A stretch of 52,779 nt of DNA from a virus: the IMG/VR virus record IMGVR_UViG_3300020020_000039, positions 1 to 52,779 of that record; one strand, given 5' to 3'. Positions within the stretch are counted from its first letter, which is position 1. Each line of letters opens with the position of its first letter. This document shows positions 1 through 52,779 of this stretch, one piece after another. A program made the position numbers and the translations under genes. The notes below the pieces were generated by a model. The model searched no databases. It was given only the letters and a program-made list of their open reading frames with translations, and was not told the DNA's origin.

Positions 1-6
1 GTAATT

Positions 7-59
7 AGAGAAGTGGTTTGGACGCCGGAAACGGTGGGAAGCAATTCCCCCACTTCTCT
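7..59 (+). ncRNA. Candidate three-way-junction RNA with two GNRA tetraloops, upstream of tRNA-Trp
   Basis: The 53-nt element folds exactly. Helix P1 is 10 bp (7-16 with 50-59). P2 is CGCCG/CGGTG closed by a GAAA tetraloop (23-27/32-36). P3 is GGAA/TTCC closed by a GCAA tetraloop (37-40/45-48). P2 and P3 abut with no linker, so they can stack. The only single-stranded junction bases are 17-22 and 49. It lies four bases before the tRNA-Trp acceptor stem, so RNase P processing of a polycistronic tRNA transcript would release it. It has no T tract (not a terminator), is too short for a tRNA, and lacks hammerhead core sequences. I do not recognise the class. The same element is present at 52654-52706. 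Confidence 0.5.
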
Positions 60-132
60 AATTACGGGGCAGCTTATGGAAGCGGCAGGTCTCCAAAACC
101 TTGTATGGAAAGAGTTCGATTCTCTTGTCCCG
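7..132. repeat. Terminal direct repeat, left copy (126 bp)
   Basis: These 126 bases are identical to 52654-52779 at the right end. This is what an assembler leaves when a circular or terminally redundant phage genome is written as a linear contig. It implies a unit length of 52,647 bp. The repeat carries the three-way-junction RNA element and nearly all of tRNA-Trp. Bases 1-6 lie outside it and do not match the bases preceding the right copy. A true direct terminal repeat at virion ends remains possible; read depth over the repeat would separate the two. Confidence 0.95.
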
Positions 133-134
133 TG
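64..134 (+). tRNA. tRNA-Trp (CCA)
   Basis: Acceptor stem 64-70/127-133 pairs over seven positions with one G-U. The anticodon loop is CTCCAAA with anticodon CCA. The T arm is AAGAG-TTCGATT-CTCTT. The discriminator is G134, the usual base for bacterial tRNA-Trp. The D arm is unusually short (GCTT-ATGG-AAGC) and the top anticodon-stem pair is a C-T mismatch. The CCA end is not encoded. First of four tightly spaced tRNA genes, probably co-transcribed. The right-end copy (from 52711) is cut two bases before its 3' end by the window edge. Confidence 0.85.
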
Positions 135-138
135 CTAT

Positions 139-212
139 GAACGGGTTCCCAATGTTGGTGATGGGTGTGGTCTGCAAAACCATAAACATCGGTTCGATTC
201 CGATTCCGTTCT
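139..212 (+). tRNA. tRNA-Cys (GCA)
   Basis: Canonical cloverleaf: acceptor GAACGGG/TCCGTTC, D arm CCCA/TGGG, anticodon stem GTGGT/ACCAT around loop CTGCAAA (anticodon GCA), T arm ATCGG-TTCGATT-CCGAT. Discriminator T212 is the expected U73 of bacterial tRNA-Cys. CCA is not encoded. Separated by only four bases from tRNA-Trp. Confidence 0.93.
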
Positions 213-217
213 CAATT

Positions 218-289
218 GGTAAGGTAGCTGAGATGGATTAGCGGGAGACTGAAAATCTCCAGAGATCAGATCGTTACTGATCCTTACCA
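218..289 (+). tRNA. tRNA-Phe (GAA)
   Basis: Acceptor GGTAAGG/CCTTACC; D stem GCTG/TAGC; anticodon stem GGAGA/TCTCC around loop CTGAAAA (anticodon GAA); T stem ATCAG/CTGAT. The T loop is ATCGTTA rather than the usual TTCGAAT form, so tertiary contacts may be weaker. Discriminator A289. CCA is not encoded. Confidence 0.88.
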
Positions 290-290
290 C

Positions 291-361
291 TTTCCTTTCG
301 TCTAATGGCAGGACGCTAGAATTTGGATCTGGAAATCGTGGTTCGAGTCCACGAGGGAAAA
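291..361 (+). tRNA. tRNA-Gln (TTG)
   Basis: Acceptor TTTCCTT/AGGGAAA; short D stem GTC/GAC; anticodon stem CTAGA/TCTGG around loop ATTTGGA (anticodon TTG); T arm CGTGG-TTCGAGT-CCACG. Discriminator A361. CCA is not encoded. Last tRNA of the cluster; no terminator is seen immediately after it. Confidence 0.92.
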
Positions 362-792
362 CTTTTTATGATTTCATTATGACAAAATATTTAGCTAAAA
401 ATTAGCTAAAATGCTTAGTTTTACCTAAGGTTTCAAACGGTCTTTTCCTGATTAGTAGCGAGGCTGAATAGCTACCAAATAAGAGGTTTCGGGTATTAGT
501 TCTTAGCCGACTTTGTTTTGCCAGAAATGGACTTTGATGAGGCGGTGAACATAAAGAAGCACCAGTGTGCGCAATGTCTTAGGGGTTGACAACGCATGAC
601 CTTAAAAGTTCGATGGAAAATTTTTTCGTCGAGCAATTTCTACTCTTTTTTCGCTTCTTTTTGCTGGTTGAGGGATACAGATTGGACTATTATCATAGCA
701 ATAATCATCAGCGGCTACATTGATTATTGAGTTGTTCCTAAAGATTTAAGGGATATAAAACCCCTGCTATGCTCGTTACTCAAAATAATACT
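362..792. other. Non-coding spacer after the tRNA cluster
   Basis: No convincing gene on either strand. It contains a tandem pair of TTAGCTAAAA (391-400 and 402-411) and a small hairpin GTAGC/GCTAC near 455-475. It may hold untranslated leader or recombination sites belonging to the neighbouring attP-integrase region, but nothing in the sequence proves a function. Confidence 0.5.
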
Positions 793-800
793 TACATTTG
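793..800 (+). promoter_or_regulatory. Bacteroidetes-type -7 promoter box
   Basis: TACATTTG is an exact match to the Bacteroidetes -7 consensus TAnnTTTG. No good -33 TTTG lies at the expected distance, so the match could be chance. If real, transcription would start near 807, just before a GTCAA/TTGAC hairpin and a terminator. Confidence 0.3.
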
Positions 801-804
801 TACT

Positions 805-876
805 GTCAACTCCTATTGACATCAGTTGTTCGCAATTGATTGGCCTTACTTCTTCAGCGAAGTGGGGCCTTTTTTA
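805..876 (+). ncRNA. Candidate ~70-nt small RNA or leader attenuator
   Basis: A -7 box at 793-800 is followed by a hairpin (GTCAA 805-809 with TTGAC 816-820) and a strong intrinsic terminator (842-876). Promoter, hairpin and terminator within 85 bp is the layout of a short regulatory RNA. It could equally be an attenuator for the small gene beginning around 887. No homologue is recognised. Confidence 0.3.
842..876 (+). terminator. Rho-independent terminator
   Basis: An 11-bp stem, GGCCTTACTTC with GAAGTGGGGCC (two G-U pairs), has a 6-base loop and is followed by TTTTTTA. Confidence 0.8.
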
Positions 877-886
877 TCTTTGTAAC

Positions 887-1138
887 GTGTCCCAATTCAC
901 AATAACAATTAAAGGAAACGATAAGAGTTTAACCTTCTTGGTTGAGCACCTAGTAAACTGGCAGAAGTTCCACCGATTTTTAATAAAAGGAAAGAACGGG
1001 CAAATAACAATAACAAAATTCAACGGACAGTGGAAACAGGAATCAGGGAGAGTTCCGAAGACAGAACCTGGAAAACTTTCTTTGGGGTATATTATAAGGG
1101 AGTTGGAAAGTTATCTACGAAATAAAAAGGCCGGATAG
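887..1138 (+). CDS. Hypothetical protein (83 aa)
   Basis: The frame is open well upstream, but the upstream part lies inside the terminator hairpin. The GTG at 887 is therefore the most plausible start; the protein has no internal Met. The product is small, basic and beta-rich by appearance (repeated FTITIKG and GQITITKF patterns), with a C-terminal helix LGYIIRELESYLRNKK. No family is recognised. The stop codon sits in the loop of a GCCGG/CCGGC hairpin. It is separated from the integrase by the candidate attP region, so it may be expressed independently. Confidence 0.5.
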   Translation: MSQFTITIKGNDKSLTFLVEHLVNWQKFHRFLIKGKNGQITITKFNGQWKQESGRVPKTEPGKLSLGYIIRELESYLRNKKAG

Positions 1139-1222
1139 ACCGGCGAACCACCCTCTCCACTTCAGGATTGATGGGTAGGGCGAAGGTACTAAAATTCATT
1201 TATTGGACGTTCCATGTGAAAT

Positions 1223-1233
1223 CCGTGACAGAT
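1223..1233 (+). repeat. 11-bp direct repeat flanking attP core, copy 1
   Basis: CCGTGACAGAT is repeated exactly at 1376-1386. The two copies sit on either side of the tRNA-end-like core, an arrangement expected of integrase arm-type sites. The role is inferred from position only. Confidence 0.4.
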
Positions 1234-1250
1234 TGCATTTTTAAACATAA

Positions 1251-1273
1251 GTTCGAGCCCGGTCACCTCCACT
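1251..1273 (+). promoter_or_regulatory. Candidate attP core with tRNA 3'-end identity
   Basis: The segment starting GTTCGAGCCCGGTCACCTCC reads as the T loop, 3' T stem, 3' acceptor strand and discriminator of a tRNA or tmRNA gene. The matching 5' half is absent here, as expected for a phage attachment site that restores a host tRNA 3' end on integration. The tyrosine integrase starts 112 bp downstream and 11-bp direct repeats flank the core. Strong by context; the target tRNA is not identified. Confidence 0.6.
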
Positions 1274-1276
1274 GAT

Positions 1277-1302
1277 AACCAGTCTATTACGGCTGGTTTT
1301 TT
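1277..1302 (+). terminator. Rho-independent terminator beside attP core
   Basis: The 8-bp stem AACCAGTC/GGCTGGTT (one G-U pair) with a 6-base loop ends in a run of six T. It lies directly after the tRNA-end-like core, so after integration it could serve as the terminator of the host tRNA gene. Confidence 0.7.
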
Positions 1303-1375
1303 AGTTTTCATAGGGTAGAACATATTTGGATGTGGTTAAAAGTTACTACCTTCCATGACATAACCATGCAAAAAA

Positions 1376-1386
1376 CCGTGACAGAT
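1376..1386 (+). repeat. 11-bp direct repeat flanking attP core, copy 2
   Basis: Second exact copy of CCGTGACAGAT. It overlaps the first codon of the integrase gene, so integrase binding here could also repress its own synthesis. That is inference from position. Confidence 0.4.
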
Positions 1387-2542
1387 GTCAACCATAAAAC
1401 CATACCTCGATCAAAGAACACCACGAAAATCTAACCTCTACCCCCTTTTCCTTATCGTGCAGCACGAAGGTCGGCAAAGATTCATAAAGACAGGGTTTAA
1501 AATACAGGTCAGCCAGTGGGCTAAAAATAGGGTTGTGAAGCATCCCGACGCTACATTTATTAACGCTAGGGTTTCTGATATCATTAACGAGGCCAATAGG
1601 CATTTTGCGGATTGCCTGTTAAATAACAAACCAGCGAGAATTGATTTGATCGGAACCGGGCGTACTTCTTACTCTTTCCCGCAGTACATCGAACACCGGG
1701 CGCAACAGTTAAAGGAACGTGAAATGGTTATTATGTATAAGAAGTTTAACCGGCTGGCAAAAGAAATAAGAGATTGTTTCGGGGATATTAGTTTCTCAGA
1801 AATGAAGGGAGATAAATTAAGAACACTGGAGCAGCACATGATAAAAAACGGGAACGCACCAAACACCAGGAATAAAAAGTTTAAGATGATCGGGGAGATA
1901 TACGGGCAGGGGATCGCTGAAGGAAAAGCGGACGGACTCAACCCGTTTAAAGAGTACAGTATAAAAACTACTCCCGTTAAAAAGGAAAAGTTAACGGTTG
2001 ACGAAATAAAGAAGATAGAAAATTGTGAGGTGTTCGGAGATAACGAAATAGCAAGGGATATGTTTTTGTTTTCCTACTACTGCAAGGGAGCTAGATTTTC
2101 AGATGTTCTTTTCCTAGAGAATAAATCTATTAAAGAAGGTAGGGTATTTATCACCGCAGGGAAAACCGGAAAGCACATGAGTATTAAGATCCACGCAAAA
2201 CTTCAGGCGTTAATAGATAAGTACGCCAGCGCTAAAGGATATTTATTTCCTCTTGCTACTAAGCCCGCATCAATAACAGAACGAGTGTCTATCTCAGGAA
2301 CTTGGAACACGATAGTAAATAGAAATCTAAAAATGGTGGCGGCAATCGCTAAGATCAAAACAACACTTACCTTTCATCTCAGCCGCCACGCATTTGCTTA
2401 CCACCTAAAATTAAACGAGGCGAATATATTTGTCATTCAGGAAAGTCTTGGTCATAGCTCAATAAAAACAACTGAGCAGTATTTAAAAGGATTAGGGGAC
2501 GAAAGATTAGATAAAGAAATGGGGAAGTTGTATGGGGATTAA
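1385..2542 (+). CDS. int: Tyrosine site-specific integrase
   Basis: Catalyses recombination between attP and the host attB. The N-terminal ~90 residues match the arm-DNA-binding domain typical of Bacteroidetes integrases (YPLFLIVQHEGRQRFIKTG). A SAM-like core-binding domain follows at about 95-195, then the catalytic domain. Visible catalytic residues are R237 (GARFSD), K260 in the beta hairpin, H331 and R334 (HLSRH), H357 (LGH) and the nucleophile Y366 (TTEQYLKG). The length of 385 aa is normal for the family, so the enzyme looks intact. The last four bases overlap the convergent esterase gene. The candidate attP lies just upstream, the usual phage arrangement. Confidence 0.95.
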   Translation: MSTIKPYLDQRTPRKSNLYPLFLIVQHEGRQRFIKTGFKIQVSQWAKNRVVKHPDATFINARVSDIINEANRHFADCLLNNKPARIDLIGTGRTSYSFPQYIEHRAQQLKEREMVIMYKKFNRLAKEIRDCFGDISFSEMKGDKLRTLEQHMIKNGNAPNTRNKKFKMIGEIYGQGIAEGKADGLNPFKEYSIKTTPVKKEKLTVDEIKKIENCEVFGDNEIARDMFLFSYYCKGARFSDVLFLENKSIKEGRVFITAGKTGKHMSIKIHAKLQALIDKYASAKGYLFPLATKPASITERVSISGTWNTIVNRNLKMVAAIAKIKTTLTFHLSRHAFAYHLKLNEANIFVIQESLGHSSIKTTEQYLKGLGDERLDKEMGKLYGD

Positions 2543-3174
2543 TTTAGAAAAGGCTCCATCTCTTTCATCCATATCTTGTACCCCTTACTATTAATATGAA
2601 GCCCATCGAATGATAAGGAATCAAAGTTTACCATCTTGCTATGTAAGTCAAGGTATTTTACTTTATACTTTTCGCACAGTTTCTGAAGTTCAGTATTAAC
2701 GGTCTTAATATCTGCGTTCCATTTATTGTAATCTCCGCTCATTGGCAGTAAAGAGATAACTATCGCCTCATATTTCGCTCTCATTAATATAGTGTCGTAG
2801 TTGTTAAGTAACGTCTCTTTACTCACCCCGTTTTTAATATCATTCTCCCCTATCAGGATAAACACTTTCGAAGGACAGCTTTGATAGATTGCCCCTATCC
2901 TGTTTTTTAAATGCTCCGTTGTGTTTCCGCTAATCCCCCTGTTCTTAAATTTACTCCCGTATAACTCAACGGGGAACGCTTCTGTAATGCTATTGCCTAA
3001 AAAAACTACATCCCCGCTATCTATTGGCATAAGTTTAAAAACATCATTCTTGGTTTGATTGTAGGTATCGCTGGTGTTTATAGTTTGTGGTTTAGGAGCA
3101 AGCCTTCTGGCAACGATAAAAGCGAAGCCAGCGGTTGACAGTGCCAGTAGCGAGTAAAAAAGGGTTTTGTACAT
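2539..3174 (-). CDS. SGNH/GDSL-family hydrolase, membrane anchored
   Basis: 211 aa. An N-terminal hydrophobic segment (residues 4-22) is an uncleaved signal or anchor, placing the catalytic domain outside the inner membrane. SGNH blocks are all present: S62 in GNSITE, the block II glycine in NRGISGNTT, N111 in GEND, and D190/H193 in DGLHINSKGY. The family hydrolyses ester bonds such as acyl or acetyl groups on lipids and glycans; the substrate here is unknown. It follows the secreted-protein gene by two bases and belongs to the minus-strand group headed by the repressor, so it may be expressed in the prophage state. Lysogenic conversion of the cell surface is a reasonable inference. Confidence 0.88.
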   Translation of the reverse strand: MYKTLFYSLLALSTAGFAFIVARRLAPKPQTINTSDTYNQTKNDVFKLMPIDSGDVVFLGNSITEAFPVELYGSKFKNRGISGNTTEHLKNRIGAIYQSCPSKVFILIGENDIKNGVSKETLLNNYDTILMRAKYEAIVISLLPMSGDYNKWNADIKTVNTELQKLCEKYKVKYLDLHSKMVNFDSLSFDGLHINSKGYKIWMKEMEPFLN

Positions 3175-3176
3175 TA

Positions 3177-3608
3177 CTAATTACTTCTTTCGTAAATAAG
3201 ATCCGAACTCATTTTACTTGCTAATCCGTGAACAACAGTCCACGCCTGCCCGGTAGCGGTTGATGATTGAAACCGTCCCTTCTTTGTAGCGGGGTAGCCT
3301 AAAGGCTCATCTTTTAATATGGTATTCTCCAGTGTAAACGTGGTATTAATACGGGCTGACGAGTCAACTATCCGAACGTAAACAATAATAGTGGTCAGCC
3401 AAACCCCCTTTGTCATCTTGGGTTCCGTCTTTACAGTTAACAGATCATTGTCCTTCTTATCAATTACAAATCCTTCATTCATCAAAACTTCACAGGCCGT
3501 CTTGAAAGAAACATTTTTAGCTATTATTATATTGTCACCTCTCGTTTGCGCAATCGCTTGCGTGGAAAACACTAAGACGAGAAAAAAAATAATTGGTTGC
3601 GTTGACAT
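3177..3608 (-). CDS. Secreted hypothetical protein (143 aa)
   Basis: The start at 3608 is chosen because it gives a clean signal peptide (MSTQPIIFFLVLVFSTQAIA, cleavage before Q); the frame also continues 23 codons upstream. The mature protein of about 122 residues is beta-rich and polar, with no recognised domain. It is coupled to the SGNH hydrolase gene downstream. Upstream in its leader is a near-perfect palindrome ACCCACTAGCGGGT (3630-3643), a possible operator. A periplasmic partner of the hydrolase or a superinfection-exclusion factor is possible, but nothing in the sequence proves it. Confidence 0.7.
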   Translation of the reverse strand: MSTQPIIFFLVLVFSTQAIAQTRGDNIIIAKNVSFKTACEVLMNEGFVIDKKDNDLLTVKTEPKMTKGVWLTTIIVYVRIVDSSARINTTFTLENTILKDEPLGYPATKKGRFQSSTATGQAWTVVHGLASKMSSDLIYERSN

Positions 3609-3629
3609 ATATTTTTTGATTATTGTTCT

Positions 3630-3643
3630 ACCCACTAGCGGGT
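3630..3643. promoter_or_regulatory. Palindrome upstream of the secreted-protein/esterase pair
   Basis: ACCCACTAGCGGGT is a 14-bp palindrome with one mismatched pair. It lies 22 bp upstream of the chosen start of the minus-strand secreted-protein gene. It could be a repressor site or a small hairpin; no T tract follows. Confidence 0.3.
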
Positions 3644-3782
3644 ATTTGCATTTATTTAAGGGTAATTTTTTGCACAATTTGAGGATGATATTATTTCTTT
3701 ATATAGCTTTACTTTAGAGCGAAGGGTAAAATCTTGTTACTGGTATTTTCACTTACCTCACCCTTAATACATATTCTAATGG

Positions 3783-4415
3783 TCATGAACCCCGTTTGCT
3801 GCGCTTGCCCGCATTTCCGGTCTGGTTGCGTTTGTCCTTTCCTTCGTATTGTTGATGAAATCCCATTCTGCTCTCATCCTTTACAAGCTGCGAAAGAGTC
3901 GAAAACTTCTCGACAATCGTTTTCTCGAAAACTTGAAATTTTCCTTCGATCCCATTTGAACTCGTCTTTATTTCTATTATCATCTTTTCCTGGTTCTGTC
4001 GGATAGCCTCAACTGTCAGGCTAATGGTCTCTATTTTTTCAATAACAAATTCCTGATTCTTTTCCAAGATTGTATTTTGCCTGTTCATGACAACGGTTTG
4101 GGTCTCTACCAAACCGTTTTGTTTTTCCATAAGAAGTACAATAAACTTCATCATCTTATCTAAAAGAGATTGGTGAGTTTCTTGGGAAGGTTCAGAAGGC
4201 GTTTCCTCCTTGTCGGTTTTTTCGTCACTACCATTAAAAAAATACCCTTCTTTTAAATTCAGTGCCTTTTCTATCTGCTTTATACGCTTAACAGAGGGCG
4301 TTTTGTCCTCCCAATAGAGGTAAGTTGTCCTAGCAACCCCTATTTTATTGGCTAATTCTTCCGGGCTTAAACCGGCTGAAAGCCTTGCCTGTCTTATCTT
4401 TTCGTGAATCTGCAT
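3783..4415 (-). CDS. XRE-family HTH repressor (CI-like)
   Basis: 210 aa from the ATG at 4415. Residues 3-58 form an XRE/Cro-CI helix-turn-helix (IRQARLSAGLSPEELANKIG then ARTTYLYWE). A long charged, heptad-rich region (about 85-185) then looks like coiled coil suited to oligomerisation. No peptidase (LexA-like) domain is seen, so induction is unlikely to be simple RecA-stimulated self-cleavage. It is transcribed divergently from a small Cro-like gene, with operator-like TTTCGTC repeats between them, which supports a role as the lysogeny repressor. Confidence 0.85.
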   Translation of the reverse strand: MQIHEKIRQARLSAGLSPEELANKIGVARTTYLYWEDKTPSVKRIKQIEKALNLKEGYFFNGSDEKTDKEETPSEPSQETHQSLLDKMMKFIVLLMEKQNGLVETQTVVMNRQNTILEKNQEFVIEKIETISLTVEAIRQNQEKMIIEIKTSSNGIEGKFQVFEKTIVEKFSTLSQLVKDESRMGFHQQYEGKDKRNQTGNAGKRSKRGS

Positions 4416-4433
4416 GGTTTGGGTTGTAAAAAA

Positions 4434-4490
4434 TTTCGTCAAATTGAAAAAATATTTGACGAAAAGTTTGGCAATGTCGAAAATTTCGTC
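4434..4490. promoter_or_regulatory. Operator region of the lysogeny switch (TTTCGTC half-sites)
   Basis: An inverted repeat with perfect 11-bp arms, TTTCGTCAAAT (4434-4444) and ATTTGACGAAA (4454-4464), separated by 9 bp, is followed by a second near-palindrome GTCGAAAATTTCGTC (4476-4490). A further GACGAAA lies at 4536-4542 inside the start of the plus-strand gene. All sit between the divergent repressor and the Cro-like gene, so they are the obvious binding sites for one or both regulators. Confidence 0.7.
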
Positions 4491-4524
4491 TTACTTTACT
4501 TTCTGTAAAACAAATGTAAATAAA

Positions 4525-4743
4525 ATGGAAGCAATGACGAAACCGACAAAGAGAAAAAGCGTAAAACTCACTCCTGACGAATTCAAGGCATTCAAGCAAT
4601 ACAGAAAGACTTTTAATACTGATGTTGAATTTGCGGAATCAATAGGAATTAGAAGAGAGATATTGATAAGACTCGGCTACACTGGTTCGGCATCGCCTGA
4701 AACAATAGAGAAGGTACGCGCAAAGTTGCCCATCGCAGATTAA
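4525..4743 (+). CDS. Cro-like small regulator
   Basis: 72 aa from the ATG at 4525; an upstream extension of the frame crosses the operator sites and is rejected. The sequence around FKQYRKTFNTDVEFAESIGI and REILIRLGYTGSASPETIEK has the spacing of a compact helix-turn-helix. The N-terminus is very basic. It is first in the rightward early operon, opposite the repressor, the usual place for cro. The family match is moderate; the role rests mainly on position. Confidence 0.65.
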   Translation: MEAMTKPTKRKSVKLTPDEFKAFKQYRKTFNTDVEFAESIGIRREILIRLGYTGSASPETIEKVRAKLPIAD

Positions 4744-4806
4744 AAACGGGACGTGCAAGATACTATCACAGAAAACAAAAGTCAATACAACTAACTGGTA
4801 GTTTTT

Positions 4807-4986
4807 ATGGAACTCATAACGGTAAAAGAATTGGCGGTTAAACTAAAAACAACTGACGGCAACGTAAGAAAGATGTGCCGGGAAAGGAAGTTGCCATATT
4901 CAAAGATTCCGGGAATAGGAATAAGGTTTAACCAGAGCGAGATAGAATCATTCATTGCAAAGAAGACGATCAAACAAACCGCCTAA
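4807..4986 (+). CDS. Excisionase-like HTH protein (59 aa)
   Basis: The 59-residue product begins MELITVKELAVKLKTTDGNV and continues RKMCRERKLPYSKIPG, then RFNQSEIESFIAKK. This is the winged helix-turn-helix pattern of the HTH_17/excisionase family (MerR-like DNA binding). It follows the Cro-like gene and would be expressed early in lytic growth or induction, when excision is needed. Directionality factor is the best inference; a small transcription regulator is the alternative. Confidence 0.75.
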   Translation: MELITVKELAVKLKTTDGNVRKMCRERKLPYSKIPGIGIRFNQSEIESFIAKKTIKQTA

Positions 4987-5020
4987 CACCTCTATTAAAG
5001 AATTGATTAAAAACTAGCGT

Positions 5021-5248
5021 ATGAAAGTTTTATGTATCGACTCTAAAAACTTAGGCAATGATGATTGCCCGCAATTAGAAGAGGGTGAAGTGTACGAGGT
5101 GGTAGGCTATGCTAAAGGTCCAACTACCGGATATAACTACTACCGTCTTAACGTAAACTATCCGTGGGCTTATTGGGATAAGCGCTTCATCCCCTGTTCC
5201 GAAATCGAAGAAGAACAACTCGAATATTCAAAAATGCAAATATCATAA
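5021..5248 (+). CDS. Conserved-type phage hypothetical protein (75 aa)
   Basis: Begins MKVLCIDSKNLGNDDCPQLE and contains GEVYEVVGYAKG and YYRLNV, a small beta-barrel-like pattern seen in many short phage proteins of unknown role. Acidic C-terminus. It lies in the early rightward operon after the excisionase-like gene. No function can be assigned. Confidence 0.7.
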   Translation: MKVLCIDSKNLGNDDCPQLEEGEVYEVVGYAKGPTTGYNYYRLNVNYPWAYWDKRFIPCSEIEEEQLEYSKMQIS

Positions 5249-5252
5249 ACCT

Positions 5253-5342
5253 ATGACTACTAAAATCGCCATTGTCTTTTTCATGCTCTCCTGTATAGGA
5301 CTGATCATGACTTATGTAAACAGAAAAAACTTTTATAAATAA
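5253..5342 (+). CDS. Very small membrane protein (29 aa)
   Basis: One hydrophobic segment (IAIVFFMLSCIGLIMTYV) followed by a basic tail RKNFYK, typical of a single-span inner-membrane peptide. It fits tightly between neighbours (4 bp after the previous stop, 16 bp before the next start). Too short for homology; called on spacing and composition. Confidence 0.45.
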   Translation: MTTKIAIVFFMLSCIGLIMTYVNRKNFYK

Positions 5343-5358
5343 CCTACAAACCAAAGTT

Positions 5359-5757
5359 ATGACCAAAGCCGAATTTTTAAAAGATGTTGAGCATGAAGTT
5401 GAGATGCTGAAGAAACATGCGACTAAAGAGGAGTTGAATAGATTGGATTTTGTCAACCTAGACCCCGCCGATGGTATGTGTTGTATCTACGGACAAGCTA
5501 CCGGCCATTGCAGATCGAATAGGGCGCAAGATTTAATTCTTAAATGCTGTAAGCGTGTTGTTGCTTTTGATGGGGATATTCCAGGCGAACCCTTCAGCCA
5601 ATCTATCAAACCATTTATTAACGGCGCACCGTCGCTATCAAATATTGACAGTTGCCACCACATTTCTTCCATCGAGTCGTATATCATGCTTAAAGGAGCA
5701 AAGAACCAAAACATAATCAAATACCTGAAAGGCGAAACAAAAACCCTAACCCTCTAA
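5359..5757 (+). CDS. Hypothetical protein (132 aa)
   Basis: The N-terminal third is helical and charged (MTKAEFLKDVEHEVEMLKKH). The middle is cysteine- and glycine-containing (DGMCCIYGQATGHC, LKCCKRV). There are no recognised catalytic motifs, though the Cys/His content (C-C-C-H-C-C-C) could bind metal. Early operon position. Confidence 0.7.
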   Translation: MTKAEFLKDVEHEVEMLKKHATKEELNRLDFVNLDPADGMCCIYGQATGHCRSNRAQDLILKCCKRVVAFDGDIPGEPFSQSIKPFINGAPSLSNIDSCHHISSIESYIMLKGAKNQNIIKYLKGETKTLTL

Positions 5758-5768
5758 ACCCCCTTCCC

Positions 5769-6035
5769 ATGTCAGACACATTATTTGAAGAACTAGCAAC
5801 AATGACAAAGGCTAACCAATACGACGCTATCAAAGAAGAGTACAAAAGATTGCAGGAAAGCGAGAAGGAGTTGAAGGCAAAGATTCAGGTGCTTGAGCAA
5901 AGTATAAGGGCAGATCACGAGTTCCCTTGTGAAAGTTGTGTAACGGGAGAATATAAACAGGTAGGGCATGTCCAACCGAGTGGACGGGTAAATTATGAAT
6001 GTAACGAATGCAGTCACGAAGTATCGTTTCCATAA
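5769..6035 (+). CDS. Coiled coil plus zinc-ribbon protein (88 aa)
   Basis: Residues 15-50 form a charged heptad helix (EEYKRLQESEKELKAKIQVLEQ). The C-terminal part has two CxxC pairs (CESC and CNEC) separated by about 22 residues, the pattern of a zinc ribbon. A small nucleic-acid or protein-binding factor is likely; the partner is unknown. Confidence 0.7.
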   Translation: MSDTLFEELATMTKANQYDAIKEEYKRLQESEKELKAKIQVLEQSIRADHEFPCESCVTGEYKQVGHVQPSGRVNYECNECSHEVSFP

Positions 6036-6076
6036 TCAACAAAGCATCTAAATAACTAACAATAAATCCTCAGAAA

Positions 6077-6295
6077 ATGCATCCCATCATTATGGCTATA
6101 CTAATCTTCTACGGCATCTTCATACTATTTATAATGAGATGCTACTTCAAAGCAGAGAAAGCGGATAAAAAACTTAGAGAACCAGGAAAAGAAGAAAGAG
6201 AGATAATCACTAAAAACTTTTGGGAAAGCATAAAATTCAAAGACGAATCATATTTGGATTGCGAGAATCCTACTGTTACTGATAGACTGAATTAA
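6077..6295 (+). CDS. Single-span membrane protein (72 aa)
   Basis: Residues 4-22 are hydrophobic (IIMAILIFYGIFILFIM), followed by a charged cytoplasmic-type tail. Last gene before a strong terminator, so it closes the first early transcription unit. Function unknown. Confidence 0.65.
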   Translation: MHPIIMAILIFYGIFILFIMRCYFKAEKADKKLREPGKEEREIITKNFWESIKFKDESYLDCENPTVTDRLN

Positions 6296-6326
6296 GGACG
6301 GTTTTGTATTGGAGGGGTTTATATAA

Positions 6327-6360
6327 GGGGGTGGGTTGAAGGTTCCTGCCCCCACTTTTT
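6327..6360 (+). terminator. Rho-independent terminator
   Basis: GGGGGTGGG (6327-6335) pairs with CCTGCCCCC (6345-6353) including two G-U pairs, 9-base loop, then ACTTTTT. It ends the transcript of the preceding early genes. Confidence 0.75.
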
Positions 6361-6383
6361 AAAAGTTCTTTGATTAAAAATAT

Positions 6384-6638
6384 TTGGCGGTGCAAAGTCT
6401 ATACCCGTTTACGCGAAATGTTGACTACAGCGTAACGCCTACGGACTTCAAGGTGCGGTTGATAGTGTCAACTTATACCGCAAACCCGCCAATCTCATTA
6501 CCTACCCATATTGAATCATGCAGAAAGCAGGGAGGATGTATCGGTAGGCAATTTCTTCGCTAAGCTACCGGGCGTTATAAATGCGGGGCAAGACAGCCGA
6601 TGGGGTTTTGAGCTTTTACGTGTCGGCTGTTTCTTTTT
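6384..6638 (+). ncRNA. Candidate structured non-coding RNA (~250 nt)
   Basis: About 360 bp without a gene lies between two terminators, so a separate transcript is expected. A closing helix TTGGCGG/CCGCCAA (6384-6390/6486-6492) encloses two arms: AAGTC/GACTT (6395-6399/6444-6448) extended by GTTTACGC/GCGTAAC, and TGCGG/CCGCA (6454-6458/6478-6482) extended by TTGA/TCAA. Downstream, CCTACC (6501-6506) can pair with GGTAGG (6543-6548), or CGGTAG (6542-6547) can pair with CTACCG (6565-6570). These exclude each other, as in a switch. It ends in an intrinsic terminator. No known RNA family is recognised. Confidence 0.45.
6593..6638 (+). terminator. Rho-independent terminator of the RNA candidate
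   Basis: 8-bp perfect stem ACAGCCGA/TCGGCTGT, a 22-base loop, then TTCTTTTT. It precedes the next gene by 25 bp. Confidence 0.65.
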
Positions 6639-6662
6639 GGAATCAATTAAAAAATATAAATC

Positions 6663-6917
6663 ATGGGCGTAGAAAACTTAGGTAGAAAAGGCAAAGATAA
6701 AGTAACGGGGCTTGAGGGCGTAATCACAGCTTATTCATTCTGGCTGTATGGGTGCAATAATTATTTATTACAGCCGGTAGTTGACGAAAAGGGAAGTGTG
6801 CCAGATGCTAAATGGTTCGATGAAGGTAGGATTGAATTGCTCTCAGAGAAGGCTATTCAGCCAGCAGATGTAAGAGCCGACAAGAACGGCTGCGACTCAG
6901 CACCAACCGAACGGTAA
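6663..6917 (+). CDS. Conserved small phage protein (84 aa)
   Basis: Pattern GRKGKDKVTGLEGVITAYSF, then LYGCNNYLLQP and KWFDEGRIELL. This is a small beta-fold phage protein type that I recognise from many tailed phages as uncharacterised. It starts a new transcription unit after the structured-RNA terminator. Function unknown. Confidence 0.75.
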   Translation: MGVENLGRKGKDKVTGLEGVITAYSFWLYGCNNYLLQPVVDEKGSVPDAKWFDEGRIELLSEKAIQPADVRADKNGCDSAPTER

Positions 6918-6983
6918 ACAGCTTCCTGTGAGAGCTACAGATATTTCTGATTAGCAACAACTCCAGCGATGATGGTAAACTCA

Positions 6984-7007
6984 GCCCCGTTACGGCGGGG
7001 CACTTTT
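6984..7007 (+). terminator. Rho-independent terminator
   Basis: GCCCCG/CGGGGC stem with a TTACGG loop followed by ACTTTT, in the 101-bp gap between two short genes. The T tract is short, so termination may be partial. Confidence 0.6.
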
Positions 7008-7018
7008 AAAAAACATTT

Positions 7019-7342
7019 ATGGCAAACATACAGTACAACTACCCGATCAGTAATAAATACTTTCCAGGTTATAAAGTAACATCCTCGCCAGTGGCAATAA
7101 TCATGGTTCATTATAACAACTATGAAGTTGAACAGGTGGACATAGGACTACCAAGCCAGATACTTGCAAAGATGAGCAACCATAAAGCATTTGCAAAAGA
7201 AGTCGAGGAGTATGCGGCGAGTAGAGTGCTAGGGTTAAAGCCTTACCCACCTGATGAAACGGAAGATTTTGAGAATGGATTTCACGATGAGATTTTGAAG
7301 GATATGCACAGTGTAGCGGAGGCTAGTTATAACAGAGAATAA
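7019..7342 (+). CDS. Hypothetical protein (107 aa)
   Basis: Soluble, acidic protein with no signal or membrane segment; the helical C-terminal half includes FAKEVEEYAASRVLG. It is first gene of the recombination cluster, 20 bp before the ATPase gene, so a link with recombination or replication is possible by context only. Confidence 0.7.
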   Translation: MANIQYNYPISNKYFPGYKVTSSPVAIIMVHYNNYEVEQVDIGLPSQILAKMSNHKAFAKEVEEYAASRVLGLKPYPPDETEDFENGFHDEILKDMHSVAEASYNRE

Positions 7343-7362
7343 AAACGAAACCAATAATAACA

Positions 7363-8244
7363 ATGCCACTAATTAAAGCAAGCAGAAAGAAAACCAAAAT
7401 GCGGCTATCACTTGCAGCCCCTTCAGGTTTTGGTAAAACAACATCAGCGTTAATGATCGCTTACGGAATGACAAACGATTGGGATAAGATCGCTGTTATT
7501 GACACAGAGAACGGCACAGCATCTTACTATTCAAATCATGTCTTTCCTAACGGATTCAAAGTAGGAGAGTTTAACACCATCCAACTATCACCTCCTTACA
7601 CTCCTGAGAAGTACAGCGAGGGAATAAAAGAGTGCGAGAATGCAGGGATGGAAGTTATTATTCTCGATTCTGTTACTCACGTATGGCAGGGAGAGGGTGG
7701 ACTACTTGAATACAATAGTTCTCTTGGTTCCAACACCTTCCAGAATTGGGCTAAGACAACTCCCAGGTATCAAAAATGGCTGAACAGTATTTTATTCAGC
7801 AAATGCCACATCATTACTACCAACCGAAAGAAACAAGCCTATGCACTTGTACAAGAGAACGGGAAAAACAAGGTAGAAAAGAAAGGCATGGAAGATCAGA
7901 TTCGTGACGGTTACGATTACGAAATGACAATAGCGTTTGAGATTATTAACGATGGCCACATGGCGCAAGCTGCAAAAGATCGTACAGGTCTGTTTATGAA
8001 TAAGCCTGAGTTTGTAATTACTCCTGAAGTAGGACAAACGATAATGGATTGGTGCGAGTCTGGTATTGACCCCAATATTGAGATCAATGAGGCTGTAGTA
8101 AAACTCACCAACTGCGAAACCGTCGAGGATCTCAAACTATTCAAAGAAACTTTACCCGCCTATGTAATTACCAGCGATGCGTTTATCAAAGCTGGTACAA
8201 AAAGATACGCAGCGATTAACGGAAAAAAAACGGAAGTCGTATGA
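7363..8244 (+). CDS. Sak4-like RecA-core ATPase (phage recombinase)
   Basis: 293 aa. Walker A at 19-27 (APSGFGKTT) and Walker B ending at D102 (VIILDS, then VTHVW) define a single RecA/AAA_24-type ATPase core, the architecture of Sak4 single-strand annealing or RecA-like phage recombinases. The following genes include a NinB-like protein, so this is a recombination cassette acting on replicating phage DNA in the cytoplasm. It overlaps the next tiny frame by ATGA. DNA-packaging or partition ATPases share the fold but fit the location less well. Confidence 0.82.
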   Translation: MPLIKASRKKTKMRLSLAAPSGFGKTTSALMIAYGMTNDWDKIAVIDTENGTASYYSNHVFPNGFKVGEFNTIQLSPPYTPEKYSEGIKECENAGMEVIILDSVTHVWQGEGGLLEYNSSLGSNTFQNWAKTTPRYQKWLNSILFSKCHIITTNRKKQAYALVQENGKNKVEKKGMEDQIRDGYDYEMTIAFEIINDGHMAQAAKDRTGLFMNKPEFVITPEVGQTIMDWCESGIDPNIEINEAVVKLTNCETVEDLKLFKETLPAYVITSDAFIKAGTKRYAAINGKKTEVV

Positions 8245-8315
8245 TCAGCAGTAGTCAACTCTTCCTCGAAGAAAGAGAATTAGAAACACCACCACCCTCA
8301 CCAATGAGGGACTAA
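8241..8315 (+). CDS. Possible tiny coupled peptide (24 aa)
   Basis: Starts within the stop of the recombinase gene (ATGA overlap) and encodes a short acidic, proline-rich peptide. No homology is expected at this length. Called only on overlap and on filling the gap; may be spurious. Confidence 0.2.
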   Translation: MISSSQLFLEERELETPPPSPMRD

Positions 8316-8343
8316 TCTAGTGGAGCGATAAAAAAATGATGAA

Positions 8344-8574
8344 ATGACAATAGAAACAAAGTTTGATATCTCCGATAAAATATTTTTCATAAGCAATAAG
8401 AAATCACATTCTTCTATAATTCGGGGGATTAAAGTTGACGTTGCCTTTTGCCCTATAGAAACCAACATAAAAATTACATACTTGTGTAACGAAGATTCCG
8501 ACGCTCGTGTTCATATAAAAATCGAGGAGGAAGACGCTTACAAAACAAAAGAGGAATTATTGCAATCAATCTAA
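8344..8574 (+). CDS. Hypothetical protein (76 aa)
   Basis: Alternating hydrophobic residues (KFDISDKIFFISNKK, NIKITYLCNE) suggest a small beta barrel. Its stop overlaps the start of the NinB-like gene (TAATG), so the two are translationally coupled. Confidence 0.65.
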   Translation: MTIETKFDISDKIFFISNKKSHSSIIRGIKVDVAFCPIETNIKITYLCNEDSDARVHIKIEEEDAYKTKEELLQSI

Positions 8575-8993
8575 TGCAAATCGTCCTTCACATATCGGAA
8601 TCTGGTATTTCTAACACCGCAGCATGGGAGAGGTTCCAGCAGCAGTTGAAACCGGGTAAATGGTTGGTAAGCGCAAAGAGTTTCAAAAAGCGTAGCAATA
8701 ACCAGAACAAATATTATCATGGCTGTATGGTTCCTTTAGTTAAACAAGGTTTAATTGATATGGGGTGGGATATAAGAGACGAGGATGAAGCGCACGAATT
8801 TATTAAAGAAAAGTTCCTGCGAAAGAAGATCGTTAACAAGGAAACAGGCGAAGTAAAAGAAATTCCAGGTTCTACAGCAAAGTTAACAACTGTTCAATTC
8901 AACGAACTAATAGAAGATGTAATAAGATTCGGAGCGGAGTATTTAGGCATCCAAATTCCGTACCCTTCAGAACAAATAGCAATGTATGAGTGA
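8574..8993 (+). CDS. NinB-like recombination protein
   Basis: 139 aa. The region KSFKKRSNNQNKYYHGCM, then the segment around FNELIEDVIRFGAEYLGI, follow the NinB/Orf layout (NQN-type motif, then a C-terminal helix bundle). In lambda-like phages this family binds single-stranded DNA and SSB during recombination. It lies between the Sak4-like ATPase and an HNH-like gene, as expected for a recombination cassette. Identification is by motif order, not by alignment. Confidence 0.65.
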   Translation: MQIVLHISESGISNTAAWERFQQQLKPGKWLVSAKSFKKRSNNQNKYYHGCMVPLVKQGLIDMGWDIRDEDEAHEFIKEKFLRKKIVNKETGEVKEIPGSTAKLTTVQFNELIEDVIRFGAEYLGIQIPYPSEQIAMYE

Positions 8994-9495
8994 AGAACTG
9001 ACTTATTTACAAAAGAGAATGTTACACATTTTATCTGATCGTCCCTTACCCGAAAAGAAAATAAGCAAGATACCGGCTAAGAGTAAAAAGAGAATGGAGA
9101 AAGAGAAGGAACAGAAAGCGGCACTCGGTGAAGATGAAACGGAAAAAGAAAAATGGTTCAAAGCCAGAAGGAGAGAAATGACGGGAATTTGTCAATGTGG
9201 TTGCGCCGCTAAAAGTTCAAAGAACGATGATACTTATTTCAGGCATTCAATCGCTCACATCTTCCCGAAAGCAAAGTTCTTATCAATCGCGTTACATCCG
9301 CTTAATAGTGTAGAGCGAGGGTTCTTTTCAGGATGCCACGGTAATATGGATAATAAGGGAATGGATTTGTGGCCGCAGTTTGCAGACTTCGAAGATATTA
9401 AAGAAAGGTTTTACATACTAGCGCCATTGCTAACAGATGCTGAACGCTCTAGTAAATTTTATTCAAAGTTGGAATCATTGGTTTATTCGAAATAG
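8986..9495 (+). CDS. HNH-like / NinG-like zinc protein
   Basis: 169 aa. After a basic helical N-terminus comes CQCGCAAKSSKNDDTYFRHS, then IAHIFPKAKF, NSVERGFFSGCHGNMDN and GMDLWPQF. The cysteine pair, HxxAH and later GCHGNMDN resemble a degenerate HNH or NinG-type nuclease core. Some key residues are unlike classical HNH enzymes, so catalysis is uncertain. It overlaps the NinB-like gene by 8 bp. Confidence 0.55.
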   Translation: MSEELTYLQKRMLHILSDRPLPEKKISKIPAKSKKRMEKEKEQKAALGEDETEKEKWFKARRREMTGICQCGCAAKSSKNDDTYFRHSIAHIFPKAKFLSIALHPLNSVERGFFSGCHGNMDNKGMDLWPQFADFEDIKERFYILAPLLTDAERSSKFYSKLESLVYSK

Positions 9496-9525
9496 ATTTT
9501 TTCACACGGTTAAAAGGTTAAGGTA

Positions 9526-10131
9526 ATGAGACATTTCACGAAACGTGAAGATAAATTTTTACTGGTTAACAAGGATCTGATTCCGGCAAAGCGAATGTCT
9601 AAAATGCTTAACCGTTCAGAGTCTTCTGCTAGGCAAAGAATGAAACTCATTGGCGCAATACCTACACCCGAGGCGGTTGAGAGATTCAGAAAAGATAGCC
9701 AGATAAAGCCCGGTACTGTCCCACCCAATAAAGGCAAAAAGATGCCCGCCAGCACTTATAAGAAGGTTAAGGCCACGATGTTTAAAAAAGGTCAACGAAT
9801 CCACAACGAAAAATTTGACGGCGCTATTTCAATCAGGACTGACAAAACAAAAAGAAACTACAAATTTATAAGAACATCCAAAGGAGTTTGGCAAGCCCTT
9901 CATGTTTATATCTGGAAGAAATCAAAGAGACGAGTACCAAAAGGGAAGATAGTTGTATTCAAAGACAAGAACACGATGAACTGCAAACTGGGAAACCTGG
10001 AATGTATTACAAGGGTAGAAAACATGAAAAGAAATACGTACCACAACTACCCGAAACCAATTGCAAATTTAATTCAACTACGAGGCGCCCTCAACAGACA
10101 AATTAATAAACACAGTAAACGATTAAAATGA
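9526..10131 (+). CDS. HNH endonuclease, homing type
   Basis: 201 aa. A helix-turn-helix-like N-terminus (LIPAKRMSKMLNRSESSARQ) is followed by an HNH_3-type core: LHVYIWKKSKRRVPKGKIVV, then KDKNTMNCKLGNLECITRVE and NMKRN. This is the layout of free-standing homing nucleases that cut phage DNA near their own locus. It lies among replication genes; its stop overlaps the next start by ATGA. Probably a mobile passenger gene. Confidence 0.82.
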   Translation: MRHFTKREDKFLLVNKDLIPAKRMSKMLNRSESSARQRMKLIGAIPTPEAVERFRKDSQIKPGTVPPNKGKKMPASTYKKVKATMFKKGQRIHNEKFDGAISIRTDKTKRNYKFIRTSKGVWQALHVYIWKKSKRRVPKGKIVVFKDKNTMNCKLGNLECITRVENMKRNTYHNYPKPIANLIQLRGALNRQINKHSKRLK

Positions 10132-10382
10132 AAAATAAAATTGCCGATCTGCGAAATCACATGTTTGCCCAACTGGAAAGATTAGGGGTTGAAGATATTA
10201 ACGAGGAAGATTTGAAAAAAGAAATCGAAAGAGGCAAAGCAATCTCCGAGCTAGGCAAGGTCATTGTTGAGTCGGCTAAAACAGAAATCTTTCATTTAAA
10301 GTTAATGGGGCGGCTCGATCATAACAACCCTCCCAATTTTCTTGAAGATGAGGAACCAAAGAAATTAAGAGCAGCTAAATAA
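10128..10382 (+). CDS. Hypothetical helical protein (84 aa)
   Basis: Predicted almost all helix (MKNKIADLRNHMFAQLERLG, EIERGKAISELGKVIVESAK). This type is common beside HNH and replication genes in phages and is uncharacterised. Coupled to the HNH gene by an ATGA overlap. Confidence 0.7.
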   Translation: MKNKIADLRNHMFAQLERLGVEDINEEDLKKEIERGKAISELGKVIVESAKTEIFHLKLMGRLDHNNPPNFLEDEEPKKLRAAK

Positions 10383-10388
10383 TATTTT

Positions 10389-10760
10389 ATGAAACAACCC
10401 GAATTTATATTCCCTGTCATGGAATTAGCGGAGGAAGGAGAAGCTCTTGCAATGCAGGGGTTACAAAGAGCTACCGATAAAGCTGATAAAGATTCCCCCG
10501 GTTGGAAAGAAAGGTGTTATTCTCTATTCAAAGAGTGGATCAATTTAAAGCCAGCCTACTTTGAGTTCATGACCGAGGATTTTAGAAACCATCTCGAACG
10601 TAACGCAAAGATAGAAACACCTAATTCTAAGACCGCTTACGGCTTCATTCCTTTAAAGGCATTAAGAGAAGGATTGATAGAAAGGTGGGGCTACGGGAAG
10701 GTTTCGAACAAGGCTGCTCATGCGGCAAATGCAAGTGTTTGGAGGAAAATTAAAAACTGA
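10389..10760 (+). CDS. Hypothetical protein (123 aa)
   Basis: Helical, with the aromatic stretch ERCYSLFKEWINLKPAYFEF and a C-terminal segment GFIPLKALREGLIERWGYGK that resembles DNA-binding winged-helix proteins. No family recognised. Lies between the HNH gene and the AP2-like gene. Confidence 0.65.
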   Translation: MKQPEFIFPVMELAEEGEALAMQGLQRATDKADKDSPGWKERCYSLFKEWINLKPAYFEFMTEDFRNHLERNAKIETPNSKTAYGFIPLKALREGLIERWGYGKVSNKAAHAANASVWRKIKN

Positions 10761-10764
10761 AAAT

Positions 10765-11088
10765 ATGAAAGTTCCTGACGGGGTTAATTACCTATCATTT
10801 TACGAGGCAGCAAAAGCAAAAGGAATAAAGATACAATCTAGGCATATTGGGGTTAGCATTAATATTTATGGCAAGCGCCTGACTTGGCTTGCTTCGTATA
10901 ATAGGGGGAAATCCGTGTTTATTGGAAGATTCCCGTTTACAAGAAATGGAGAAGATGAAGCGGGTGCCGCATATAAAAGATACCTATTGAATAACGGTAT
11001 TAAACCCAAAACAACGGTTAAGAGAAAAAGTAATTCAAAATCAAAATTACCGGTATCTGTTATGAATAATGATACAATGGTAGGATAA
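10765..11088 (+). CDS. AP2-like DNA-binding protein (107 aa)
   Basis: From the ATG at 10765; an upstream in-frame start overlaps the previous gene and adds no domain. The central part (KRLTWLASYNRGKSVFIGRF, then TRNGEDEAGAAYKRYL) has the three-strand-plus-helix spacing of AP2 DNA-binding domains found in homing endonucleases. No nuclease domain is attached. The tail is lysine- and serine-rich. It may work with, or be a remnant of, the nearby HNH homing enzyme. Confidence 0.55.
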   Translation: MKVPDGVNYLSFYEAAKAKGIKIQSRHIGVSINIYGKRLTWLASYNRGKSVFIGRFPFTRNGEDEAGAAYKRYLLNNGIKPKTTVKRKSNSKSKLPVSVMNNDTMVG

Positions 11089-11111
11089 TTAAATTAAAAC
11101 TCTGATTAGTT

Positions 11112-11678
11112 ATGAACGAAAGCGTAATAATAATGCGGATAGTAAAAGACTGCAATATTCTCTCCCCGCAGGAGATCGTTTCAAAGTACAAACCGTTGAT
11201 TCAGGATTATGTGTACGACACGATTAAGACAAGGAATTATTTTAGTCAGATTGAAATACAGGGAACTCATGCAGAGGCTATGAGCCGGTTGATTGATGAT
11301 GTCTGCAAAGTTTATGATATCAAAAGATCCCACCTGCTAGTACAGAATCGAAACAGGGAACTTGTTCTGGTACGTCACATGATTTCATTTATAGCTCGAA
11401 TGCTTGACATAACAACCTGGAAAGACATTGGACAAATCTTAGGGGGGCGGGATCATACGACAGCCATGCACGGTTACTCAACGTTCAAAGACCTGCTATC
11501 TACCAATAACAGACCTGCTTTAATAAACTGGAGTAAGTGGATTAAACACGGCAACCCTGAGTTTACAAAGTATTTTGATTGGGCGGCTCCCGTTGAAGAA
11601 GAAAGAGAAGCTGTTGTGATTCACATAAAACCACAGACTGTTTACAATAATATCCCTGTGTATAATTATGCTGAATAA
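11112..11678 (+). CDS. Stand-alone DnaA domain IV protein
   Basis: 188 aa. Residues 60-128 match the DNA-binding domain IV of the replication initiator DnaA: a helix pair, NRNRELVLVRHMISFIARML, and the signature GGRDHTTAMH at 111-120. The AAA+ ATPase domain of DnaA is absent. The protein can therefore be expected to bind DnaA-box-like sites without ATP-driven origin melting. DnaA-box-like TATCAACA sequences and a large hairpin lie directly downstream, and replication genes follow. It could recruit host DnaA to a phage origin, compete with it, or regulate transcription. Confidence 0.88.
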   Translation: MNESVIIMRIVKDCNILSPQEIVSKYKPLIQDYVYDTIKTRNYFSQIEIQGTHAEAMSRLIDDVCKVYDIKRSHLLVQNRNRELVLVRHMISFIARMLDITTWKDIGQILGGRDHTTAMHGYSTFKDLLSTNNRPALINWSKWIKHGNPEFTKYFDWAAPVEEEREAVVIHIKPQTVYNNIPVYNYAE

Positions 11679-11679
11679 G

Positions 11680-11744
11680 ATATCAACAGGTGTTAACATT
11701 TTCTTAGGTTATTCTTTTCCGGTAGTTATGCAAACTTATCAACA
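11680..11744. promoter_or_regulatory. DnaA-box-like sites downstream of the DnaA-domain gene
   Basis: TTATCAACA (11736-11744) differs by one base from the consensus TTATCCACA, and ATATCAACA (11680-11688) by two. Both lie immediately after the gene for a DnaA domain IV protein, so they are natural binding candidates and possible origin elements. Confidence 0.45.
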
Positions 11745-11838
11745 AGACCCCCTGAAATGTTCTAAAAGCTATGGTTATGCGTTAAATTTGTATCGCTGCA
11801 ATTAATAGGTTAAGTTATGATTAGTAAAAAGTATTCAT

Positions 11839-11918
11839 CCCCTGATGTAGGTGGGTTTAATTACCCAAGTAGCGAGACTTAACCCGCTGCGCAGCAACCT
11901 ACATCAGGGGATTTTTAT
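11839..11918 (+). terminator. Large branched hairpin with T tract
   Basis: A perfect 14-bp stem (11839-11852/11897-11910) encloses three smaller inverted repeats: GGGT/ACCC, AAGT/ACTT and the palindrome GCTGCGCAGC, laid end to end with few unpaired bases. ATTTTTATT follows. As RNA it is an elaborate intrinsic terminator; as DNA it is a cruciform-prone element next to DnaA-like sites. It separates the DnaA-domain gene from the HNH gene. Confidence 0.7.
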
Positions 11919-11936
11919 TGGTTAACTGATTAGTAT

Positions 11937-12305
11937 ATGGTTTGTAGGAAATGTGATTCTCCTGACATTGAGTTGGAGTACCGTGAGGCAATGCAACAAT
12001 ATTTGACCCGGTGTAATGCGTGCAAGGCCGTTACATGGCAACCCAAAGAGGGAACAAAGAACAGGGAAAGCAAGCACAAGGATCTGGTAAAGAAAAAAGG
12101 ACTCGACTATTGTGAGTGCTGCCTGAGAAAGAAAGAAGATATCCCCGCTCCTGGTACTCTTGAAGCCCACCACATTTTAGAATACGCTGAAGGTGGCACT
12201 GATGATCTCGCAAATATTTTAATCCTCTGTACTTATTGCCACAAGGACACCCACCAGAAAAGAACGTATCTCGGTCACTATAAAAAAATCGTATCCAATG
12301 AATAA
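11937..12305 (+). CDS. HNH endonuclease with N-terminal zinc ribbon
   Basis: 122 aa. Residues 3-30 carry two Cys pairs (CRKC and CNAC), a zinc ribbon. The C-terminal part is a classical HNH core: YCECC, then LEAHHILEYAEGGTDDLANI and LCTYCHKDTH, with both metal-binding CxxC pairs and the HH catalytic pair. It lies between the DnaA-domain gene and the replication gene and overlaps the latter by 8 bp. A phage DNA nuclease or homing function is likely. Confidence 0.85.
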   Translation: MVCRKCDSPDIELEYREAMQQYLTRCNACKAVTWQPKEGTKNRESKHKDLVKKKGLDYCECCLRKKEDIPAPGTLEAHHILEYAEGGTDDLANILILCTYCHKDTHQKRTYLGHYKKIVSNE

Positions 12306-12984
12306 AGAAACTTTTATCCTCCGTTCGGAGTGGTACGGTGCTATATCAAAACTTTCAGTTAAAGAGAAAGCAAAGATGTTAGATAATTTATTCGGATACC
12401 ATATTAAGGGGAGTGATGCTGTAGATAATAACACAGCAGGGCTGGAATTATTGTGGAGTATGCTTGAGCCGAACCTTGTCAGAAATATCGAAAACTACGA
12501 CAGGAGGAAGGATACTTCTTCCGAGAATGGGAAAAAGGGGGGACGTCCGAGCATTAATAAAAACCTAAATAACCTAGAAAAACCTAGCGATAACCTAAAT
12601 AACCTAACGCTTTCTGGAGATAACCTAACAGAACCTAACGAAAGCCTATCTGTATATGTTAGTGTTCCTGTACCTGAGAGTGTACCTGCTCCTGCAACTG
12701 AACCTGTATATGGTAGTGTACCTGATACTGATTGGGAAAAAGAAAAACAAAATTTTTTGAACGATGAAAAATGGGAGTACAAGTTCGTAACAGAAAAACA
12801 GGTCAGCAGGGAAGATTACAGATTGTATGCAAATAACTTTATTTCTACGCTGGATTTGCAAGAAGATTTTAAGAACCGGAAAGAATTGAAAAAACATTTT
12901 ACCAACTGGTTTGATTTAAAAGTAAGAAAGGGCGAAATAATAATCAAGAAGGCGGTAGTAAAAAAGGAGCATCAAGGATGGTAA
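12298..12984 (+). CDS. Replication protein, DUF6291-like (lambda O-like role)
   Basis: 228 aa. The N-terminal ~75 residues (FILRSEWYGAISKLSVKEKA, later ENGKKGGRP) fit the DUF6291/replisome-organiser type found in Bacteroidetes phages. A low-complexity linker (about 88-145) is rich in Asn-Leu and then Val-Pro, followed by a charged helical C-terminal domain. The linker DNA holds seven AACCTA repeats at near-helical spacing, like the iterons inside lambda O. It lies directly before the primase-helicase (8-bp overlap). Likely an origin-binding initiator that loads the helicase; the function is inferred from context. Confidence 0.65.
   Translation: MNKETFILRSEWYGAISKLSVKEKAKMLDNLFGYHIKGSDAVDNNTAGLELLWSMLEPNLVRNIENYDRRKDTSSENGKKGGRPSINKNLNNLEKPSDNLNNLTLSGDNLTEPNESLSVYVSVPVPESVPAPATEPVYGSVPDTDWEKEKQNFLNDEKWEYKFVTEKQVSREDYRLYANNFISTLDLQEDFKNRKELKKHFTNWFDLKVRKGEIIIKKAVVKKEHQGW
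12562..12637. repeat. Iteron-like AACCTA array inside the replication gene
   Basis: Seven exact AACCTA copies start at 12562, 12571, 12581, 12592, 12601, 12622 and 12632. The spacings of 9, 10, 11, 9, 21 and 10 bp keep them near one face of the helix. Five encode Asn-Leu in one frame while two are read in another frame, so the repeat is conserved at DNA rather than protein level. GTACCTG-type repeats follow to about 12740. Candidate replication origin. Confidence 0.55.
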
Positions 12985-14804
12985 CAGCATTTAAAAACAT
13001 ATTTGACAATCTTCCTTTCTACGCAACCGTCGAGAATGCTATAACCAGGATTCAAGAGGGCAAGAGTAAAGAAAAGGTTTTGGAGATCCGGCAGCAGATC
13101 AACAAAGAGAGAGCCGATAAATTGAAACAAAACCTTCCTTGCTTCCTGTTCTCTGGAGAATTCAAGAATCGTAAAGACGAATCAATTCTCAATCACTCAG
13201 GTTTTTTAGTACTGGATTTTGACGAGGTGTATGATTTGCGAGAAAGGCAACTGGAAATTATTTCGCATGAGTTTGTTTATGCTTGTTGGGTTTCTCCTAG
13301 AGGAAACGGATTAAAGGCTCTTGTTAAAATTGCAGACGGTAAAAAACACCGGCAGCACTTTGAGGCGCTAAGAGAAATATTCGAGGATGCTGATAAGTCG
13401 GGAGTGAACGAGGCAAGGGTTTGTTATGAAAGTTACGATCCGGATATCTACGTAAACAAACAAGCCAAGCCTTTCACGAAAATTAAAAAGGTTGAAATAA
13501 TCCAGGTTAAAGAATCACAAGGCAGTGATCAGGTCTTTGAAAAGTTGGTATCATGGCTGGTAAACAAAGGAGATGCTTTTGTAACGGGTCAAAGAAATTC
13601 TTTCATATTCAAACTTGCGTCAAGTTGTTGCCGGTTCGGACTGAATGAATCAGAGGCGGCTGTGAACATTTTAAGTAAGTACTCGACCGATAATAGTTTC
13701 ACTCAATCTGAAACAGAGAGAACGGTAAAGAGTGCTTATAGATCGAATAAGAATCAATTTGCTTCTGCTTCGTTTGATAAGGATGTTTTAGTTGAAACTG
13801 TCACAAGATCCGAGGTAAAACTAGCTGAGTGGATTGATGATGAAGGTCGGGTGAAGGATGTTATCTACGGGGAGAATGTCAAGGGAAAGGCACTGGAAAT
13901 ATTCAGGAACGGGTATGAGAAAGTATTAGGTATTGGAGTCCCGATGATTGACGAGCTATTCAAGTTCAAGAAAGGTGAAATTACTTTGATATCGGGGATA
14001 GGAAACTACGGCAAAAGCTCACTGCTGAAGTATCTGCTGTTAATGAGAGTAATTCGTTACGGTGAAAAGTTTGCGCTGTTCAGTCCTGAAGATAACCCAC
14101 CTCACGAATTTTATCATGATTTAGTTGAGATGTTGCTAGGAACAAACTGCACGCCTACCAATCCAACCCGACCATCGGAGGAAAGTTATAACGCAGCCTA
14201 TGATTGGATAAGCAAGCATATTTTTTATGTGTATCCTAAAAATATTTCGCCTACTCCCGAATACATCAAAGAGAAGTTTTTGGAGTTGATTATTACGGAA
14301 GGGATAGCAGGTAACGTAATAGATCCTTTTAATCAATTGCATAACGAGTACGGAAAAGCCGGTGGGCGTTCTGACAAGTACCTGGAAACTTTCTTAGCCG
14401 ATTATTCAAGGTTCAATCAAGAGAATAATCAGTATGGAATTATTGTAGCTCACCCGCACAAAATGCAGAAAGCTCCCGATGGTAATTACCCTTGTCCTGA
14501 CGTGTTTGATCTTGCTGATGGCGCAATGTGGAATAATAAGATGGATAACATTTTGATTTACCACAGACCAACAGCGCAAACAGATCCAGAGAACAGAGCC
14601 TGCGATTTAAACAGTAAGAAAATAAGAAGGCAAAAGATTGTAGGCAAGAGAGGGTTTGCATCTTTCGAAATGGATCGTAAAGCAAGAAGATTCTTTTTCG
14701 ATGGAAGGGACTACATGGATTTCGCTCTAAAAGAAAAAGGACTAACATTTAAAATGGAACAACAGGAAATGTTTCAAGGATGGAAACCATATAAAGAAGA
14801 TTAA
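12978..14804 (+). CDS. Primase-helicase (VirE/BT4734-like primase fused to RecA-type helicase)
   Basis: 608 aa. Residues ~50-165 form a BT4734/VirE-N type primase domain with LDFDE (79-83) and SPRGNGLKALVKI (106-118). Residues ~195-260 resemble a primase C-terminal helical domain. The C-terminal half is a DnaB/Twinkle-like RecA core with Walker A GIGNYGKSS (340-348), Walker B ending at D449 (NVIDP) and VAHPHK. It would unwind and prime the phage fork. No DNA polymerase gene is present, so host polymerase must extend. It overlaps the initiator-like gene by 7 bp. Confidence 0.88.
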   Translation: MVTAFKNIFDNLPFYATVENAITRIQEGKSKEKVLEIRQQINKERADKLKQNLPCFLFSGEFKNRKDESILNHSGFLVLDFDEVYDLRERQLEIISHEFVYACWVSPRGNGLKALVKIADGKKHRQHFEALREIFEDADKSGVNEARVCYESYDPDIYVNKQAKPFTKIKKVEIIQVKESQGSDQVFEKLVSWLVNKGDAFVTGQRNSFIFKLASSCCRFGLNESEAAVNILSKYSTDNSFTQSETERTVKSAYRSNKNQFASASFDKDVLVETVTRSEVKLAEWIDDEGRVKDVIYGENVKGKALEIFRNGYEKVLGIGVPMIDELFKFKKGEITLISGIGNYGKSSLLKYLLLMRVIRYGEKFALFSPEDNPPHEFYHDLVEMLLGTNCTPTNPTRPSEESYNAAYDWISKHIFYVYPKNISPTPEYIKEKFLELIITEGIAGNVIDPFNQLHNEYGKAGGRSDKYLETFLADYSRFNQENNQYGIIVAHPHKMQKAPDGNYPCPDVFDLADGAMWNNKMDNILIYHRPTAQTDPENRACDLNSKKIRRQKIVGKRGFASFEMDRKARRFFFDGRDYMDFALKEKGLTFKMEQQEMFQGWKPYKED

Positions 14805-14846
14805 ACGCCTCTCAAAAAACATTGCGTTGAAAAATCATATTGAAAA

Positions 14847-15335
14847 ATGAAACAGTTAAAATTTATTCAGGATTTCCAAAACAAATACCTAGATAGTCAT
14901 TTAGGCGGTAGTATCGGTTTGCTACTTCATGGGGTTGACCTTAAAAGAAGTTTAGATAAATCAGACATTGATTTGACGGTGCAAATTCCTCTATCGTTTG
15001 CCGAGCCAATAGGAATTGAAGACCTGACCGAAAGTAGTAATGCGGAAGATTTTGAGTATGCTTTTAGATACGAGCCGATGGGAAGTAATTGGTATTTCAA
15101 AGTTGATGTTAATCTAAAACCAAAATCAGAGTTTGTAAAAATAACTCACGAAGGTTTTGAGTATCGGGTATCGCTTCTTAAAGACATACTTGTTAAAAAG
15201 ATCGAGTACGCCGGCAAAGGAGTTCAGAAGCATATTGATGATCTAATTGTAATACACTGCGGAGTAAGACCCGAAAGAAAAGAGGAAGAAAAGAAGCAAG
15301 TGCCAGTAACAGATATTGATGATTTACCATTTTAA
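14847..15335 (+). CDS. Nucleotidyltransferase-fold protein with SSB-like C-terminal tail
   Basis: 162 aa. The N-terminal segment GGSIGLLLHGVDLKRSLDKS followed by DIDLTV has the GS...DxD pattern of the minimal nucleotidyltransferase fold, with DVNL as a possible third acidic strand. This family is common in phages and of unknown substrate. The last nine residues, VTDIDDLPF, closely resemble the acidic tip of Bacteroidetes single-strand DNA-binding protein, which recruits replication and repair proteins. It lies directly after the primase-helicase. Mimicry of the SSB tail is an inference from sequence alone. Confidence 0.65.
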   Translation: MKQLKFIQDFQNKYLDSHLGGSIGLLLHGVDLKRSLDKSDIDLTVQIPLSFAEPIGIEDLTESSNAEDFEYAFRYEPMGSNWYFKVDVNLKPKSEFVKITHEGFEYRVSLLKDILVKKIEYAGKGVQKHIDDLIVIHCGVRPERKEEEKKQVPVTDIDDLPF

Positions 15336-15344
15336 TAAACCCCT

Positions 15345-15491
15345 ATGACCCTCACCGACATCTCCCACGCCGCATTCGAGGTATTATACTACCAGAGAAA
15401 AATCTATGACGGCGAAGGGACCGAGGACGATAAAAAGTTATTACAATCGGCAAAAGAAAAAGTTTGGAGTATGTGGAGGGAGAGGGGATAG
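15345..15491 (+). CDS. Hypothetical small protein (48 aa)
   Basis: The ATG is 10 bp after the preceding stop and the frame ends 25 bp before the next gene. Helical and charged (AFEVLYYQRKIYDG, LLQSAKEKVWSMWRERG). No family recognised; called on spacing and normal codon composition. Confidence 0.55.
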   Translation: MTLTDISHAAFEVLYYQRKIYDGEGTEDDKKLLQSAKEKVWSMWRERG

Positions 15492-15515
15492 TAAACGATT
15501 AAAGTAAAATAAATT

Positions 15516-16094
15516 ATGGAACAAGCAATAGAACTAGTAAGCAAATCGGCAATGTCTGCATTGATCGACGAAAAAGCGAAGTTATCGAAAGAGAAAAATG
15601 AACTGGCCGGAGCGATTTCGGGCATTGGGCTTTCTGTAAATAGGCTAAAGTTTGCGCCGCATACAATAGATCAGGAGTCTCTTGATTTAAGATCGGCCTA
15701 TGTGAAGAGGTATACCGAAATAGAAAAGAGGCTACTCGAAATCAAAAACATTACAAGGGCTAAAAAGCCAGACGATAGGCATTTTATTAAGGGCATTCTT
15801 GTTGAGTCTTTGGGGAAGGATTTCGCCTATGCTGTATTTGATGAGGCCGAGCGAAGGGCTAACGAAGAGGATTATTTAAAAGTCTCTCCTCCTATGGGTA
15901 AGCCAGCAACCCGTTCTTACAGGAAAGAATTAACGGAGGCGATTGAACTTCTCAGATCAGCAAGAGAAACAATAACCCAATGGATTTATGCTAATGAGCC
16001 AGATGTTAATAAAGCCGATTGGTTAGCGAAGGTTGCAAAGTTGAATAAATGTATACCGCCAATTTCAGAATTAAATCAGTTAAGACCTAAATGA
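15516..16094 (+). CDS. Hypothetical helical protein (192 aa)
   Basis: The N-terminal half is coiled-coil-like (DEKAKLSKEKNELAGAIS, KRYTEIEKRLLEIKNI). The C-terminal half is helical with LLRSARETITQWIYANEP. Soluble, near neutral. It overlaps the VRR-NUC gene by 4 bp (ATGA), which ties it to DNA processing by context; no direct evidence of function. Confidence 0.7.
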   Translation: MEQAIELVSKSAMSALIDEKAKLSKEKNELAGAISGIGLSVNRLKFAPHTIDQESLDLRSAYVKRYTEIEKRLLEIKNITRAKKPDDRHFIKGILVESLGKDFAYAVFDEAERRANEEDYLKVSPPMGKPATRSYRKELTEAIELLRSARETITQWIYANEPDVNKADWLAKVAKLNKCIPPISELNQLRPK

Positions 16095-16420
16095 CAAGAA
16101 GCGAACTAACTAAAGCCGCAATAGAAGAACTAACATGGAGGGGATCTAGGGTGAGACAGGTTCACAATATCCCGTTCAGAAGGAAAGCGAATAACGTGCA
16201 GCGAGGTTGGCCAGATATCGAAGGTTATTCTAATGCAGGTCTTGCTTTACTATGCGAATGCAAAACAGAGAACGATAAGTTAAGCAAAGAGCAAATAGAA
16301 AGGCTAAACGATGCGGAGAAATGCGGGGCAATATGTATGGTCGCCTACTATAAAAAAGGCTACCACCTCGACCAATGGTGTGATTACAAAATAAAGTTTT
16401 TAATAAATAAAGTGAAATGA
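16091..16420 (+). CDS. VRR-NUC-type nuclease
   Basis: 109 aa. RGWPDIEGYSNAGLALLCECK contains the PD...ExK signature of the PD-(D/E)XK superfamily, with the short VRR-NUC layout (LSKEQIERL follows). In phages these small enzymes act as Holliday-junction or flap nucleases in recombination and packaging. Overlaps both neighbours, so it is translated within an operon. Confidence 0.85.
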   Translation: MTRSELTKAAIEELTWRGSRVRQVHNIPFRRKANNVQRGWPDIEGYSNAGLALLCECKTENDKLSKEQIERLNDAEKCGAICMVAYYKKGYHLDQWCDYKIKFLINKVK

Positions 16421-16662
16421 AAAAACCAATCAAGCTATTCACAAAAAAGTATACCAACGGTACAGCTCATTACTGGTTCACTGTAAACGCAAACAATAAC
16501 CAGGTTCTTTGCACCAGTGAAACATACACAAGAAAGGGATCAGCGGTAAAAGCGATTCTGGCGGTTCTGAAAGCACTTCATGGTGTTTACAAAGAAACCC
16601 TTCCTGAAACTACTATTGATCTGAATGTAAGAGATGTGGTTGTTAAAACAAAAAAGAAATAA
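16417..16662 (+). CDS. DUF1508/YegP-like protein (81 aa)
   Basis: HYWFTVNANNNQVLCTSETY and then KGSAVKAILAVLKAL follow the DUF1508 pattern (short beta sheet then a helix). The family function is unknown. Coupled by ATGA to the nuclease gene. Confidence 0.6.
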   Translation: MKKPIKLFTKKYTNGTAHYWFTVNANNNQVLCTSETYTRKGSAVKAILAVLKALHGVYKETLPETTIDLNVRDVVVKTKKK

Positions 16663-16821
16663 ATGGCACTTTTCTTTTACCCATACGGAACAGCTCAGAC
16701 ATTAACAGAGGGCAGCGAAGTAACCCCGATTACATCAATAGAGGTGTTAGCGTTATTTATTTTACTCGGGTCGGTAGTATTCATTGTCAACAAATACATT
16801 CTAAAACATTACGAGGATTAA
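16663..16821 (+). CDS. Small membrane protein (52 aa)
   Basis: Starts immediately after the preceding stop. A hydrophobic span (VLALFILLGSVVFIV) precedes a basic tail. Single-span inner-membrane protein of unknown role. Confidence 0.55.
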   Translation: MALFFYPYGTAQTLTEGSEVTPITSIEVLALFILLGSVVFIVNKYILKHYED

Positions 16822-16844
16822 TTATTCACCATAAAAAACAAAAA

Positions 16845-17114
16845 ATGAAAAGGTTTTTTCTATTCCTGATGACCGTAGCAATTTTTTCCTGCACCAACAA
16901 CACCGAAGATCCCGATGCCGTTGGGCAGGGTGCGCTGCACTTGCCGGTAAATTTTGATTCAACTTACAAGCTGTGTCTTGGAAGAGATACATTAAATGTG
17001 ATAATGACAGACACGGCAGGAGGAAACGTTAACTACTTAATCCTTCCTGATTCGATACCGGGAGTAAAGACCCACGAAGATTTTATCCAGGCGGTTGAGA
17101 ACTGCTTTGAGTAG
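16845..17114 (+). CDS. Putative lipoprotein (89 aa)
   Basis: Signal MKRFFLFLMTVAIFSC with a lipobox-like cysteine at residue 16, followed by polar TNNTEDPD. The mature part is about 73 residues. An outer-surface or periplasmic accessory protein, possibly superinfection exclusion; no domain recognised. Confidence 0.65.
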   Translation: MKRFFLFLMTVAIFSCTNNTEDPDAVGQGALHLPVNFDSTYKLCLGRDTLNVIMTDTAGGNVNYLILPDSIPGVKTHEDFIQAVENCFE

Positions 17115-17153
17115 GCTAATCCGTACCCTTAACCACCGATTAAAAATAAATGT

Positions 17154-17435
17154 ATGAGTAAGAAATATCTTGAATGTTATAAAGAGTGGATGGAGAAGGG
17201 TGAGATGCCAAAGAGAGGCTTATGTAATTCTTTGCCAGAAGAACTACGAGTACTGGTAGCGTTTGATTTGGTAAAGCCAACTGAGCATGATATGGATAAT
17301 TTAAGATCAGAGGGGTTATCTGGCTGGTTTTGGGCAAGCGGATTAAGTTGGGACGAACTATATAAAGACGTTCCATTTACACCCCTTCGCCAAACCATCC
17401 TGCTTCTATGTGCTGCTATGAACGATGAATTGTAG
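17154..17435 (+). CDS. Hypothetical protein (93 aa)
   Basis: Begins MSKKYLECYKEWMEKGEMPK and contains LSGWFWASGLSWDELYKDVP. A small soluble protein type common in Bacteroidetes phages and uncharacterised. Confidence 0.65.
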   Translation: MSKKYLECYKEWMEKGEMPKRGLCNSLPEELRVLVAFDLVKPTEHDMDNLRSEGLSGWFWASGLSWDELYKDVPFTPLRQTILLLCAAMNDEL

Positions 17436-17476
17436 AAGCCATTCCTGAATACTTTTTTTAATAAAACGGTTTGAAG

Positions 17477-18031
17477 ATGGGAAAGTTAAAATATAAAGAA
17501 GTGTTAGATAATTCGATTGCCAAATATCCTGAAATGAGAAGGTATTTCTGCAAGAGTTATCTATCAACGGCAAATAGAGAGTTTGCAAAACGTCATCCAA
17601 ATACTCCTGTTTCGGTTGAGCAATCCCAAGCTATCTATGATATTTATGAAGAACAATGGAGCGAATATTATGTATTGAGGCCGCAAAGAGAGAAGGAAAA
17701 CAAAAAGAAATGCGAGCCACTTTGGAACTATGGTAAATCATTACACATAGATGTATATGCTGCTTGCTGTCGCTTTATTGAGCATATCTACTGTAAAGAG
17801 TGGCAAGATCATTGGGACGGCAACAGGTACGCCAAAATTAGCTGTGGCGACATAATGAAAGAAAGGAATATAGAATTTCAGGATGGGCATATAATGGACA
17901 TGGGATTATTAGAAGATTTTAAGAAGTGGGTAAAAGAAAACAAAGGAACGAAATTAATCTTAGCATACCATAAGCCAACATATACAGACTATTCTCATTT
18001 GGCTTACAATGGAGTGACGGAAGATTTTTAA
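17477..18031 (+). CDS. Hypothetical protein (184 aa)
   Basis: The ATG at 17477 is preferred over a TTG two codons upstream. Helical, with many aromatic residues and several Cys (EPLWNYGKSLHIDVYAACCR, FIEHIYCKEWQDHWDG). No motif recognised. Lies in the accessory run of small genes. Confidence 0.65.
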   Translation: MGKLKYKEVLDNSIAKYPEMRRYFCKSYLSTANREFAKRHPNTPVSVEQSQAIYDIYEEQWSEYYVLRPQREKENKKKCEPLWNYGKSLHIDVYAACCRFIEHIYCKEWQDHWDGNRYAKISCGDIMKERNIEFQDGHIMDMGLLEDFKKWVKENKGTKLILAYHKPTYTDYSHLAYNGVTEDF

Positions 18032-18082
18032 ATTAACCCCCTTCCCCCTCACAAGAGAGGATAGAGATTAAAAAGAAAGAAG

Positions 18083-18322
18083 ATGAAACTATCAGCAAAA
18101 CAAAAAGAAGTTATTAATGGTATGGCAAATGGCAAAACTCTTAGATACAGCACAATAACGCAGCGGTACATATTAGCATCTAATGGATTTGCATCTACTA
18201 TTAAGCCAAATACCATTCATGCGCTCATATTTAGGAGACTTATAGATTGGCAAGAAGAAAGAACTGATTTTAGATTCAGGCATTATTCATTAACTGAACT
18301 TGGTAAAACTTTTTCTAAATGA
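18083..18322 (+). CDS. Hypothetical winged-helix-like protein (79 aa)
   Basis: KLSAKQKEVINGMANGKTLR, then TIHALIFRRLIDWQ and HYSLTELGKTF have the helix-helix-wing pattern of small DNA-binding phage proteins in which a Thr-Glu-Leu-Gly motif closes the wing. Coupled by ATGA to the next gene. Confidence 0.6.
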   Translation: MKLSAKQKEVINGMANGKTLRYSTITQRYILASNGFASTIKPNTIHALIFRRLIDWQEERTDFRFRHYSLTELGKTFSK

Positions 18323-18708
18323 CCACTCACACATTAAACGGAAGAGAAGTAATGCTGGTTGAAGTGCCGGAGGAGGTTAACGCCGATACGCTATTTGTAA
18401 CAAACGTACATGGCGATTGGGATTTAGTAGGCAAGAAAGACGGCAATCTTTTATGGCTTGCCTCTCTGCCAGCAAAAGACATTGAAGTAATTCTCGATAC
18501 AAAAGAAGCGCAAGTAAAAGATTATGAAAAAGTCGTTGAACGATGGTTTATGGGGTATAGAAATTATGAGTGCAGAGAAAAACCGGGAGACGAAAACTAT
18601 CATAAGTGGGTTGCTGCCATAAACTCCTTCCACTCCTTCCTTCGCTCAATAGGATTAGATACTAGTAAGAGATATATCATTTTACAACAAGGAAAAAGTA
18701 AAGTATGA
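18319..18708 (+). CDS. Hypothetical protein (129 aa)
   Basis: N-terminal beta segment (TLNGREVMLVEVPEEV), then helices with WFMGYRNYECREKPG. No family recognised. Overlaps both neighbours by 4 bp. Confidence 0.65.
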   Translation: MTTHTLNGREVMLVEVPEEVNADTLFVTNVHGDWDLVGKKDGNLLWLASLPAKDIEVILDTKEAQVKDYEKVVERWFMGYRNYECREKPGDENYHKWVAAINSFHSFLRSIGLDTSKRYIILQQGKSKV

Positions 18709-19124
18709 AACTATACATTTTTGACAGAGAAAAAGATGACATCCTAAAAGATGACGGCGAGAAAATATCCTTTAACTCAAATGAAGAAGTCTATACCTAT
18801 CTGTCTAAAGACTGTCAGTTTACCGATAGCTGGATTAAGGATAACTTTTACATTCTGCGATCTCAAAAAATACTATTAGTAGAGGATTTGAAAATACCAT
18901 ACTTAATAAACACCAACAATTTTAAAATAGGGGACAAGGTGTCGCACCCGGAAATTTATTTAGGTAACGAAGTGTTTGAAGTTGTTGGTATAAGAGAAAA
19001 TGAATTAGAACTGAAAGGCGATTGGTCAGGTGGCACTCATGCTGTTTGTCAAGTAGGATGGTTTAAAAAGGAAGGATGTTTTTTAGCTGATAGTAAACCC
19101 CCGATCAACGGCATGGCATTATAG
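18705..19124 (+). CDS. Hypothetical protein (139 aa)
   Basis: Acidic N-terminus, then a KOW/SH3-like beta pattern near the end: FKIGDKVSHPEIYLGNEVFE, VVGIRENELELKG. No catalytic residues are evident. Coupled by ATGA to the upstream gene. Confidence 0.65.
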   Translation: MKLYIFDREKDDILKDDGEKISFNSNEEVYTYLSKDCQFTDSWIKDNFYILRSQKILLVEDLKIPYLINTNNFKIGDKVSHPEIYLGNEVFEVVGIRENELELKGDWSGGTHAVCQVGWFKKEGCFLADSKPPINGMAL

Positions 19125-19168
19125 TAAGAGATACGTTTTAATTAGTCAAAATAAAAAATGAACGGTAT

Positions 19169-19609
19169 ATGAAAATTTATGTTGCAAGTAGTTGGAGAAA
19201 TCCATATCAGCCCGAAGTGGTTGAGGAATTAAGATCGCAAGGGCATGAAGTATATGACTTCAGAAATCCCCCCAACGGGTCAGGAGGTTTTGCATGGAGT
19301 GATATTGACCCCAATTGGGAGAGTTGGACAACAGAGCAGTATAATGAAGCATTAAAGCACCCGATTGCTATTGATGGCTTTAATTCTGATTTTGATGGCA
19401 TGAAGTGGGCGGATGCTTGTGTAATGGTTTTGCCATGCGGAAGATCAGCAAACACTGAAGCCGGATGGATGAAGGGTCACGGGAAATTGGTTTTTGTATT
19501 GTCGCCAATTAAGCAGGAACCCGAATTAATGTATAAAATTTATGATGGAGTATTTGGAAATGTAATTGATTTATGCAACCGGCTACTTCAATTAGAGGTA
19601 GTTGCTTAA
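19169..19609 (+). CDS. Nucleoside 2-deoxyribosyltransferase-like enzyme
   Basis: 146 aa. MKIYVASSWRN opens the Rossmann-like fold, DFRNPPNGSGGFAWSDIDPN follows, and VLPCGRSANTEAGW holds the conserved nucleophilic Glu (GRSxxTEAGW). Relatives cleave and transfer N-glycosidic bonds of nucleosides or nucleotides, and are frequent in phage accessory regions. A role in nucleotide salvage or in countering NAD/nucleotide-based defence is inference. Length is normal, so probably active. Confidence 0.75.
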   Translation: MKIYVASSWRNPYQPEVVEELRSQGHEVYDFRNPPNGSGGFAWSDIDPNWESWTTEQYNEALKHPIAIDGFNSDFDGMKWADACVMVLPCGRSANTEAGWMKGHGKLVFVLSPIKQEPELMYKIYDGVFGNVIDLCNRLLQLEVVA

Positions 19610-19632
19610 CTCACCCCACTAAATCAAAGGAT

Positions 19633-19743
19633 ATGATACAGCCAGCCAATGAGCAGATTGCAGCCTTAGTAGAAATCATTCAGAACTTACAATTAAGGGT
19701 TGCGGAATTGGAGAAGATAACCAAACATTTAAGACCGCTTTAA
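19633..19743 (+). CDS. Tiny coiled-coil peptide (36 aa)
   Basis: Heptad pattern (IAALVEIIQNLQLRVAELEK) over most of its length, fitting tightly between two genes. Likely real on spacing and composition, function unknown. Confidence 0.45.
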   Translation: MIQPANEQIAALVEIIQNLQLRVAELEKITKHLRPL

Positions 19744-19761
19744 ACTTCAAATAACTAATCT

Positions 19762-20232
19762 ATGAACATCCAACCAATAAAATACTACGACATAGAAACC
19801 AGTGGAAGCGGAGGGGAGCCAAAGCCAGCGCTATTTAGAGCGGTGAAAGCGAGTGAGCGATTGCCGGAGAAAGATTCAACCTATTATGTGGGATGGGTAG
19901 ATCAATTTCAAGACGGTGAGTATATCCAAATTATGGGAGCCTCCATGTATAATTCAGAGAAAAAAGAGTTTGATGAAATGGAAAATGGAATTGAAGGAGC
20001 GCAACCGGATTTTTGGCTTGAGCCAATAAATACCCAAAGCTACAAAGATGTGGCCGTACTTATCGCCCACGAATTTGCAGCCCAAGAGGAAGTAGAAAAA
20101 GCTACCGCAGGTATGAGGGAGAGGCTTAAAAAAGTACTTGACGATTACACAGATGAACGGAGCAATATAGTAAACGAGTTCCTGACTAACACGTTCGTAG
20201 ACGAACTCAAACATCTCTTAACCACTAAATAA
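19762..20232 (+). CDS. DUF551-like hypothetical protein (156 aa)
   Basis: RAVKASERLPEKDSTYYVGW, then DFWLEPI follow the DUF551 layout (LPE... then a Trp-Leu-x-Pro end). A helical charged C-terminal extension follows (VEKATAGMRERLKKVLDDY). One of two DUF551-like genes in this region; the family is found in phages and has no known function. Confidence 0.6.
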   Translation: MNIQPIKYYDIETSGSGGEPKPALFRAVKASERLPEKDSTYYVGWVDQFQDGEYIQIMGASMYNSEKKEFDEMENGIEGAQPDFWLEPINTQSYKDVAVLIAHEFAAQEEVEKATAGMRERLKKVLDDYTDERSNIVNEFLTNTFVDELKHLLTTK

Positions 20233-20239
20233 ATAATGT

Positions 20240-20623
20240 ATGGAAACGGTAGAGGGGAATAAAATAATTGCGGAGTTTATGGAATTGAAGTTTAAAGATC
20301 AAGACAAAATCTTTGTACGGAATGATAGATGGGGTAATGAGGAATTTAGGCCGTTTAACGAAACCGATTTACAGTATCACGAATCATGGTCATGGTTAAT
20401 GCCGGTAGTGGAGAAGATACAGAAACTAGGGTATAATGTTTATATCAGAATGCAGCCACCGCAAATAAAACTTTGCTTTACTGAAACTATTATTGATGAT
20501 AACGCAAATTCGCCTACTGTAATATGGGATGGAGAACTTGAGGCATCCGCAATAGAATCAGTATATAAAGCAGTCGTTCAATTCATCCAATACTATAACT
20601 CTCAAACCCCCAACAATGAATAA
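20240..20623 (+). CDS. Hypothetical protein (127 aa)
   Basis: Aromatic-rich (LQYHESWSWLMPVVEKIQKL) with a beta segment YNVYIRMQPPQIKLCF, then a helix LEASAIESVYKAVVQFIQYY. A type repeatedly seen in Bacteroidetes phage accessory regions, uncharacterised. Overlaps the next gene by 8 bp. Confidence 0.65.
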   Translation: METVEGNKIIAEFMELKFKDQDKIFVRNDRWGNEEFRPFNETDLQYHESWSWLMPVVEKIQKLGYNVYIRMQPPQIKLCFTETIIDDNANSPTVIWDGELEASAIESVYKAVVQFIQYYNSQTPNNE

Positions 20624-20996
20624 CACCGAATTAAACAGGTTGATAGAGGAGATGGCAGATAGCTATTTAAAAGAAGCTGGCACTCACGATACCCCAAATA
20701 TAACTAGATACGATTTTGGCAGAGGCGCACTCGCAGCCCTCCAATCTGCTGAAATATTACAGGCAGCAGGATTAGTTAAACAGGAGTGGGTGAGGGTAGG
20801 GGATGATTACCCTAAACATAATCAGGCTGTATTGTGCATGAGAAAAAAGCAAGATTATGACGATCTATCATATCCTATTGTGTGTATTTATAAAGAAGGG
20901 AATAATTCATTTGTTGATTGTATGTACGTTATAGACGTCACCCATTGGATGCCACTACCCACCCCACCCGTAAACGATAAACCAATTAAAGATTGA
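20616..20996 (+). CDS. DUF551-domain protein (126 aa)
   Basis: The C-terminal half (EWVRVGDDYPKHNQAVLCMR, ending VTHWMPLPTPP) is a clear DUF551 domain. The N-terminal helix includes ARGALAALQ-like repeats of the type fused to DUF551 in other phages. Function unknown. Confidence 0.75.
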   Translation: MNNTELNRLIEEMADSYLKEAGTHDTPNITRYDFGRGALAALQSAEILQAAGLVKQEWVRVGDDYPKHNQAVLCMRKKQDYDDLSYPIVCIYKEGNNSFVDCMYVIDVTHWMPLPTPPVNDKPIKD

Positions 20997-20999
20997 TGT

Positions 21000-21143
21000 A
21001 TGAGTAATAAACCCGGATGGTTCTTTAAGTTTCTAAATTGGCAAGTTCCAGTATGGTCTGTAAGAGGCATATTAATTCTTATTGCAGTAATCGCCCTTGC
21101 CTGTTGGATAGCCTATCACATTTTAAACTACCCAGTAAAATGA
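21000..21143 (+). CDS. Small membrane protein (47 aa)
   Basis: One hydrophobic span (GILILIAVIALACWIAYHI-like) after a basic and aromatic N-terminus. Starts four bases after the preceding stop. Function unknown. Confidence 0.5.
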   Translation: MSNKPGWFFKFLNWQVPVWSVRGILILIAVIALACWIAYHILNYPVK

Positions 21144-21217
21144 ATTATACTATACCACCGCACATACTAAAAATATGGGCTGAAATAAAACCAAGTGCTA
21201 GCGGAATGGCTAGGTAA
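21140..21217 (+). CDS. Possible tiny peptide (25 aa)
   Basis: ATGA overlap with the preceding membrane peptide; sequence MNYTIPPHILKIWAEIKPSA and a short tail. Supported only by coupling. Confidence 0.2.
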   Translation: MNYTIPPHILKIWAEIKPSASGMAR

Positions 21218-21250
21218 CCTTCCTACACAATAAAGTTAAATAGATAAGAT

Positions 21251-21514
21251 ATGACAAAGGAAGAAATGAAAGAGAAGCTATTCGATGTTTTGTATGAATC
21301 TAACGGGCATTGTGGCGGCGGCGGGAAGTGCGCTGATATTGCAGGCGAATACGCAAAGGCTCAAGCAATAGCGTTTGCGGAGTGGATGAGGGAGCAGGGG
21401 TGGCGACCAATATATATTGATTTGTGGGAAAAGCAAGACGATGAAGAAAAAACAGCAACCACCACCGAACTCTACACCCTCTTCCTTCAATCATTAACCA
21501 GTAAAGAAAAGTAA
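21251..21514 (+). CDS. Hypothetical protein (87 aa)
   Basis: MTKEEMKEKLFDVLYESNG, a glycine/cysteine turn, then AIAFAEWMREQGW. This EWMREQGW ending helix is common in phage accessory proteins of the DUF551 neighbourhood. No function. Confidence 0.65.
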   Translation: MTKEEMKEKLFDVLYESNGHCGGGGKCADIAGEYAKAQAIAFAEWMREQGWRPIYIDLWEKQDDEEKTATTTELYTLFLQSLTSKEK

Positions 21515-21515
21515 A

Positions 21516-21701
21516 ATGAATGGATTAGAAAAACTTGCTCTTGAAAAGTTGAGATGCGAATTAATTTCAGCTAACGACAGATGCCATGAATCAAACGCTG
21601 AAAGATTTCAGCACGAAAGAATATTTGTAAAAGGAGATATAGGACGGGCATTGGATATTGTAAAAGCTCTATTGGAAAATTACGAAACTCAAAAGCATTA
21701 A
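21516..21701 (+). CDS. Hypothetical helical protein (61 aa)
   Basis: Two helices (LEKLALEKLRCELISANDRC, DIGRALDIVKALLENYE). Immediately follows the previous stop. Unknown. Confidence 0.55.
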   Translation: MNGLEKLALEKLRCELISANDRCHESNAERFQHERIFVKGDIGRALDIVKALLENYETQKH

Positions 21702-21720
21702 CCACTAACACATCTACAAA

Positions 21721-21897
21721 ATGACAGACCCAAAAGCACCGGCGTTTCCGGTAGAGCCAGATTTCGATAGTGAAGAAATAGAATTTACCCGTTGTTCTGG
21801 ATGCGATGGACACGATGCCTGTGAGGACTTTGGTTGTGCAATTGAAGCGGGGTTAGAACACTTGATTGAAAAAGATATTACAAAAGATTTCGATTGA
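21721..21897 (+). CDS. Cysteine-rich acidic protein (58 aa)
   Basis: Cys pattern CSGC, C, C within FTRCSGCDGHDACEDFGC suggests a single metal site; strongly acidic. Overlaps the next frame by 4 bp. Confidence 0.5.
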   Translation: MTDPKAPAFPVEPDFDSEEIEFTRCSGCDGHDACEDFGCAIEAGLEHLIEKDITKDFD

Positions 21898-22037
21898 AAT
21901 TCCCAACCCTCCCACCAAAGCAAGGAAACGGATGCTTTGTAGTACTGATTATACTTATCGCTTTGATTACATGGCCGTGGTGGATGTTTAAATTAGGAGA
22001 TGCTATTGCTGATATTATAAATAAAATAATGGAATGA
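21894..22037 (+). CDS. Small membrane protein, TTG start (47 aa)
   Basis: The TTG overlaps the preceding TGA (TTGA). The hydrophobic span FVVLIILIALITWPWWMF is clear, flanked by basic residues. The next gene overlaps its stop (ATGA), so it fits a coupled chain; the start codon is the weak point. Confidence 0.4.
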   Translation: MKFPTLPPKQGNGCFVVLIILIALITWPWWMFKLGDAIADIINKIME

Positions 22038-22351
22038 GTATGGAAAATAAGCTATCAGTTGAGGTAATGTATAACCAAAGCGACTACCAGCCCATCATGG
22101 GAGGGGACAGTAGTAATCCTTCATGGGAAGAATATCTAAGTCAATTCATGGATGAATTTAAGCCTCATGTTATTCTATTAAAAGAAAAAATCCAAAGTAG
22201 CGGGATGATTGGCATGACCGGCGAAGCTCAGGATAACATTTCTTTTAAATTCAGCGATGGAACACATTGGGGATTTTCATGGAGAGGGTGGGGCGATTTA
22301 ATGCAAGCCATTGTTGATAAAAAAGAAGGGTATATGGCTTATTATATGTAA
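22034..22351 (+). CDS. Hypothetical protein (105 aa)
   Basis: Acidic, with SWEEYLSQFMDEFKPHVILL and FKFSDGTHWGFSWRGWGDLM. The second half looks like a small beta sandwich. Unknown. Confidence 0.65.
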   Translation: MSMENKLSVEVMYNQSDYQPIMGGDSSNPSWEEYLSQFMDEFKPHVILLKEKIQSSGMIGMTGEAQDNISFKFSDGTHWGFSWRGWGDLMQAIVDKKEGYMAYYM

Positions 22352-22409
22352 TCAACCGCCGTGTAGAACAACGCCTAAACCAAATTAGTAACGAATTAAA
22401 AGGGAAGGG

Positions 22410-22664
22410 ATGAGCGAAAAAACATCTGTAATAATTCTGCTTTCAATGGATGCCGTATGGTTATTCATTTGTGTGCGAGCGCTAATCTTGCATATTAGGA
22501 GCAAAGAAAAGGAAGATAGTATAATAATAAATTTATGGATGGGAATAATAATCACACCTGTCGGGTTCATTCCGCTTGGACTTATTATCTCCCTGACGTT
22601 AATAATAGGCATTTGCTATTTAATACCCATGTATCTATTTTTTAAAGTAAATCAAACCAAATGA
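22410..22664 (+). CDS. Multi-span membrane protein (84 aa)
   Basis: Two or three hydrophobic segments (VIILLSMDAVWLFICVRALI, NLWMGIIITPVGFIPLGLII and onward to YLIPMYLFF). Coupled by ATGA to the lipoprotein gene. May form a membrane pair with it, for example in exclusion. Confidence 0.6.
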   Translation: MSEKTSVIILLSMDAVWLFICVRALILHIRSKEKEDSIIINLWMGIIITPVGFIPLGLIISLTLIIGICYLIPMYLFFKVNQTK

Positions 22665-22993
22665 AACAACTCTTAATTCTATTGCTTGTATGTGCGGGGT
22701 GTATTAGCTGCTCTCCATACACTTATATGGTTGGCTGCAATGAATACTGGGGAACAACTTTTGAGCATAGGATAGACCAACAGGGCAATGTTTGTATTTT
22801 TTATATCGGCAAGATAGAAACGCTTCAGCAAAAACCCGAGAGGAACATAGGTGACACGCTGCATCTTATCTTACTTCACCTTGAATATCGTGACGAGAAG
22901 AAACGCTTTGATAACATGATCGAAATTTATCAAGACATATTAAAGTCTGGTGATAAAACACCCCTTAATCATTTGTCATTTTCGAAATATTAG
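22661..22993 (+). CDS. Putative lipoprotein (110 aa)
   Basis: Signal MKQLLILLLVCAGCISC with cysteines at 11, 14 and 17, any of which could be lipidated. The mature region has several Cys and a charged helical C-terminus. No domain recognised. Confidence 0.6.
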   Translation: MKQLLILLLVCAGCISCSPYTYMVGCNEYWGTTFEHRIDQQGNVCIFYIGKIETLQQKPERNIGDTLHLILLHLEYRDEKKRFDNMIEIYQDILKSGDKTPLNHLSFSKY

Positions 22994-23030
22994 TAGGCAA
23001 CACTCTGATTAGTAAACATAAATCTGAATT

Positions 23031-23246
23031 ATGAATGAGCAAAACAAAAGGATACTGGAACTCCTGGCGGAAGGTAGGGTAGCAAAGGAGATTGCGGCTG
23101 ACGTGGATCTCACAGTAGGAGCAACAGAGAAAAGAATTAAGCGAATGAAGTATTTGCACAACTGCAATTCAACAATTGAACTTGTGTTAAGATTTGTTAA
23201 AGGCGAATGTGTGTATATGGTAGTACGGAATCAGACCGCTGTATAA
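23031..23246 (+). CDS. LuxR/GerE-type HTH regulator (71 aa)
   Basis: NKRILELLAEGRVAKEIAAD and then VDLTVGATEKRIKRM match the GerE/LuxR helix-turn-helix; the segment after it is helical. Only the DNA-binding domain is present. Last gene before the late terminator and the terminase genes, a natural place for a late-gene activator; this role is inferred. Confidence 0.75.
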   Translation: MNEQNKRILELLAEGRVAKEIAADVDLTVGATEKRIKRMKYLHNCNSTIELVLRFVKGECVYMVVRNQTAV

Positions 23247-23324
23247 CGCAAGTATGAATTAACTTTATCGTCGAAAGGTTAAGGCTTGTGAAAATGAATA
23301 GTGGAGAAAGAAATATCTTTTAAT

Positions 23325-23356
23325 GGCTAACTCATTTACTTGAGTTGGCCTTTTTG
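23325..23356 (+). terminator. Rho-independent terminator before the late genes
   Basis: GGCTAACTC/GAGTTGGCC stem with an 8-base loop, then TTTTTGTTTTT, ending at the start of the terminase small-subunit gene. It insulates late genes from early transcription, so late expression needs a promoter within the hairpin region or antitermination. Confidence 0.8.
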
Positions 23357-23361
23357 TTTTT

Positions 23362-23724
23362 ATGTACGACAGAGAGAAAGTTGAGGCGCAATGTCTCGAA
23401 GCAATAGAGAAAGAAGGAGTGGTGTTTTTTAACGAACTCGCTGAATTTGTAGCACCCGCAATGTCAACTCTCTACGAATGGGAGTTAGAAAAATCGGAGT
23501 CTCTTAAAAACGCTATCGAAAAGAATAGGGTAAAGGCCAAGAGAAAATTAAGGCGCAATTGGGTTAAAGACGATGCTGCTCCGGTTCTTCAGTTAGCAGC
23601 GTACAAGCTGATGGCAGACAAGACAGAGATAGATGCGCTGACAATGAACAGGCAAGACATTAACCACAGCGGAACAGGAATACAGGTAGTATTCAAACCC
23701 GCTGAGAACTATGAAACAAAGTGA
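23362..23724 (+). CDS. terS: Terminase small subunit
   Basis: 120 aa. Helix-turn-helix-like N-terminus with VFFNELAEFVAPAMSTLYEW, basic central helices (NRVKAKRKLRRNWVKDDAAP), then VLQLAAYKLMAD. Size and the position immediately upstream of, and overlapping, the large subunit fit TerS, which recognises phage DNA and regulates packaging. Confidence 0.8.
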   Translation: MYDREKVEAQCLEAIEKEGVVFFNELAEFVAPAMSTLYEWELEKSESLKNAIEKNRVKAKRKLRRNWVKDDAAPVLQLAAYKLMADKTEIDALTMNRQDINHSGTGIQVVFKPAENYETK

Positions 23725-24874
23725 GGTTCTTTATACAAACGTCTTTGAGAGAAACAGGAAAGCAATTGACTCTGGTAAATACCGGGCAATTTGCAATCAG
23801 GGTTCAACAAGATCAGGCAAGACGTATTCTTTAAGTCAGTTATTAGCTCTTTATATACCGTTCAGATCAAAGAAGTCAATCTCAATAGTCTCTCCTTCGT
23901 TACCTCACTTAAAACGAGGCGCAAGGCGGGACTTTTTAGAGATACTTGATAATGCAGGCGTTTACAGCGATGATGATTTCAATAAGACCGATAACGTGTA
24001 TCACTACAAGAACGGATCTTATGTGGAATTCTTCGGAGCTGAAGAACCTGGAAAAGTAAGAGGACCGGGAAGGGACATACTTTATATCAATGAGGCTAAC
24101 CTGCTTCCGTTCACTACTTACACACAGTTAGCTCTTAGAACAAAGGAACTGGTTATACTGGACTTTAACCCTGTTGATGAACTGAGTTGGGTTTACGATG
24201 TAGCAGATAAGGAAGGGAACATATTAATTCACTCGACCTACAAAGACAATCCTTTCCTTCCCAAAGAACAGATAGAGGAGATCGAGAACCTTCAGTATGC
24301 GGATGAGAATTTATGGAAGGTATTTGGACTAGGATTAAGAGGATCGAGTACGGAAATTATCTACACCCATTGGAAGATAAAAGAGTTTCCCGAAGATTGC
24401 GAGGTGTGTTACGGTGTTGACTTTGGCTATAACGTTCCATCCTCGATTATCAAGATAGGGTTTAAAGACGGAGCTTGTTATGTGGATGAGGCTCTTTACG
24501 AGACAAGACTAACGACAGGTGATTTGATCGAACGGATAAAAGATTTAGACATAAGGAAAAGCGATGAACTGTTTTGCGACAACGCAGAACCGAAAACGAT
24601 AGAAGAGATTTACAGGGCTGGCTATAACGCTAAACCAGCAGAGAAAGATGTTTATGCGGGAATTCAAAAGGTTAAAAGTATGCCTCTTTATTTCACTCAC
24701 AGGAGTGTTAACATAATCAAAGAGGCGAAAGGTTATAAATGGAAATTAGGCAAAGACGGTAAGATCCATCCGGATGAGGTTCCGGTAAAGTTTATGGATC
24801 ATGCGATGGACGCAATGCGGTACGGGATTTATACTAAGTTGAATCAACCATCATTAAGTTGGGTTGCAATGTGA
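23711..24874 (+). CDS. terL: Terminase large subunit
   Basis: 387 aa. N-terminal ATPase with Walker A GSTRSGKT (31-38), Walker B DILYINEAN and the coupling motif LDFNPVDE; C-terminal RNase H-like nuclease with VDFGY, FCDNAEP and KFMDHAMDAMRYG acidic residues. It belongs to the PBSX-type large terminases, slightly shorter than most. Translocates and cuts DNA at the portal. Packaging type (cos or pac) cannot be read from this. Confidence 0.93.
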   Translation: MKQSEVLYTNVFERNRKAIDSGKYRAICNQGSTRSGKTYSLSQLLALYIPFRSKKSISIVSPSLPHLKRGARRDFLEILDNAGVYSDDDFNKTDNVYHYKNGSYVEFFGAEEPGKVRGPGRDILYINEANLLPFTTYTQLALRTKELVILDFNPVDELSWVYDVADKEGNILIHSTYKDNPFLPKEQIEEIENLQYADENLWKVFGLGLRGSSTEIIYTHWKIKEFPEDCEVCYGVDFGYNVPSSIIKIGFKDGACYVDEALYETRLTTGDLIERIKDLDIRKSDELFCDNAEPKTIEEIYRAGYNAKPAEKDVYAGIQKVKSMPLYFTHRSVNIIKEAKGYKWKLGKDGKIHPDEVPVKFMDHAMDAMRYGIYTKLNQPSLSWVAM

Positions 24875-24890
24875 GTAAGAAAAAGTGAGT

Positions 24891-26375
24891 ATGAGTGTAG
24901 CGAGTTGGTTAATGAGCAGGGTGAATTCTCTTTTGTTCCGCCGTTCACCGGTAGGGGTTAAGGGGGACTTCACTGTTGTTAATAACATCCCACCGGTTTA
25001 TCCGGATAGCGACCTTGACTCGTTTATTGACGATGGGTATGCAGGTAACGCTTCGGTCTTTTCAATAGTTTCATTTATAGCTCGGAAGTTCGCAAGTGTT
25101 CCCGTTTACGAGTTTAAAGTAAAGGACGAAAAGAGCAGTAAGAAATACAAGCACTACGGTAGTTCATTAACATCTCCCGGTGCAATTCAAAGAGCAAAAG
25201 TTCTACATACTAAGGCTTACCAGGAAATGGAAACTATTTCCGACCTCGGTAAATTATTAAAGCGCCCCAATCCTACAGAGGGCGCTGATTCATTTTGGGA
25301 AAAGATTTACAGTTATAAAAAGATATGTGGTGAGGCTTTTATCTGGCTTAACCGTGGCGATACTACAGGCAAAGACGATCTGACTATTGATGCAATGCCC
25401 ATCCTTGAGATGTATGTATTGCCAGCTAACAAAGTACAGATCATTCCGGACCCTGACGATTTATGGGGTGTTCATCACTACGTGCTAGAGGTAGGCGATT
25501 TAATCCCTATCAGAAAGAACGATATCATCCATTGGAAGAGCGTTAACCTACAGTTTCAGGGTAAGGACAACAGGACCCATTTAAGGGGCATGAGTCCACT
25601 CGAACCGGGGTTAAAAGTATTAATACAAGACGATGATTCTACGGATGCAGCGGTAGCGCAGTACCAGAACGGGGGAGCTAAAGCTGTAATATTCGAAAGG
25701 AATAAAACTTCGTTGACTCCAGAGCAGGCGGCTACTTTAAAAACAGTTGTTGACGGTAAGATAAATAACAAAGCTGTTAAAGCAAGTGTAGCAGCATTAC
25801 AAGGTGATTGGGGAATGCTCGATCTCGGACTCTCTTCTACTGACATGGAGTTATTAGAGGGCAGTAAGATAGCGTTTACACGTTTGTGTAATTTATTTGG
25901 TGTTCCTCCTGGTTTATTTCTTCCCGGTGAGACATACGAGAACCAACAATGGCAGATGAAGCAGTTAGTTACTAACCTAATCGTTCCTGATTGGTGTTCA
26001 CTACGAGACGAATTAAACAGGCAACTACTCCCCGCATTTAAGATAACTACTCAATCAACTATTGATATTGACTATACCGATTTACCTGAATTACAACAGG
26101 AGATTGGTAAGATGGTCGATGCTTTAATGAAAGCGTGGTGGTTTACTCCTAACCAGAGGTTAAAAATGATGAACGAGGAAGAGAGCCTTAACCCTCACAT
26201 GGATGAGGTTTGGATTCCTAATAACCTTGTAAGGATTGATGATGCGGCGGTGAATATGGATGAATTAGTTAATGATTTAAATACATCAGGATTCAATGAT
26301 TATTCTGGATCAGGTGGAAGTAATGGTAATGGAAAAGTACCCGCTAAGTCCGGGGGAAAAAAAGTGTCGGGTTGA
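24891..26375 (+). CDS. Portal protein
   Basis: About 494 aa. VFSIVSFIARKFASVPVYEF near the N-terminus, DIIHWKSVNL and the long wing/stem region LTPEQAATLKTVVDGKI, then FTRLCNLFGVPPGLFLPGET are typical of HK97-type portals. The twelve-fold ring forms the DNA channel at the capsid vertex. The ATG at 24891 is chosen; an in-frame GTG two codons upstream is possible. Confidence 0.93.
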   Translation: MSVASWLMSRVNSLLFRRSPVGVKGDFTVVNNIPPVYPDSDLDSFIDDGYAGNASVFSIVSFIARKFASVPVYEFKVKDEKSSKKYKHYGSSLTSPGAIQRAKVLHTKAYQEMETISDLGKLLKRPNPTEGADSFWEKIYSYKKICGEAFIWLNRGDTTGKDDLTIDAMPILEMYVLPANKVQIIPDPDDLWGVHHYVLEVGDLIPIRKNDIIHWKSVNLQFQGKDNRTHLRGMSPLEPGLKVLIQDDDSTDAAVAQYQNGGAKAVIFERNKTSLTPEQAATLKTVVDGKINNKAVKASVAALQGDWGMLDLGLSSTDMELLEGSKIAFTRLCNLFGVPPGLFLPGETYENQQWQMKQLVTNLIVPDWCSLRDELNRQLLPAFKITTQSTIDIDYTDLPELQQEIGKMVDALMKAWWFTPNQRLKMMNEEESLNPHMDEVWIPNNLVRIDDAAVNMDELVNDLNTSGFNDYSGSGGSNGNGKVPAKSGGKKVSG

Positions 26376-26386
26376 GAGGGAGACAA

Positions 26387-26520
26387 TGAACATGCTACGG
26401 CAGAACATGAGAAAGAGATTGTACGAACAGTATAAAGAAGAACAGAGAATTGACGCAGGAAAACTACATACAGAATCAGCTAGCGGTGATGAACCGGATG
26501 CACAAGATGTACGAGGCTAA
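26387..26520 (+). CDS. Possible small charged peptide (44 aa)
   Basis: Short frame in the gap between portal and the MuF gene, overlapping the latter in another frame. Basic then acidic, no homology. Codons are unremarkable; likely a shadow of the MuF coding start, but it fills the only gap in this tightly packed operon. Confidence 0.2.
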
Positions 26521-27370
26521 GATTTACCGTGCGCTGATGGGGCAGATTAACGACGCTATTGAACTAATTAAACAATGGGGCGAAGATGCTGCCGGCAGAA
26601 TTGATCGTGTTGCAATCAATGACGAGTTAAGTACTGTTATTCTTAACCTGTACAGATCAGCCGGAACGATCAACGCAAGGTTTATCTACGGAATAATTCA
26701 AAAACAGATACCAAAAGAGAAACAGTTTACCCCTGTATTTATCTATAAACGATTTGGATTTAACGAAAGGTGGACACAGATAGTAGAAGCCTATTTCAAT
26801 AAGTTCTTACTCGATAAAGCGGTTCTCCCCATCACTGAGACAACAAAGAAGTTCATCCTCCAGATTCTTAACAAAGGAATCGAGGAAGGATTAGGATATG
26901 AAGAGATCGCACGACAATTAAAAGAAAGCCCGATAACAAGACAACGTGCAAGGCTGATAGTAAGAACCGAATCAGCAAGAGCAACCAATTTCGGTGGTAT
27001 GATGGCTGCATGGGAGAGTGATTTCGAATGTGAAAAATTCTGGATAGAAGTAAAAGACAATCGGACGAGGTTAACACATAGGCATAGCACCGGAGTAGGC
27101 GGAGAGAAAGTAGACCTGTTGAGTAAATACTCAAACGGGTTAATGTTCCCCGGTGATCCGCAAGGAAGCGCTAAGGAAGTATGCAACTGTAGATGTACAC
27201 AAGGATTTAAATTAAAAAGAGATCAACGTGGGCGATTGATACCAAAACAATCTGTAAACCAAAGCGGAGGAATGAGCATTATTGAGGCGTTAAAGCCTTT
27301 ACAGATAGAGATTTTTATTAGTCTCTTGGCAAGTCAATTATTCACTCAAATAGAAGACAATGTTATATAA
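26450..27370 (+). CDS. MuF-type head morphogenesis protein
   Basis: 306 aa. The C-terminal MuF domain is clear: RQRARLIVRTESARATNFGG, KFWIEVKDNRTRLTHRHSTG, LMFPGDPQGSAKEVCNCRC. SPP1 gp7-like proteins sit at the portal and assist DNA ejection. A TTG at 26450 is the earliest start; an in-frame ATG at 26489 is an alternative because no ATG lies upstream. Overlaps the protease by 11 bp. Confidence 0.88.
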   Translation: MTQENYIQNQLAVMNRMHKMYEAKIYRALMGQINDAIELIKQWGEDAAGRIDRVAINDELSTVILNLYRSAGTINARFIYGIIQKQIPKEKQFTPVFIYKRFGFNERWTQIVEAYFNKFLLDKAVLPITETTKKFILQILNKGIEEGLGYEEIARQLKESPITRQRARLIVRTESARATNFGGMMAAWESDFECEKFWIEVKDNRTRLTHRHSTGVGGEKVDLLSKYSNGLMFPGDPQGSAKEVCNCRCTQGFKLKRDQRGRLIPKQSVNQSGGMSIIEALKPLQIEIFISLLASQLFTQIEDNVI

Positions 27371-28079
27371 AGGAACAAGATTCCTGAATAAGGATATCGA
27401 CTTAGGTAAGAGAACGGCTGTAATTGCCTATGCTACTTACAACTCCCTTGATAGGGACGGAGACATAGCAAGCAAAGGGATGTTCTCTAAAAGCTGGAAT
27501 GAATCGCATGAGGATATCCGGTTCTTTAAGAATCATAATAAAGATATTCTCTTAGGGAGTATTGAAAGATTCTGGGAAGATGACAATCATGCTTATGCAA
27601 TGGTAAAAATGAGTAAGAGCCGTGACGGAGAGGATGCACTTATCCAAATGGACGAGGGTATTCTAAAAGATGCGTCGTATGGTTTCGAGCCGATAAAATC
27701 CACTCCTATTCAGAATAAGGGAAGAAAGTTCTCAGAGGTAAAACTATGGGAGATCAGCGCACTAACACATTGGGGCGCTCATCCTGAAAGCGGGGTAAGA
27801 GAAGTTGTAAAGACAGCTATACAACAACAATTCGAGATGAAGGAGCTAAAAGAACTCGCCGAAAGGATTATTAAGATGGAATCACTCGCACGCAACAGCA
27901 AAGCGTCTGATGAATCAATAGAGGAATTATTAATTGAAATAGAAGCAGCGAAAGCGTATCTATCAAAGTACGATACCGCACCCACTCAGAACGATGACGA
28001 TCAGAATGAGCCGGATGCCAGCGGAAACGATGAAAAAGAGTTCGCAGATGCACTCACATTGTTAACGCTAAAAATTTAA
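27360..28079 (+). CDS. Prohead serine protease (HK97/S78 type)
   Basis: 239 aa. Catalytic His59 in FFKNHNKDILLG and Ser106 in LKDASYGFEP follow the S78 layout, with DRDGD upstream and SALTHWGAHPES after. Cleaves scaffold and capsid N-terminus during maturation. The acidic, helical C-terminal 80 residues may serve as scaffold, since no separate scaffold gene is seen. Confidence 0.9.
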   Translation: MLYKGTRFLNKDIDLGKRTAVIAYATYNSLDRDGDIASKGMFSKSWNESHEDIRFFKNHNKDILLGSIERFWEDDNHAYAMVKMSKSRDGEDALIQMDEGILKDASYGFEPIKSTPIQNKGRKFSEVKLWEISALTHWGAHPESGVREVVKTAIQQQFEMKELKELAERIIKMESLARNSKASDESIEELLIEIEAAKAYLSKYDTAPTQNDDDQNEPDASGNDEKEFADALTLLTLKI

Positions 28080-28085
28080 ACAAAA

Positions 28086-29255
28086 ATGGACATTAAAGAG
28101 GCGGTCAAGCTCATCGAAAAAAAGATTGATGTAGCTGACCAGAAAACGCAGGAGGCGGTTAGCACCGTTCAGAAAGCGTTCGAGGATGGGAAGAAAGAAT
28201 TCGATGGTAAGGTGGAAGCACTTAACACTACGCTTGCTGGCAAGGATGCCACTATCAAGCAGATTCAGGACGAAGTAGTTGAACTGAAAGCAAAAGCCGG
28301 AAGGATTCAGGCAGACAAAGCAAAGACACCGATAAGCCTTTTTGCTCAGTTGCATGAACTCATCGGAGAAAAGAAAGAGATGTTTGAAGCTCTTGAAATG
28401 GGTGGTTCTATGCCGCACTTAAAGATTAAAACCGTTGGTTCTATTCTTGGTGCAAACATGGCAACCGATACTTTTCAATCTTATGTGGACAACCGCACAG
28501 GAATGGAGCCTACAGGCCAAATCCGTTTCCGTGACCTGGCAGGTGTTATTAACTCGGCTACTGATAACGTTCAGTTTCCAAGAGCTAACACTCCTATCGG
28601 TGAAGGTTCGTTCAACCGTCAGACTGATGGCGCAAGCAAACAGCAGATTGATCGTGATTACACAATGGTGAACCTGACCTTAAAGCCAATGGCTGGTTAC
28701 GCAGTTGTTTCCCGTCAGGCTTTGAGAAATATCGTGTTCCTGCAAAGCTGGTTACCTACTTCTATGCTTGAGCAATTGCTTGATGCAGAAGATAGCGACT
28801 TTGCAAACACTCTTGTTGCGGGCGCTACTGGTTCAACTACCACAAGTGGTTCGCCAAACTTTGCCGAGAAGTTGATTTATTATATCAAGAACCTTATTGC
28901 TTCGAAGTACAATCCGAGCGGCCTTGCTGTAGATCCTACAGTATGGGCACAGCTTCTGATTCTTCGCCCCGGTACGGATAATCCTTACAGCGCTCCCGGT
29001 GTTATCGGTGTTGACGCTTCTGGTAATATCCGCATCGTTGGCCGCCCTGTATATCCCGTTAACTGGTTAACCGGTGGACGTGTGATTGTAGGTGATTGGA
29101 CAAAAGCGAAGATTGTACAGAGCGAAGGTTTGACAATGCGTCAAACAGATAGCCACTCTACTACTTTCATCACGAACGAAACAACGTTCTTGCTTGAGAG
29201 AACAGAAGGTTTGGCAATCTTCCGTCCTGATGCGTTTATTACTGCTATCCCATAA
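28086..29255 (+). CDS. Major capsid protein (HK97 fold)
   Basis: 389 aa. The N-terminal ~105 residues are a charged coiled coil (delta/scaffold domain, EAVKLIEKKIDVADQKTQEA). From about 120 the HK97-fold core reads RFRDLAGVINSATDNVQFPR, KPMAGYAVVSRQALRNI, ILRPGTDNPYSAPGV and DWTKAKIVQSEGLTMRQTDS. Protease cleavage at the end of the delta domain is expected. A strong terminator directly follows, which would set a high capsid-specific transcript level. Confidence 0.92.
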   Translation: MDIKEAVKLIEKKIDVADQKTQEAVSTVQKAFEDGKKEFDGKVEALNTTLAGKDATIKQIQDEVVELKAKAGRIQADKAKTPISLFAQLHELIGEKKEMFEALEMGGSMPHLKIKTVGSILGANMATDTFQSYVDNRTGMEPTGQIRFRDLAGVINSATDNVQFPRANTPIGEGSFNRQTDGASKQQIDRDYTMVNLTLKPMAGYAVVSRQALRNIVFLQSWLPTSMLEQLLDAEDSDFANTLVAGATGSTTTSGSPNFAEKLIYYIKNLIASKYNPSGLAVDPTVWAQLLILRPGTDNPYSAPGVIGVDASGNIRIVGRPVYPVNWLTGGRVIVGDWTKAKIVQSEGLTMRQTDSHSTTFITNETTFLLERTEGLAIFRPDAFITAIP

Positions 29256-29302
29256 GGGACAGGGTAATTGATCTTTGAATTATGGGTGTTTATGTAAATA
29301 AC

Positions 29303-29342
29303 GGGCAGGGAACCCGATAATGGTCATCCCTGCCCAATTTTT
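29303..29342 (+). terminator. Rho-independent terminator after the capsid gene
   Basis: Perfect 8-bp stem GGGCAGGG/CCCTGCCC, 17-base loop, then AATTTTTAATT. It separates the capsid gene from the glycan-enzyme island. Confidence 0.8.
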
Positions 29343-29348
29343 AATTGT

Positions 29349-29975
29349 ATGGATAGCGCCTTTAAATATTTTGATAAGATTTATTGTATCAATCTCGACC
29401 ATAGAACAGACAGATGGAACGAAAGTATAAGAGAGTTCTATAAAGAAGGGATTGAAGTAGAAAGATTCCCCGCCGTGAGCGGTGAGAATAGAACTATTGC
29501 GTTTAATACATCGCAGTTAGAGGTACTAAAAAAGAGTTTAGCCGATGGTGCTAACAATCCACTGATACTAGAGGACGATGTAGAGATAAGGGGATCAATG
29601 CACCTGCATTACGCAATGAATGAACTGCCTTCAGATTGGGATATTATATACCTCGGAGGGAATATAATAGGTATAGATGTTATTCCATTCAGAAAGCCGG
29701 TAAGACATTCAGCGCATTTATTTAAAGTTCTTGATTGTTGGCAAACACAGAGTGTAGGGTATAGCAGGAAGATGGTGGAGTGGTTAGTGGAGAACTTTAA
29801 GGTGGATTGCGGATGGATCTATGATGAATTCTTGAGACAGGAAGTATTGCACAGGTTTAATTGTTTTATCGTAGCTCCGCAAGTTACACTACAGAGAAAA
29901 AGTTATAGTGATATATGGAGTGTAGAAGCAAATTTCACTCACTTGTTTGATGCAGGGAATGAATTATTAAAATAA
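29349..29975 (+). CDS. Family 25-like glycosyltransferase
   Basis: 208 aa. FDKIYCINLDHRTDRWNES at the N-terminus and LILEDDVEIRG (DxD-type metal site) with WDIIYLGGNI are the pattern of GT25 lipooligosaccharide or hydroxylysine galactosyltransferases. Soluble and complete. First gene of a block of glycan enzymes placed between capsid and head-tail connector genes. It could transfer a sugar onto a virion protein or host surface glycan; acceptor unknown. Confidence 0.85.
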   Translation: MDSAFKYFDKIYCINLDHRTDRWNESIREFYKEGIEVERFPAVSGENRTIAFNTSQLEVLKKSLADGANNPLILEDDVEIRGSMHLHYAMNELPSDWDIIYLGGNIIGIDVIPFRKPVRHSAHLFKVLDCWQTQSVGYSRKMVEWLVENFKVDCGWIYDEFLRQEVLHRFNCFIVAPQVTLQRKSYSDIWSVEANFTHLFDAGNELLK

Positions 29976-29987
29976 AAACCAAAGACC

Positions 29988-30263
29988 ATGTTACCAGTTA
30001 GTTTTCCAGAACAAAACAAAGTTTACCTAAAGCCAGAAGGCTGGACGGACGAACAGTGTTCTGATTTGCCAGTATGGCAAGGGGCTGCTCCTATTGATGA
30101 AGCAGGCAACACAGCGCCTGTTATTATTTCTTGCTGGCAATTCTCTAAAGAGGATTTAGATGAGATACAAAAGACAGGGCGTGTTTGGTTATCGGTTACA
30201 GGATCATCGCAGCCGCCTGTATCATTATTTACAGAGAATCCTTTTATACCATCAGAAGTATGA
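29988..30263 (+). CDS. Hypothetical protein in glycan island (91 aa)
   Basis: Acidic protein with WTDEQCSDLPVWQG and VIISCWQFSKEDLDEIQKTG. Resembles short phage proteins often found beside capsid genes, without known function. Its stop overlaps the next start (ATGA). Confidence 0.65.
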   Translation: MLPVSFPEQNKVYLKPEGWTDEQCSDLPVWQGAAPIDEAGNTAPVIISCWQFSKEDLDEIQKTGRVWLSVTGSSQPPVSLFTENPFIPSEV

Positions 30264-30970
30264 CCCACCTAGTAACATACTCAGACGAGAATATGACTAT
30301 TGCAATGGAGAAGTGTAAGGTTAGCGGGCTAAAGAATGGAGTTGATCAAACACATTCATATAGTCCTGGTTCTGTATCACGTGAGTTTAGGACTAATAAT
30401 AAAGAGGTGTTAGATTCCGCTCGTGGTTCTGGTTATTGGTTGTGGAAGCCGTATGTTATTAATGATATAATGAAGCACTGTAATGACGGCGACATTCTCA
30501 TTTACTCAGATGCCGGTGTCGAATTCATCGCCCCCGTACAAGAGATAATCAACCGAATGGATGAGGATATTTTCTTTTTCACTAACGGGTTTCCTCAGAT
30601 AGAATGGTGCAAGGGTGATATAATGAGAGCAATCAACGGCTGGCATCAATACGAATCGTTCAGGGATAAAAAACAGGTGCAGGCATCAGTAATATTCTTT
30701 AAGGTCAATCAGAAAACAAGGGACTTCGTTAAGGAGTGGCTCTTGTGGTGTCAGATGCCAGGATTTATAGATGATAGTCCGAGTAAAGTAGAGAATTGTA
30801 AAACGTTTGCTGAGGCGAGGCACGATCAAAGCATTTTATGTGCATTACAAATAAAGTATGGGTACAAGGTTCATTGGTGGCCTACTCAATACTCAGAACA
30901 TATAAGAATACCGGGGGATAATTACCCTGTTATTTTCAACCATCACAGGAAAAGGAATAACGAATGGTAA
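30260..30970 (+). CDS. Glycosyltransferase-like protein (236 aa)
   Basis: The start at 30260 overlaps the preceding stop; an upstream extension runs over that gene and is rejected. GSGYWLWKPYVI, DILIYSDAGVEF (acidic metal site) and ARHDQSIL resemble the nucleotide-sugar and acceptor regions of GT-A enzymes acting on capsule or O-antigen sugars. QASVIFFK and WWPTQYSEH complete the fold pattern. Family number not assigned. Confidence 0.68.
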   Translation: MTHLVTYSDENMTIAMEKCKVSGLKNGVDQTHSYSPGSVSREFRTNNKEVLDSARGSGYWLWKPYVINDIMKHCNDGDILIYSDAGVEFIAPVQEIINRMDEDIFFFTNGFPQIEWCKGDIMRAINGWHQYESFRDKKQVQASVIFFKVNQKTRDFVKEWLLWCQMPGFIDDSPSKVENCKTFAEARHDQSILCALQIKYGYKVHWWPTQYSEHIRIPGDNYPVIFNHHRKRNNEW

Positions 30971-31512
30971 CCCTCGATCAAAATAATCTAAAGACGTGGC
31001 AAGAGAATAATCTTGAGGGCAAGAGGTATGAATACGACCTGAAGCCTACCGATCATGTGTTAGACATTGGTAGTTATAGAATGGAATTCGCTGATGAGGT
31101 TATTAAGAAATACGGGTGCACAGTAGAATGTTTTGACGCACTGGATAATAAAGCAGCATGGTTATTTGATGGACAATTGTCCTTTGGTGGTCAGTATTAT
31201 TACTCTAGCGCATTTGAGAAAGATACACCACAAGCGATTTACCGCTGTGTTGATATCGCTCCTTACATAGATAAAGAGATTGCTCTTTGCAAGATAAATA
31301 TCGAAGGGGCTGAATATGAACTACTCGATTACATCATTGGTAAAGAGCTAATAAAGCATATAAATAACATTCAGGTACAGTTTCATTATGTAGATGGGCT
31401 TGATTGTGAAAAGATGTATGAAGAATTAGCAACTAAATTAAGTAAAACTCATTCGTTAACGTGGAGAACTGCGTTCGTGTGGGAAAACTGGAAGAGAAAT
31501 GATAGTAATTAA
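30964..31512 (+). CDS. FkbM-type methyltransferase
   Basis: 182 aa. DHVLDIGSYRMEFADEVIKK is the SAM-binding motif, with VECFDA and KINIEGAEYELLDYIIG as later FkbM signatures. These enzymes O-methylate sugars and similar small molecules. Within the island it could cap or modify glycans made by neighbouring transferases. Overlaps both neighbours, so same transcript. Confidence 0.82.
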   Translation: MVTLDQNNLKTWQENNLEGKRYEYDLKPTDHVLDIGSYRMEFADEVIKKYGCTVECFDALDNKAAWLFDGQLSFGGQYYYSSAFEKDTPQAIYRCVDIAPYIDKEIALCKINIEGAEYELLDYIIGKELIKHINNIQVQFHYVDGLDCEKMYEELATKLSKTHSLTWRTAFVWENWKRNDSN

Positions 31513-31762
31513 AGAAAAGAATAAGGGGCTATTCAAGTTAAGCACTTGCGTAACCAAAAACCCGTCAATCATGGCGGCTTTCTTTGAACACTTTACTCCA
31601 CTAAAGTTTGATTTAGATGTGCATACAGGCATTTATTATATGCTTTGCGAGAGTGAATTATTTAGCGAAGTACCAGATAATAGCCCTATTCCTTTTTACG
31701 ATTGCGAGGTTAGAACTGAACCGGGTGGGAAAATAATAGTAACAGACATAAATAAGTATTGA
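31499..31762 (+). CDS. Hypothetical protein in glycan island (87 aa)
   Basis: KGLFKLSTCVTKNPSIMAAF and a central FDLDVHTGIYYMLCESELF. No family recognised. Couples the two methyltransferase genes by overlap. Confidence 0.6.
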   Translation: MIVIKEKNKGLFKLSTCVTKNPSIMAAFFEHFTPLKFDLDVHTGIYYMLCESELFSEVPDNSPIPFYDCEVRTEPGGKIIVTDINKY

Positions 31763-32331
31763 TGCTTGAGTTTGTAAAGAAATACGGGTGTAATATCTAT
31801 AGCCAGAATAATGAGGACGGTCTTATTGATCAAATCTTGTCACGGTTAGATATTACACGAGGAACAGCGGTTGAATTCGGCGGCGCTGATGGTTTTTTCT
31901 GTAGTAACACAGCGGCATTAAGAGACAAAGGTTGGGCTGTTCATATGTATGATTTACAAGCCTGTGAGCCGTATGTAAAGAAGAAAGCAATAACTCCAGC
32001 CAATATAAATGAACTGCCAGTATGCGACTTATTAAGCATTGATACGGACAGCGGGAATGATTACGAGTGTTTCAAAGAGATAAAACAGAAGCCCGCAATA
32101 GTTATCATAGAAATAAACAGTTCAATTCCTCCTCATCAGCTTCATGTTAGTGATGATCAGGGGGCAAGTTATAAGTCAATGGTGGAGCTAGGCCTAAGTA
32201 AAGGGTATTTTCTTTTGGCTCATACTGGAAATTTAGTTTTTGTACTCAATGAATATAAAAGTTTATTCCCTGAAATAACAGGAGATCCATTATACAATCA
32301 CGAATTATATTTTAACAGGTCATGGCTATAA
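31762..32331 (+). CDS. Second FkbM-like methyltransferase
   Basis: 189 aa from the ATG at 31762. NNEDGLIDQILSRLDI, TAVEFGGADGFFCSNTAALR and VCDLLSIDTDSGNDYECFKE, then AIVIIEINSSIPP, follow the FkbM/SAM-methyltransferase order. Glycine-rich motif I is the variant EFGGADG. Probably modifies a sugar or a peptide-linked glycan; overlaps the fucosyltransferase gene by 10 bp. Confidence 0.75.
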   Translation: MLEFVKKYGCNIYSQNNEDGLIDQILSRLDITRGTAVEFGGADGFFCSNTAALRDKGWAVHMYDLQACEPYVKKKAITPANINELPVCDLLSIDTDSGNDYECFKEIKQKPAIVIIEINSSIPPHQLHVSDDQGASYKSMVELGLSKGYFLLAHTGNLVFVLNEYKSLFPEITGDPLYNHELYFNRSWL

Positions 32332-33080
32332 CGTTCGGTATGCTCGGTAGGTACGGAAGATTCGCAAACGGTCTTTACCAAATAGCTAGTACTATCGGTA
32401 TCGCTATCCGTTCCGGTCAATCATTCGGTTTCCCTGAGTGGAAGAACTACGATCATTTGGAAAGATTTGGCAGTAGTGAAGATATTGACGTTCAGAAATA
32501 CTTTGTTAATCCTTTACCTAGCGTTGATCGCTCTTTGAGTTATGAGTCTAGGTTCGTCCATTGGGGTTATCACGATACCTTTTTACCTGTTGGCAATTGG
32601 GATATAACAGGACACTTGCAAAGCCCTAAATACTTTAATCATTGCATGGATGCTGTAAGGCATTATATGACTATGAAAGACGAGTACCCTTTGAATAACT
32701 ACTGTGCCATCCATTGGAGAGCCGGTGATTATTTAGAAGGTGGGGATAATGTTTACCACCCTCGTCAAACGATGGAGTATTACAACAAAGCAATGTCTCA
32801 CATGCCATCAGGAACAAAGTATTTGGTATTTAGTGATGATCTCGATAAGGCAAGAGAAATGTTTGGCGATGTTGAGTATTACAACGCTGATTATATAGAT
32901 AGTTTTAAGAAAATGAAATCGTGCAAGTATTTTATTATATCAAACAGTTCTTACAGCGCAATGGCAGCGACTTTAGCTGATCAGCCTGGAAAGATTGTTG
33001 TTGCGCCTAAGATGTGGTTTGGTCGTGTAGCTGGCATTACCGGCGATGCGATTTATCAAGACGATTGGATGGTGATTTAA
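32322..33080 (+). CDS. Alpha-1,2-fucosyltransferase-like (GT11)
   Basis: 252 aa. HWRAGDY (131-137) is the HxRxGDY GDP-fucose site; GHLQSPKYF (97-105) and CKYFIISNSSYSAMAATLAD match further GT11 motifs. Glycine-rich N-terminal LGRYGRFANGLYQ fits. Adds fucose or a related deoxysugar to an oligosaccharide. Rare in phage genomes, and unusual within a head operon. Confidence 0.85.
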   Translation: MAITFGMLGRYGRFANGLYQIASTIGIAIRSGQSFGFPEWKNYDHLERFGSSEDIDVQKYFVNPLPSVDRSLSYESRFVHWGYHDTFLPVGNWDITGHLQSPKYFNHCMDAVRHYMTMKDEYPLNNYCAIHWRAGDYLEGGDNVYHPRQTMEYYNKAMSHMPSGTKYLVFSDDLDKAREMFGDVEYYNADYIDSFKKMKSCKYFIISNSSYSAMAATLADQPGKIVVAPKMWFGRVAGITGDAIYQDDWMVI

Positions 33081-33100
33081 AGAAAAGTGAGGAGTGAAAT

Positions 33101-34069
33101 ATGGGGTTACGTATATTATATTCGATCCACCTCTACCCGCCAAAACACAATTGCGGAGGAGAGTGGATGATTCACCACATGAATAAGTTTCTTATCAGCC
33201 GTGGTCATCATGTTAGAGTTATACTTCATCAGGCAGGGATGCACGGTGTTAAAACCCCGTACAACTTCGAAGGTGTTGAGGTCTTCGAACCATCAGCATC
33301 TACCTACGCATACGATTGGGCTAATGTCCTGATCACTCACCTCGACTATTCACAGTGGACTATTCAAATGGGGCAGATATTAAGAAAGCCTGTTGTTAAT
33401 ATCATTCACAATGATACTCCTTACAACTGCGTCATGAATGCGCAGAGGGACAATTATGTAGTCTATAACAGTAAATGGCTAAAAGATAAACTTAATTATA
33501 AATGGCCGTCAATAGTACTGCGTCCTCCGTGCGACCGTGACTATTATGATCTATCCGAAGAGCCTATAAAAAATACTTACATAACACTCATAAATCTATC
33601 AGAGAATAAAGGTGGAGAACAGTTCTATGAAATAGCTAAGCGCCTTCCTGGGAAAAAGTTTCTTGGCGTAATGGGCAGTTATGATCCTCAGATTGAAAAG
33701 GATTTGCCGAACGTCAGGATTATTCCCAACACCGTTGATATCCGTCCTGTTTACCGGCAAACGAGAATACTGTTAATGCCTTCAGAGTACGAATCATGGG
33801 GAAGGACAGCAACAGAGGCGATGTGTAGTGGTATTCCGGTGATCGCTAGCCCTACACCGGGGTTAAAAGAGAACTGTGGAGCAGCTGGAATATTTCATGA
33901 CAGAAATGATATTGATAAATGGGTGAAAGAGATAAAAAGATTGGATGATTCACGGTATTACCATCAGGTTAGTAACAGGTGCAGGGAAAGAAGTGAGGAA
34001 CTAGATCCTAAAAATGATTTAAATGAGTTTGAGAAATTCTTATATCACGCAGCGCAGTCAGCCTACTAA
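33101..34069 (+). CDS. GT4-type glycosyltransferase
   Basis: 322 aa. GT-B fold with N-terminal HLYPPKHNCGGEWMIHHM, a central nucleotide-binding strand, and the retaining-GT E-x7-E motif E231 to E239 (EYESWGRTATEAM), followed by SGIPVIAS and PGLKENCGAAG. Uses an NDP-sugar donor. The last gene of the island; its 3' end overlaps the connector gene by 47 bp, so it is locked into the structural operon. Confidence 0.88.
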   Translation: MGLRILYSIHLYPPKHNCGGEWMIHHMNKFLISRGHHVRVILHQAGMHGVKTPYNFEGVEVFEPSASTYAYDWANVLITHLDYSQWTIQMGQILRKPVVNIIHNDTPYNCVMNAQRDNYVVYNSKWLKDKLNYKWPSIVLRPPCDRDYYDLSEEPIKNTYITLINLSENKGGEQFYEIAKRLPGKKFLGVMGSYDPQIEKDLPNVRIIPNTVDIRPVYRQTRILLMPSEYESWGRTATEAMCSGIPVIASPTPGLKENCGAAGIFHDRNDIDKWVKEIKRLDDSRYYHQVSNRCRERSEELDPKNDLNEFEKFLYHAAQSAY

Positions 34070-34586
34070 TGGCGTGCTGGATTATACGTTCTCAGGGACA
34101 GAGGCGGAGCTAATCACTTTAACAGAAGTGAAAACGCACCTCTTTGAAACCAGTACAGATAATGATACAGAGCTAACTGCGCTGTTAACGCAGTGTCGCA
34201 AGGCGCTGGAGAGTTTCACATCATTAACTCTTTGTTCGGGTCGTACAGTTACTGCATTGCTGAAAAACGAGAAGGGTAATATTGAAATTCCTTTTGCTCC
34301 TGTACTTACTATCACAACTATGCACGATATAGAAGGTACTGAAATTACTTCTACTGATTACACTATTCGTGGGCTAACATTTAAGTGGATCGAAGCTCCA
34401 TGTACCAGTTATTTGAAACTTGTTTACACCGTTGGTTACACAGTTATACCGGCAGAGTTAAAACTAGCAATCCTAAACGAGATCGCTTACCGTTTCGCTC
34501 ATAAGGGTGACGAAAACTTAGGCGTTCAGATATGTGAAGCGTCAAGATCGCTAGCTGAACCATTCAGGAGGTACGCATGGCGGTAA
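34023..34586 (+). CDS. Head-tail connector (gp6-like)
   Basis: 187 aa. LITLTEVKTHLFETSTDNDT, LTALLTQCRKALESFTSLTL and LAILNEIAYRFAHKGDE are the helical pattern of Phage_connect_1 (HK97 gp6/SPP1 gp15). The connector ring binds the portal. The first ~15 residues overlap the glycosyltransferase end; a later start would lie within the domain. Confidence 0.85.
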   Translation: MSLRNSYITQRSQPTNGVLDYTFSGTEAELITLTEVKTHLFETSTDNDTELTALLTQCRKALESFTSLTLCSGRTVTALLKNEKGNIEIPFAPVLTITTMHDIEGTEITSTDYTIRGLTFKWIEAPCTSYLKLVYTVGYTVIPAELKLAILNEIAYRFAHKGDENLGVQICEASRSLAEPFRRYAWR

Positions 34587-34900
34587 GAGTTGGTCAGATG
34601 AAAACTGTTGTAAGAGTCGAGGTTAATCAAGGCTCTAATGGTAGAGATAATTACGTTGAGCTACTAACAACAAGATGTTATTTAGTCAACAATGCCGGAA
34701 GCAGAACGCTTGAAGATAGTGAAGTGGTTTTAGATAGCGGCTGGACAATGGTAATCAGGTTTCAGACTGATATCGAGGATGAGATTAAGCCATCAATGAG
34801 GTTTGTAGCAGAGAATAGATTTTTTGTTATCCAGTCCTATAAAATAATTGACTTAAAGAAACAGTATTACCAACTAAGGTTAACAGAGACAGAATCGTAA
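34577..34900 (+). CDS. Head-tail adaptor / head closure protein
   Basis: 107 aa. VGQMKTVVRVEVNQGSNGRD, then a beta core ending VIRFQTDIEDEIKPSMRFV and VIQSYKIIDLKKQYYQL fit the Phage_H_T_join family (SPP1 gp16-like). Position between connector and gp10-like gene is the standard order. Confidence 0.82.
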   Translation: MAVRVGQMKTVVRVEVNQGSNGRDNYVELLTTRCYLVNNAGSRTLEDSEVVLDSGWTMVIRFQTDIEDEIKPSMRFVAENRFFVIQSYKIIDLKKQYYQLRLTETES

Positions 34901-35323
34901 ATGGCTAAAGTATCAATAGAAATCAGTGGACTGCCAGAGCTTCTAAAAAAGGTTCAGGGGATGCCTTCGGGTGTGCAAAAGGTTGCTGATGCGGAGCTAT
35001 TGGATTCATCTTTTAACGTAGAAGCAAAGGCGAAAAGCAATGCCCCTGCTGATTTAGGTGGATTACGTCAGGGAATATCAGCAACTAAAAACGCACCGCT
35101 AAGTTATCAGGTTGCGGTTAACGTTCACTATGCTCCTTATGTAGAATTCGGAACGGGAGCGCTTGTAGCTGTTCCGCAAGGACTCGAAGCGTATGCGATC
35201 CAGTTTAAAGGAAAGGGAATAAGAGAAGTGAATTTACCAGCAAGACCTTTTCTTTTCCCTGCGGTGAGAACAGAAGCGCCGGAACTTAAAAAGAGATTAC
35301 AGGAGGCTCTCAAAACCCTATGA
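34901..35323 (+). CDS. HK97 gp10-type neck protein
   Basis: 140 aa. IEISGLPELLKKVQGMPSGV, AKSNAPADLGGLRQGISATK and APYVEFGTGA are the gp10 family signature (YAPYVEFGTG). Acts in the tail-completion/neck region between connector and tail. Confidence 0.88.
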   Translation: MAKVSIEISGLPELLKKVQGMPSGVQKVADAELLDSSFNVEAKAKSNAPADLGGLRQGISATKNAPLSYQVAVNVHYAPYVEFGTGALVAVPQGLEAYAIQFKGKGIREVNLPARPFLFPAVRTEAPELKKRLQEALKTL

Positions 35324-35757
35324 GAGATCCTAACAAGATATTTCGGGATGCGGTTAAGAGTTCTTTGGATGGTGTTTTATTCTTTGAATTATCGCAGGTT
35401 CAAGTGTATGATGAGAAAGCGGAAGAGGGTAATAACATGACTTACGTGATACTAAGCACCCAAACATCAGCACAGGAACCAAATTTCAGTGGTTTCGGGC
35501 ATCAGTGTTCTTTATTACTTGATATCGTCTGCAAACAATACGATATGATGAATAAAGAAGCGGTAGACGATGTAAGCAACCAGATATTAACAATATTATT
35601 CCCGAGTGTTACTACAAACGGGTTAACAATACAATCAGGGTTTCAAATAAACTGCTTGACAGTAGAGAGTGTAAACTATGTGCCTCTAAGGTTAGCAAAT
35701 GCAAAAAGTATAATAAGAAAATTAATTCGATTAACAGCTAAAATATCTCAATCATGA
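35320..35757 (+). CDS. Tail terminator / completion protein
   Basis: 145 aa. Fits the DUF3168/gp17-like layout by position and by the pattern VYVLSTQ-like strand (TYVILSTQTSAQEPNFSGFG), VCKQYDMMNKEAVDDVSNQI. Caps the tail tube and stops polymerisation. Overlaps both neighbours by 4 bp. Confidence 0.75.
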   Translation: MRDPNKIFRDAVKSSLDGVLFFELSQVQVYDEKAEEGNNMTYVILSTQTSAQEPNFSGFGHQCSLLLDIVCKQYDMMNKEAVDDVSNQILTILFPSVTTNGLTIQSGFQINCLTVESVNYVPLRLANAKSIIRKLIRLTAKISQS

Positions 35758-36182
35758 CAACAATTTCGTCGACGTTAGTGCCTCTGGAGTTATCTTTTGA
35801 CAGTGCGGTAAGCTGGCAGGCGTTGGTATGTTTACAACAGTACAATGTTCCTACCGAAAGACAGGCAACGCAAGAAGATACTTTCTGTGGTATTGCTACG
35901 GCTCTCGGCGCTCAAACATTTAACCCATCTGGAACAGCGATCTGTGAAGTAAACCCAACAGCGGGCAGCCAGGTTACTTACAATAGGCTTTTAACAGCGC
36001 AAACTAACGGCGAGACATTTAAATTCCGTGTTAGATACCCGTCAAGCGGTTCTACTGGTCAAAGTTTTTACCTGAGCGGAGATTGTAAATGTAGTTCACT
36101 CGATTTACAGATGGACGCTACTACTTACATCAAATTCGCATTCACATTAACAGGAGAGGGAACACTTGATATAACCAACTAA
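35754..36182 (+). CDS. Major tail tube protein
   Basis: 142 aa. Beta-sandwich pattern with VPTERQATQEDTFCGIATAL and DGETFKF-type strands (GETFKFRVRYPSS), ending FTLTGEGTLDI, as in siphovirus tube subunits. Sits between the terminator and the chaperone genes, the standard place. A second tube-like protein is encoded at 40487. Confidence 0.78.
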   Translation: MTTISSTLVPLELSFDSAVSWQALVCLQQYNVPTERQATQEDTFCGIATALGAQTFNPSGTAICEVNPTAGSQVTYNRLLTAQTNGETFKFRVRYPSSGSTGQSFYLSGDCKCSSLDLQMDATTYIKFAFTLTGEGTLDITN

Positions 36183-36183
36183 T

Positions 36184-36561
36184 ATGACAACAAGAGGAAT
36201 ATTTTCTTTTGAGCATGAAGGCCAAACAATCACTCTGTATTTCAGGACATGGACTTTTAAAAGGTTCTGCGATCTGAATAATGACCTTAGTTTTTCCGCT
36301 ATGCTGGAGATTTTAAGGGATGACATAAGTTTTGATAAACTTATTCAGCTTATTCTTTGCGCTGCCGAATACGGATGTAAAAAAGAGAACAGGGAATTTA
36401 AATATACAGACTTCGATGCCTGCGAATGGGCTGATACACTCGGCGGAATCTCGGGAAAGAAGTTTCTTGAAATCATACCAGTGATAACTCAGGCGCTTAC
36501 AGACGAAGGAGCGCAGCAAAATGGTACAGCGCCAAAAAAAAAGAAGTTAGCTGGCAGTTAG
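36184..36561 (+). CDS. Tail assembly chaperone, short form (G-like)
   Basis: 125 aa in frame 0: IFSFEHEGQTITLYFRTWTF, DLNNDLSFSAMLEIL, then helices and a lysine-rich end PKKKKLAGS. The lysine codons form a slippery tract (nine A, 36534-36542, then G), allowing a -1 shift into the next frame. Binds and delivers the tape measure during tail assembly. Directly after the tube gene, as in lambda. Confidence 0.85.
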   Translation: MTTRGIFSFEHEGQTITLYFRTWTFKRFCDLNNDLSFSAMLEILRDDISFDKLIQLILCAAEYGCKKENREFKYTDFDACEWADTLGGISGKKFLEIIPVITQALTDEGAQQNGTAPKKKKLAGS

Positions 36562-36872
36562 TTCTTGACATAGAGGCGGAATTGGGATTATTACCAGATC
36601 ATGATTTAACAATTGGTGAGCTGTTACGAATGTGGCGTATGTATAACGTCAGGGAATCTAAAGAATGGGAAAGGGTAAGATTTTTAGCGTGGTTCGGGTC
36701 ACTCCCTTACCAAAGCAAGGAAAACAGAATGGAAGTGTACGATATAATAGGTCTTCCTACAGATCCAACAGAGGAAGAGAGAAAGGAAATGGTAGAAGAG
36801 AAGAATAGACAGGACGCAGAGCATTATAAAAAGATTTTTGATTATTACAGGGAGCAGGGATTCAATGTGTAA
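36184..36872 (+). CDS. Tail assembly chaperone, frameshifted long form (GT-like)
   Basis: A canonical -1 heptamer A AAA AAG (36537-36543) joins frame 0 (120 codons) to the -1 frame, which is open from 36543 to the stop at 36870-36872 and begins EVSWQLVLDIEAELGLLPDH. The fusion is 229 aa. The second frame has no ATG near its start, so it is made only as the fusion. This conserved trick sets the ratio of short to long chaperone in long-tailed phages. Confidence 0.85.
36537..36543 (+). promoter_or_regulatory. Programmed -1 ribosomal frameshift site
   Basis: A AAA AAG in the zero frame, the most efficient bacterial slippery heptamer, with the frame-0 stop 16 bases downstream (36559-36561). A downstream stimulatory hairpin is not obvious. 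Confidence 0.82.
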
Positions 36873-36886
36873 ATGGAAAGTGAGTT

Positions 36887-38464
36887 ATGGCAGAAGAATC
36901 GTTAAAGGTCGTCATTGGTGCGGATGTTAATGGTGCAATAGCTGGCATCAATAAATTTAACACTGCACTCGGTAAAACCCCTGCTACTACGCAGCGGGCT
37001 AACCAGGCGCTCACCAACTTGTCAAGGGTGGCGCAGGATGCTCCTTTTGGATTCATAGGTATCGCTAACAACTTAGACCCATTACTCGCATCATTCCAAT
37101 CTTTAAGTAAAGAATCAGGTAGCACAAAGAACGCTTTAAAAGCATTAGCCAGTAGTTTAGCTGGTCCGGCTGGTATCGCCGTTGGGCTTTCTATCGTTTC
37201 TTCTCTCGTTGTTTCTGCAATACAAAAGTACGGTAGCTTATCAGCGGCACTTAATGCTGCGTTTGGTGATACATCAGCACTTTCAAGAGCAAACACAGAG
37301 CTTGGTAAATCATTCGCAGAGGCGGCAGGTAAAGCAGGTGGTGAGATTGCTACTGTTCGGGCGTTGGTATCAATCGCAAGGGATAAACAATTATCCGACA
37401 ACGCAAGGAACGAGGCAATAAAGAAACTCAATTCTGAGTACGATCAGTATTTACCAAAGCTCACTTTAGAGAATGTTACCACACAAGAAGTATTAAAGGC
37501 GACGGACGCTCTCAATCAATCATTACTTCGTCAGGCAAAAATAAAAGGTGTTCAGGATTTAATTAGCGATGAGTTTAAAAAACAGGCGTTACTCGCTTTA
37601 GAACTTCAGGAAACAGTTAAGGGCGCTAGTTCTGCTATCGGAGTATTATTTAACTCAGTAAGAGGTGCGGGTAATGTCGGAGTAGGTTTACTTAGTGGGT
37701 TAAAGGGAATTAACGAAGAGCTTTCTGATTCTAAAGTAAAAGCATCAGCATTCGAGCAGGTATTAAACTCTTTATTAAAAGATGAAGCCGTCGGAGGTAC
37801 TTTATTTGATGATACTAAGAAAACAAAGAAAACAAAAGTTGGAAAACTTGTAGACGATCTTAAAGACTTGCAATCTTCACTACCTAAGACAACTCAGCAA
37901 TTACAAAATAGTATAATAGCACCTTTTTTATTCGGTGAAGATTTCGGGCCGGATATTGACACGGATCGAATCATTCTACCAATAAGAAATCTCGGTGATG
38001 CTATAGAGGAAGAAACAAAAAGAGTAGCGGGCGCAAAGCTGATGGAGAATTTAAGACTTCAGGCAGAGCAAACAGCTACTACGGTTTCAGATTTACTTAC
38101 TCCCGCATTTGAGGGATTCTTTAATACACTTCTAACCGGTTCGGGTAATCCATTTAAAGCATTTGGCGAAGCTATCAAAAGAATGATAGCACAATTGGCG
38201 GCGGCAGTTGCTAAGGCTGCAATATTCGCCGCTATCATGAATGTGATTGCTCCTGGTTCCGGTTCGTTTGGCTCATTGTTTAAGGCAGGGCTTGGAGGTT
38301 TAGGGAATTTGATTGGTGGAGTTGCTAACGGAGGCATTAACACCGGCACAATAACAGGATCAGCAAGCAGAGGATTCAATGTAGAGGTAACGGGAAGGAT
38401 GAGCGGAACGGAATTATTATTTGTGACTAACAAAGTAAACGGGCAGATAGCCAGAGGATTCTAA
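36887..38464 (+). CDS. Tape measure protein
   Basis: 525 aa. Begins with the ADVNGAIAGINKFNTALGKT pattern, has Ala/Gly-rich hydrophobic segments (LASSLAGPAGIAVGLSIVSS and AAAVAKAAIFAAIMNVIAPG), and long helices between. Position after the chaperones confirms it. At roughly 0.15 nm per residue the tail would be about 75-80 nm, short for a siphovirus. The C-terminal residues (VTGRMSGTELLFVTNKVNGQ) may interact with the distal tail. Confidence 0.88.
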   Translation: MAEESLKVVIGADVNGAIAGINKFNTALGKTPATTQRANQALTNLSRVAQDAPFGFIGIANNLDPLLASFQSLSKESGSTKNALKALASSLAGPAGIAVGLSIVSSLVVSAIQKYGSLSAALNAAFGDTSALSRANTELGKSFAEAAGKAGGEIATVRALVSIARDKQLSDNARNEAIKKLNSEYDQYLPKLTLENVTTQEVLKATDALNQSLLRQAKIKGVQDLISDEFKKQALLALELQETVKGASSAIGVLFNSVRGAGNVGVGLLSGLKGINEELSDSKVKASAFEQVLNSLLKDEAVGGTLFDDTKKTKKTKVGKLVDDLKDLQSSLPKTTQQLQNSIIAPFLFGEDFGPDIDTDRIILPIRNLGDAIEEETKRVAGAKLMENLRLQAEQTATTVSDLLTPAFEGFFNTLLTGSGNPFKAFGEAIKRMIAQLAAAVAKAAIFAAIMNVIAPGSGSFGSLFKAGLGGLGNLIGGVANGGINTGTITGSASRGFNVEVTGRMSGTELLFVTNKVNGQIARGF

Positions 38465-40485
38465 TGCCATACTATCAAACATATAATTGTAAGGCGTTTA
38501 ATAGGCTCGGTCAGCTTATTGATATAGAATTTTGGTCTACTACGTTCTCCGATACTATTTATCAATTACCTCTTGTTTCTTTTCATCATGAGTATATAAA
38601 CGGCGAGAATGATAAGTTTGATCCATGTATTATAGGCTCAAGAGCGATAATAAAAGTAAGAGCTTGGCCTACATCTCCGTCCCATGTTCACAATGAAATG
38701 TTCTATGCTAACGCATACGACGAGTGGAAAGTAATATGCAAGATTGACACGGTAGTTGTTTTCACCGGCTTTGTATCTATGGATGTAGAGCCTTATATCC
38801 TTAAAGATAAACCTTATGATGTTGTTGTTAGTTGTACTGATGGATTAGGGTTACTAAAGAATGAGGAACTAACCGATATCAACGGGGATCAATTTGAAGG
38901 GCGAAATACCTTTTTAGAATATATCCTCGGAGCGCTAAAGAAAACAAATCTCGATCTGAATCTGAGAGTTTGTGTAAATATTTACAATGTTGCCAATGAT
39001 GACAGGTTAGATAGCGGTAGTCCTGATATGTTTACTCAGAATTGTCTTCATCATAAGACTTTCGAGAAAGATGTGAATGTATTTTATGACTGTTATGAGT
39101 CATTAGAAAGAATTCTCGGAGGTTGGTGTATTCTTTATCAATATATGGGGTTGTGGGTTATTGGTTCCCGCTCCGATCTTCAGTATTTAAGTACTAACTA
39201 TCATTCTGAGTACGATTCAGACGGAGCTGATCAGGGGACTGTATTTGACGTAAACGGTATGCAGGTAATTGGTAAGAACCAGAATATTCACGCTACCAAT
39301 CTTGATCAGAATGTTAGTTATGCAGGCGCTTTAAAAGGAGTAACCACAAGATTTAAATATCGTATTCCTCCAAACTTAGTAAACAATCAAAGACTCCAAA
39401 ACTTAGGTGATTTGATAGCGCCCCTTTCGGGAGTAGGTTACTCAGCTTATGAGCTAGTAGGATGGACTCATTATCAGGGACAACCTCAACCTTTAGCCGA
39501 TCAGGTTCCGGCAGCTTCCAACGCATACATAAAAGTAGAAGTTGATACATACGGAACTCAAACTGACAGATATTATGTTATCGAACACGATGCAACTGCT
39601 CCGAGTACAACGCTAGAGAACTATATCCGCAATGATAACGATGATTGTTTTTTAGATGAAGGAGATGAGTTAACAATCGGACTTACTTACCGGTCTACTC
39701 TGGATCATAACGCTACTGTAGGATGTGTAGCATTATTACGTGATGGCTTCAGCGGCAACAGTGCAGGAGATTGGAGAAGTCTTGATGAAGACGGAGTTTG
39801 GCACAGCGGGCCTTATGCAACATTCGCAAGACACGACGCAGGCGAAGACGCTACTGAATGGAAAACAACAACAGTAGACAGGGCAAGAATTCCAGAGAAT
39901 GGTGTTTTATACCTATTCCTCGGCGCTGGAGATATTAGCGATCCACAAGAGACTCATTTCAAAGATATACTTGTTGATGTTACTCTTTACGTGAGAGGTT
40001 CAAGGCTCGATGTTGATGGTGATTACTGGAAAACAGAACAAGACGCTAACATAAAAGATAAAATAGACGAAGAGATTTTTATAAGTGATGCCCCTAAAAG
40101 AATAATTACAGGCGCAATATGGAACGAAGCTGGAACGGCTTTAACTGATCCCGACTGGTATCAACAGTTCGTAACAGAGAACAGGCATTTTAAAGAGATA
40201 GTAAACTTGGTAAGGTTCCGGCATCAGAGAACAAGGAGAAAAAGAATAGAGGGGCAATTTAAAGGCGTTATGTGTATGCCTGCGGGTAATCCTACAATTC
40301 AATTGCCATTAGGATTTCACAGGCAATTTCAAATGGAGAACCAGGATTTAAATTTTGTTTTAGTGCCTCCATTACAGATTGATTATGTGCAAGGGTTTTG
40401 GAGAGGGACATTAATGTCAGGATATGAGACAGGAGACACCGTAGAGGACGGAGATACGCACGTTTTCAATTACGAATTTAAGTGA
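38464..40485 (+). CDS. Distal tail / hub protein (673 aa)
   Basis: N-terminal beta domain (DIEFWSTTFSDTIYQLPLVS) and a segment KVICKIDTVVVFTGFVSMDV suggest the distal-tail/tail-hub role, placed directly after the tape measure. The middle is rich in beta strands with a possible carbohydrate-binding module (YRSTLDHNATVGCVALLRDG). Likely connects the tube to the fibres. Domain names are tentative. Confidence 0.65.
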   Translation: MPYYQTYNCKAFNRLGQLIDIEFWSTTFSDTIYQLPLVSFHHEYINGENDKFDPCIIGSRAIIKVRAWPTSPSHVHNEMFYANAYDEWKVICKIDTVVVFTGFVSMDVEPYILKDKPYDVVVSCTDGLGLLKNEELTDINGDQFEGRNTFLEYILGALKKTNLDLNLRVCVNIYNVANDDRLDSGSPDMFTQNCLHHKTFEKDVNVFYDCYESLERILGGWCILYQYMGLWVIGSRSDLQYLSTNYHSEYDSDGADQGTVFDVNGMQVIGKNQNIHATNLDQNVSYAGALKGVTTRFKYRIPPNLVNNQRLQNLGDLIAPLSGVGYSAYELVGWTHYQGQPQPLADQVPAASNAYIKVEVDTYGTQTDRYYVIEHDATAPSTTLENYIRNDNDDCFLDEGDELTIGLTYRSTLDHNATVGCVALLRDGFSGNSAGDWRSLDEDGVWHSGPYATFARHDAGEDATEWKTTTVDRARIPENGVLYLFLGAGDISDPQETHFKDILVDVTLYVRGSRLDVDGDYWKTEQDANIKDKIDEEIFISDAPKRIITGAIWNEAGTALTDPDWYQQFVTENRHFKEIVNLVRFRHQRTRRKRIEGQFKGVMCMPAGNPTIQLPLGFHRQFQMENQDLNFVLVPPLQIDYVQGFWRGTLMSGYETGDTVEDGDTHVFNYEFK

Positions 40486-40486
40486 T

Positions 40487-40924
40487 ATGGCTAGTGTTGT
40501 AAAAGGCAAGGATTGTTATTTCAAGATAAATATTACAGGTGGGCTAAAGCTAGTCCTATGTAGTAAGTCTTTTACACTGTCTACAGTAACCGAGGAAGTG
40601 GAAGTAACAACAATATCAGACGGAAGCGACCCGGAGGAAGGATTCTGGAGAGACTTTGATTATCATTCTTTGGGTTATACGATAACACTGGAAGGGATTT
40701 TAAAGAATACGGATAGTACAGATGATACAGCATGGGAATTAAATACTGCGCAAAGAATGTTTTACGAGGTTCCGTTTACAATGTATTTCGTTGATGCGGA
40801 GAGTAACGCTAAAACAATTGAGGGGACAGCTATAGTAAAGAGTTCAACATTCGGCGCAACATCGAACGCTTTTGTAAGTACGAGTATTGAATTTATTGGT
40901 AAAGGAAAATATACGATAACATGA
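40487..40924 (+). CDS. Second tail-tube-like protein
   Basis: 145 aa. VVKGKDCYFKINITGGLKLV, CSKSFTLSTVTEEVEVTTIS and GYTITLEGILKNTD match the TP901-1-type tube fold, yet this gene lies between the hub and the spikes instead of before the chaperones. It may form a tail-tip ring, decorate the tube or link the spike. Its stop overlaps the spike gene by 4 bp. Confidence 0.65.
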   Translation: MASVVKGKDCYFKINITGGLKLVLCSKSFTLSTVTEEVEVTTISDGSDPEEGFWRDFDYHSLGYTITLEGILKNTDSTDDTAWELNTAQRMFYEVPFTMYFVDAESNAKTIEGTAIVKSSTFGATSNAFVSTSIEFIGKGKYTIT

Positions 40925-43548
40925 GGAAGATTGCATTTGTGGGGCTATTGGTTATAATGGGTATGGGTGTAAAAGCGCAACTTGGTGCTCAATCTCTGGA
41001 CAGTGTTAGAAACTATAACACGAGGTACACGACAAACAGCGCAATTACGTGGTTCTCTAACCTGAGAGGGCAGACGTTACTAAGGGGGATTATTGATCAC
41101 ATTGATTCCACTACACAGAATACCGTGGTTAATTTCTACAAAGACGGTGATTCGATAAGATTAGTATTTGCTTCAGGTGATACGTTGAGTGTGCTTGGCG
41201 GCAGCGGTGGTGGGTCTTCGCTTACCAACGCATCTACAACGGGAGATACATTAATCGTCGGCTCCTCAATAAAAAGATTAGGAGTTGGTACGAGTGGAAC
41301 AGATTTAGCGCTTGCAACAACGTCATCAAAGATTACTATTAATATTCCGAACGCTTCTTTAGCGGCAACAAGAGGATTAGTCGTAAACACAGACTGGCAG
41401 AGCATTCCGGGATCTGTGAACTTAATGAGGTACGGAGCCGACAATACAGGCTCAACTTCTATTCATACTCAGATCAACGCAGCGATAGCAGCGGGGTATA
41501 AAACTATTTATTTACCAGAGGGGCAATTCTTAATTACTACTCAGATTAATTGGGCAGATAGTGTTTCGCTGGTAGGAGCGGGAAGGGGTAAGACTTATAT
41601 AAAAATGACCTCGAATATCACCGCAATTAAATTATCGTATGCGCTCGGAGGCAATAAGGCACAATTCAGAGATTTTACTATCCGTGGAACGAACGGAAGC
41701 GGTGGTTCTACTTCTCAAAAAGGAATCGTTATAGATAGTGCTTATGGTTGTATTATAGATAATGTCGGCGGTTATTTTATGGCCGGTGCAGTGTTTTCCA
41801 TAGCAGGTAACGGATCAATCGCCAGCGGTAATAAATACACTTTTGGAAATCTTATTACTAACTGTTATACAGAAACGTGCTACATAGGTCTATTCCTTGA
41901 CGTTCGGGCAGAATATAACAGGGTTACAAATAACACCTTCGTTGATGGCACTTACGGAATACAACGTAAAGGAGGCAATAACCAGATTATAGGGAACAAC
42001 TTATCATCTAACTCTATTGGGTATTTAAGCGAAGGCGGTTCCAATAATGCGCATGGTATTAATGCGAACAATACAATGAATCACTGCGGAACATGGGGCT
42101 ATCACGCTACAGGAATTACACTAGGCGAGGACATGGAAGGGAATCAGATATGGTCAAGCCAGGTCAGAATTGAAAACAGTGTTAATATTAATATGCGTGG
42201 TGGCACTATTGAATCAGATAGTATAATAATAACCGGTTCTAGTTTCAATATGGCTTACACCCGACTATCGGGAGGCGTCGCATCAGAAACAGGCTGGAGA
42301 TATTCAACGTCTACCGGGAACATAGCATGGTTTAGCGCCGATGGAATGAGATATAAAAATCTTGCATCAACCTCGAATAAAGGCGGAACAGTTAACGCAT
42401 ATTTAAACGGAGTTGTTGCTTATGGTGGCGATTTGGTAAGCGGAACAATGGCAGGGGTGGCAGAGCACAGATTTTATCAGCCAATAACAGGAGCAAACGG
42501 AACTTTTGATGCTTCGAGAGATTTAAACATAAAGTCTATGCGTCAAGATGGGGATGCTACCGGCCCGGTTGATGCTGCACAATTTTACAGAACAGGAACA
42601 ACGGGAAGTACATTAGCAATACTTGATAATGCAGCAAATTATTCATTCAGAGTTTTACCAGTTGGAAGGATTGGAGTGGGTGGTGTTTCTGTTCCTACTG
42701 CTCAAATGCACTTTGCAGCAAGTACTACGTCGGCAAGTACAGCCCCAATAAAATTTTCTACTGGTACTTTAATGACAACTGCGGAAGCGGGAGCGTTTGA
42801 ATACGATGGATCTCATTTTTATTTATCTCCTTCGACTACACGTAAAAAGATTCCATTATTTACCAGTGCAACAGCAGCAACGGGTTCTATATTATACGGT
42901 AACGGAACTGATTTTAGTTTACTTGCTGCGGGGTCAGATGGGCATGTTTTAACTCTTGCAAGTGGTGTTCCTTCATGGGCTGCACCTACGGGAGGTAATG
43001 CTATTGCAACCAACGGAAACAGTACGTTAACAGCTAACAGTACTTTATCCAATTCAACTTTCAACTTCACTATAAGCAATAGCTCTACAGGACGATTCAA
43101 ACTTAACGGAATAAAATCCGACGATCCTGTTCGTGGTCTTGGTATGGCTGCCGATAGTTCGGTTGTTGGTTACACAATTCAGACAAGAGAAGAAGTAGAA
43201 ATAAATACTTCAGGAAATACACCTACTACGGTCTTCACATTAACTCCCGATGTCGGAGTTGAGGAAATCATTACAATAGTAATCACTTTCAACGCTAAGA
43301 AACAAAGCGCCACCGGAGGTTATGTAGCTATTAAAAAAATGTCCTTCCAGTGGGATGGTATTACAACATTAACAAATGGAACTCTTGCTGATATGGTAGC
43401 AGAGCAGTTCTTCTCAGGACTCAGCACCTGCGATATTACAATAACAAATTCAGGGGATGATATAATTGTTCAATTCACCGGGGAAAGCGCAACGGATATA
43501 CACGGAACGTTATACGTTGACATTACCCGCACAAGCATAGGACTATGA
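40921..43548 (+). CDS. Tail spike with pectate-lyase-like beta helix and signal peptide
   Basis: 875 aa. Residues 1-20 form a Sec-type signal (MRKIAFVGLLVIMGMGVKAQ). From ~165 NLMRYGADNTGSTSIHTQIN and KTIYLPEGQFLITTQINW open a Pectate_lyase_3 right-handed beta helix with regular GGSN/NNT turns, up to ~470. The C-terminal ~250 residues have fibre-type repeats (FSTGTLMTTAEAGAFEYDGS) and a beta domain. Probably binds or cleaves surface polysaccharide. A signal peptide on a structural gene is odd. Confidence 0.75.
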   Translation: MRKIAFVGLLVIMGMGVKAQLGAQSLDSVRNYNTRYTTNSAITWFSNLRGQTLLRGIIDHIDSTTQNTVVNFYKDGDSIRLVFASGDTLSVLGGSGGGSSLTNASTTGDTLIVGSSIKRLGVGTSGTDLALATTSSKITINIPNASLAATRGLVVNTDWQSIPGSVNLMRYGADNTGSTSIHTQINAAIAAGYKTIYLPEGQFLITTQINWADSVSLVGAGRGKTYIKMTSNITAIKLSYALGGNKAQFRDFTIRGTNGSGGSTSQKGIVIDSAYGCIIDNVGGYFMAGAVFSIAGNGSIASGNKYTFGNLITNCYTETCYIGLFLDVRAEYNRVTNNTFVDGTYGIQRKGGNNQIIGNNLSSNSIGYLSEGGSNNAHGINANNTMNHCGTWGYHATGITLGEDMEGNQIWSSQVRIENSVNINMRGGTIESDSIIITGSSFNMAYTRLSGGVASETGWRYSTSTGNIAWFSADGMRYKNLASTSNKGGTVNAYLNGVVAYGGDLVSGTMAGVAEHRFYQPITGANGTFDASRDLNIKSMRQDGDATGPVDAAQFYRTGTTGSTLAILDNAANYSFRVLPVGRIGVGGVSVPTAQMHFAASTTSASTAPIKFSTGTLMTTAEAGAFEYDGSHFYLSPSTTRKKIPLFTSATAATGSILYGNGTDFSLLAAGSDGHVLTLASGVPSWAAPTGGNAIATNGNSTLTANSTLSNSTFNFTISNSSTGRFKLNGIKSDDPVRGLGMAADSSVVGYTIQTREEVEINTSGNTPTTVFTLTPDVGVEEIITIVITFNAKKQSATGGYVAIKKMSFQWDGITTLTNGTLADMVAEQFFSGLSTCDITITNSGDDIIVQFTGESATDIHGTLYVDITRTSIGL

Positions 43549-44624
43549 GATATTTAACGTTAATATTTTTACTGATTTCTTTTTGTGCGGGAGCGCAAAC
43601 GACTACACATATTTATGATACTGTTGGTGGTTCTGTAACACGTTCAAAACTTGTTATAAAATCATTGTCTGAAATGCCGGATTCGGTATGGACAAAGTTC
43701 GGAAGCGTGTCGGTTAAAGTTCCCAAGTCCTCATTTGCTCCGCAAACTTGGGGGAGTATTACAGGTAAACCTTCATTTGCTACTGTAGCTACTTCAGGTT
43801 CATACGCTGACTTATCTAATAAACCAACGATTACAACTAATACAAACCAGTTAACAAATGGGTCTGGATTTTTAGTTGCTGCGGATATTGCGGGCAAGCA
43901 AAACACTCTGGTAAGTGCCACTAACATTAAAACAGTTAACGGTAGCTCATTATTAGGTAGTGGAGATATATCAATAAGCGGAACAGCGGCATGGGGAAGC
44001 GTGACAGGAACTTTAAGCAATCAATCGGACTTACAAACCGTATTAAACGGTAAGATAGGCGACAATACAGATATGCTTGCTTATACGGCTCTCGGTTCTC
44101 CTTTCCTCGCTCAAACAGTAGGCGCACCAGTACAAACAGCTAATACCTCAACCGCATTGGTTGACGGCCAAATAAAATTTACAGCAGTTTATTTACCGAA
44201 AGCAACAACGATTACAGGAATACGTGTGTACGTGCGTGTATTAGGGGCTTATACAGGCGATAATAATAATAGAGTTGGATTGTATTCATATAGTGCTGGA
44301 GTGTTGACGCTGGTAGCAAGCAGTGCAAATAATGCAACGCAATGGACGGGAGCGGCCAACGCATTTCAAACAATAGCATTTAGTTCTCCTTATGCGGCAG
44401 CAGCGGGAATTTATTATGTGGGCGTCCTTTATAATCAATCGGCGCAAACAACCGCCCCTGCTTTAGCTTCTGGAGTAGCTCTTAACAACGTCGCAATGGC
44501 AACACTAGGGTTTTCTAATTCAGCGAAATTATACGGAACAGCAAACGGTGCAGATTTAACTACACCAATAAATATGAGTGCTATCACTGCGTCGGTAATT
44601 CCAACGTGGATAGCTCTTTATTAA
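43545..44624 (+). CDS. Tail fibre-like protein with signal peptide (359 aa)
   Basis: Signal MRYLTLIFLLISFCAGAQ, then a region with the fibre repeat GSYADLSNKPTITTNTNQLT and KTVNGSSLLGSGDISISG, typical of phage and prophage fibres. The C-terminal third is a beta domain (YLPKATTITGIRVYVRVLGA) that could recognise a receptor. Overlaps the spike gene by 4 bp. Confidence 0.7.
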   Translation: MRYLTLIFLLISFCAGAQTTTHIYDTVGGSVTRSKLVIKSLSEMPDSVWTKFGSVSVKVPKSSFAPQTWGSITGKPSFATVATSGSYADLSNKPTITTNTNQLTNGSGFLVAADIAGKQNTLVSATNIKTVNGSSLLGSGDISISGTAAWGSVTGTLSNQSDLQTVLNGKIGDNTDMLAYTALGSPFLAQTVGAPVQTANTSTALVDGQIKFTAVYLPKATTITGIRVYVRVLGAYTGDNNNRVGLYSYSAGVLTLVASSANNATQWTGAANAFQTIAFSSPYAAAAGIYYVGVLYNQSAQTTAPALASGVALNNVAMATLGFSNSAKLYGTANGADLTTPINMSAITASVIPTWIALY

Positions 44625-44633
44625 TAATAAAAA

Positions 44634-47600
44634 ATGAGGTTAGCAGCATTATTGGTTTTGGCTCTGATTGGTTCATTTGGTTATGGGCAGAATCCGAATT
44701 TCGTTCCTGGAGTTCAGAAACTGTACACTATTGCCGGAAGATCCTGTTTAGTATGGACTCCTGACACAACTCTCCCTAAAAAATTCGTGCTCGGCTTACA
44801 CGCTACCGGCAACAGTTGTAATGATAGTGCAGCGGCAGTGAATCAGGGATGGGCTAAAAGAGTACGGGTTACCACAACCGGTTTGCATCGTGACAGTATG
44901 ATGCACATTACTTTTATTAGGACAGTTGGAGAAAATGCAGGGGTAAGCGACCTTCTTAATATTGACAGGGTTTTAGATACTGTTTATAAATACTGCGATT
45001 GGATTGATACGTCAGCTACAACAAATAGAAACTTCTTTAGCGGTCTTTCACAGGGCGCTCAGGAAATGTACAGGTATTTAAGCAACTGGAGCGGAACAGG
45101 CGGAGAGCATAGAACGAGATTTAAAACGCAAGTGGTAATGTCTGGCGGCGCTTTTAATGATCCAGATTTTGTAGGTTTTAGAGTTCGTTATACTCATGTC
45201 AGTTTTAATACGCTTGATGCGGTTGTAGGTTCTTATTATAACGATCATCTGTATGACTTGTTTTATGACACTTACGGTTATGTAAACCCACTTACAAGAA
45301 AAATAGAATTAGCGGGGACTGATCACGGTTCAGCGGCATGGGATAGCACAACAAGTCAGGCGGGAGCAGATGCTAATAGTAACGTAACGATGTGGATATT
45401 ATCTCCGTCTTACAATCTTTCAAATTACCCACCGGTAGCCGATGCAGGAGTAACGCAAACACTAGCTATTGCAGCAACGACAGCAACACTCAATGGATCT
45501 GCAAGCTACGATCCGGATGCCTTAATAACTACCTACGCATGGACGCAAATAAGCGGGGCGGCTAGTACGATCACATCAGCATCTTCTGCAAGTACCGGAA
45601 TAACAGGATTAGCGCCGGGAATTTATAGATACAGATTGGTGGTTACCGATGATGATGGCGCAACAGATGATGATACAGTGAGTGTAGTTGTCGCAAATCC
45701 ACGTTACCGAATAACTGTTCCCGCGGCCAATGTATTCAGAAACGGAGGGCGTGACGGAGTAATACCCTATACGAATTGGTTAGATGGCGATACTACTAAC
45801 AATACATGCCCACTAACATTTGGAACATCCGGAATTGATCTGCCTAACACTGGTATTATAATGCTGGATAGCACTTATACCAACTTCGCCTTTGCTTTAA
45901 AGAATCTTGGCGGCGGCGGAAGTACGGTAATAAATTTTTGGTTGTATAATGACGACCGTGATGATAGTTTGGCGGTATCAGTAAGTACAGCAATTGATTC
46001 ATGGAACTATGTAGATAGCAACAGATCGAAAGGCGTTCACTTCCCGGTAAGGTGGATTGAGTGGACTACTACAACATGCTTTTCTTATATAAGCGAAATG
46101 CGGATATACGGCACTGCGGTAGCGGAAGGTCAACAGATATTCCCAAGCTCCGTATCTATGCCAGTTGGCTCATTCACTGACTTCTTAGGTACTGCCTCGG
46201 GCGGTACTGATCCGGACAGTTTATATACCGCTATCGGGAAATCCAGAATATTCGCAGGGCATTGGTATTTCGATAGCTCAGCAACTTTCAATTCAGCAGC
46301 AAGAAATATAATTTTTAACTTCTTTGGAGGTGATAATACAAACGCAGTTGTAGCAGCTTACCGGGCAAGAGGTGTTAAGTTAAGCTATGCAACTTTCGGA
46401 GCTATAAGAGCCTTTCAAGATCCCGTACCCAGTAGCCCATTATCATACGGATCATTTAATGACAATAAAAAGAATATGGCTATCGGAGCAGATAGTACAG
46501 ACCCGGCAGCGTGGATAGCTTCAGCCCAAAACGGTTATTTTATTTCAGGATGGGGGGGGCGTAACACTTCAGTAAGTTGGGGTCCACATACCGTAAAAAC
46601 AGGAGGTGGCGTGAACGTTACAAAAGGCAACGATTGGTTATACGGAATAGAAGAAGGAAACGAATCCAATGCAAGCTGGTCTACTGAGCGGTATCAAAAC
46701 AGCCGGGTACGGATGGCCAAGCAATCGGCTTTCTACGATGGACACATGGGCGCTCTTGGAAGTTACGCAGGTGTAAAAACAGCCGATAGCACGATGCTTG
46801 CGGGAGTTGGCGCACTGGTTGGATTTGACAGTGTAACCATGAAAACAGATGCCCTGTTTGATTACCGTATTCGGGGATTGGATAATCAAGCGTGGGATTA
46901 CTATTCTATAAATCAATACTTCACTTATACAGGTGAGCAATCATTCAGTGTGCCATCTCCAAACGGGATCTCACCGGGTCAATTTCGGTGGTTCACAAGG
47001 GCTAGTTCAATAGTTAGCATACGCAACAGATACATGCCCGGTAAGAGAATTCACATAACGGAGTTTGGATGGGATAAAAACGGGTCAACTTCTTACAGCG
47101 CACTTGCTCACGGTTCGCTAGATAGCGAATACGTACACGCAAACTACATACACCTTGCTTTTCATATTGGTAGAGCGGTTGGTATTGATGAAATGGATCA
47201 GTATAAAAGTATTGATGATGGAGTACTGGCAAACCAGGGAGATTTTGTTACATCAGGAAATTCTAGTGGTTACCCTGATTACACAAGATGGGCGGCTAAC
47301 TTTTGGATGAGTACAATGAAAAGTGTTTTTGCAGGCTACGATTCTCAATTGCCAACAATACTTCAGAACGGAGATAGTACTGATCTGTACATTTTCAAAT
47401 ATCAAACAAGCGGAAATGATACTATAGTTTTTGTATTACAATCCGGAACGCATGATGATAGTGAGTTTGATTATGATTTAAGCGTTGGTGAAACTTCTTT
47501 TTGTGAAGTTATAAACATGGCTAAAGGAGATTTAGACGGAGTGCGAACAACGGGGACACCAACGGCGGGAGTGCTTCATCTTGATGACGTAGGCGAAACT

Positions 47601-47681
47601 CCTGTTTATGTCAGAATAGTTTTACAAAGTTCATCAGCAACAAGACGAACAATATACACTAATACAATAATAAGACAGTAA
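44634..47681 (+). CDS. Esterase-PKD-glycosidase fusion with signal peptide (1015 aa)
   Basis: Signal MRLAALLVLALIGSFGYGQ. Residues ~25-265 form an alpha/beta-hydrolase: GLSQGAQEM gives the GxSxG nucleophile, GTDHGSAAW a likely catalytic His. Residues ~270-355 are a PKD-type beta domain (PVADAGVTQTLAIAATTATL, LVVTDDDGATDDDTVSV). From ~540 a TIM-barrel-like domain has acid YGIEEGNES and nucleophile-like HITEFGWDKN, the pattern of clan A glycosidases. A two-activity enzyme for acylated surface polysaccharide is inferred. The end is beta rich. Confidence 0.7.
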   Translation: MRLAALLVLALIGSFGYGQNPNFVPGVQKLYTIAGRSCLVWTPDTTLPKKFVLGLHATGNSCNDSAAAVNQGWAKRVRVTTTGLHRDSMMHITFIRTVGENAGVSDLLNIDRVLDTVYKYCDWIDTSATTNRNFFSGLSQGAQEMYRYLSNWSGTGGEHRTRFKTQVVMSGGAFNDPDFVGFRVRYTHVSFNTLDAVVGSYYNDHLYDLFYDTYGYVNPLTRKIELAGTDHGSAAWDSTTSQAGADANSNVTMWILSPSYNLSNYPPVADAGVTQTLAIAATTATLNGSASYDPDALITTYAWTQISGAASTITSASSASTGITGLAPGIYRYRLVVTDDDGATDDDTVSVVVANPRYRITVPAANVFRNGGRDGVIPYTNWLDGDTTNNTCPLTFGTSGIDLPNTGIIMLDSTYTNFAFALKNLGGGGSTVINFWLYNDDRDDSLAVSVSTAIDSWNYVDSNRSKGVHFPVRWIEWTTTTCFSYISEMRIYGTAVAEGQQIFPSSVSMPVGSFTDFLGTASGGTDPDSLYTAIGKSRIFAGHWYFDSSATFNSAARNIIFNFFGGDNTNAVVAAYRARGVKLSYATFGAIRAFQDPVPSSPLSYGSFNDNKKNMAIGADSTDPAAWIASAQNGYFISGWGGRNTSVSWGPHTVKTGGGVNVTKGNDWLYGIEEGNESNASWSTERYQNSRVRMAKQSAFYDGHMGALGSYAGVKTADSTMLAGVGALVGFDSVTMKTDALFDYRIRGLDNQAWDYYSINQYFTYTGEQSFSVPSPNGISPGQFRWFTRASSIVSIRNRYMPGKRIHITEFGWDKNGSTSYSALAHGSLDSEYVHANYIHLAFHIGRAVGIDEMDQYKSIDDGVLANQGDFVTSGNSSGYPDYTRWAANFWMSTMKSVFAGYDSQLPTILQNGDSTDLYIFKYQTSGNDTIVFVLQSGTHDDSEFDYDLSVGETSFCEVINMAKGDLDGVRTTGTPTAGVLHLDDVGETPVYVRIVLQSSSATRRTIYTNTIIRQ

Positions 47682-47911
47682 TGAATCCATCAGACATATT
47701 AGAGATAGTTGTTTTTGCCGGTGCGCTCATAGGGGTATGGGTAAGACTACAAACTAAACTCAAAGAGTTAGACATGAGAATGGCTGCAATGGAGCAGAAG
47801 GATAAGCACGACGATAACCAGAACGAGAAGGTAATGAAGAAACTGGATCATATTAGCGAGCAGATATTCGAGGTAAAAATTCAATTAAATAATAAACAAG
47901 ACCGGGATTAA
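47681..47911 (+). CDS. Membrane plus coiled-coil protein (lysis-associated, XhlA-like layout)
   Basis: 76 aa: one membrane segment (ILEIVVFAGALIGVWVRL) then a charged coiled coil (ELDMRMAAMEQKDKHDDNQN). Starts at the stop of the tail enzyme and precedes the holin. Resembles XhlA-type accessory lysis proteins by layout; homology not shown. Confidence 0.6.
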   Translation: MNPSDILEIVVFAGALIGVWVRLQTKLKELDMRMAAMEQKDKHDDNQNEKVMKKLDHISEQIFEVKIQLNNKQDRD

Positions 47912-47922
47912 AAACATTTTTT

Positions 47923-48171
47923 ATGAAAGAATTTATTAAGTCATTATTCAGTGATAAAGACGGGTCAATAAGCAGCAAACGGTTTGTAATGTTTTCGCTC
48001 GTTATAACCTTTATTATAGTAGTCTTCGTTAACCTAGCCACCGGTAAATCGCTAAAAGCGACACTCGAAGACCAACTCTACTATTTAGTAATCTATGTTC
48101 TTGCTACCATATTCGGCGAAAACATAGCGGATTTATTAAAAAAGAAGTTTGGCAACAATGATCCTAAATAA
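47923..48171 (+). CDS. Holin
   Basis: 82 aa with two membrane segments (FVMFSLVITFIIVVFVNLAT and LYYLVIYVLATIFGENIADL), a basic C-terminus KKKFGNND, and a position in the lysis cassette. It would form the inner-membrane lesion that starts lysis. Topology and size match small class II holins. Confidence 0.75.
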   Translation: MKEFIKSLFSDKDGSISSKRFVMFSLVITFIIVVFVNLATGKSLKATLEDQLYYLVIYVLATIFGENIADLLKKKFGNNDPK

Positions 48172-48249
48172 ATGAAGCTCCGTCGTGACAGTACAATTTT
48201 TCTTATAGTAATAATTATAATTATTCTACTGAACGGTAATAAATGTTAA
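48172..48249 (+). CDS. Tiny membrane peptide in lysis cassette (25 aa)
   Basis: MKLRRDSTIFLIVIIIIILL and a short tail, a single membrane span, starting right after the holin stop and overlapping the next gene. Could modulate holin timing. Too short to verify. Confidence 0.35.
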   Translation: MKLRRDSTIFLIVIIIIILLNGNKC

Positions 48250-48260
48250 AACTAAAACCA

Positions 48261-48830
48261 ATGAGATATCTATTAATTATTATTCTCTTCGCCTCTTGCG
48301 TCAACCAGAAAAAGGTAACAAGGTGGCTCGACGAAAACGAAGTAGAGGCTGCGAAGTATTGCGCCGATGAATTTCCCGTAAAGGAATCCGTTGATACTAC
48401 TTACAAAATAGACTCAGCAGCTTATAACGAAGCGTACAATGAACTATTAAAGTACGTAGATAGTTTGCTTGGCGTCGTTGAAAGTAAACCAACTGAGAGG
48501 TTAGTTTATATCACTACTGAAGGGAGGATTAGAGAAATCAACATGGACTCTTTACGCAAAGCAGTCACAGCACAGGTTAAAAAAGCAATCAGGCCGTGTA
48601 TTGACTCAATTAAGTACGTGACTAAAGTAGTTGAGAATACTGCGAGGGTACGGCAATTGACCTTAGAGCTAGGGACAAAAGATCAAACGATTTCTAAGCG
48701 AGATCAAACAATAAGCGATCAGGCAAAGACTATCAAACAAAAAGCACGTTGGGTCTGGTACTTCTGGTTACTAATAGCTCTTATCGCAGGGTACGTCTTT
48801 GTAAAGATCAGATTCAAATTACCAATATGA
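48261..48830 (+). CDS. Unimolecular spanin candidate (lipoprotein plus C-terminal membrane span)
   Basis: 189 aa from the ATG at 48261 (another in-frame ATG is at 48243). N-terminal lipoprotein signal MRYLLIIILFASC with lipidated Cys13, a helical periplasmic body with heptads (DQTISKRDQTISDQAKTIKQ), and a C-terminal inner-membrane span YFWLLIALIAGYVFVKI. Both membrane attachments in one protein is the hallmark of u-spanins, which fuse outer and inner membrane at the end of lysis. Position beside holin and endolysin supports this. Confidence 0.75.
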   Translation: MRYLLIIILFASCVNQKKVTRWLDENEVEAAKYCADEFPVKESVDTTYKIDSAAYNEAYNELLKYVDSLLGVVESKPTERLVYITTEGRIREINMDSLRKAVTAQVKKAIRPCIDSIKYVTKVVENTARVRQLTLELGTKDQTISKRDQTISDQAKTIKQKARWVWYFWLLIALIAGYVFVKIRFKLPI

Positions 48831-49156
48831 TTTGGCTAATTATCATACCGGTATTAATAGTAATCCCCGGTTTTATATCGGCCTATATGGTCGAAAAAGA
48901 CGGCGTTGACGAAAAAATATACATAGGTTCAGAAACATTAAAACACATAAATATGGAAAAGAAATTCAATGGTATCGCAGGTATTTTATTTATACTGGCA
49001 AACCTCATCGGAAGTTTTGGCAGTGTCTTCTGTTTTATTCTCGCTGATTACACAAACACATCTGTTTTATGGTATGTGATAGGAGCAGTATTAGGACTTG
49101 GGTTCCTCGGTTTTTGGGGTTCTAAATTCCTCGGAGGCGGGAAAAGCAAAAGATGA
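48827..49156 (+). CDS. Three-span membrane protein (109 aa)
   Basis: From the ATG that overlaps the preceding stop. Hydrophobic segments near 1-18, 45-68 and 78-98, basic C-terminus GGGKSKR. Within the lysis region; could be an antiholin or another lysis regulator, but no motif shows this. Confidence 0.6.
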   Translation: MIWLIIIPVLIVIPGFISAYMVEKDGVDEKIYIGSETLKHINMEKKFNGIAGILFILANLIGSFGSVFCFILADYTNTSVLWYVIGAVLGLGFLGFWGSKFLGGGKSKR

Positions 49157-49647
49157 TTTTCACCATCCACAAAGGAAAGCATATATCCAAACCAAGAAAG
49201 TTTTCTTTCTGGTGGGGACGTGATGCCTTTAGATGGAACGTTTTATTCACTCCCTCTTGTCGGTATGACTTAAAGTCTATAGATCAATTAGACATCAACA
49301 AACTTGTTGGAGTTGGCTATCTACCAACTCACCACAGAGAGAGTGCAAGATTCGGATGGAGGTATAATAGCAAGAACGACAGGATAGAAGTGTTTGCTTA
49401 TTGTTATATCGGAGGTAAAAGAGTAACAAGATTAATAGATGATTGCGAGATAGGTAAGGAATATTTTCTGAATCTTTTTATTAGTTACGACAGATACCAG
49501 TTTTCAATATCCGATAAAGCGCATGTTTTCTCAGGCGAGACAATTAAGAAAACTCACAACAAGAAATTCCAGTATCGGCTAGGAACTTATTTTGGCGGTA
49601 ATGAACCAGCGCCGCAAGAAATCAAAATACAAATTAAGGCAGTATGA
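49153..49647 (+). CDS. Beta-rich hypothetical protein (164 aa)
   Basis: Strand-rich with FGWRYNSKNDRIEVFAYCYI, RYQFSISDKAHVFSGET and FQYRLGTYFGGNEPAPQEIK, suggestive of a jelly-roll or carbohydrate-binding fold. Located between membrane and endolysin genes; a cell-wall binding partner for the endolysin is possible, not shown. Confidence 0.6.
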   Translation: MIFTIHKGKHISKPRKFSFWWGRDAFRWNVLFTPSCRYDLKSIDQLDINKLVGVGYLPTHHRESARFGWRYNSKNDRIEVFAYCYIGGKRVTRLIDDCEIGKEYFLNLFISYDRYQFSISDKAHVFSGETIKKTHNKKFQYRLGTYFGGNEPAPQEIKIQIKAV

Positions 49648-50108
49648 TGACAGATGAACAAATAATTGCAAAGTACGGAGCGGCGGGGGACGAAAACAAT
49701 CTAACGTTTATTCAACTACCGTACCCAATGCGAATAGCTTGGGATTTAGGTAAGACGGTAACCAGAATGCAATGTCACAAGCTGGTAGCTCCTGGTTTCG
49801 AAGAGGTGTTTGATCATTTATTACAACACTACGGGCTAGATAAAATAAAAGAGTTGGGAATTGATCTGTATGGAGGCTGTGTGAATTTTAGATTAATGAG
49901 GGGAAGTAAAACGAAATGGTCAAGACATTCCTGGGGAATTGCATTAGACCTAGATCCTGCTCGTAATGGGTTAAAGACAAAGAAACCAATTGCCCAATTC
50001 AGCAAACCGGAATATACAGCGATGACAGAAATTTTCTACATGAACGGTTTTATTGGGTATGGTAGAGAAAGAGATAATGATTACATGCACTGGGAAACCG
50101 CATCATGA
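49644..50108 (+). CDS. M15-family endolysin (peptidase)
   Basis: 154 aa. SRHSWGIALDLD holds H95 and D102 and YMHW holds H149, the zinc and catalytic set of VanY/M15 peptidases (SxHxxGxAxD, later HxE-type). Cleaves peptide stems of peptidoglycan. No signal peptide, so it needs the holin for export. Overlaps its upstream neighbour by 4 bp. Confidence 0.9.
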   Translation: MMTDEQIIAKYGAAGDENNLTFIQLPYPMRIAWDLGKTVTRMQCHKLVAPGFEEVFDHLLQHYGLDKIKELGIDLYGGCVNFRLMRGSKTKWSRHSWGIALDLDPARNGLKTKKPIAQFSKPEYTAMTEIFYMNGFIGYGRERDNDYMHWETAS

Positions 50109-50341
50109 AAACCCTAACCCTTATACTAATCATCACAGTAGTTATTTACTTAACAGGATGTCATTTAGTTTATCGGGGATGTATGGGGAATATAAAAGGG
50201 GTTCATTATTACGAGTACTACGGATCTTTTACCTATAGAAACAAAGAGTTTAAGGTTTTCCAATGCCGGGAGAAGGACGCTAAAGATACATTTCCTAATT
50301 ACCGGCTATTTATAAAATCAAAACAAGCTCATGAACGGTAG
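50105..50341 (+). CDS. Putative small lipoprotein (78 aa)
   Basis: Signal MKTLTLILIITVVIYLTGC with the lipobox cysteine at 19; the mature part of about 60 residues is rich in Tyr. In the lysis region; could aid outer-membrane disruption or be an exclusion factor. No family recognised. Overlaps the exonuclease gene. Confidence 0.6.
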   Translation: MKTLTLILIITVVIYLTGCHLVYRGCMGNIKGVHYYEYYGSFTYRNKEFKVFQCREKDAKDTFPNYRLFIKSKQAHER

Positions 50342-51083
50342 ACGAAGATTGTTTTTCGACATAGAAGTCAGTCCCAATATCGGCTACTTCTGGAATCCGG
50401 GCTACAAACTAAACATCGGTTACGAGAATATAATTAAAGAGAGAGCTATAATCTGTATCTGCTATAAATGGGAAGGAGATAAGAAAGTAGAATTTGTTAG
50501 GTGGGATAAAAAACAGAACGATAAAAAGCTCCTTCAGGATTTTATTAAAGTCGCTAACGAAGCTCAGGAAATGATAGGTCACAACGGAGATAAGTTTGAT
50601 CTGGCATGGATAAGAACAAGGTGTTTATTCCATAAGATTGAAATGTTTCCAAGTTACATTACCGTTGACACGTTAAAGGTTGCTCGGTCTAAATTCAGGT
50701 TCAACTCAAACAGACTCGACTACATAGGCAAGTTTCTAGGACTCGGCAAAAAGATTCACACCTCTTTTAGCTTATGGACGGACATAATGAAGGGGAGCGA
50801 GAAGTCAATGGATAAAATGGTTAAGTACTGTAAGGGAGACGTGGTACTGTTAGAGAAGATTTACGCTGAAATGAAGAATCATATTGATCCTAAGTTTCAC
50901 TTTGGTAAGGCTTTGTTACAAGACAAAGGATCTTGCCCTGAGTGCGGGAGCGATGATTTAAAGTCAGCTAAGAAAAGATACACAGCAACAGGGCAATTAA
51001 AAATCCAGTATCAATGTAACACCTGTCACAAGTTTCATACTAAGAGTGATAAAGAAGAGAACAAAAAAGGAATTAAAAAATAG
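50331..51083 (+). CDS. Stand-alone DEDDy 3'-5' exonuclease with zinc ribbon
   Basis: 250 aa. FFDIEVSP (D10, E12), GHNGDKFDLAWI and YCKGDVVLLEKIY are the three exonuclease motifs of family B DNA polymerases, including the YxxxD of DEDDy enzymes. A C-terminal zinc ribbon follows (CPECGSDDL, CNTCHKFH). No polymerase domain or gene is present, so it may proofread for the host enzyme, trim ends, or degrade host DNA. Placed after the lysis genes, unusual for a replication factor. Confidence 0.85.
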   Translation: MNGRRRLFFDIEVSPNIGYFWNPGYKLNIGYENIIKERAIICICYKWEGDKKVEFVRWDKKQNDKKLLQDFIKVANEAQEMIGHNGDKFDLAWIRTRCLFHKIEMFPSYITVDTLKVARSKFRFNSNRLDYIGKFLGLGKKIHTSFSLWTDIMKGSEKSMDKMVKYCKGDVVLLEKIYAEMKNHIDPKFHFGKALLQDKGSCPECGSDDLKSAKKRYTATGQLKIQYQCNTCHKFHTKSDKEENKKGIKK

Positions 51084-51104
51084 AGGTTGCAAACTGAAAC
51101 CACA

Positions 51105-51317
51105 ATGAATAAAGTGATAAAGTACATTAAGCGTACCACCAAAGGATTGACCCCTTCAGAAAGAAAAATGTATGTCGATAGAGTAGCGGATTACTTCAGG
51201 AGGGAATCAATAGACTATGTAAACGGCAAACCGATACAAGTAGAGAAAGATGTTGATTTAATAGCCGAGGTAATGTTAGATAAGGATGAAGACCCTACGG
51301 GGGCGCTAATCGAATGA
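51105..51317 (+). CDS. Hypothetical protein (70 aa)
   Basis: Basic N-terminal helix (NKVIKYIKRTTKGLTPSERK) followed by MYVDRVADYFRRESIDYVNG and an acidic end. The ATG at 51105 is preferred over a TTG at 51087. Overlaps the next gene by 4 bp. Unknown function. Confidence 0.6.
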   Translation: MNKVIKYIKRTTKGLTPSERKMYVDRVADYFRRESIDYVNGKPIQVEKDVDLIAEVMLDKDEDPTGALIE

Positions 51318-51634
51318 TAACACCTCTACTCATATTATTTCTCAGCTGTGACACGATACCGAAAGCTAGTGTTTGGATAGAAGATTACAAAGACCCGTAC
51401 ACACTAGCTAACTATTATTTTGTTAATGGTAGCGTGTCGCAAAGAGTCAGCAAAACAGTATCGGTATCTGCTCTCCTCTGGTTCGGCGTTTACGATTTAA
51501 AACAGACATGGGTTTATAAGAATGTAAATATTGACTTGAGGAAAAGAAAGTGGCTATTTGAGTTATCGGTTAACCCTGAGAAAGCGGACGAATATAACCA
51601 AGCGGTTTATTTGACGGCGTATTTAAACTTTTAA
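51314..51634 (+). CDS. Hypothetical protein with possible signal (106 aa)
   Basis: Begins MITPLLILFLSC, a short hydrophobic run ending in Cys that could be a lipoprotein signal, then a soluble beta-rich region (KTVSVSALLWFGVYDLKQTW). Family unknown. Confidence 0.6.
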   Translation: MITPLLILFLSCDTIPKASVWIEDYKDPYTLANYYFVNGSVSQRVSKTVSVSALLWFGVYDLKQTWVYKNVNIDLRKRKWLFELSVNPEKADEYNQAVYLTAYLNF

Positions 51635-51636
51635 CT

Positions 51637-51885
51637 ATGGCAAAAGATGAAATAACAGAACAAGACCTCGAAGATGGCGAGGATATGATCGAGATCACCC
51701 CTGCTTCACCGGCAGAGGAAGTTGCATGTTGCTACAATGCTATTTGCTCCGTCGAAGATGTGGATATGGAGTTAATCAGCGAAGCCGACCAAAGAAGGGT
51801 GCGGGAGATTAAGAAATATTCCCTTCGAATAATCCACAAGCATATTAAAGAAATGTACGAGGAGAACTTTCCGAAAGCTGAATAA
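51637..51885 (+). CDS. Acidic hypothetical protein (82 aa)
   Basis: Strongly acidic N-terminus (DEITEQDLEDGEDMIEITPA) and a helical C-terminal part (ADQRRVREIKKYSLRIIHKH). Adjoins the SPFH gene with a 1-bp overlap; may be its partner or a DNA mimic. No evidence beyond composition. Confidence 0.6.
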   Translation: MAKDEITEQDLEDGEDMIEITPASPAEEVACCYNAICSVEDVDMELISEADQRRVREIKKYSLRIIHKHIKEMYEENFPKAE

Positions 51886-52388
51886 TGGACGCAATAGTGG
51901 CATTTATAACGCAGTTTTGGGCCGATCTCATGCCGTTTAAAATTATACTATGGTATGAGAGAGGGGCGTTTCTTCGTCCCGGTAAAGAGCCTAAATTGAT
52001 GATGCCAGGATTTTATATGAAGTGGCCTTTTTACGACACCGTTTTTGATTGCATTATAACTCCAGACACTTTAGTTTGTAAGCCATCGCATATAACAACG
52101 CTTGACGATAAGACGGCTGTAATAACTCCGGTAGTTGATTACGAGATAACAGATGCAATGAAGTTTATGATATTTAATAACGAGGCTCGTTCAAACTTCC
52201 ATGATACCGTAATGGGTATAACGTCAGAGGTAGTAGTTGGAATCGTTTGGCCTGAGTGTCGCAATAAATCCACAAAGACAGAGATTAAAAATAAGTTGAA
52301 TAAAAAAGCTGATGATATGGGAGTTAAGGTTAACACGATTTACTTAAAAGATATTGCTCTGTGCAAACTTATTATTACGAAGGTTTAG
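51885..52388 (+). CDS. SPFH/band-7 (stomatin-prohibitin) domain protein
   Basis: 167 aa. FLRPGKEPKLMMPGFYMKWP and FYDTVFDCIITPDTLVCKPS, then TLDDKTAVITPVVDYEITDA, are the hallmark of SPFH/HflK-type domains; MGVKVNTIYLKDIALCKLI ends the domain. The N-terminal segment FITQFWADLMPFKIILWYE could insert in the membrane. In bacteria the family scaffolds membrane proteases (HflK/C with FtsH). In lambda the FtsH-Hfl system controls lysogeny; a comparable role here is only inferred. Family match is fairly clear. Confidence 0.75.
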   Translation: MDAIVAFITQFWADLMPFKIILWYERGAFLRPGKEPKLMMPGFYMKWPFYDTVFDCIITPDTLVCKPSHITTLDDKTAVITPVVDYEITDAMKFMIFNNEARSNFHDTVMGITSEVVVGIVWPECRNKSTKTEIKNKLNKKADDMGVKVNTIYLKDIALCKLIITKV

Positions 52389-52433
52389 GTTCTGGTTTTT
52401 TCTCATGCAGTGGTTTGGTTTTTTGGTTTTATC

Positions 52434-52473
52434 CCGGCAAGGCATGTTTATGCGCAAAAGCCGGATTTTTTTT
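52434..52473 (+). terminator. Rho-independent terminator at the end of the late region
   Basis: CCGGC (52434-52438) pairs with GCCGG (52460-52464), with an inner GCAT/ATGC stem, followed by ATTTTTTTT. Ends the rightward late transcript after the SPFH gene. Confidence 0.8.
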
Positions 52474-52474
52474 A

Positions 52475-52502
52475 TTGCGGTACGAATATTTTTCATAATT
52501 TG
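52475..52502 (+). promoter_or_regulatory. Possible promoter toward the tRNA cluster
   Basis: TTG (52475-52477), an 18-bp spacer and TAATTTG (52496-52502) approximate the Bacteroidetes -33/-7 elements; the -7 is one base short of TAnnTTTG. It is the first promoter-like site after the late terminator, but another terminator (52601-52623) lies between it and the tRNA cluster. Confidence 0.3.
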
Positions 52503-52507
52503 CATCT

Positions 52508-52594
52508 ATGAATTTATGTCAACATACATGGCAATTCCAGTTTACCATCGGTAGCGGAGTGTTGTGTATGTAATAGAATAAAAAATATTTCATA
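52508..52594 (+). pseudogene. Short, possibly frameshifted zinc-finger-like frame
   Basis: From the ATG at 52508 the frame gives a CQHTWQFQFTIG-type start and stops after 21 residues. The +1 frame from 52557 continues ECCVCNRIKNIS to a stop at 52594. Joining them would give CxH...CCxC, a plausible small zinc protein. One lost or added base near 52550-52557 would explain it, as real decay or an assembly error. Weak. Confidence 0.25.
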
Positions 52595-52600
52595 ACGATG

Positions 52601-52623
52601 CCCCGCTAAATGCGGGGTTTTTT
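52601..52623 (+). terminator. Rho-independent terminator upstream of the tRNA cluster
   Basis: CCCCGC/GCGGGG 6-bp perfect stem, TAAAT loop, TTTTTTG tract. It isolates the tRNA/junction RNA region from upstream transcription, so the promoter for the tRNA operon probably lies in 52624-52653 or downstream. Confidence 0.85.
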
Positions 52624-52653
52624 GTTTTACGTTAATAGTTCGTCGTGAGCTAA

Positions 52654-52779
52654 AGAGAAGTGGTTTGGACGCCGGAAACGGTGGGAAGCAATTCCCCCAC
52701 TTCTCTAATTACGGGGCAGCTTATGGAAGCGGCAGGTCTCCAAAACCTTGTATGGAAAGAGTTCGATTCTCTTGTCCCG
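52654..52779. repeat. Terminal direct repeat, right copy (126 bp)
   Basis: Exact copy of bases 7-132. Here the repeat is preceded by continuous phage sequence (terminator, spacer, then the left arm of the junction RNA), so this copy shows the natural upstream context of the tRNA cluster. It ends two bases short of the tRNA-Trp 3' end, which continues at base 133 of the left copy. Confidence 0.95.

Follow-up and report, generated by a model that had tools for sequence, protein, structure and literature searches.

Bacterial viruses with sugar-coated heads have rarely been seen, and most demonstrations of glycosylated virions among phages come from mycobacteriophages. Among these, Che8 and Rita are known to have glycosylated virions (Freeman et al., 2023, as cited in PMC11256854 and PMC12619734), and PMC12619734 reports glycans on the tail tube protein as well as on the capsid protein. 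According to a 2024 paper, phages are not typically glycosylated (PMC11256854). Outside the bacterial viruses, the chlorovirus PBCV-1 encodes glycosyltransferases and O-methyltransferases that complete the glycan on its capsid (A064R, A061L; PMC9614988). Here we describe a locus, in a phage of Bacteroidota-type bacteria, encoding enzymes of both kinds, which is probably a virion (head) glycosylation cassette that is co-expressed with the head genes.

The window, by which we mean the entire stretch of viral DNA that was analysed (52,779 bases), ends in 126 bases that exactly repeat positions 7-132. The repeat has the appearance of an overlap left by the assembly of a circular genome that is near-complete. 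An integrase is encoded, and the late module runs in the order terminase, portal, MuF, protease, capsid, island, connector and tail. Within the island are four glycosyltransferases (GT25, an orphan GT-A, GT11 and GT4), two FkbM-like methyltransferases and two small ORFs (Table 1). The initial annotation had placed the island, its gene order and its capsid and connector flanks correctly (PF05065 and PF05135 matches). It had also described the genes after the first as mostly coupled by overlaps, which agrees with the junctions from capsid to connector (+93, +12, -4, -7, -14, -1, -10, +20 and -47 bases, in that order). The last of these, an overlap between the GT4 and connector genes on which that annotation had relied, holds if the connector starts at ATG 34023 and would be abolished by a start at GTG 34074. 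For FkbM-like 2, ATG 31762 (TGATG coupling) is more likely to be the start than TTG 31759. A promoter scan gave matches at chance level.

Table 1. Genes of the island and its two flanking head genes, with positions in the window
Feature	Position	Strand	Basis
Major capsid protein, HK97 type, proposed acceptor	28086..29255	+	PF05065 E=1.4e-20; directly 5' of cassette in relatives
GT25-type glycosyltransferase, invariant EDD	29349..29975	+	PF01755 E=1.2e-5; alignment of 14 relatives
Small ORF, 91 aa, unknown function	29988..30263	+	phrog_25433 E=1.4e-11 (unknown function)
Orphan GT-A-fold glycosyltransferase	30260..30970	+	Model (pLDDT 88) matches GT-A enzymes; ATG 30260 overlaps preceding stop by 4 bases
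FkbM-like methyltransferase 1, optional in relatives	30964..31512	+	PF05050 E=0.0021, sub-threshold; motif kept in 11 relatives
Small ORF, 87 aa, unknown function, not conserved	31499..31762	+	No family match (Pfam, PHROG)
FkbM-like methyltransferase 2, optional in relatives	31762..32331	+	PF05050 in 5/9 family members; model resembles SAM methyltransferases
GT11-type (fucosyltransferase family) glycosyltransferase	32322..33080	+	PF01531 E=1.3e-10; phrog_2644 E=7e-38; H-x-R-x-G-D-Y
GT4-type glycosyltransferase, core cassette enzyme	33101..34069	+	PF13692 E=1.5e-14; phrog_26352 E=2e-76; present in minimal cassettes too
Head-tail connector	34023..34586	+	PF05135 E=1.9e-4; phrog_442 E=1.3e-16

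Three of the glycosyltransferase assignments made in the initial annotation exceed their Pfam cut-offs. GT25 scores 25.7 bits (cut-off 24) in a match that covers only the N-terminal part of the protein, whereas GT11 reaches 41.5 bits (cut-off 23.9) and GT4 reaches 54.9 bits (cut-off 27). The motifs singled out at that stage also prove to be family-conserved in alignments of relatives: LEDDVE of GT25 contains the invariant EDD, HWRAGDY is the conserved GT11 motif, the E-x7-E of GT4 is formed by E231 and E239, which are both invariant, and KINIEGAEYE of FkbM-like 1 follows the pattern K-x-N-x-EG-x-EY that is kept across its relatives. The two FkbM calls are less direct, since both are sub-threshold on the window proteins themselves; the first is supported by its motif, and the second by its relatives and its fold. 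FkbM-like 1 scores 18.6 bits against PF05050 (cut-off 22.7). FkbM-like 2 on its own yields only a Methyltransf_23 match (E=0.08) and none to PF05050, and a single-sequence scan with it found no relatives. Its family members were gathered from cassette neighbourhoods, and those that match PF05050 do so with a best E of 4.7e-6.

The GT-A protein matches no Pfam or PHROG family, and its nine aligned relatives are likewise without a Pfam match. Because profile searches of GT-A and FkbM-like 2 against PDB sequences gave chance matches only, their folds were used, in the manner of the structure searches that had been suggested for the island enzymes. The AlphaFold model of GT-A matches LARGE1, GT6 enzymes and the PBCV-1 capsid glycosyltransferase 2p6w (E 1e-6 to 1e-5), a likeness at the level of the fold (10-15% identity) that bears out the GT-A label, and the model of FkbM-like 2 matches SAM methyltransferases. 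A blood-group-like glycan, considered from the GT6 likeness, was dropped, as that likeness is fold-level only (10-13% identity, TM about 0.6).

A survey of whether related phages keep the island at this locus, also proposed in the initial annotation, finds the full set in about 100 distinct contigs, nearly always in the same order. A GT4 scan of viral contigs returned 136 relatives. In the 80 of these that were fetched, GT4 sits between the capsid and the connector or next tail genes wherever both sides are seen, and in most of them capsid and GT4 are separated by a single gene, which encodes GT25, a SAM methyltransferase or an FkbM-type protein. Their GT4 is 50-57% identical to that of the window, while their capsid is only about 31-43% identical. 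Similarly, a GT-A family scan returned 293 relatives, the best 80 of which carry the whole cassette as far as their contigs extend. The order GT25-GTA-GT11-GT4 is found in all 38 of the GT-A loci with both flanks read; their methyltransferase part varies, with none recognised in 14, FkbM-like 2 in eight, both FkbM-like genes in nine, other types in six and a mixed set in one.

Once loci with identical genes are collapsed, 100 distinct GT11 loci (at least 38% identity) remain, along with 63 distinct GT4 loci that have neither GT-A nor GT11. The minimal form, GT4 with a single partner, occupies the same slot in about 60 further contigs. Head or packaging genes are recognised in 93 of the 100 GT11 loci and were seen in two more (L086 and L091); three of the other five have tail-completion genes (L124, L143 and L157), and the last two, contigs of about 4 kb, contain nothing but the cassette. 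Head or connector genes adjoin the cassette wherever enough sequence exists. One locus, L193, was not scored against this pattern, as it has a capsid fragment oriented opposite to the head genes of the same locus and is likely to be an assembly chimera. Queries taken from the cassette itself led to most of the loci, and thus co-occurrence is partly due to the choice of query. A capsid-seeded scan was itself partly seeded with loci found through GT-A, and its independent contribution is six new loci with downstream sequence, all six of which contain the cassette.

Optional genes come and go within this framework. Homing-endonuclease-like genes are inserted among the enzymes in some relatives, large extra proteins lie within or beside the cassette in a few (L090, L093 and L149), and weak homologues of the 91-aa ORF occur inside the cassette in both L149 and L185, and close to the portal gene in L187. 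Gain and loss of this kind would be expected if the island were cargo without shared function, built up as successive, unrelated morons entered a permissive slot. This explanation is barely credible given that gene order is kept across divergent contigs, that island GC (0.36-0.42) is close to that of the genome (0.40), and that dN/dS is about 0.08. The Nei-Gojobori medians are 0.073 for GT4, 0.080 for GT25, 0.089 for GT-A, 0.095 for GT11 and 0.08-0.09 for the methyltransferases (few pairs), compared with 0.085 for the capsid gene and, by the same method, 0.243 for the tape measure gene. Purifying selection on the enzymes is as strict as on the capsid.

The set is found on at least four head-gene backbones. 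Type B (8-9 contigs) has the order portal, MuF, then GT25-GTA-(MT)-FkbM2-GT11, then protease, capsid and GT4, whereas type C has the order capsid-GTA-GT11-GT25-GT4, and L088 and L091 have yet other arrangements. Alignment of type B proteins with those of the window covers only part of the portal (22% identity) and part of the capsid (26% identity), and for the terminases there is no significant match. In a GT11 tree, several deep forks of which are open, sequences from backbone B are interleaved with those from A such that at least two label changes are required, and the distant GT11 sequences from other phages cluster apart (100/99 support). As judged from these sequences, the cassette appears to have moved between head lineages, each time landing beside head genes. 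The best supported reading of the island is that it glycosylates and methylates the virion at the time of head assembly, because about 100 distinct contigs retain its linkage to head genes, which also persists across backbones whose portals and capsids are hardly alike.

The initial annotation had offered this same reading together with a second, in which the enzymes act on the host surface. Their targets would then be LPS, capsule or surface glycoproteins, changed late in infection or in lysogeny with superinfection exclusion or serotype conversion as the outcome, and the head operon would supply only the timing. GT25, GT11 and GT4 families work in LPS and O-antigen synthesis as well, and the phage has an integrase. 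Serotype-conversion genes, however, are usually located outside the head operon, and here the head-gene linkage persists when the cassette changes backbone. Moreover, GtrA (PF04138) is absent from the window genome by a search that matched seven control genomes, and no membrane segment is present in any island protein; the flippase and membrane glucosyltransferase of GtrABC serotype conversion were thus found neither in the genome (the flippase) nor among the island proteins (the glucosyltransferase). GT11 relatives of less than 38% identity in other phages do lie among nucleotide-sugar and other glycosyltransferase genes; none of 20 matched the head queries of this study, but screening with these queries only is not a fair test of absence. 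On balance, remodelling of the host surface is unlikely, and this part of the initial annotation is left without support.

A third target could be the phage DNA, with the transferases glycosylating modified bases as a defence against restriction. Phage glycosyltransferases are known to act on DNA (Pyle et al., 2024, as cited in PMC12619734). For this island such a role is highly improbable, as the genes are grouped with head genes rather than replication genes, and the near-complete genome lacks a thymidylate-synthase-type enzyme (PF00303) by a search that matched nine control genomes. A Tet/JBP search matched no control and carries no weight for or against DNA modification.

Returning to glycosylation of the virion, the timing with the capsid genes, the absence of membrane segments and a search of the window genome that found no nucleotide-sugar genes together point to cytosolic modification of a head protein with host donors. 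In the mechanism that we infer, soluble cytosolic transferases would draw on the nucleotide sugars of the host, with GDP-fucose as the probable donor for GT11 and other nucleotide sugars for GT25, GT-A and GT4. A GDP-mannose-dehydratase-like gene directly after GT11 in L086 (assigned from sequence, with no family search) fits a GDP-fucose donor. Their product would be a short oligosaccharide attached to a head protein (the major capsid protein is the most likely one), either ahead of assembly or while it proceeds. We propose GT4 as the core enzyme, acting closest to the protein, because minimal cassettes retain it and because, in type B, it follows the capsid gene even though the rest of the set is elsewhere. 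GT25, GT-A and GT11 would extend the glycan, and the FkbM and other SAM methyltransferases would serve as exchangeable caps that add O-methyl groups. A fucosylated, O-methyl-capped oligosaccharide made from host donors is the best reading of the product, and its benefit might be capsid shielding, particle stability or adhesion.

Alternatively, the acceptor might be another virion protein, such as the tail tube, a decoration protein or a fibre, with the location among head genes being incidental. The tail tube glycans of mycobacteriophages, which accompany those on the capsid (PMC12619734), offer a precedent, and the large extra proteins of L090, L093 and L149 could be candidates. Regardless, such proteins are present in few relatives only, the main backbone places the cassette next to capsid and connector, and GT4 remains right behind the capsid gene in backbone B, which makes a different acceptor quite unlikely.

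If the major capsid protein is the acceptor, then capsid glycosylation would be common in this phage group, given about 100 distinct environmental contigs with the full cassette and about 60 more with GT4 plus one partner. The cassette would be a genomic marker of capsid glycosylation and a source of fucosyl- and methyltransferases with possible activity on native capsids, and the role of a sugar coat for the phage could be put to the test in phages that are easy to recognise. The case is evenly balanced for a wider proposal, namely a mobile 'glyco-capsid' cassette with a GT4 core, a GT25/GT-A/GT11 extension and exchangeable methyl caps, which was transferred among phage lineages whose portals and capsids are dissimilar, builds a fucosylated, O-methylated capsid glycan, and makes glycosylated heads normal in a large group of environmental Bacteroidota-type phages. 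Cassette contigs occur in two metagenome-assembled genomes, a Taibaiella (Chitinophagaceae) and a member of the Saprospiraceae, which may be true hosts or may be bins into which phage contigs were misplaced. GT4 homologues of 38-39% identity are found in Nonomuraea, Streptomyces and one actinomycete metagenome-assembled genome, with an SPP1-type portal nearby in the Nonomuraea locus and the actinomycete contig.

Among isolated phages, the nearest by capsid are Cellulophaga phage phi10:1 and Flavobacterium phage 11b, which share the portal-MuF-protease-capsid-connector backbone with the window. Their capsid-connector slot holds small ORFs only, with no annotated glycosyltransferase. The earlier impression that the enzymes are unusual in this position is therefore apt in comparison with isolated phages, whereas within its own lineage the set is standard. 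Gp20 of Streptomyces phage TurkishDelight is a GT4 homologue (32% identity; two domains matched by the GT4 profile, E=1.8e-143) that also lies between capsid and tail genes. Unlike the window enzyme, it is a 678-aa tandem fusion without such GT25, GT-A, GT11 or FkbM neighbours.

Similarly, Che8 carries adjacent phage-encoded glycosyltransferase genes (three, versus four in one block of the window), and its gp110 weakly matches the window GT25 profile (E=0.0012, Z=1000). Che8 proteins have no match to the GT-A, FkbM, GT11 or GT4 profiles, and its glycosyltransferase genes are at the right end of the genome rather than beside the capsid gene. PBCV-1 resembles the window in combining virus-coded glycosyltransferases with methyltransferases, and its structures 2p6w and 2p72 are among the GT-A model matches, although it is a virus of eukaryotes, the structure of its N-glycans is known, and the glycosyltransferase likeness is at fold level (12% identity). 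By analogy, the window system would work like known virus glycosylation, and its membership in the mycobacteriophage type of virion glycosylation is putative. A search of the open literature found no description of this cassette, and a conserved, mobile, head-linked arrangement of these enzymes in Bacteroidota-type phages looks to be a new addition to the known systems.

An exact direct repeat of 126 bp lies at both ends of the window (7-132 and 52654-52779) and coincides with a tRNA-like sequence; the genome is probably circular, and the repeat would then be an overlap left by its assembly. The same phage encodes two tail-tube-type proteins, assigned to families PF18906 (weak match) and PF06199, with the second gene located downstream of the tail genes. 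Three large, consecutive late genes have N-termini that resemble signal peptides (e.g. MRKIAFVGLLVIMGMGVKAQ), and such starts look odd for tail or fibre proteins.

Among cassette relatives, which are loci given by L numbers, homing-endonuclease-like genes interrupt the enzyme series in several cases. Three relatives carry two extra, repeat-rich proteins of 147 aa and 400-700 aa, possibly decoration proteins or acceptors. Three others share related copies of a 177-aa gene that resembles part of an NAD-dependent sugar epimerase, for which no Pfam match was found.

Coordinates of features in the window and in cassette relatives
Feature	Location	Description
Homing-endonuclease-like insert	L086:6092-6895	GIY-YIG/HNH-looking, among cassette enzymes
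Homing-endonuclease-like insert	L105:9911-10729	GIY-YIG/HNH-looking, among cassette enzymes
Homing-endonuclease-like insert	L167:4017-5171	GIY-YIG/HNH-looking, among cassette enzymes
Extra protein pair	L090:8257-10827	in or adjoining cassette
Extra protein pair	L093:13351-17085	in or adjoining cassette
Extra protein pair	L149:11020-13265	in or adjoining cassette
Epimerase-like gene	L181:10565-11095	in cassette
Epimerase-like gene	L202:1544-2065	in cassette
Epimerase-like gene	L232:6367-6879	in cassette
Tail-tube-type gene 1	window 35754-36182	
Tail-tube-type gene 2	window 40487-40924	
Large late gene 1	window 40921-43548	pectate-lyase-like domain, putative signal peptide
Large late gene 2	window 43545-44624	putative signal peptide
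Large late gene 3	window 44634-47681	PKD domains, putative signal peptide

The more distant phage GT11s (loci L238-L258, below 38% identity) neighbour other glycosyltransferase and dehydratase-like genes, with no head genes recognised around them by the head-gene queries of this study, and these neighbourhoods are a glycan island of a different kind.

Follow-up and report, generated by a model that had tools for sequence, protein, structure and literature searches.

Three consecutive genes in the distal tail cluster of a Bacteroidota siphophage encode proteins with Sec signal peptides, and records from related phages suggest that such proteins are nevertheless mounted on virions. We are moderately confident in the following reading: these are fibre, tailspike or enzyme proteins that are exported, cleaved, capped with pyroglutamate and often O-glycosylated, and that are added to virions outside the cytoplasm, probably when the cell lyses. 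Textbooks have tailed phages assembling entirely within the cytoplasm. The preliminary description had pointed to a conflict between that view and Sec signals on tail proteins, and the conflict stands, the signals being judged genuine by their Q-rule cleavage sites. The open-licence papers searched gave no account of tailed-phage virion fibres with signal peptides.

Three signal-bearing genes in the distal tail cluster

The window, the whole stretch of DNA analysed, is a 52,779-base virus record whose structural block is siphophage-like; features below are on its plus strand unless noted. The anchor gene encodes the tape measure protein (36887–38464; phrog_30292 at 3e-42, plus tape-measure PHROGs). 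A distal tail protein of about 650 aa (38464–40485) follows; it aligns with gp088 of Cellulophaga phage phi10:1, a structural protein by MS/MS, and with gp43 of Flavobacterium phage 11b, and gave no tblastn match in phage records. A second tail-tube-like protein (40487–40924; PF06199 at 1.6e-5, phrog_1407 at 1.6e-15) lies just upstream of the signal-peptide genes, the position that it also holds in phi10:1, in 11b and in prophages of Chitinophaga, Saprospiraceae and Allomuricauda. The three genes sit after these tape measure, distal and tube-like genes and before the lysis genes. The latter include a lipoprotein-like gene with a lipobox (48243–48830), a probable spanin given its position beside an M15 peptidase, and that peptidase itself, a probable endolysin (49644–50108; PF13539 at 6.5e-9).

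Open reading frames are present at exactly 40921–43548 (gene 1, 875 aa), 43545–44624 (gene 2, 359 aa) and 44634–47681 (gene 3, 1015 aa). Their starts are firm, because genes 1 and 2 each begin in an ATGA overlap with the preceding stop and gene 3 begins 9 nt past gene 2. Gene 1 is tailspike-like, with a Pect-lyase_RHGA_epim beta-helix (PF12708, 9e-9 at residues 166–393) that is 27.7% identical to a Rhizobium phage tail protein, a homologue that is itself signal-less. Gene 2 is tail-fibre-like by weak matches (phrog_17509 at 9e-8; phrog_25379, tail protein, at 0.007) and is 84% identical to a faecal phage over 31 aa. Gene 3 has a PKD domain (PF22352, 1.3e-18 at residues 271–353) between a GxSxG-type, serine-hydrolase-like region (GLSQG) and a C-terminal region with the glycosidase-like motifs EEGNE and ITEFGWD; both enzymatic readings are of motifs seen by eye, with no database match behind them. 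Pfam and PHROGs gave gene 3 no recognisable fibre or docking module. AlphaFold2 run without alignments on genes 2 and 3 returned unusable models (mean pLDDT about 31). Scans reaching close relatives only found none for the distal protein, gene 2 or gene 3 in IMG/VR, and none for gene 3 in GTDB genome contigs.

All three genes begin with a Sec/signal-peptidase-I signal that leaves Gln at +1. The predicted signal peptides are MRKIAFVGLLVIMGMGVKA in gene 1 (residues 1–19, 40921–40977; cleavage between KA and Q, or alternatively between GA and Q after residue 23), MRYLTLIFLLISFCAGA in gene 2 (residues 1–17, 43545–43595; between GA and Q) and MRLAALLVLALIGSFGYG in gene 3 (residues 1–18, 44634–44687; between YG and Q), each followed directly by Gln. 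Each has a basic n-region, an uncharged hydrophobic run of 13–14 residues and small residues at −3/−1. These are the features scored by the rule-based scan that we substituted for SignalP and applied to all window ORFs of at least 60 aa. Only four ORFs combined a signal peptide with Gln at +1: genes 1–3 and a minus-strand ORF at 3177–3635. The ORF check and the scan bear out the earlier claim of Sec signals, ending in KAQ, GAQ and YGQ, on three genes in a row. They agree as well with its statement that other tail proteins of the window lack signals, the tape measure, distal and tail-tube-like proteins upstream all being negative in the same scan. Export of the three proteins is a prediction well supported by sequence.

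Related phages and their virion records

Runs of signal-bearing genes recur in Cellulophaga phages and Bacteroidota prophages, as emerged from the survey of relatives that the preliminary description had proposed. Judged by the tape measure, phi10:1 and 11b are the phage isolates closest to the window; its similarity to the former, a member of the Assiduviridae, is weak and partial (36% identity over 42% with gp087, which is structural by MS/MS). In nearly the corresponding place, with the small gene gp090 intervening, phi10:1 carries five consecutive Q-rule signal genes, gp091–gp095. The prophages of Chitinophaga, Saprospiraceae and Allomuricauda likewise have signal-bearing genes behind their tail genes, as do four further Bacteroidota prophages, with one to four such genes per locus. 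Signal peptides go unmentioned in the paper on Assiduviridae and Ingeline (PMC8776804).

GenBank records of the relatives place signal-bearing proteins in virions. Four of the five phi10:1 genes, gp091–gp094, are structural proteins whose records note "annotation based on experimental MS/MS proteomics analysis"; the last of the cluster, the signal-bearing pectate lyase gp095, has no such note. Signal-bearing proteins with MS/MS virion notes also occur in phi19:1 (gp101–gp104), phi39:1 (gp25–gp26) and phi18:3 (gp085–gp087), for a total of 13 fibre or lyase proteins in four Cellulophaga phages, 12 of them with Gln at +1. Holmfeldt 2013 is reportedly the source of these MS/MS data. The evidence on membership consists of notes on relatives, which show neither the peptides nor the state of the N-terminus, and a released periplasmic protein might co-purify with the relatives' virions. 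MS/MS notes are missing from two more phi10:1 proteins that look exported, one a lipoprotein and the other a Q-rule protein of 104 aa (1855–2247 and 6171–6485 of the record), which speaks against simple contamination with exported protein.

The trait is mosaic. Fibres of 11b, phi18:1, phi38:1 and crAss001 are signal-less, so export is not required, and most tape-measure relatives in IMG/VR have no signal-bearing genes within the stretches examined. Exported virion proteins contain 0.40 cysteines per 100 aa and cytoplasmic ones 0.51, a small difference, and oxidative folding is therefore no obvious reason for export.

Cleavage sites, selection and glycosylation sequons

The cleavage sites follow the Bacteroidetes Q-rule, under which on average 71% of signal-peptidase-I substrates in the phylum expose Gln (PMC5837995); an exposed N-terminal Gln is cyclised to pyroglutamate (PMC10653852). 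We pooled 30 non-redundant fibre N-termini, drawn from this phage and its relatives. Gln stands at a permitted +1 site in 29 of them; when the residues behind the hydrophobic run are shuffled, 2.4 would be expected (P about 1e-33). A scan that favours Gln supplied part of this sample, but it was tail genes or named records that led to the runs of consecutive genes in phi10:1, phi19:1 and the named prophages. The phage precedent that we found consists of five exported genes of unknown function in P. gingivalis Nixviridae prophages (PMC10367356).

Substitution patterns indicate that the signal is under purifying selection in one Cellulophaga module. Over the first 60 bases of this shared module (module A), all changes are synonymous (pS 0.302, pN 0.000); for module B, the values are pS 0.191 and pN 0.041. 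More generally, the signal resides in a conserved N-terminal module behind which the C-terminal part is swapped among relatives. phi10:1 gp094 and phi19:1 gp103 are nearly identical for some 50 residues before diverging, phi10:1 gp093 and phi18:3 gp086 have only their first 118 residues in common, and records of Assiduviridae, Pachyviridae and Duneviridae share the same 42-residue start.

Sequons for periplasmic O-glycosylation are enriched in the signal-bearing proteins outside Flavobacteriales. In Bacteroidota, non-cytoplasmic proteins receive O-glycans in the periplasm at D-S/T-hydrophobic sites, and occupancy of these sites is high (PMC12871550). We counted 25 copies of the motif D[ST][AILMVT] in the window's trio (8, 2 and 15 in genes 1, 2 and 3) where 10.4 are expected, and 75 against 27.2 in signal-bearing fibres of non-flavobacterial phages including the trio; expectations come from shuffling, which ignores local structure. 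For replication we fetched new loci from the order of the Chitinophaga genome after the first result, having predicted enrichment beforehand. They yielded 68 sequons against 29.9 expected (z 7.2), with one exception among eight proteins, and the control motif D[ST]-other was not enriched (35 vs 46.7). Enrichment in these sets is 2.3–2.7-fold, whereas signal-less fibre-like proteins of Bacteroidota phages stand at expectation (61 vs 59.1).

The enrichment is consistent, if indirectly, with real passage through the periplasm. Inheritance from exported host proteins could contribute: in a Chitinophaga host, Q-rule proteins hold 78 sequons against 51.9 expected and cytoplasmic proteins 111 against 102.4, an enrichment smaller than that of the phage proteins. 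Flavobacterial signal-bearing fibres are depleted of the sequon (24 vs 62.2 expected, a ratio of 0.39). We at first read this as avoidance and dropped that reading: signal-less 11b-like fibres partly share the depletion (0.59), so it is uninformative.

Proposed route, competing readings and known systems

We propose that host machinery processes these proteins before they meet the particle. The precursor would cross the inner membrane by the host Sec/signal-peptidase-I route and be cut before Gln, which the host's glutaminyl cyclase would convert to pyroglutamate. O-glycosylation at D-S/T-hydrophobic sites would come next, then periplasmic folding. The protein would probably stay in the periplasm until lysis, since no domain for export across the outer membrane was found. 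We also weighed type IX secretion but discarded it, as Pfam detected no C-terminal sorting domain either in the products of genes 1–3 or among 10 relatives; the earlier suggestion of display on the host surface is on the same grounds unsupported. At lysis, the protein would encounter virions released from the cytoplasm, and its mature N-terminal module would dock onto the tail tip. Some tailspikes, such as that of P22, attach to particles in vitro, which makes docking at lysis plausible. For this phage, cleavage, pyroglutamate capping, glycosylation, periplasmic retention and attachment at or after lysis are all inferred steps. Virion membership is argued by analogy from the relatives' records, and least strongly for gene 3, which could instead encode an enzyme secreted in free form.

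The evidence favours proteins that are both exported and virion-borne, and the alternatives are not mutually exclusive. The preliminary description had offered secreted depolymerases or decoys that are not virion parts. In this moron-type account, gene order would reflect merely where cargo is stored, and gene 3 does resemble a free carbohydrate-active enzyme. Related pectate lyases are classed as morons in PHROGs, lambda has the exported Lom in its tail-fibre region, and phi10:1 gp095 is the cluster member without an MS/MS note. The proposal is contradicted for the relatives, however, where 13 signal-bearing proteins of phi10:1, phi19:1, phi39:1 and phi18:3 have virion notes that the other exported-looking phi10:1 proteins lack, and gene 2 is fibre-like; overall we regard it as unlikely, though it may hold for gene 3.

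Two further readings keep assembly in the cytoplasm. An uncleaved hydrophobic N-terminus could anchor the fibre in the tail tip, where the earlier description had also placed it, its likeness to a signal peptide then being incidental. Fibre docking is usually N-terminal, and such an anchor would reconcile the virion notes with ordinary assembly. It would need neither the A/G-Q end present in 29 of 30 cases nor periplasmic O-glycosylation sequons, however, and the signal-less flavophage fibres do without the segment; the strict Q-rule and the sequon bias make this reading improbable. We give similarly little credence to a dual fate, in which an unexported part builds virions in the cytoplasm and the exported part serves as enzyme, receptor mask or decoy. 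This would accommodate signal peptides and virion notes with no need for post-lysis assembly, but the retained form would be assembled with its hydrophobic leader. No in-frame start lies directly past the signal to give a signal-less form, the first being at codons 69, 41 and 52 of genes 1, 2 and 3.

Export followed by mounting may extend well beyond this phage. We see about an even chance that many Bacteroidota tailed phages mount Sec-exported, trimmed, pyroglutamate-capped fibres, heavily O-glycosylated in some hosts, at or after lysis, making the virion partly a host-modified glycoprotein. If true, final assembly would take place outside the cytoplasm and receptor-binding proteins would be modified in a host-dependent way. 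Expressing such fibres as tools would then call for correct export and processing. For annotation, lyases with a signal peptide that are classed as morons may belong to the virion, and prophage genes with a signal that are labelled as secreted may encode fibres.

Known systems each share part of this picture. Ordinary tailspikes and fibres of the P22, lambda and T4 type are made and mounted in the cytoplasm without signal peptides. They resemble the window's genes in distal tail position, in beta-helix lyase or fibre architecture and in a conserved N-terminus with swapped C-termini, and differ from them in cytoplasmic mounting and absent signals. In the lambda structural region (bases 1–22000), the annotated gene flagged by the scan was that of the outer-membrane protein Lom and no tail protein. 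The filamentous phage coat proteins pIII and pVIII are virion proteins with Sec signal peptides; they are unrelated proteins and differ in membrane-coupled extrusion without lysis. Lys44 of phage fOg44 is a tailed-phage endolysin secreted by the host Sec route with a cleaved signal peptide (PMC6116005), but it is a lysis enzyme outside the virion, unlike the proposed fibres. Closer at hand, phi10:1 and phi19:1 (Assiduviridae), phi39:1 and phi18:3 (Pachyviridae) and Ingeline (Duneviridae) share runs of Q-rule signal fibre or pectate-lyase genes. They have only weak similarity to the window, seen with phi10:1 over part of the tape measure, and their fibres, unlike the window's trio, are poor in the O-glycosylation sequon. 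Bacteroidetes signal-peptidase-I substrates that follow the Q-rule match genes 1–3 in placing Gln at +1 behind an A/G cleavage site, and were described for cellular proteins (PMC5837995), whereas those reported here are phage proteins.

Fibre sequons and pectate lyase context

The O-glycosylation sequon (D[ST][AILMVT]) is depleted to 0.39 of expectation in signal-bearing flavobacterial fibres, a set comprising L001 (Cellulophaga phage phi10:1), L088, L090 (phi39:1), L094 (an Allomuricauda prophage), L140, L141, L154 and L156. Signal-less fibres like those of Flavobacterium phage 11b are likewise depleted, at 0.59 of expectation. Pectate lyase gp095 of phi10:1 is a stand-alone gene (30028–31518), whereas in phi39:1 this pectate lyase forms part of a longer protein, gp26 (18139–20172), whose GenBank record carries an MS/MS virion note. 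PHROGs classes both gp095 and gp26 as moron.

Small and peripheral genes of the window

A minus-strand pair, opposite in strand to the structural genes, joins a GDSL acylhydrolase gene with a hydrophobic N-terminus (2539–3174; PF13472, 3.8e-18) to a gene for the window's fourth Q-rule signal-peptide protein (3177–3635). Four small genes are lipoprotein-like (16845–17114, 22661–22993, 48243–48830 and 50105–50341); the third is near an M15 peptidase gene and may encode a spanin. Close to the right end lies an SPFH/Band 7 protein (51885–52388; PF01145, 7.9e-7).

Paired tail-tube-like proteins

Two tail-tube-like proteins match phrog_1407, at 35754–36182 and 40487–40924. The second follows the distal protein and immediately precedes the signal-bearing genes. 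Its placing after the distal protein is common to phi10:1, 11b and the Chitinophaga, Saprospiraceae and Allomuricauda prophages (L092–L094).
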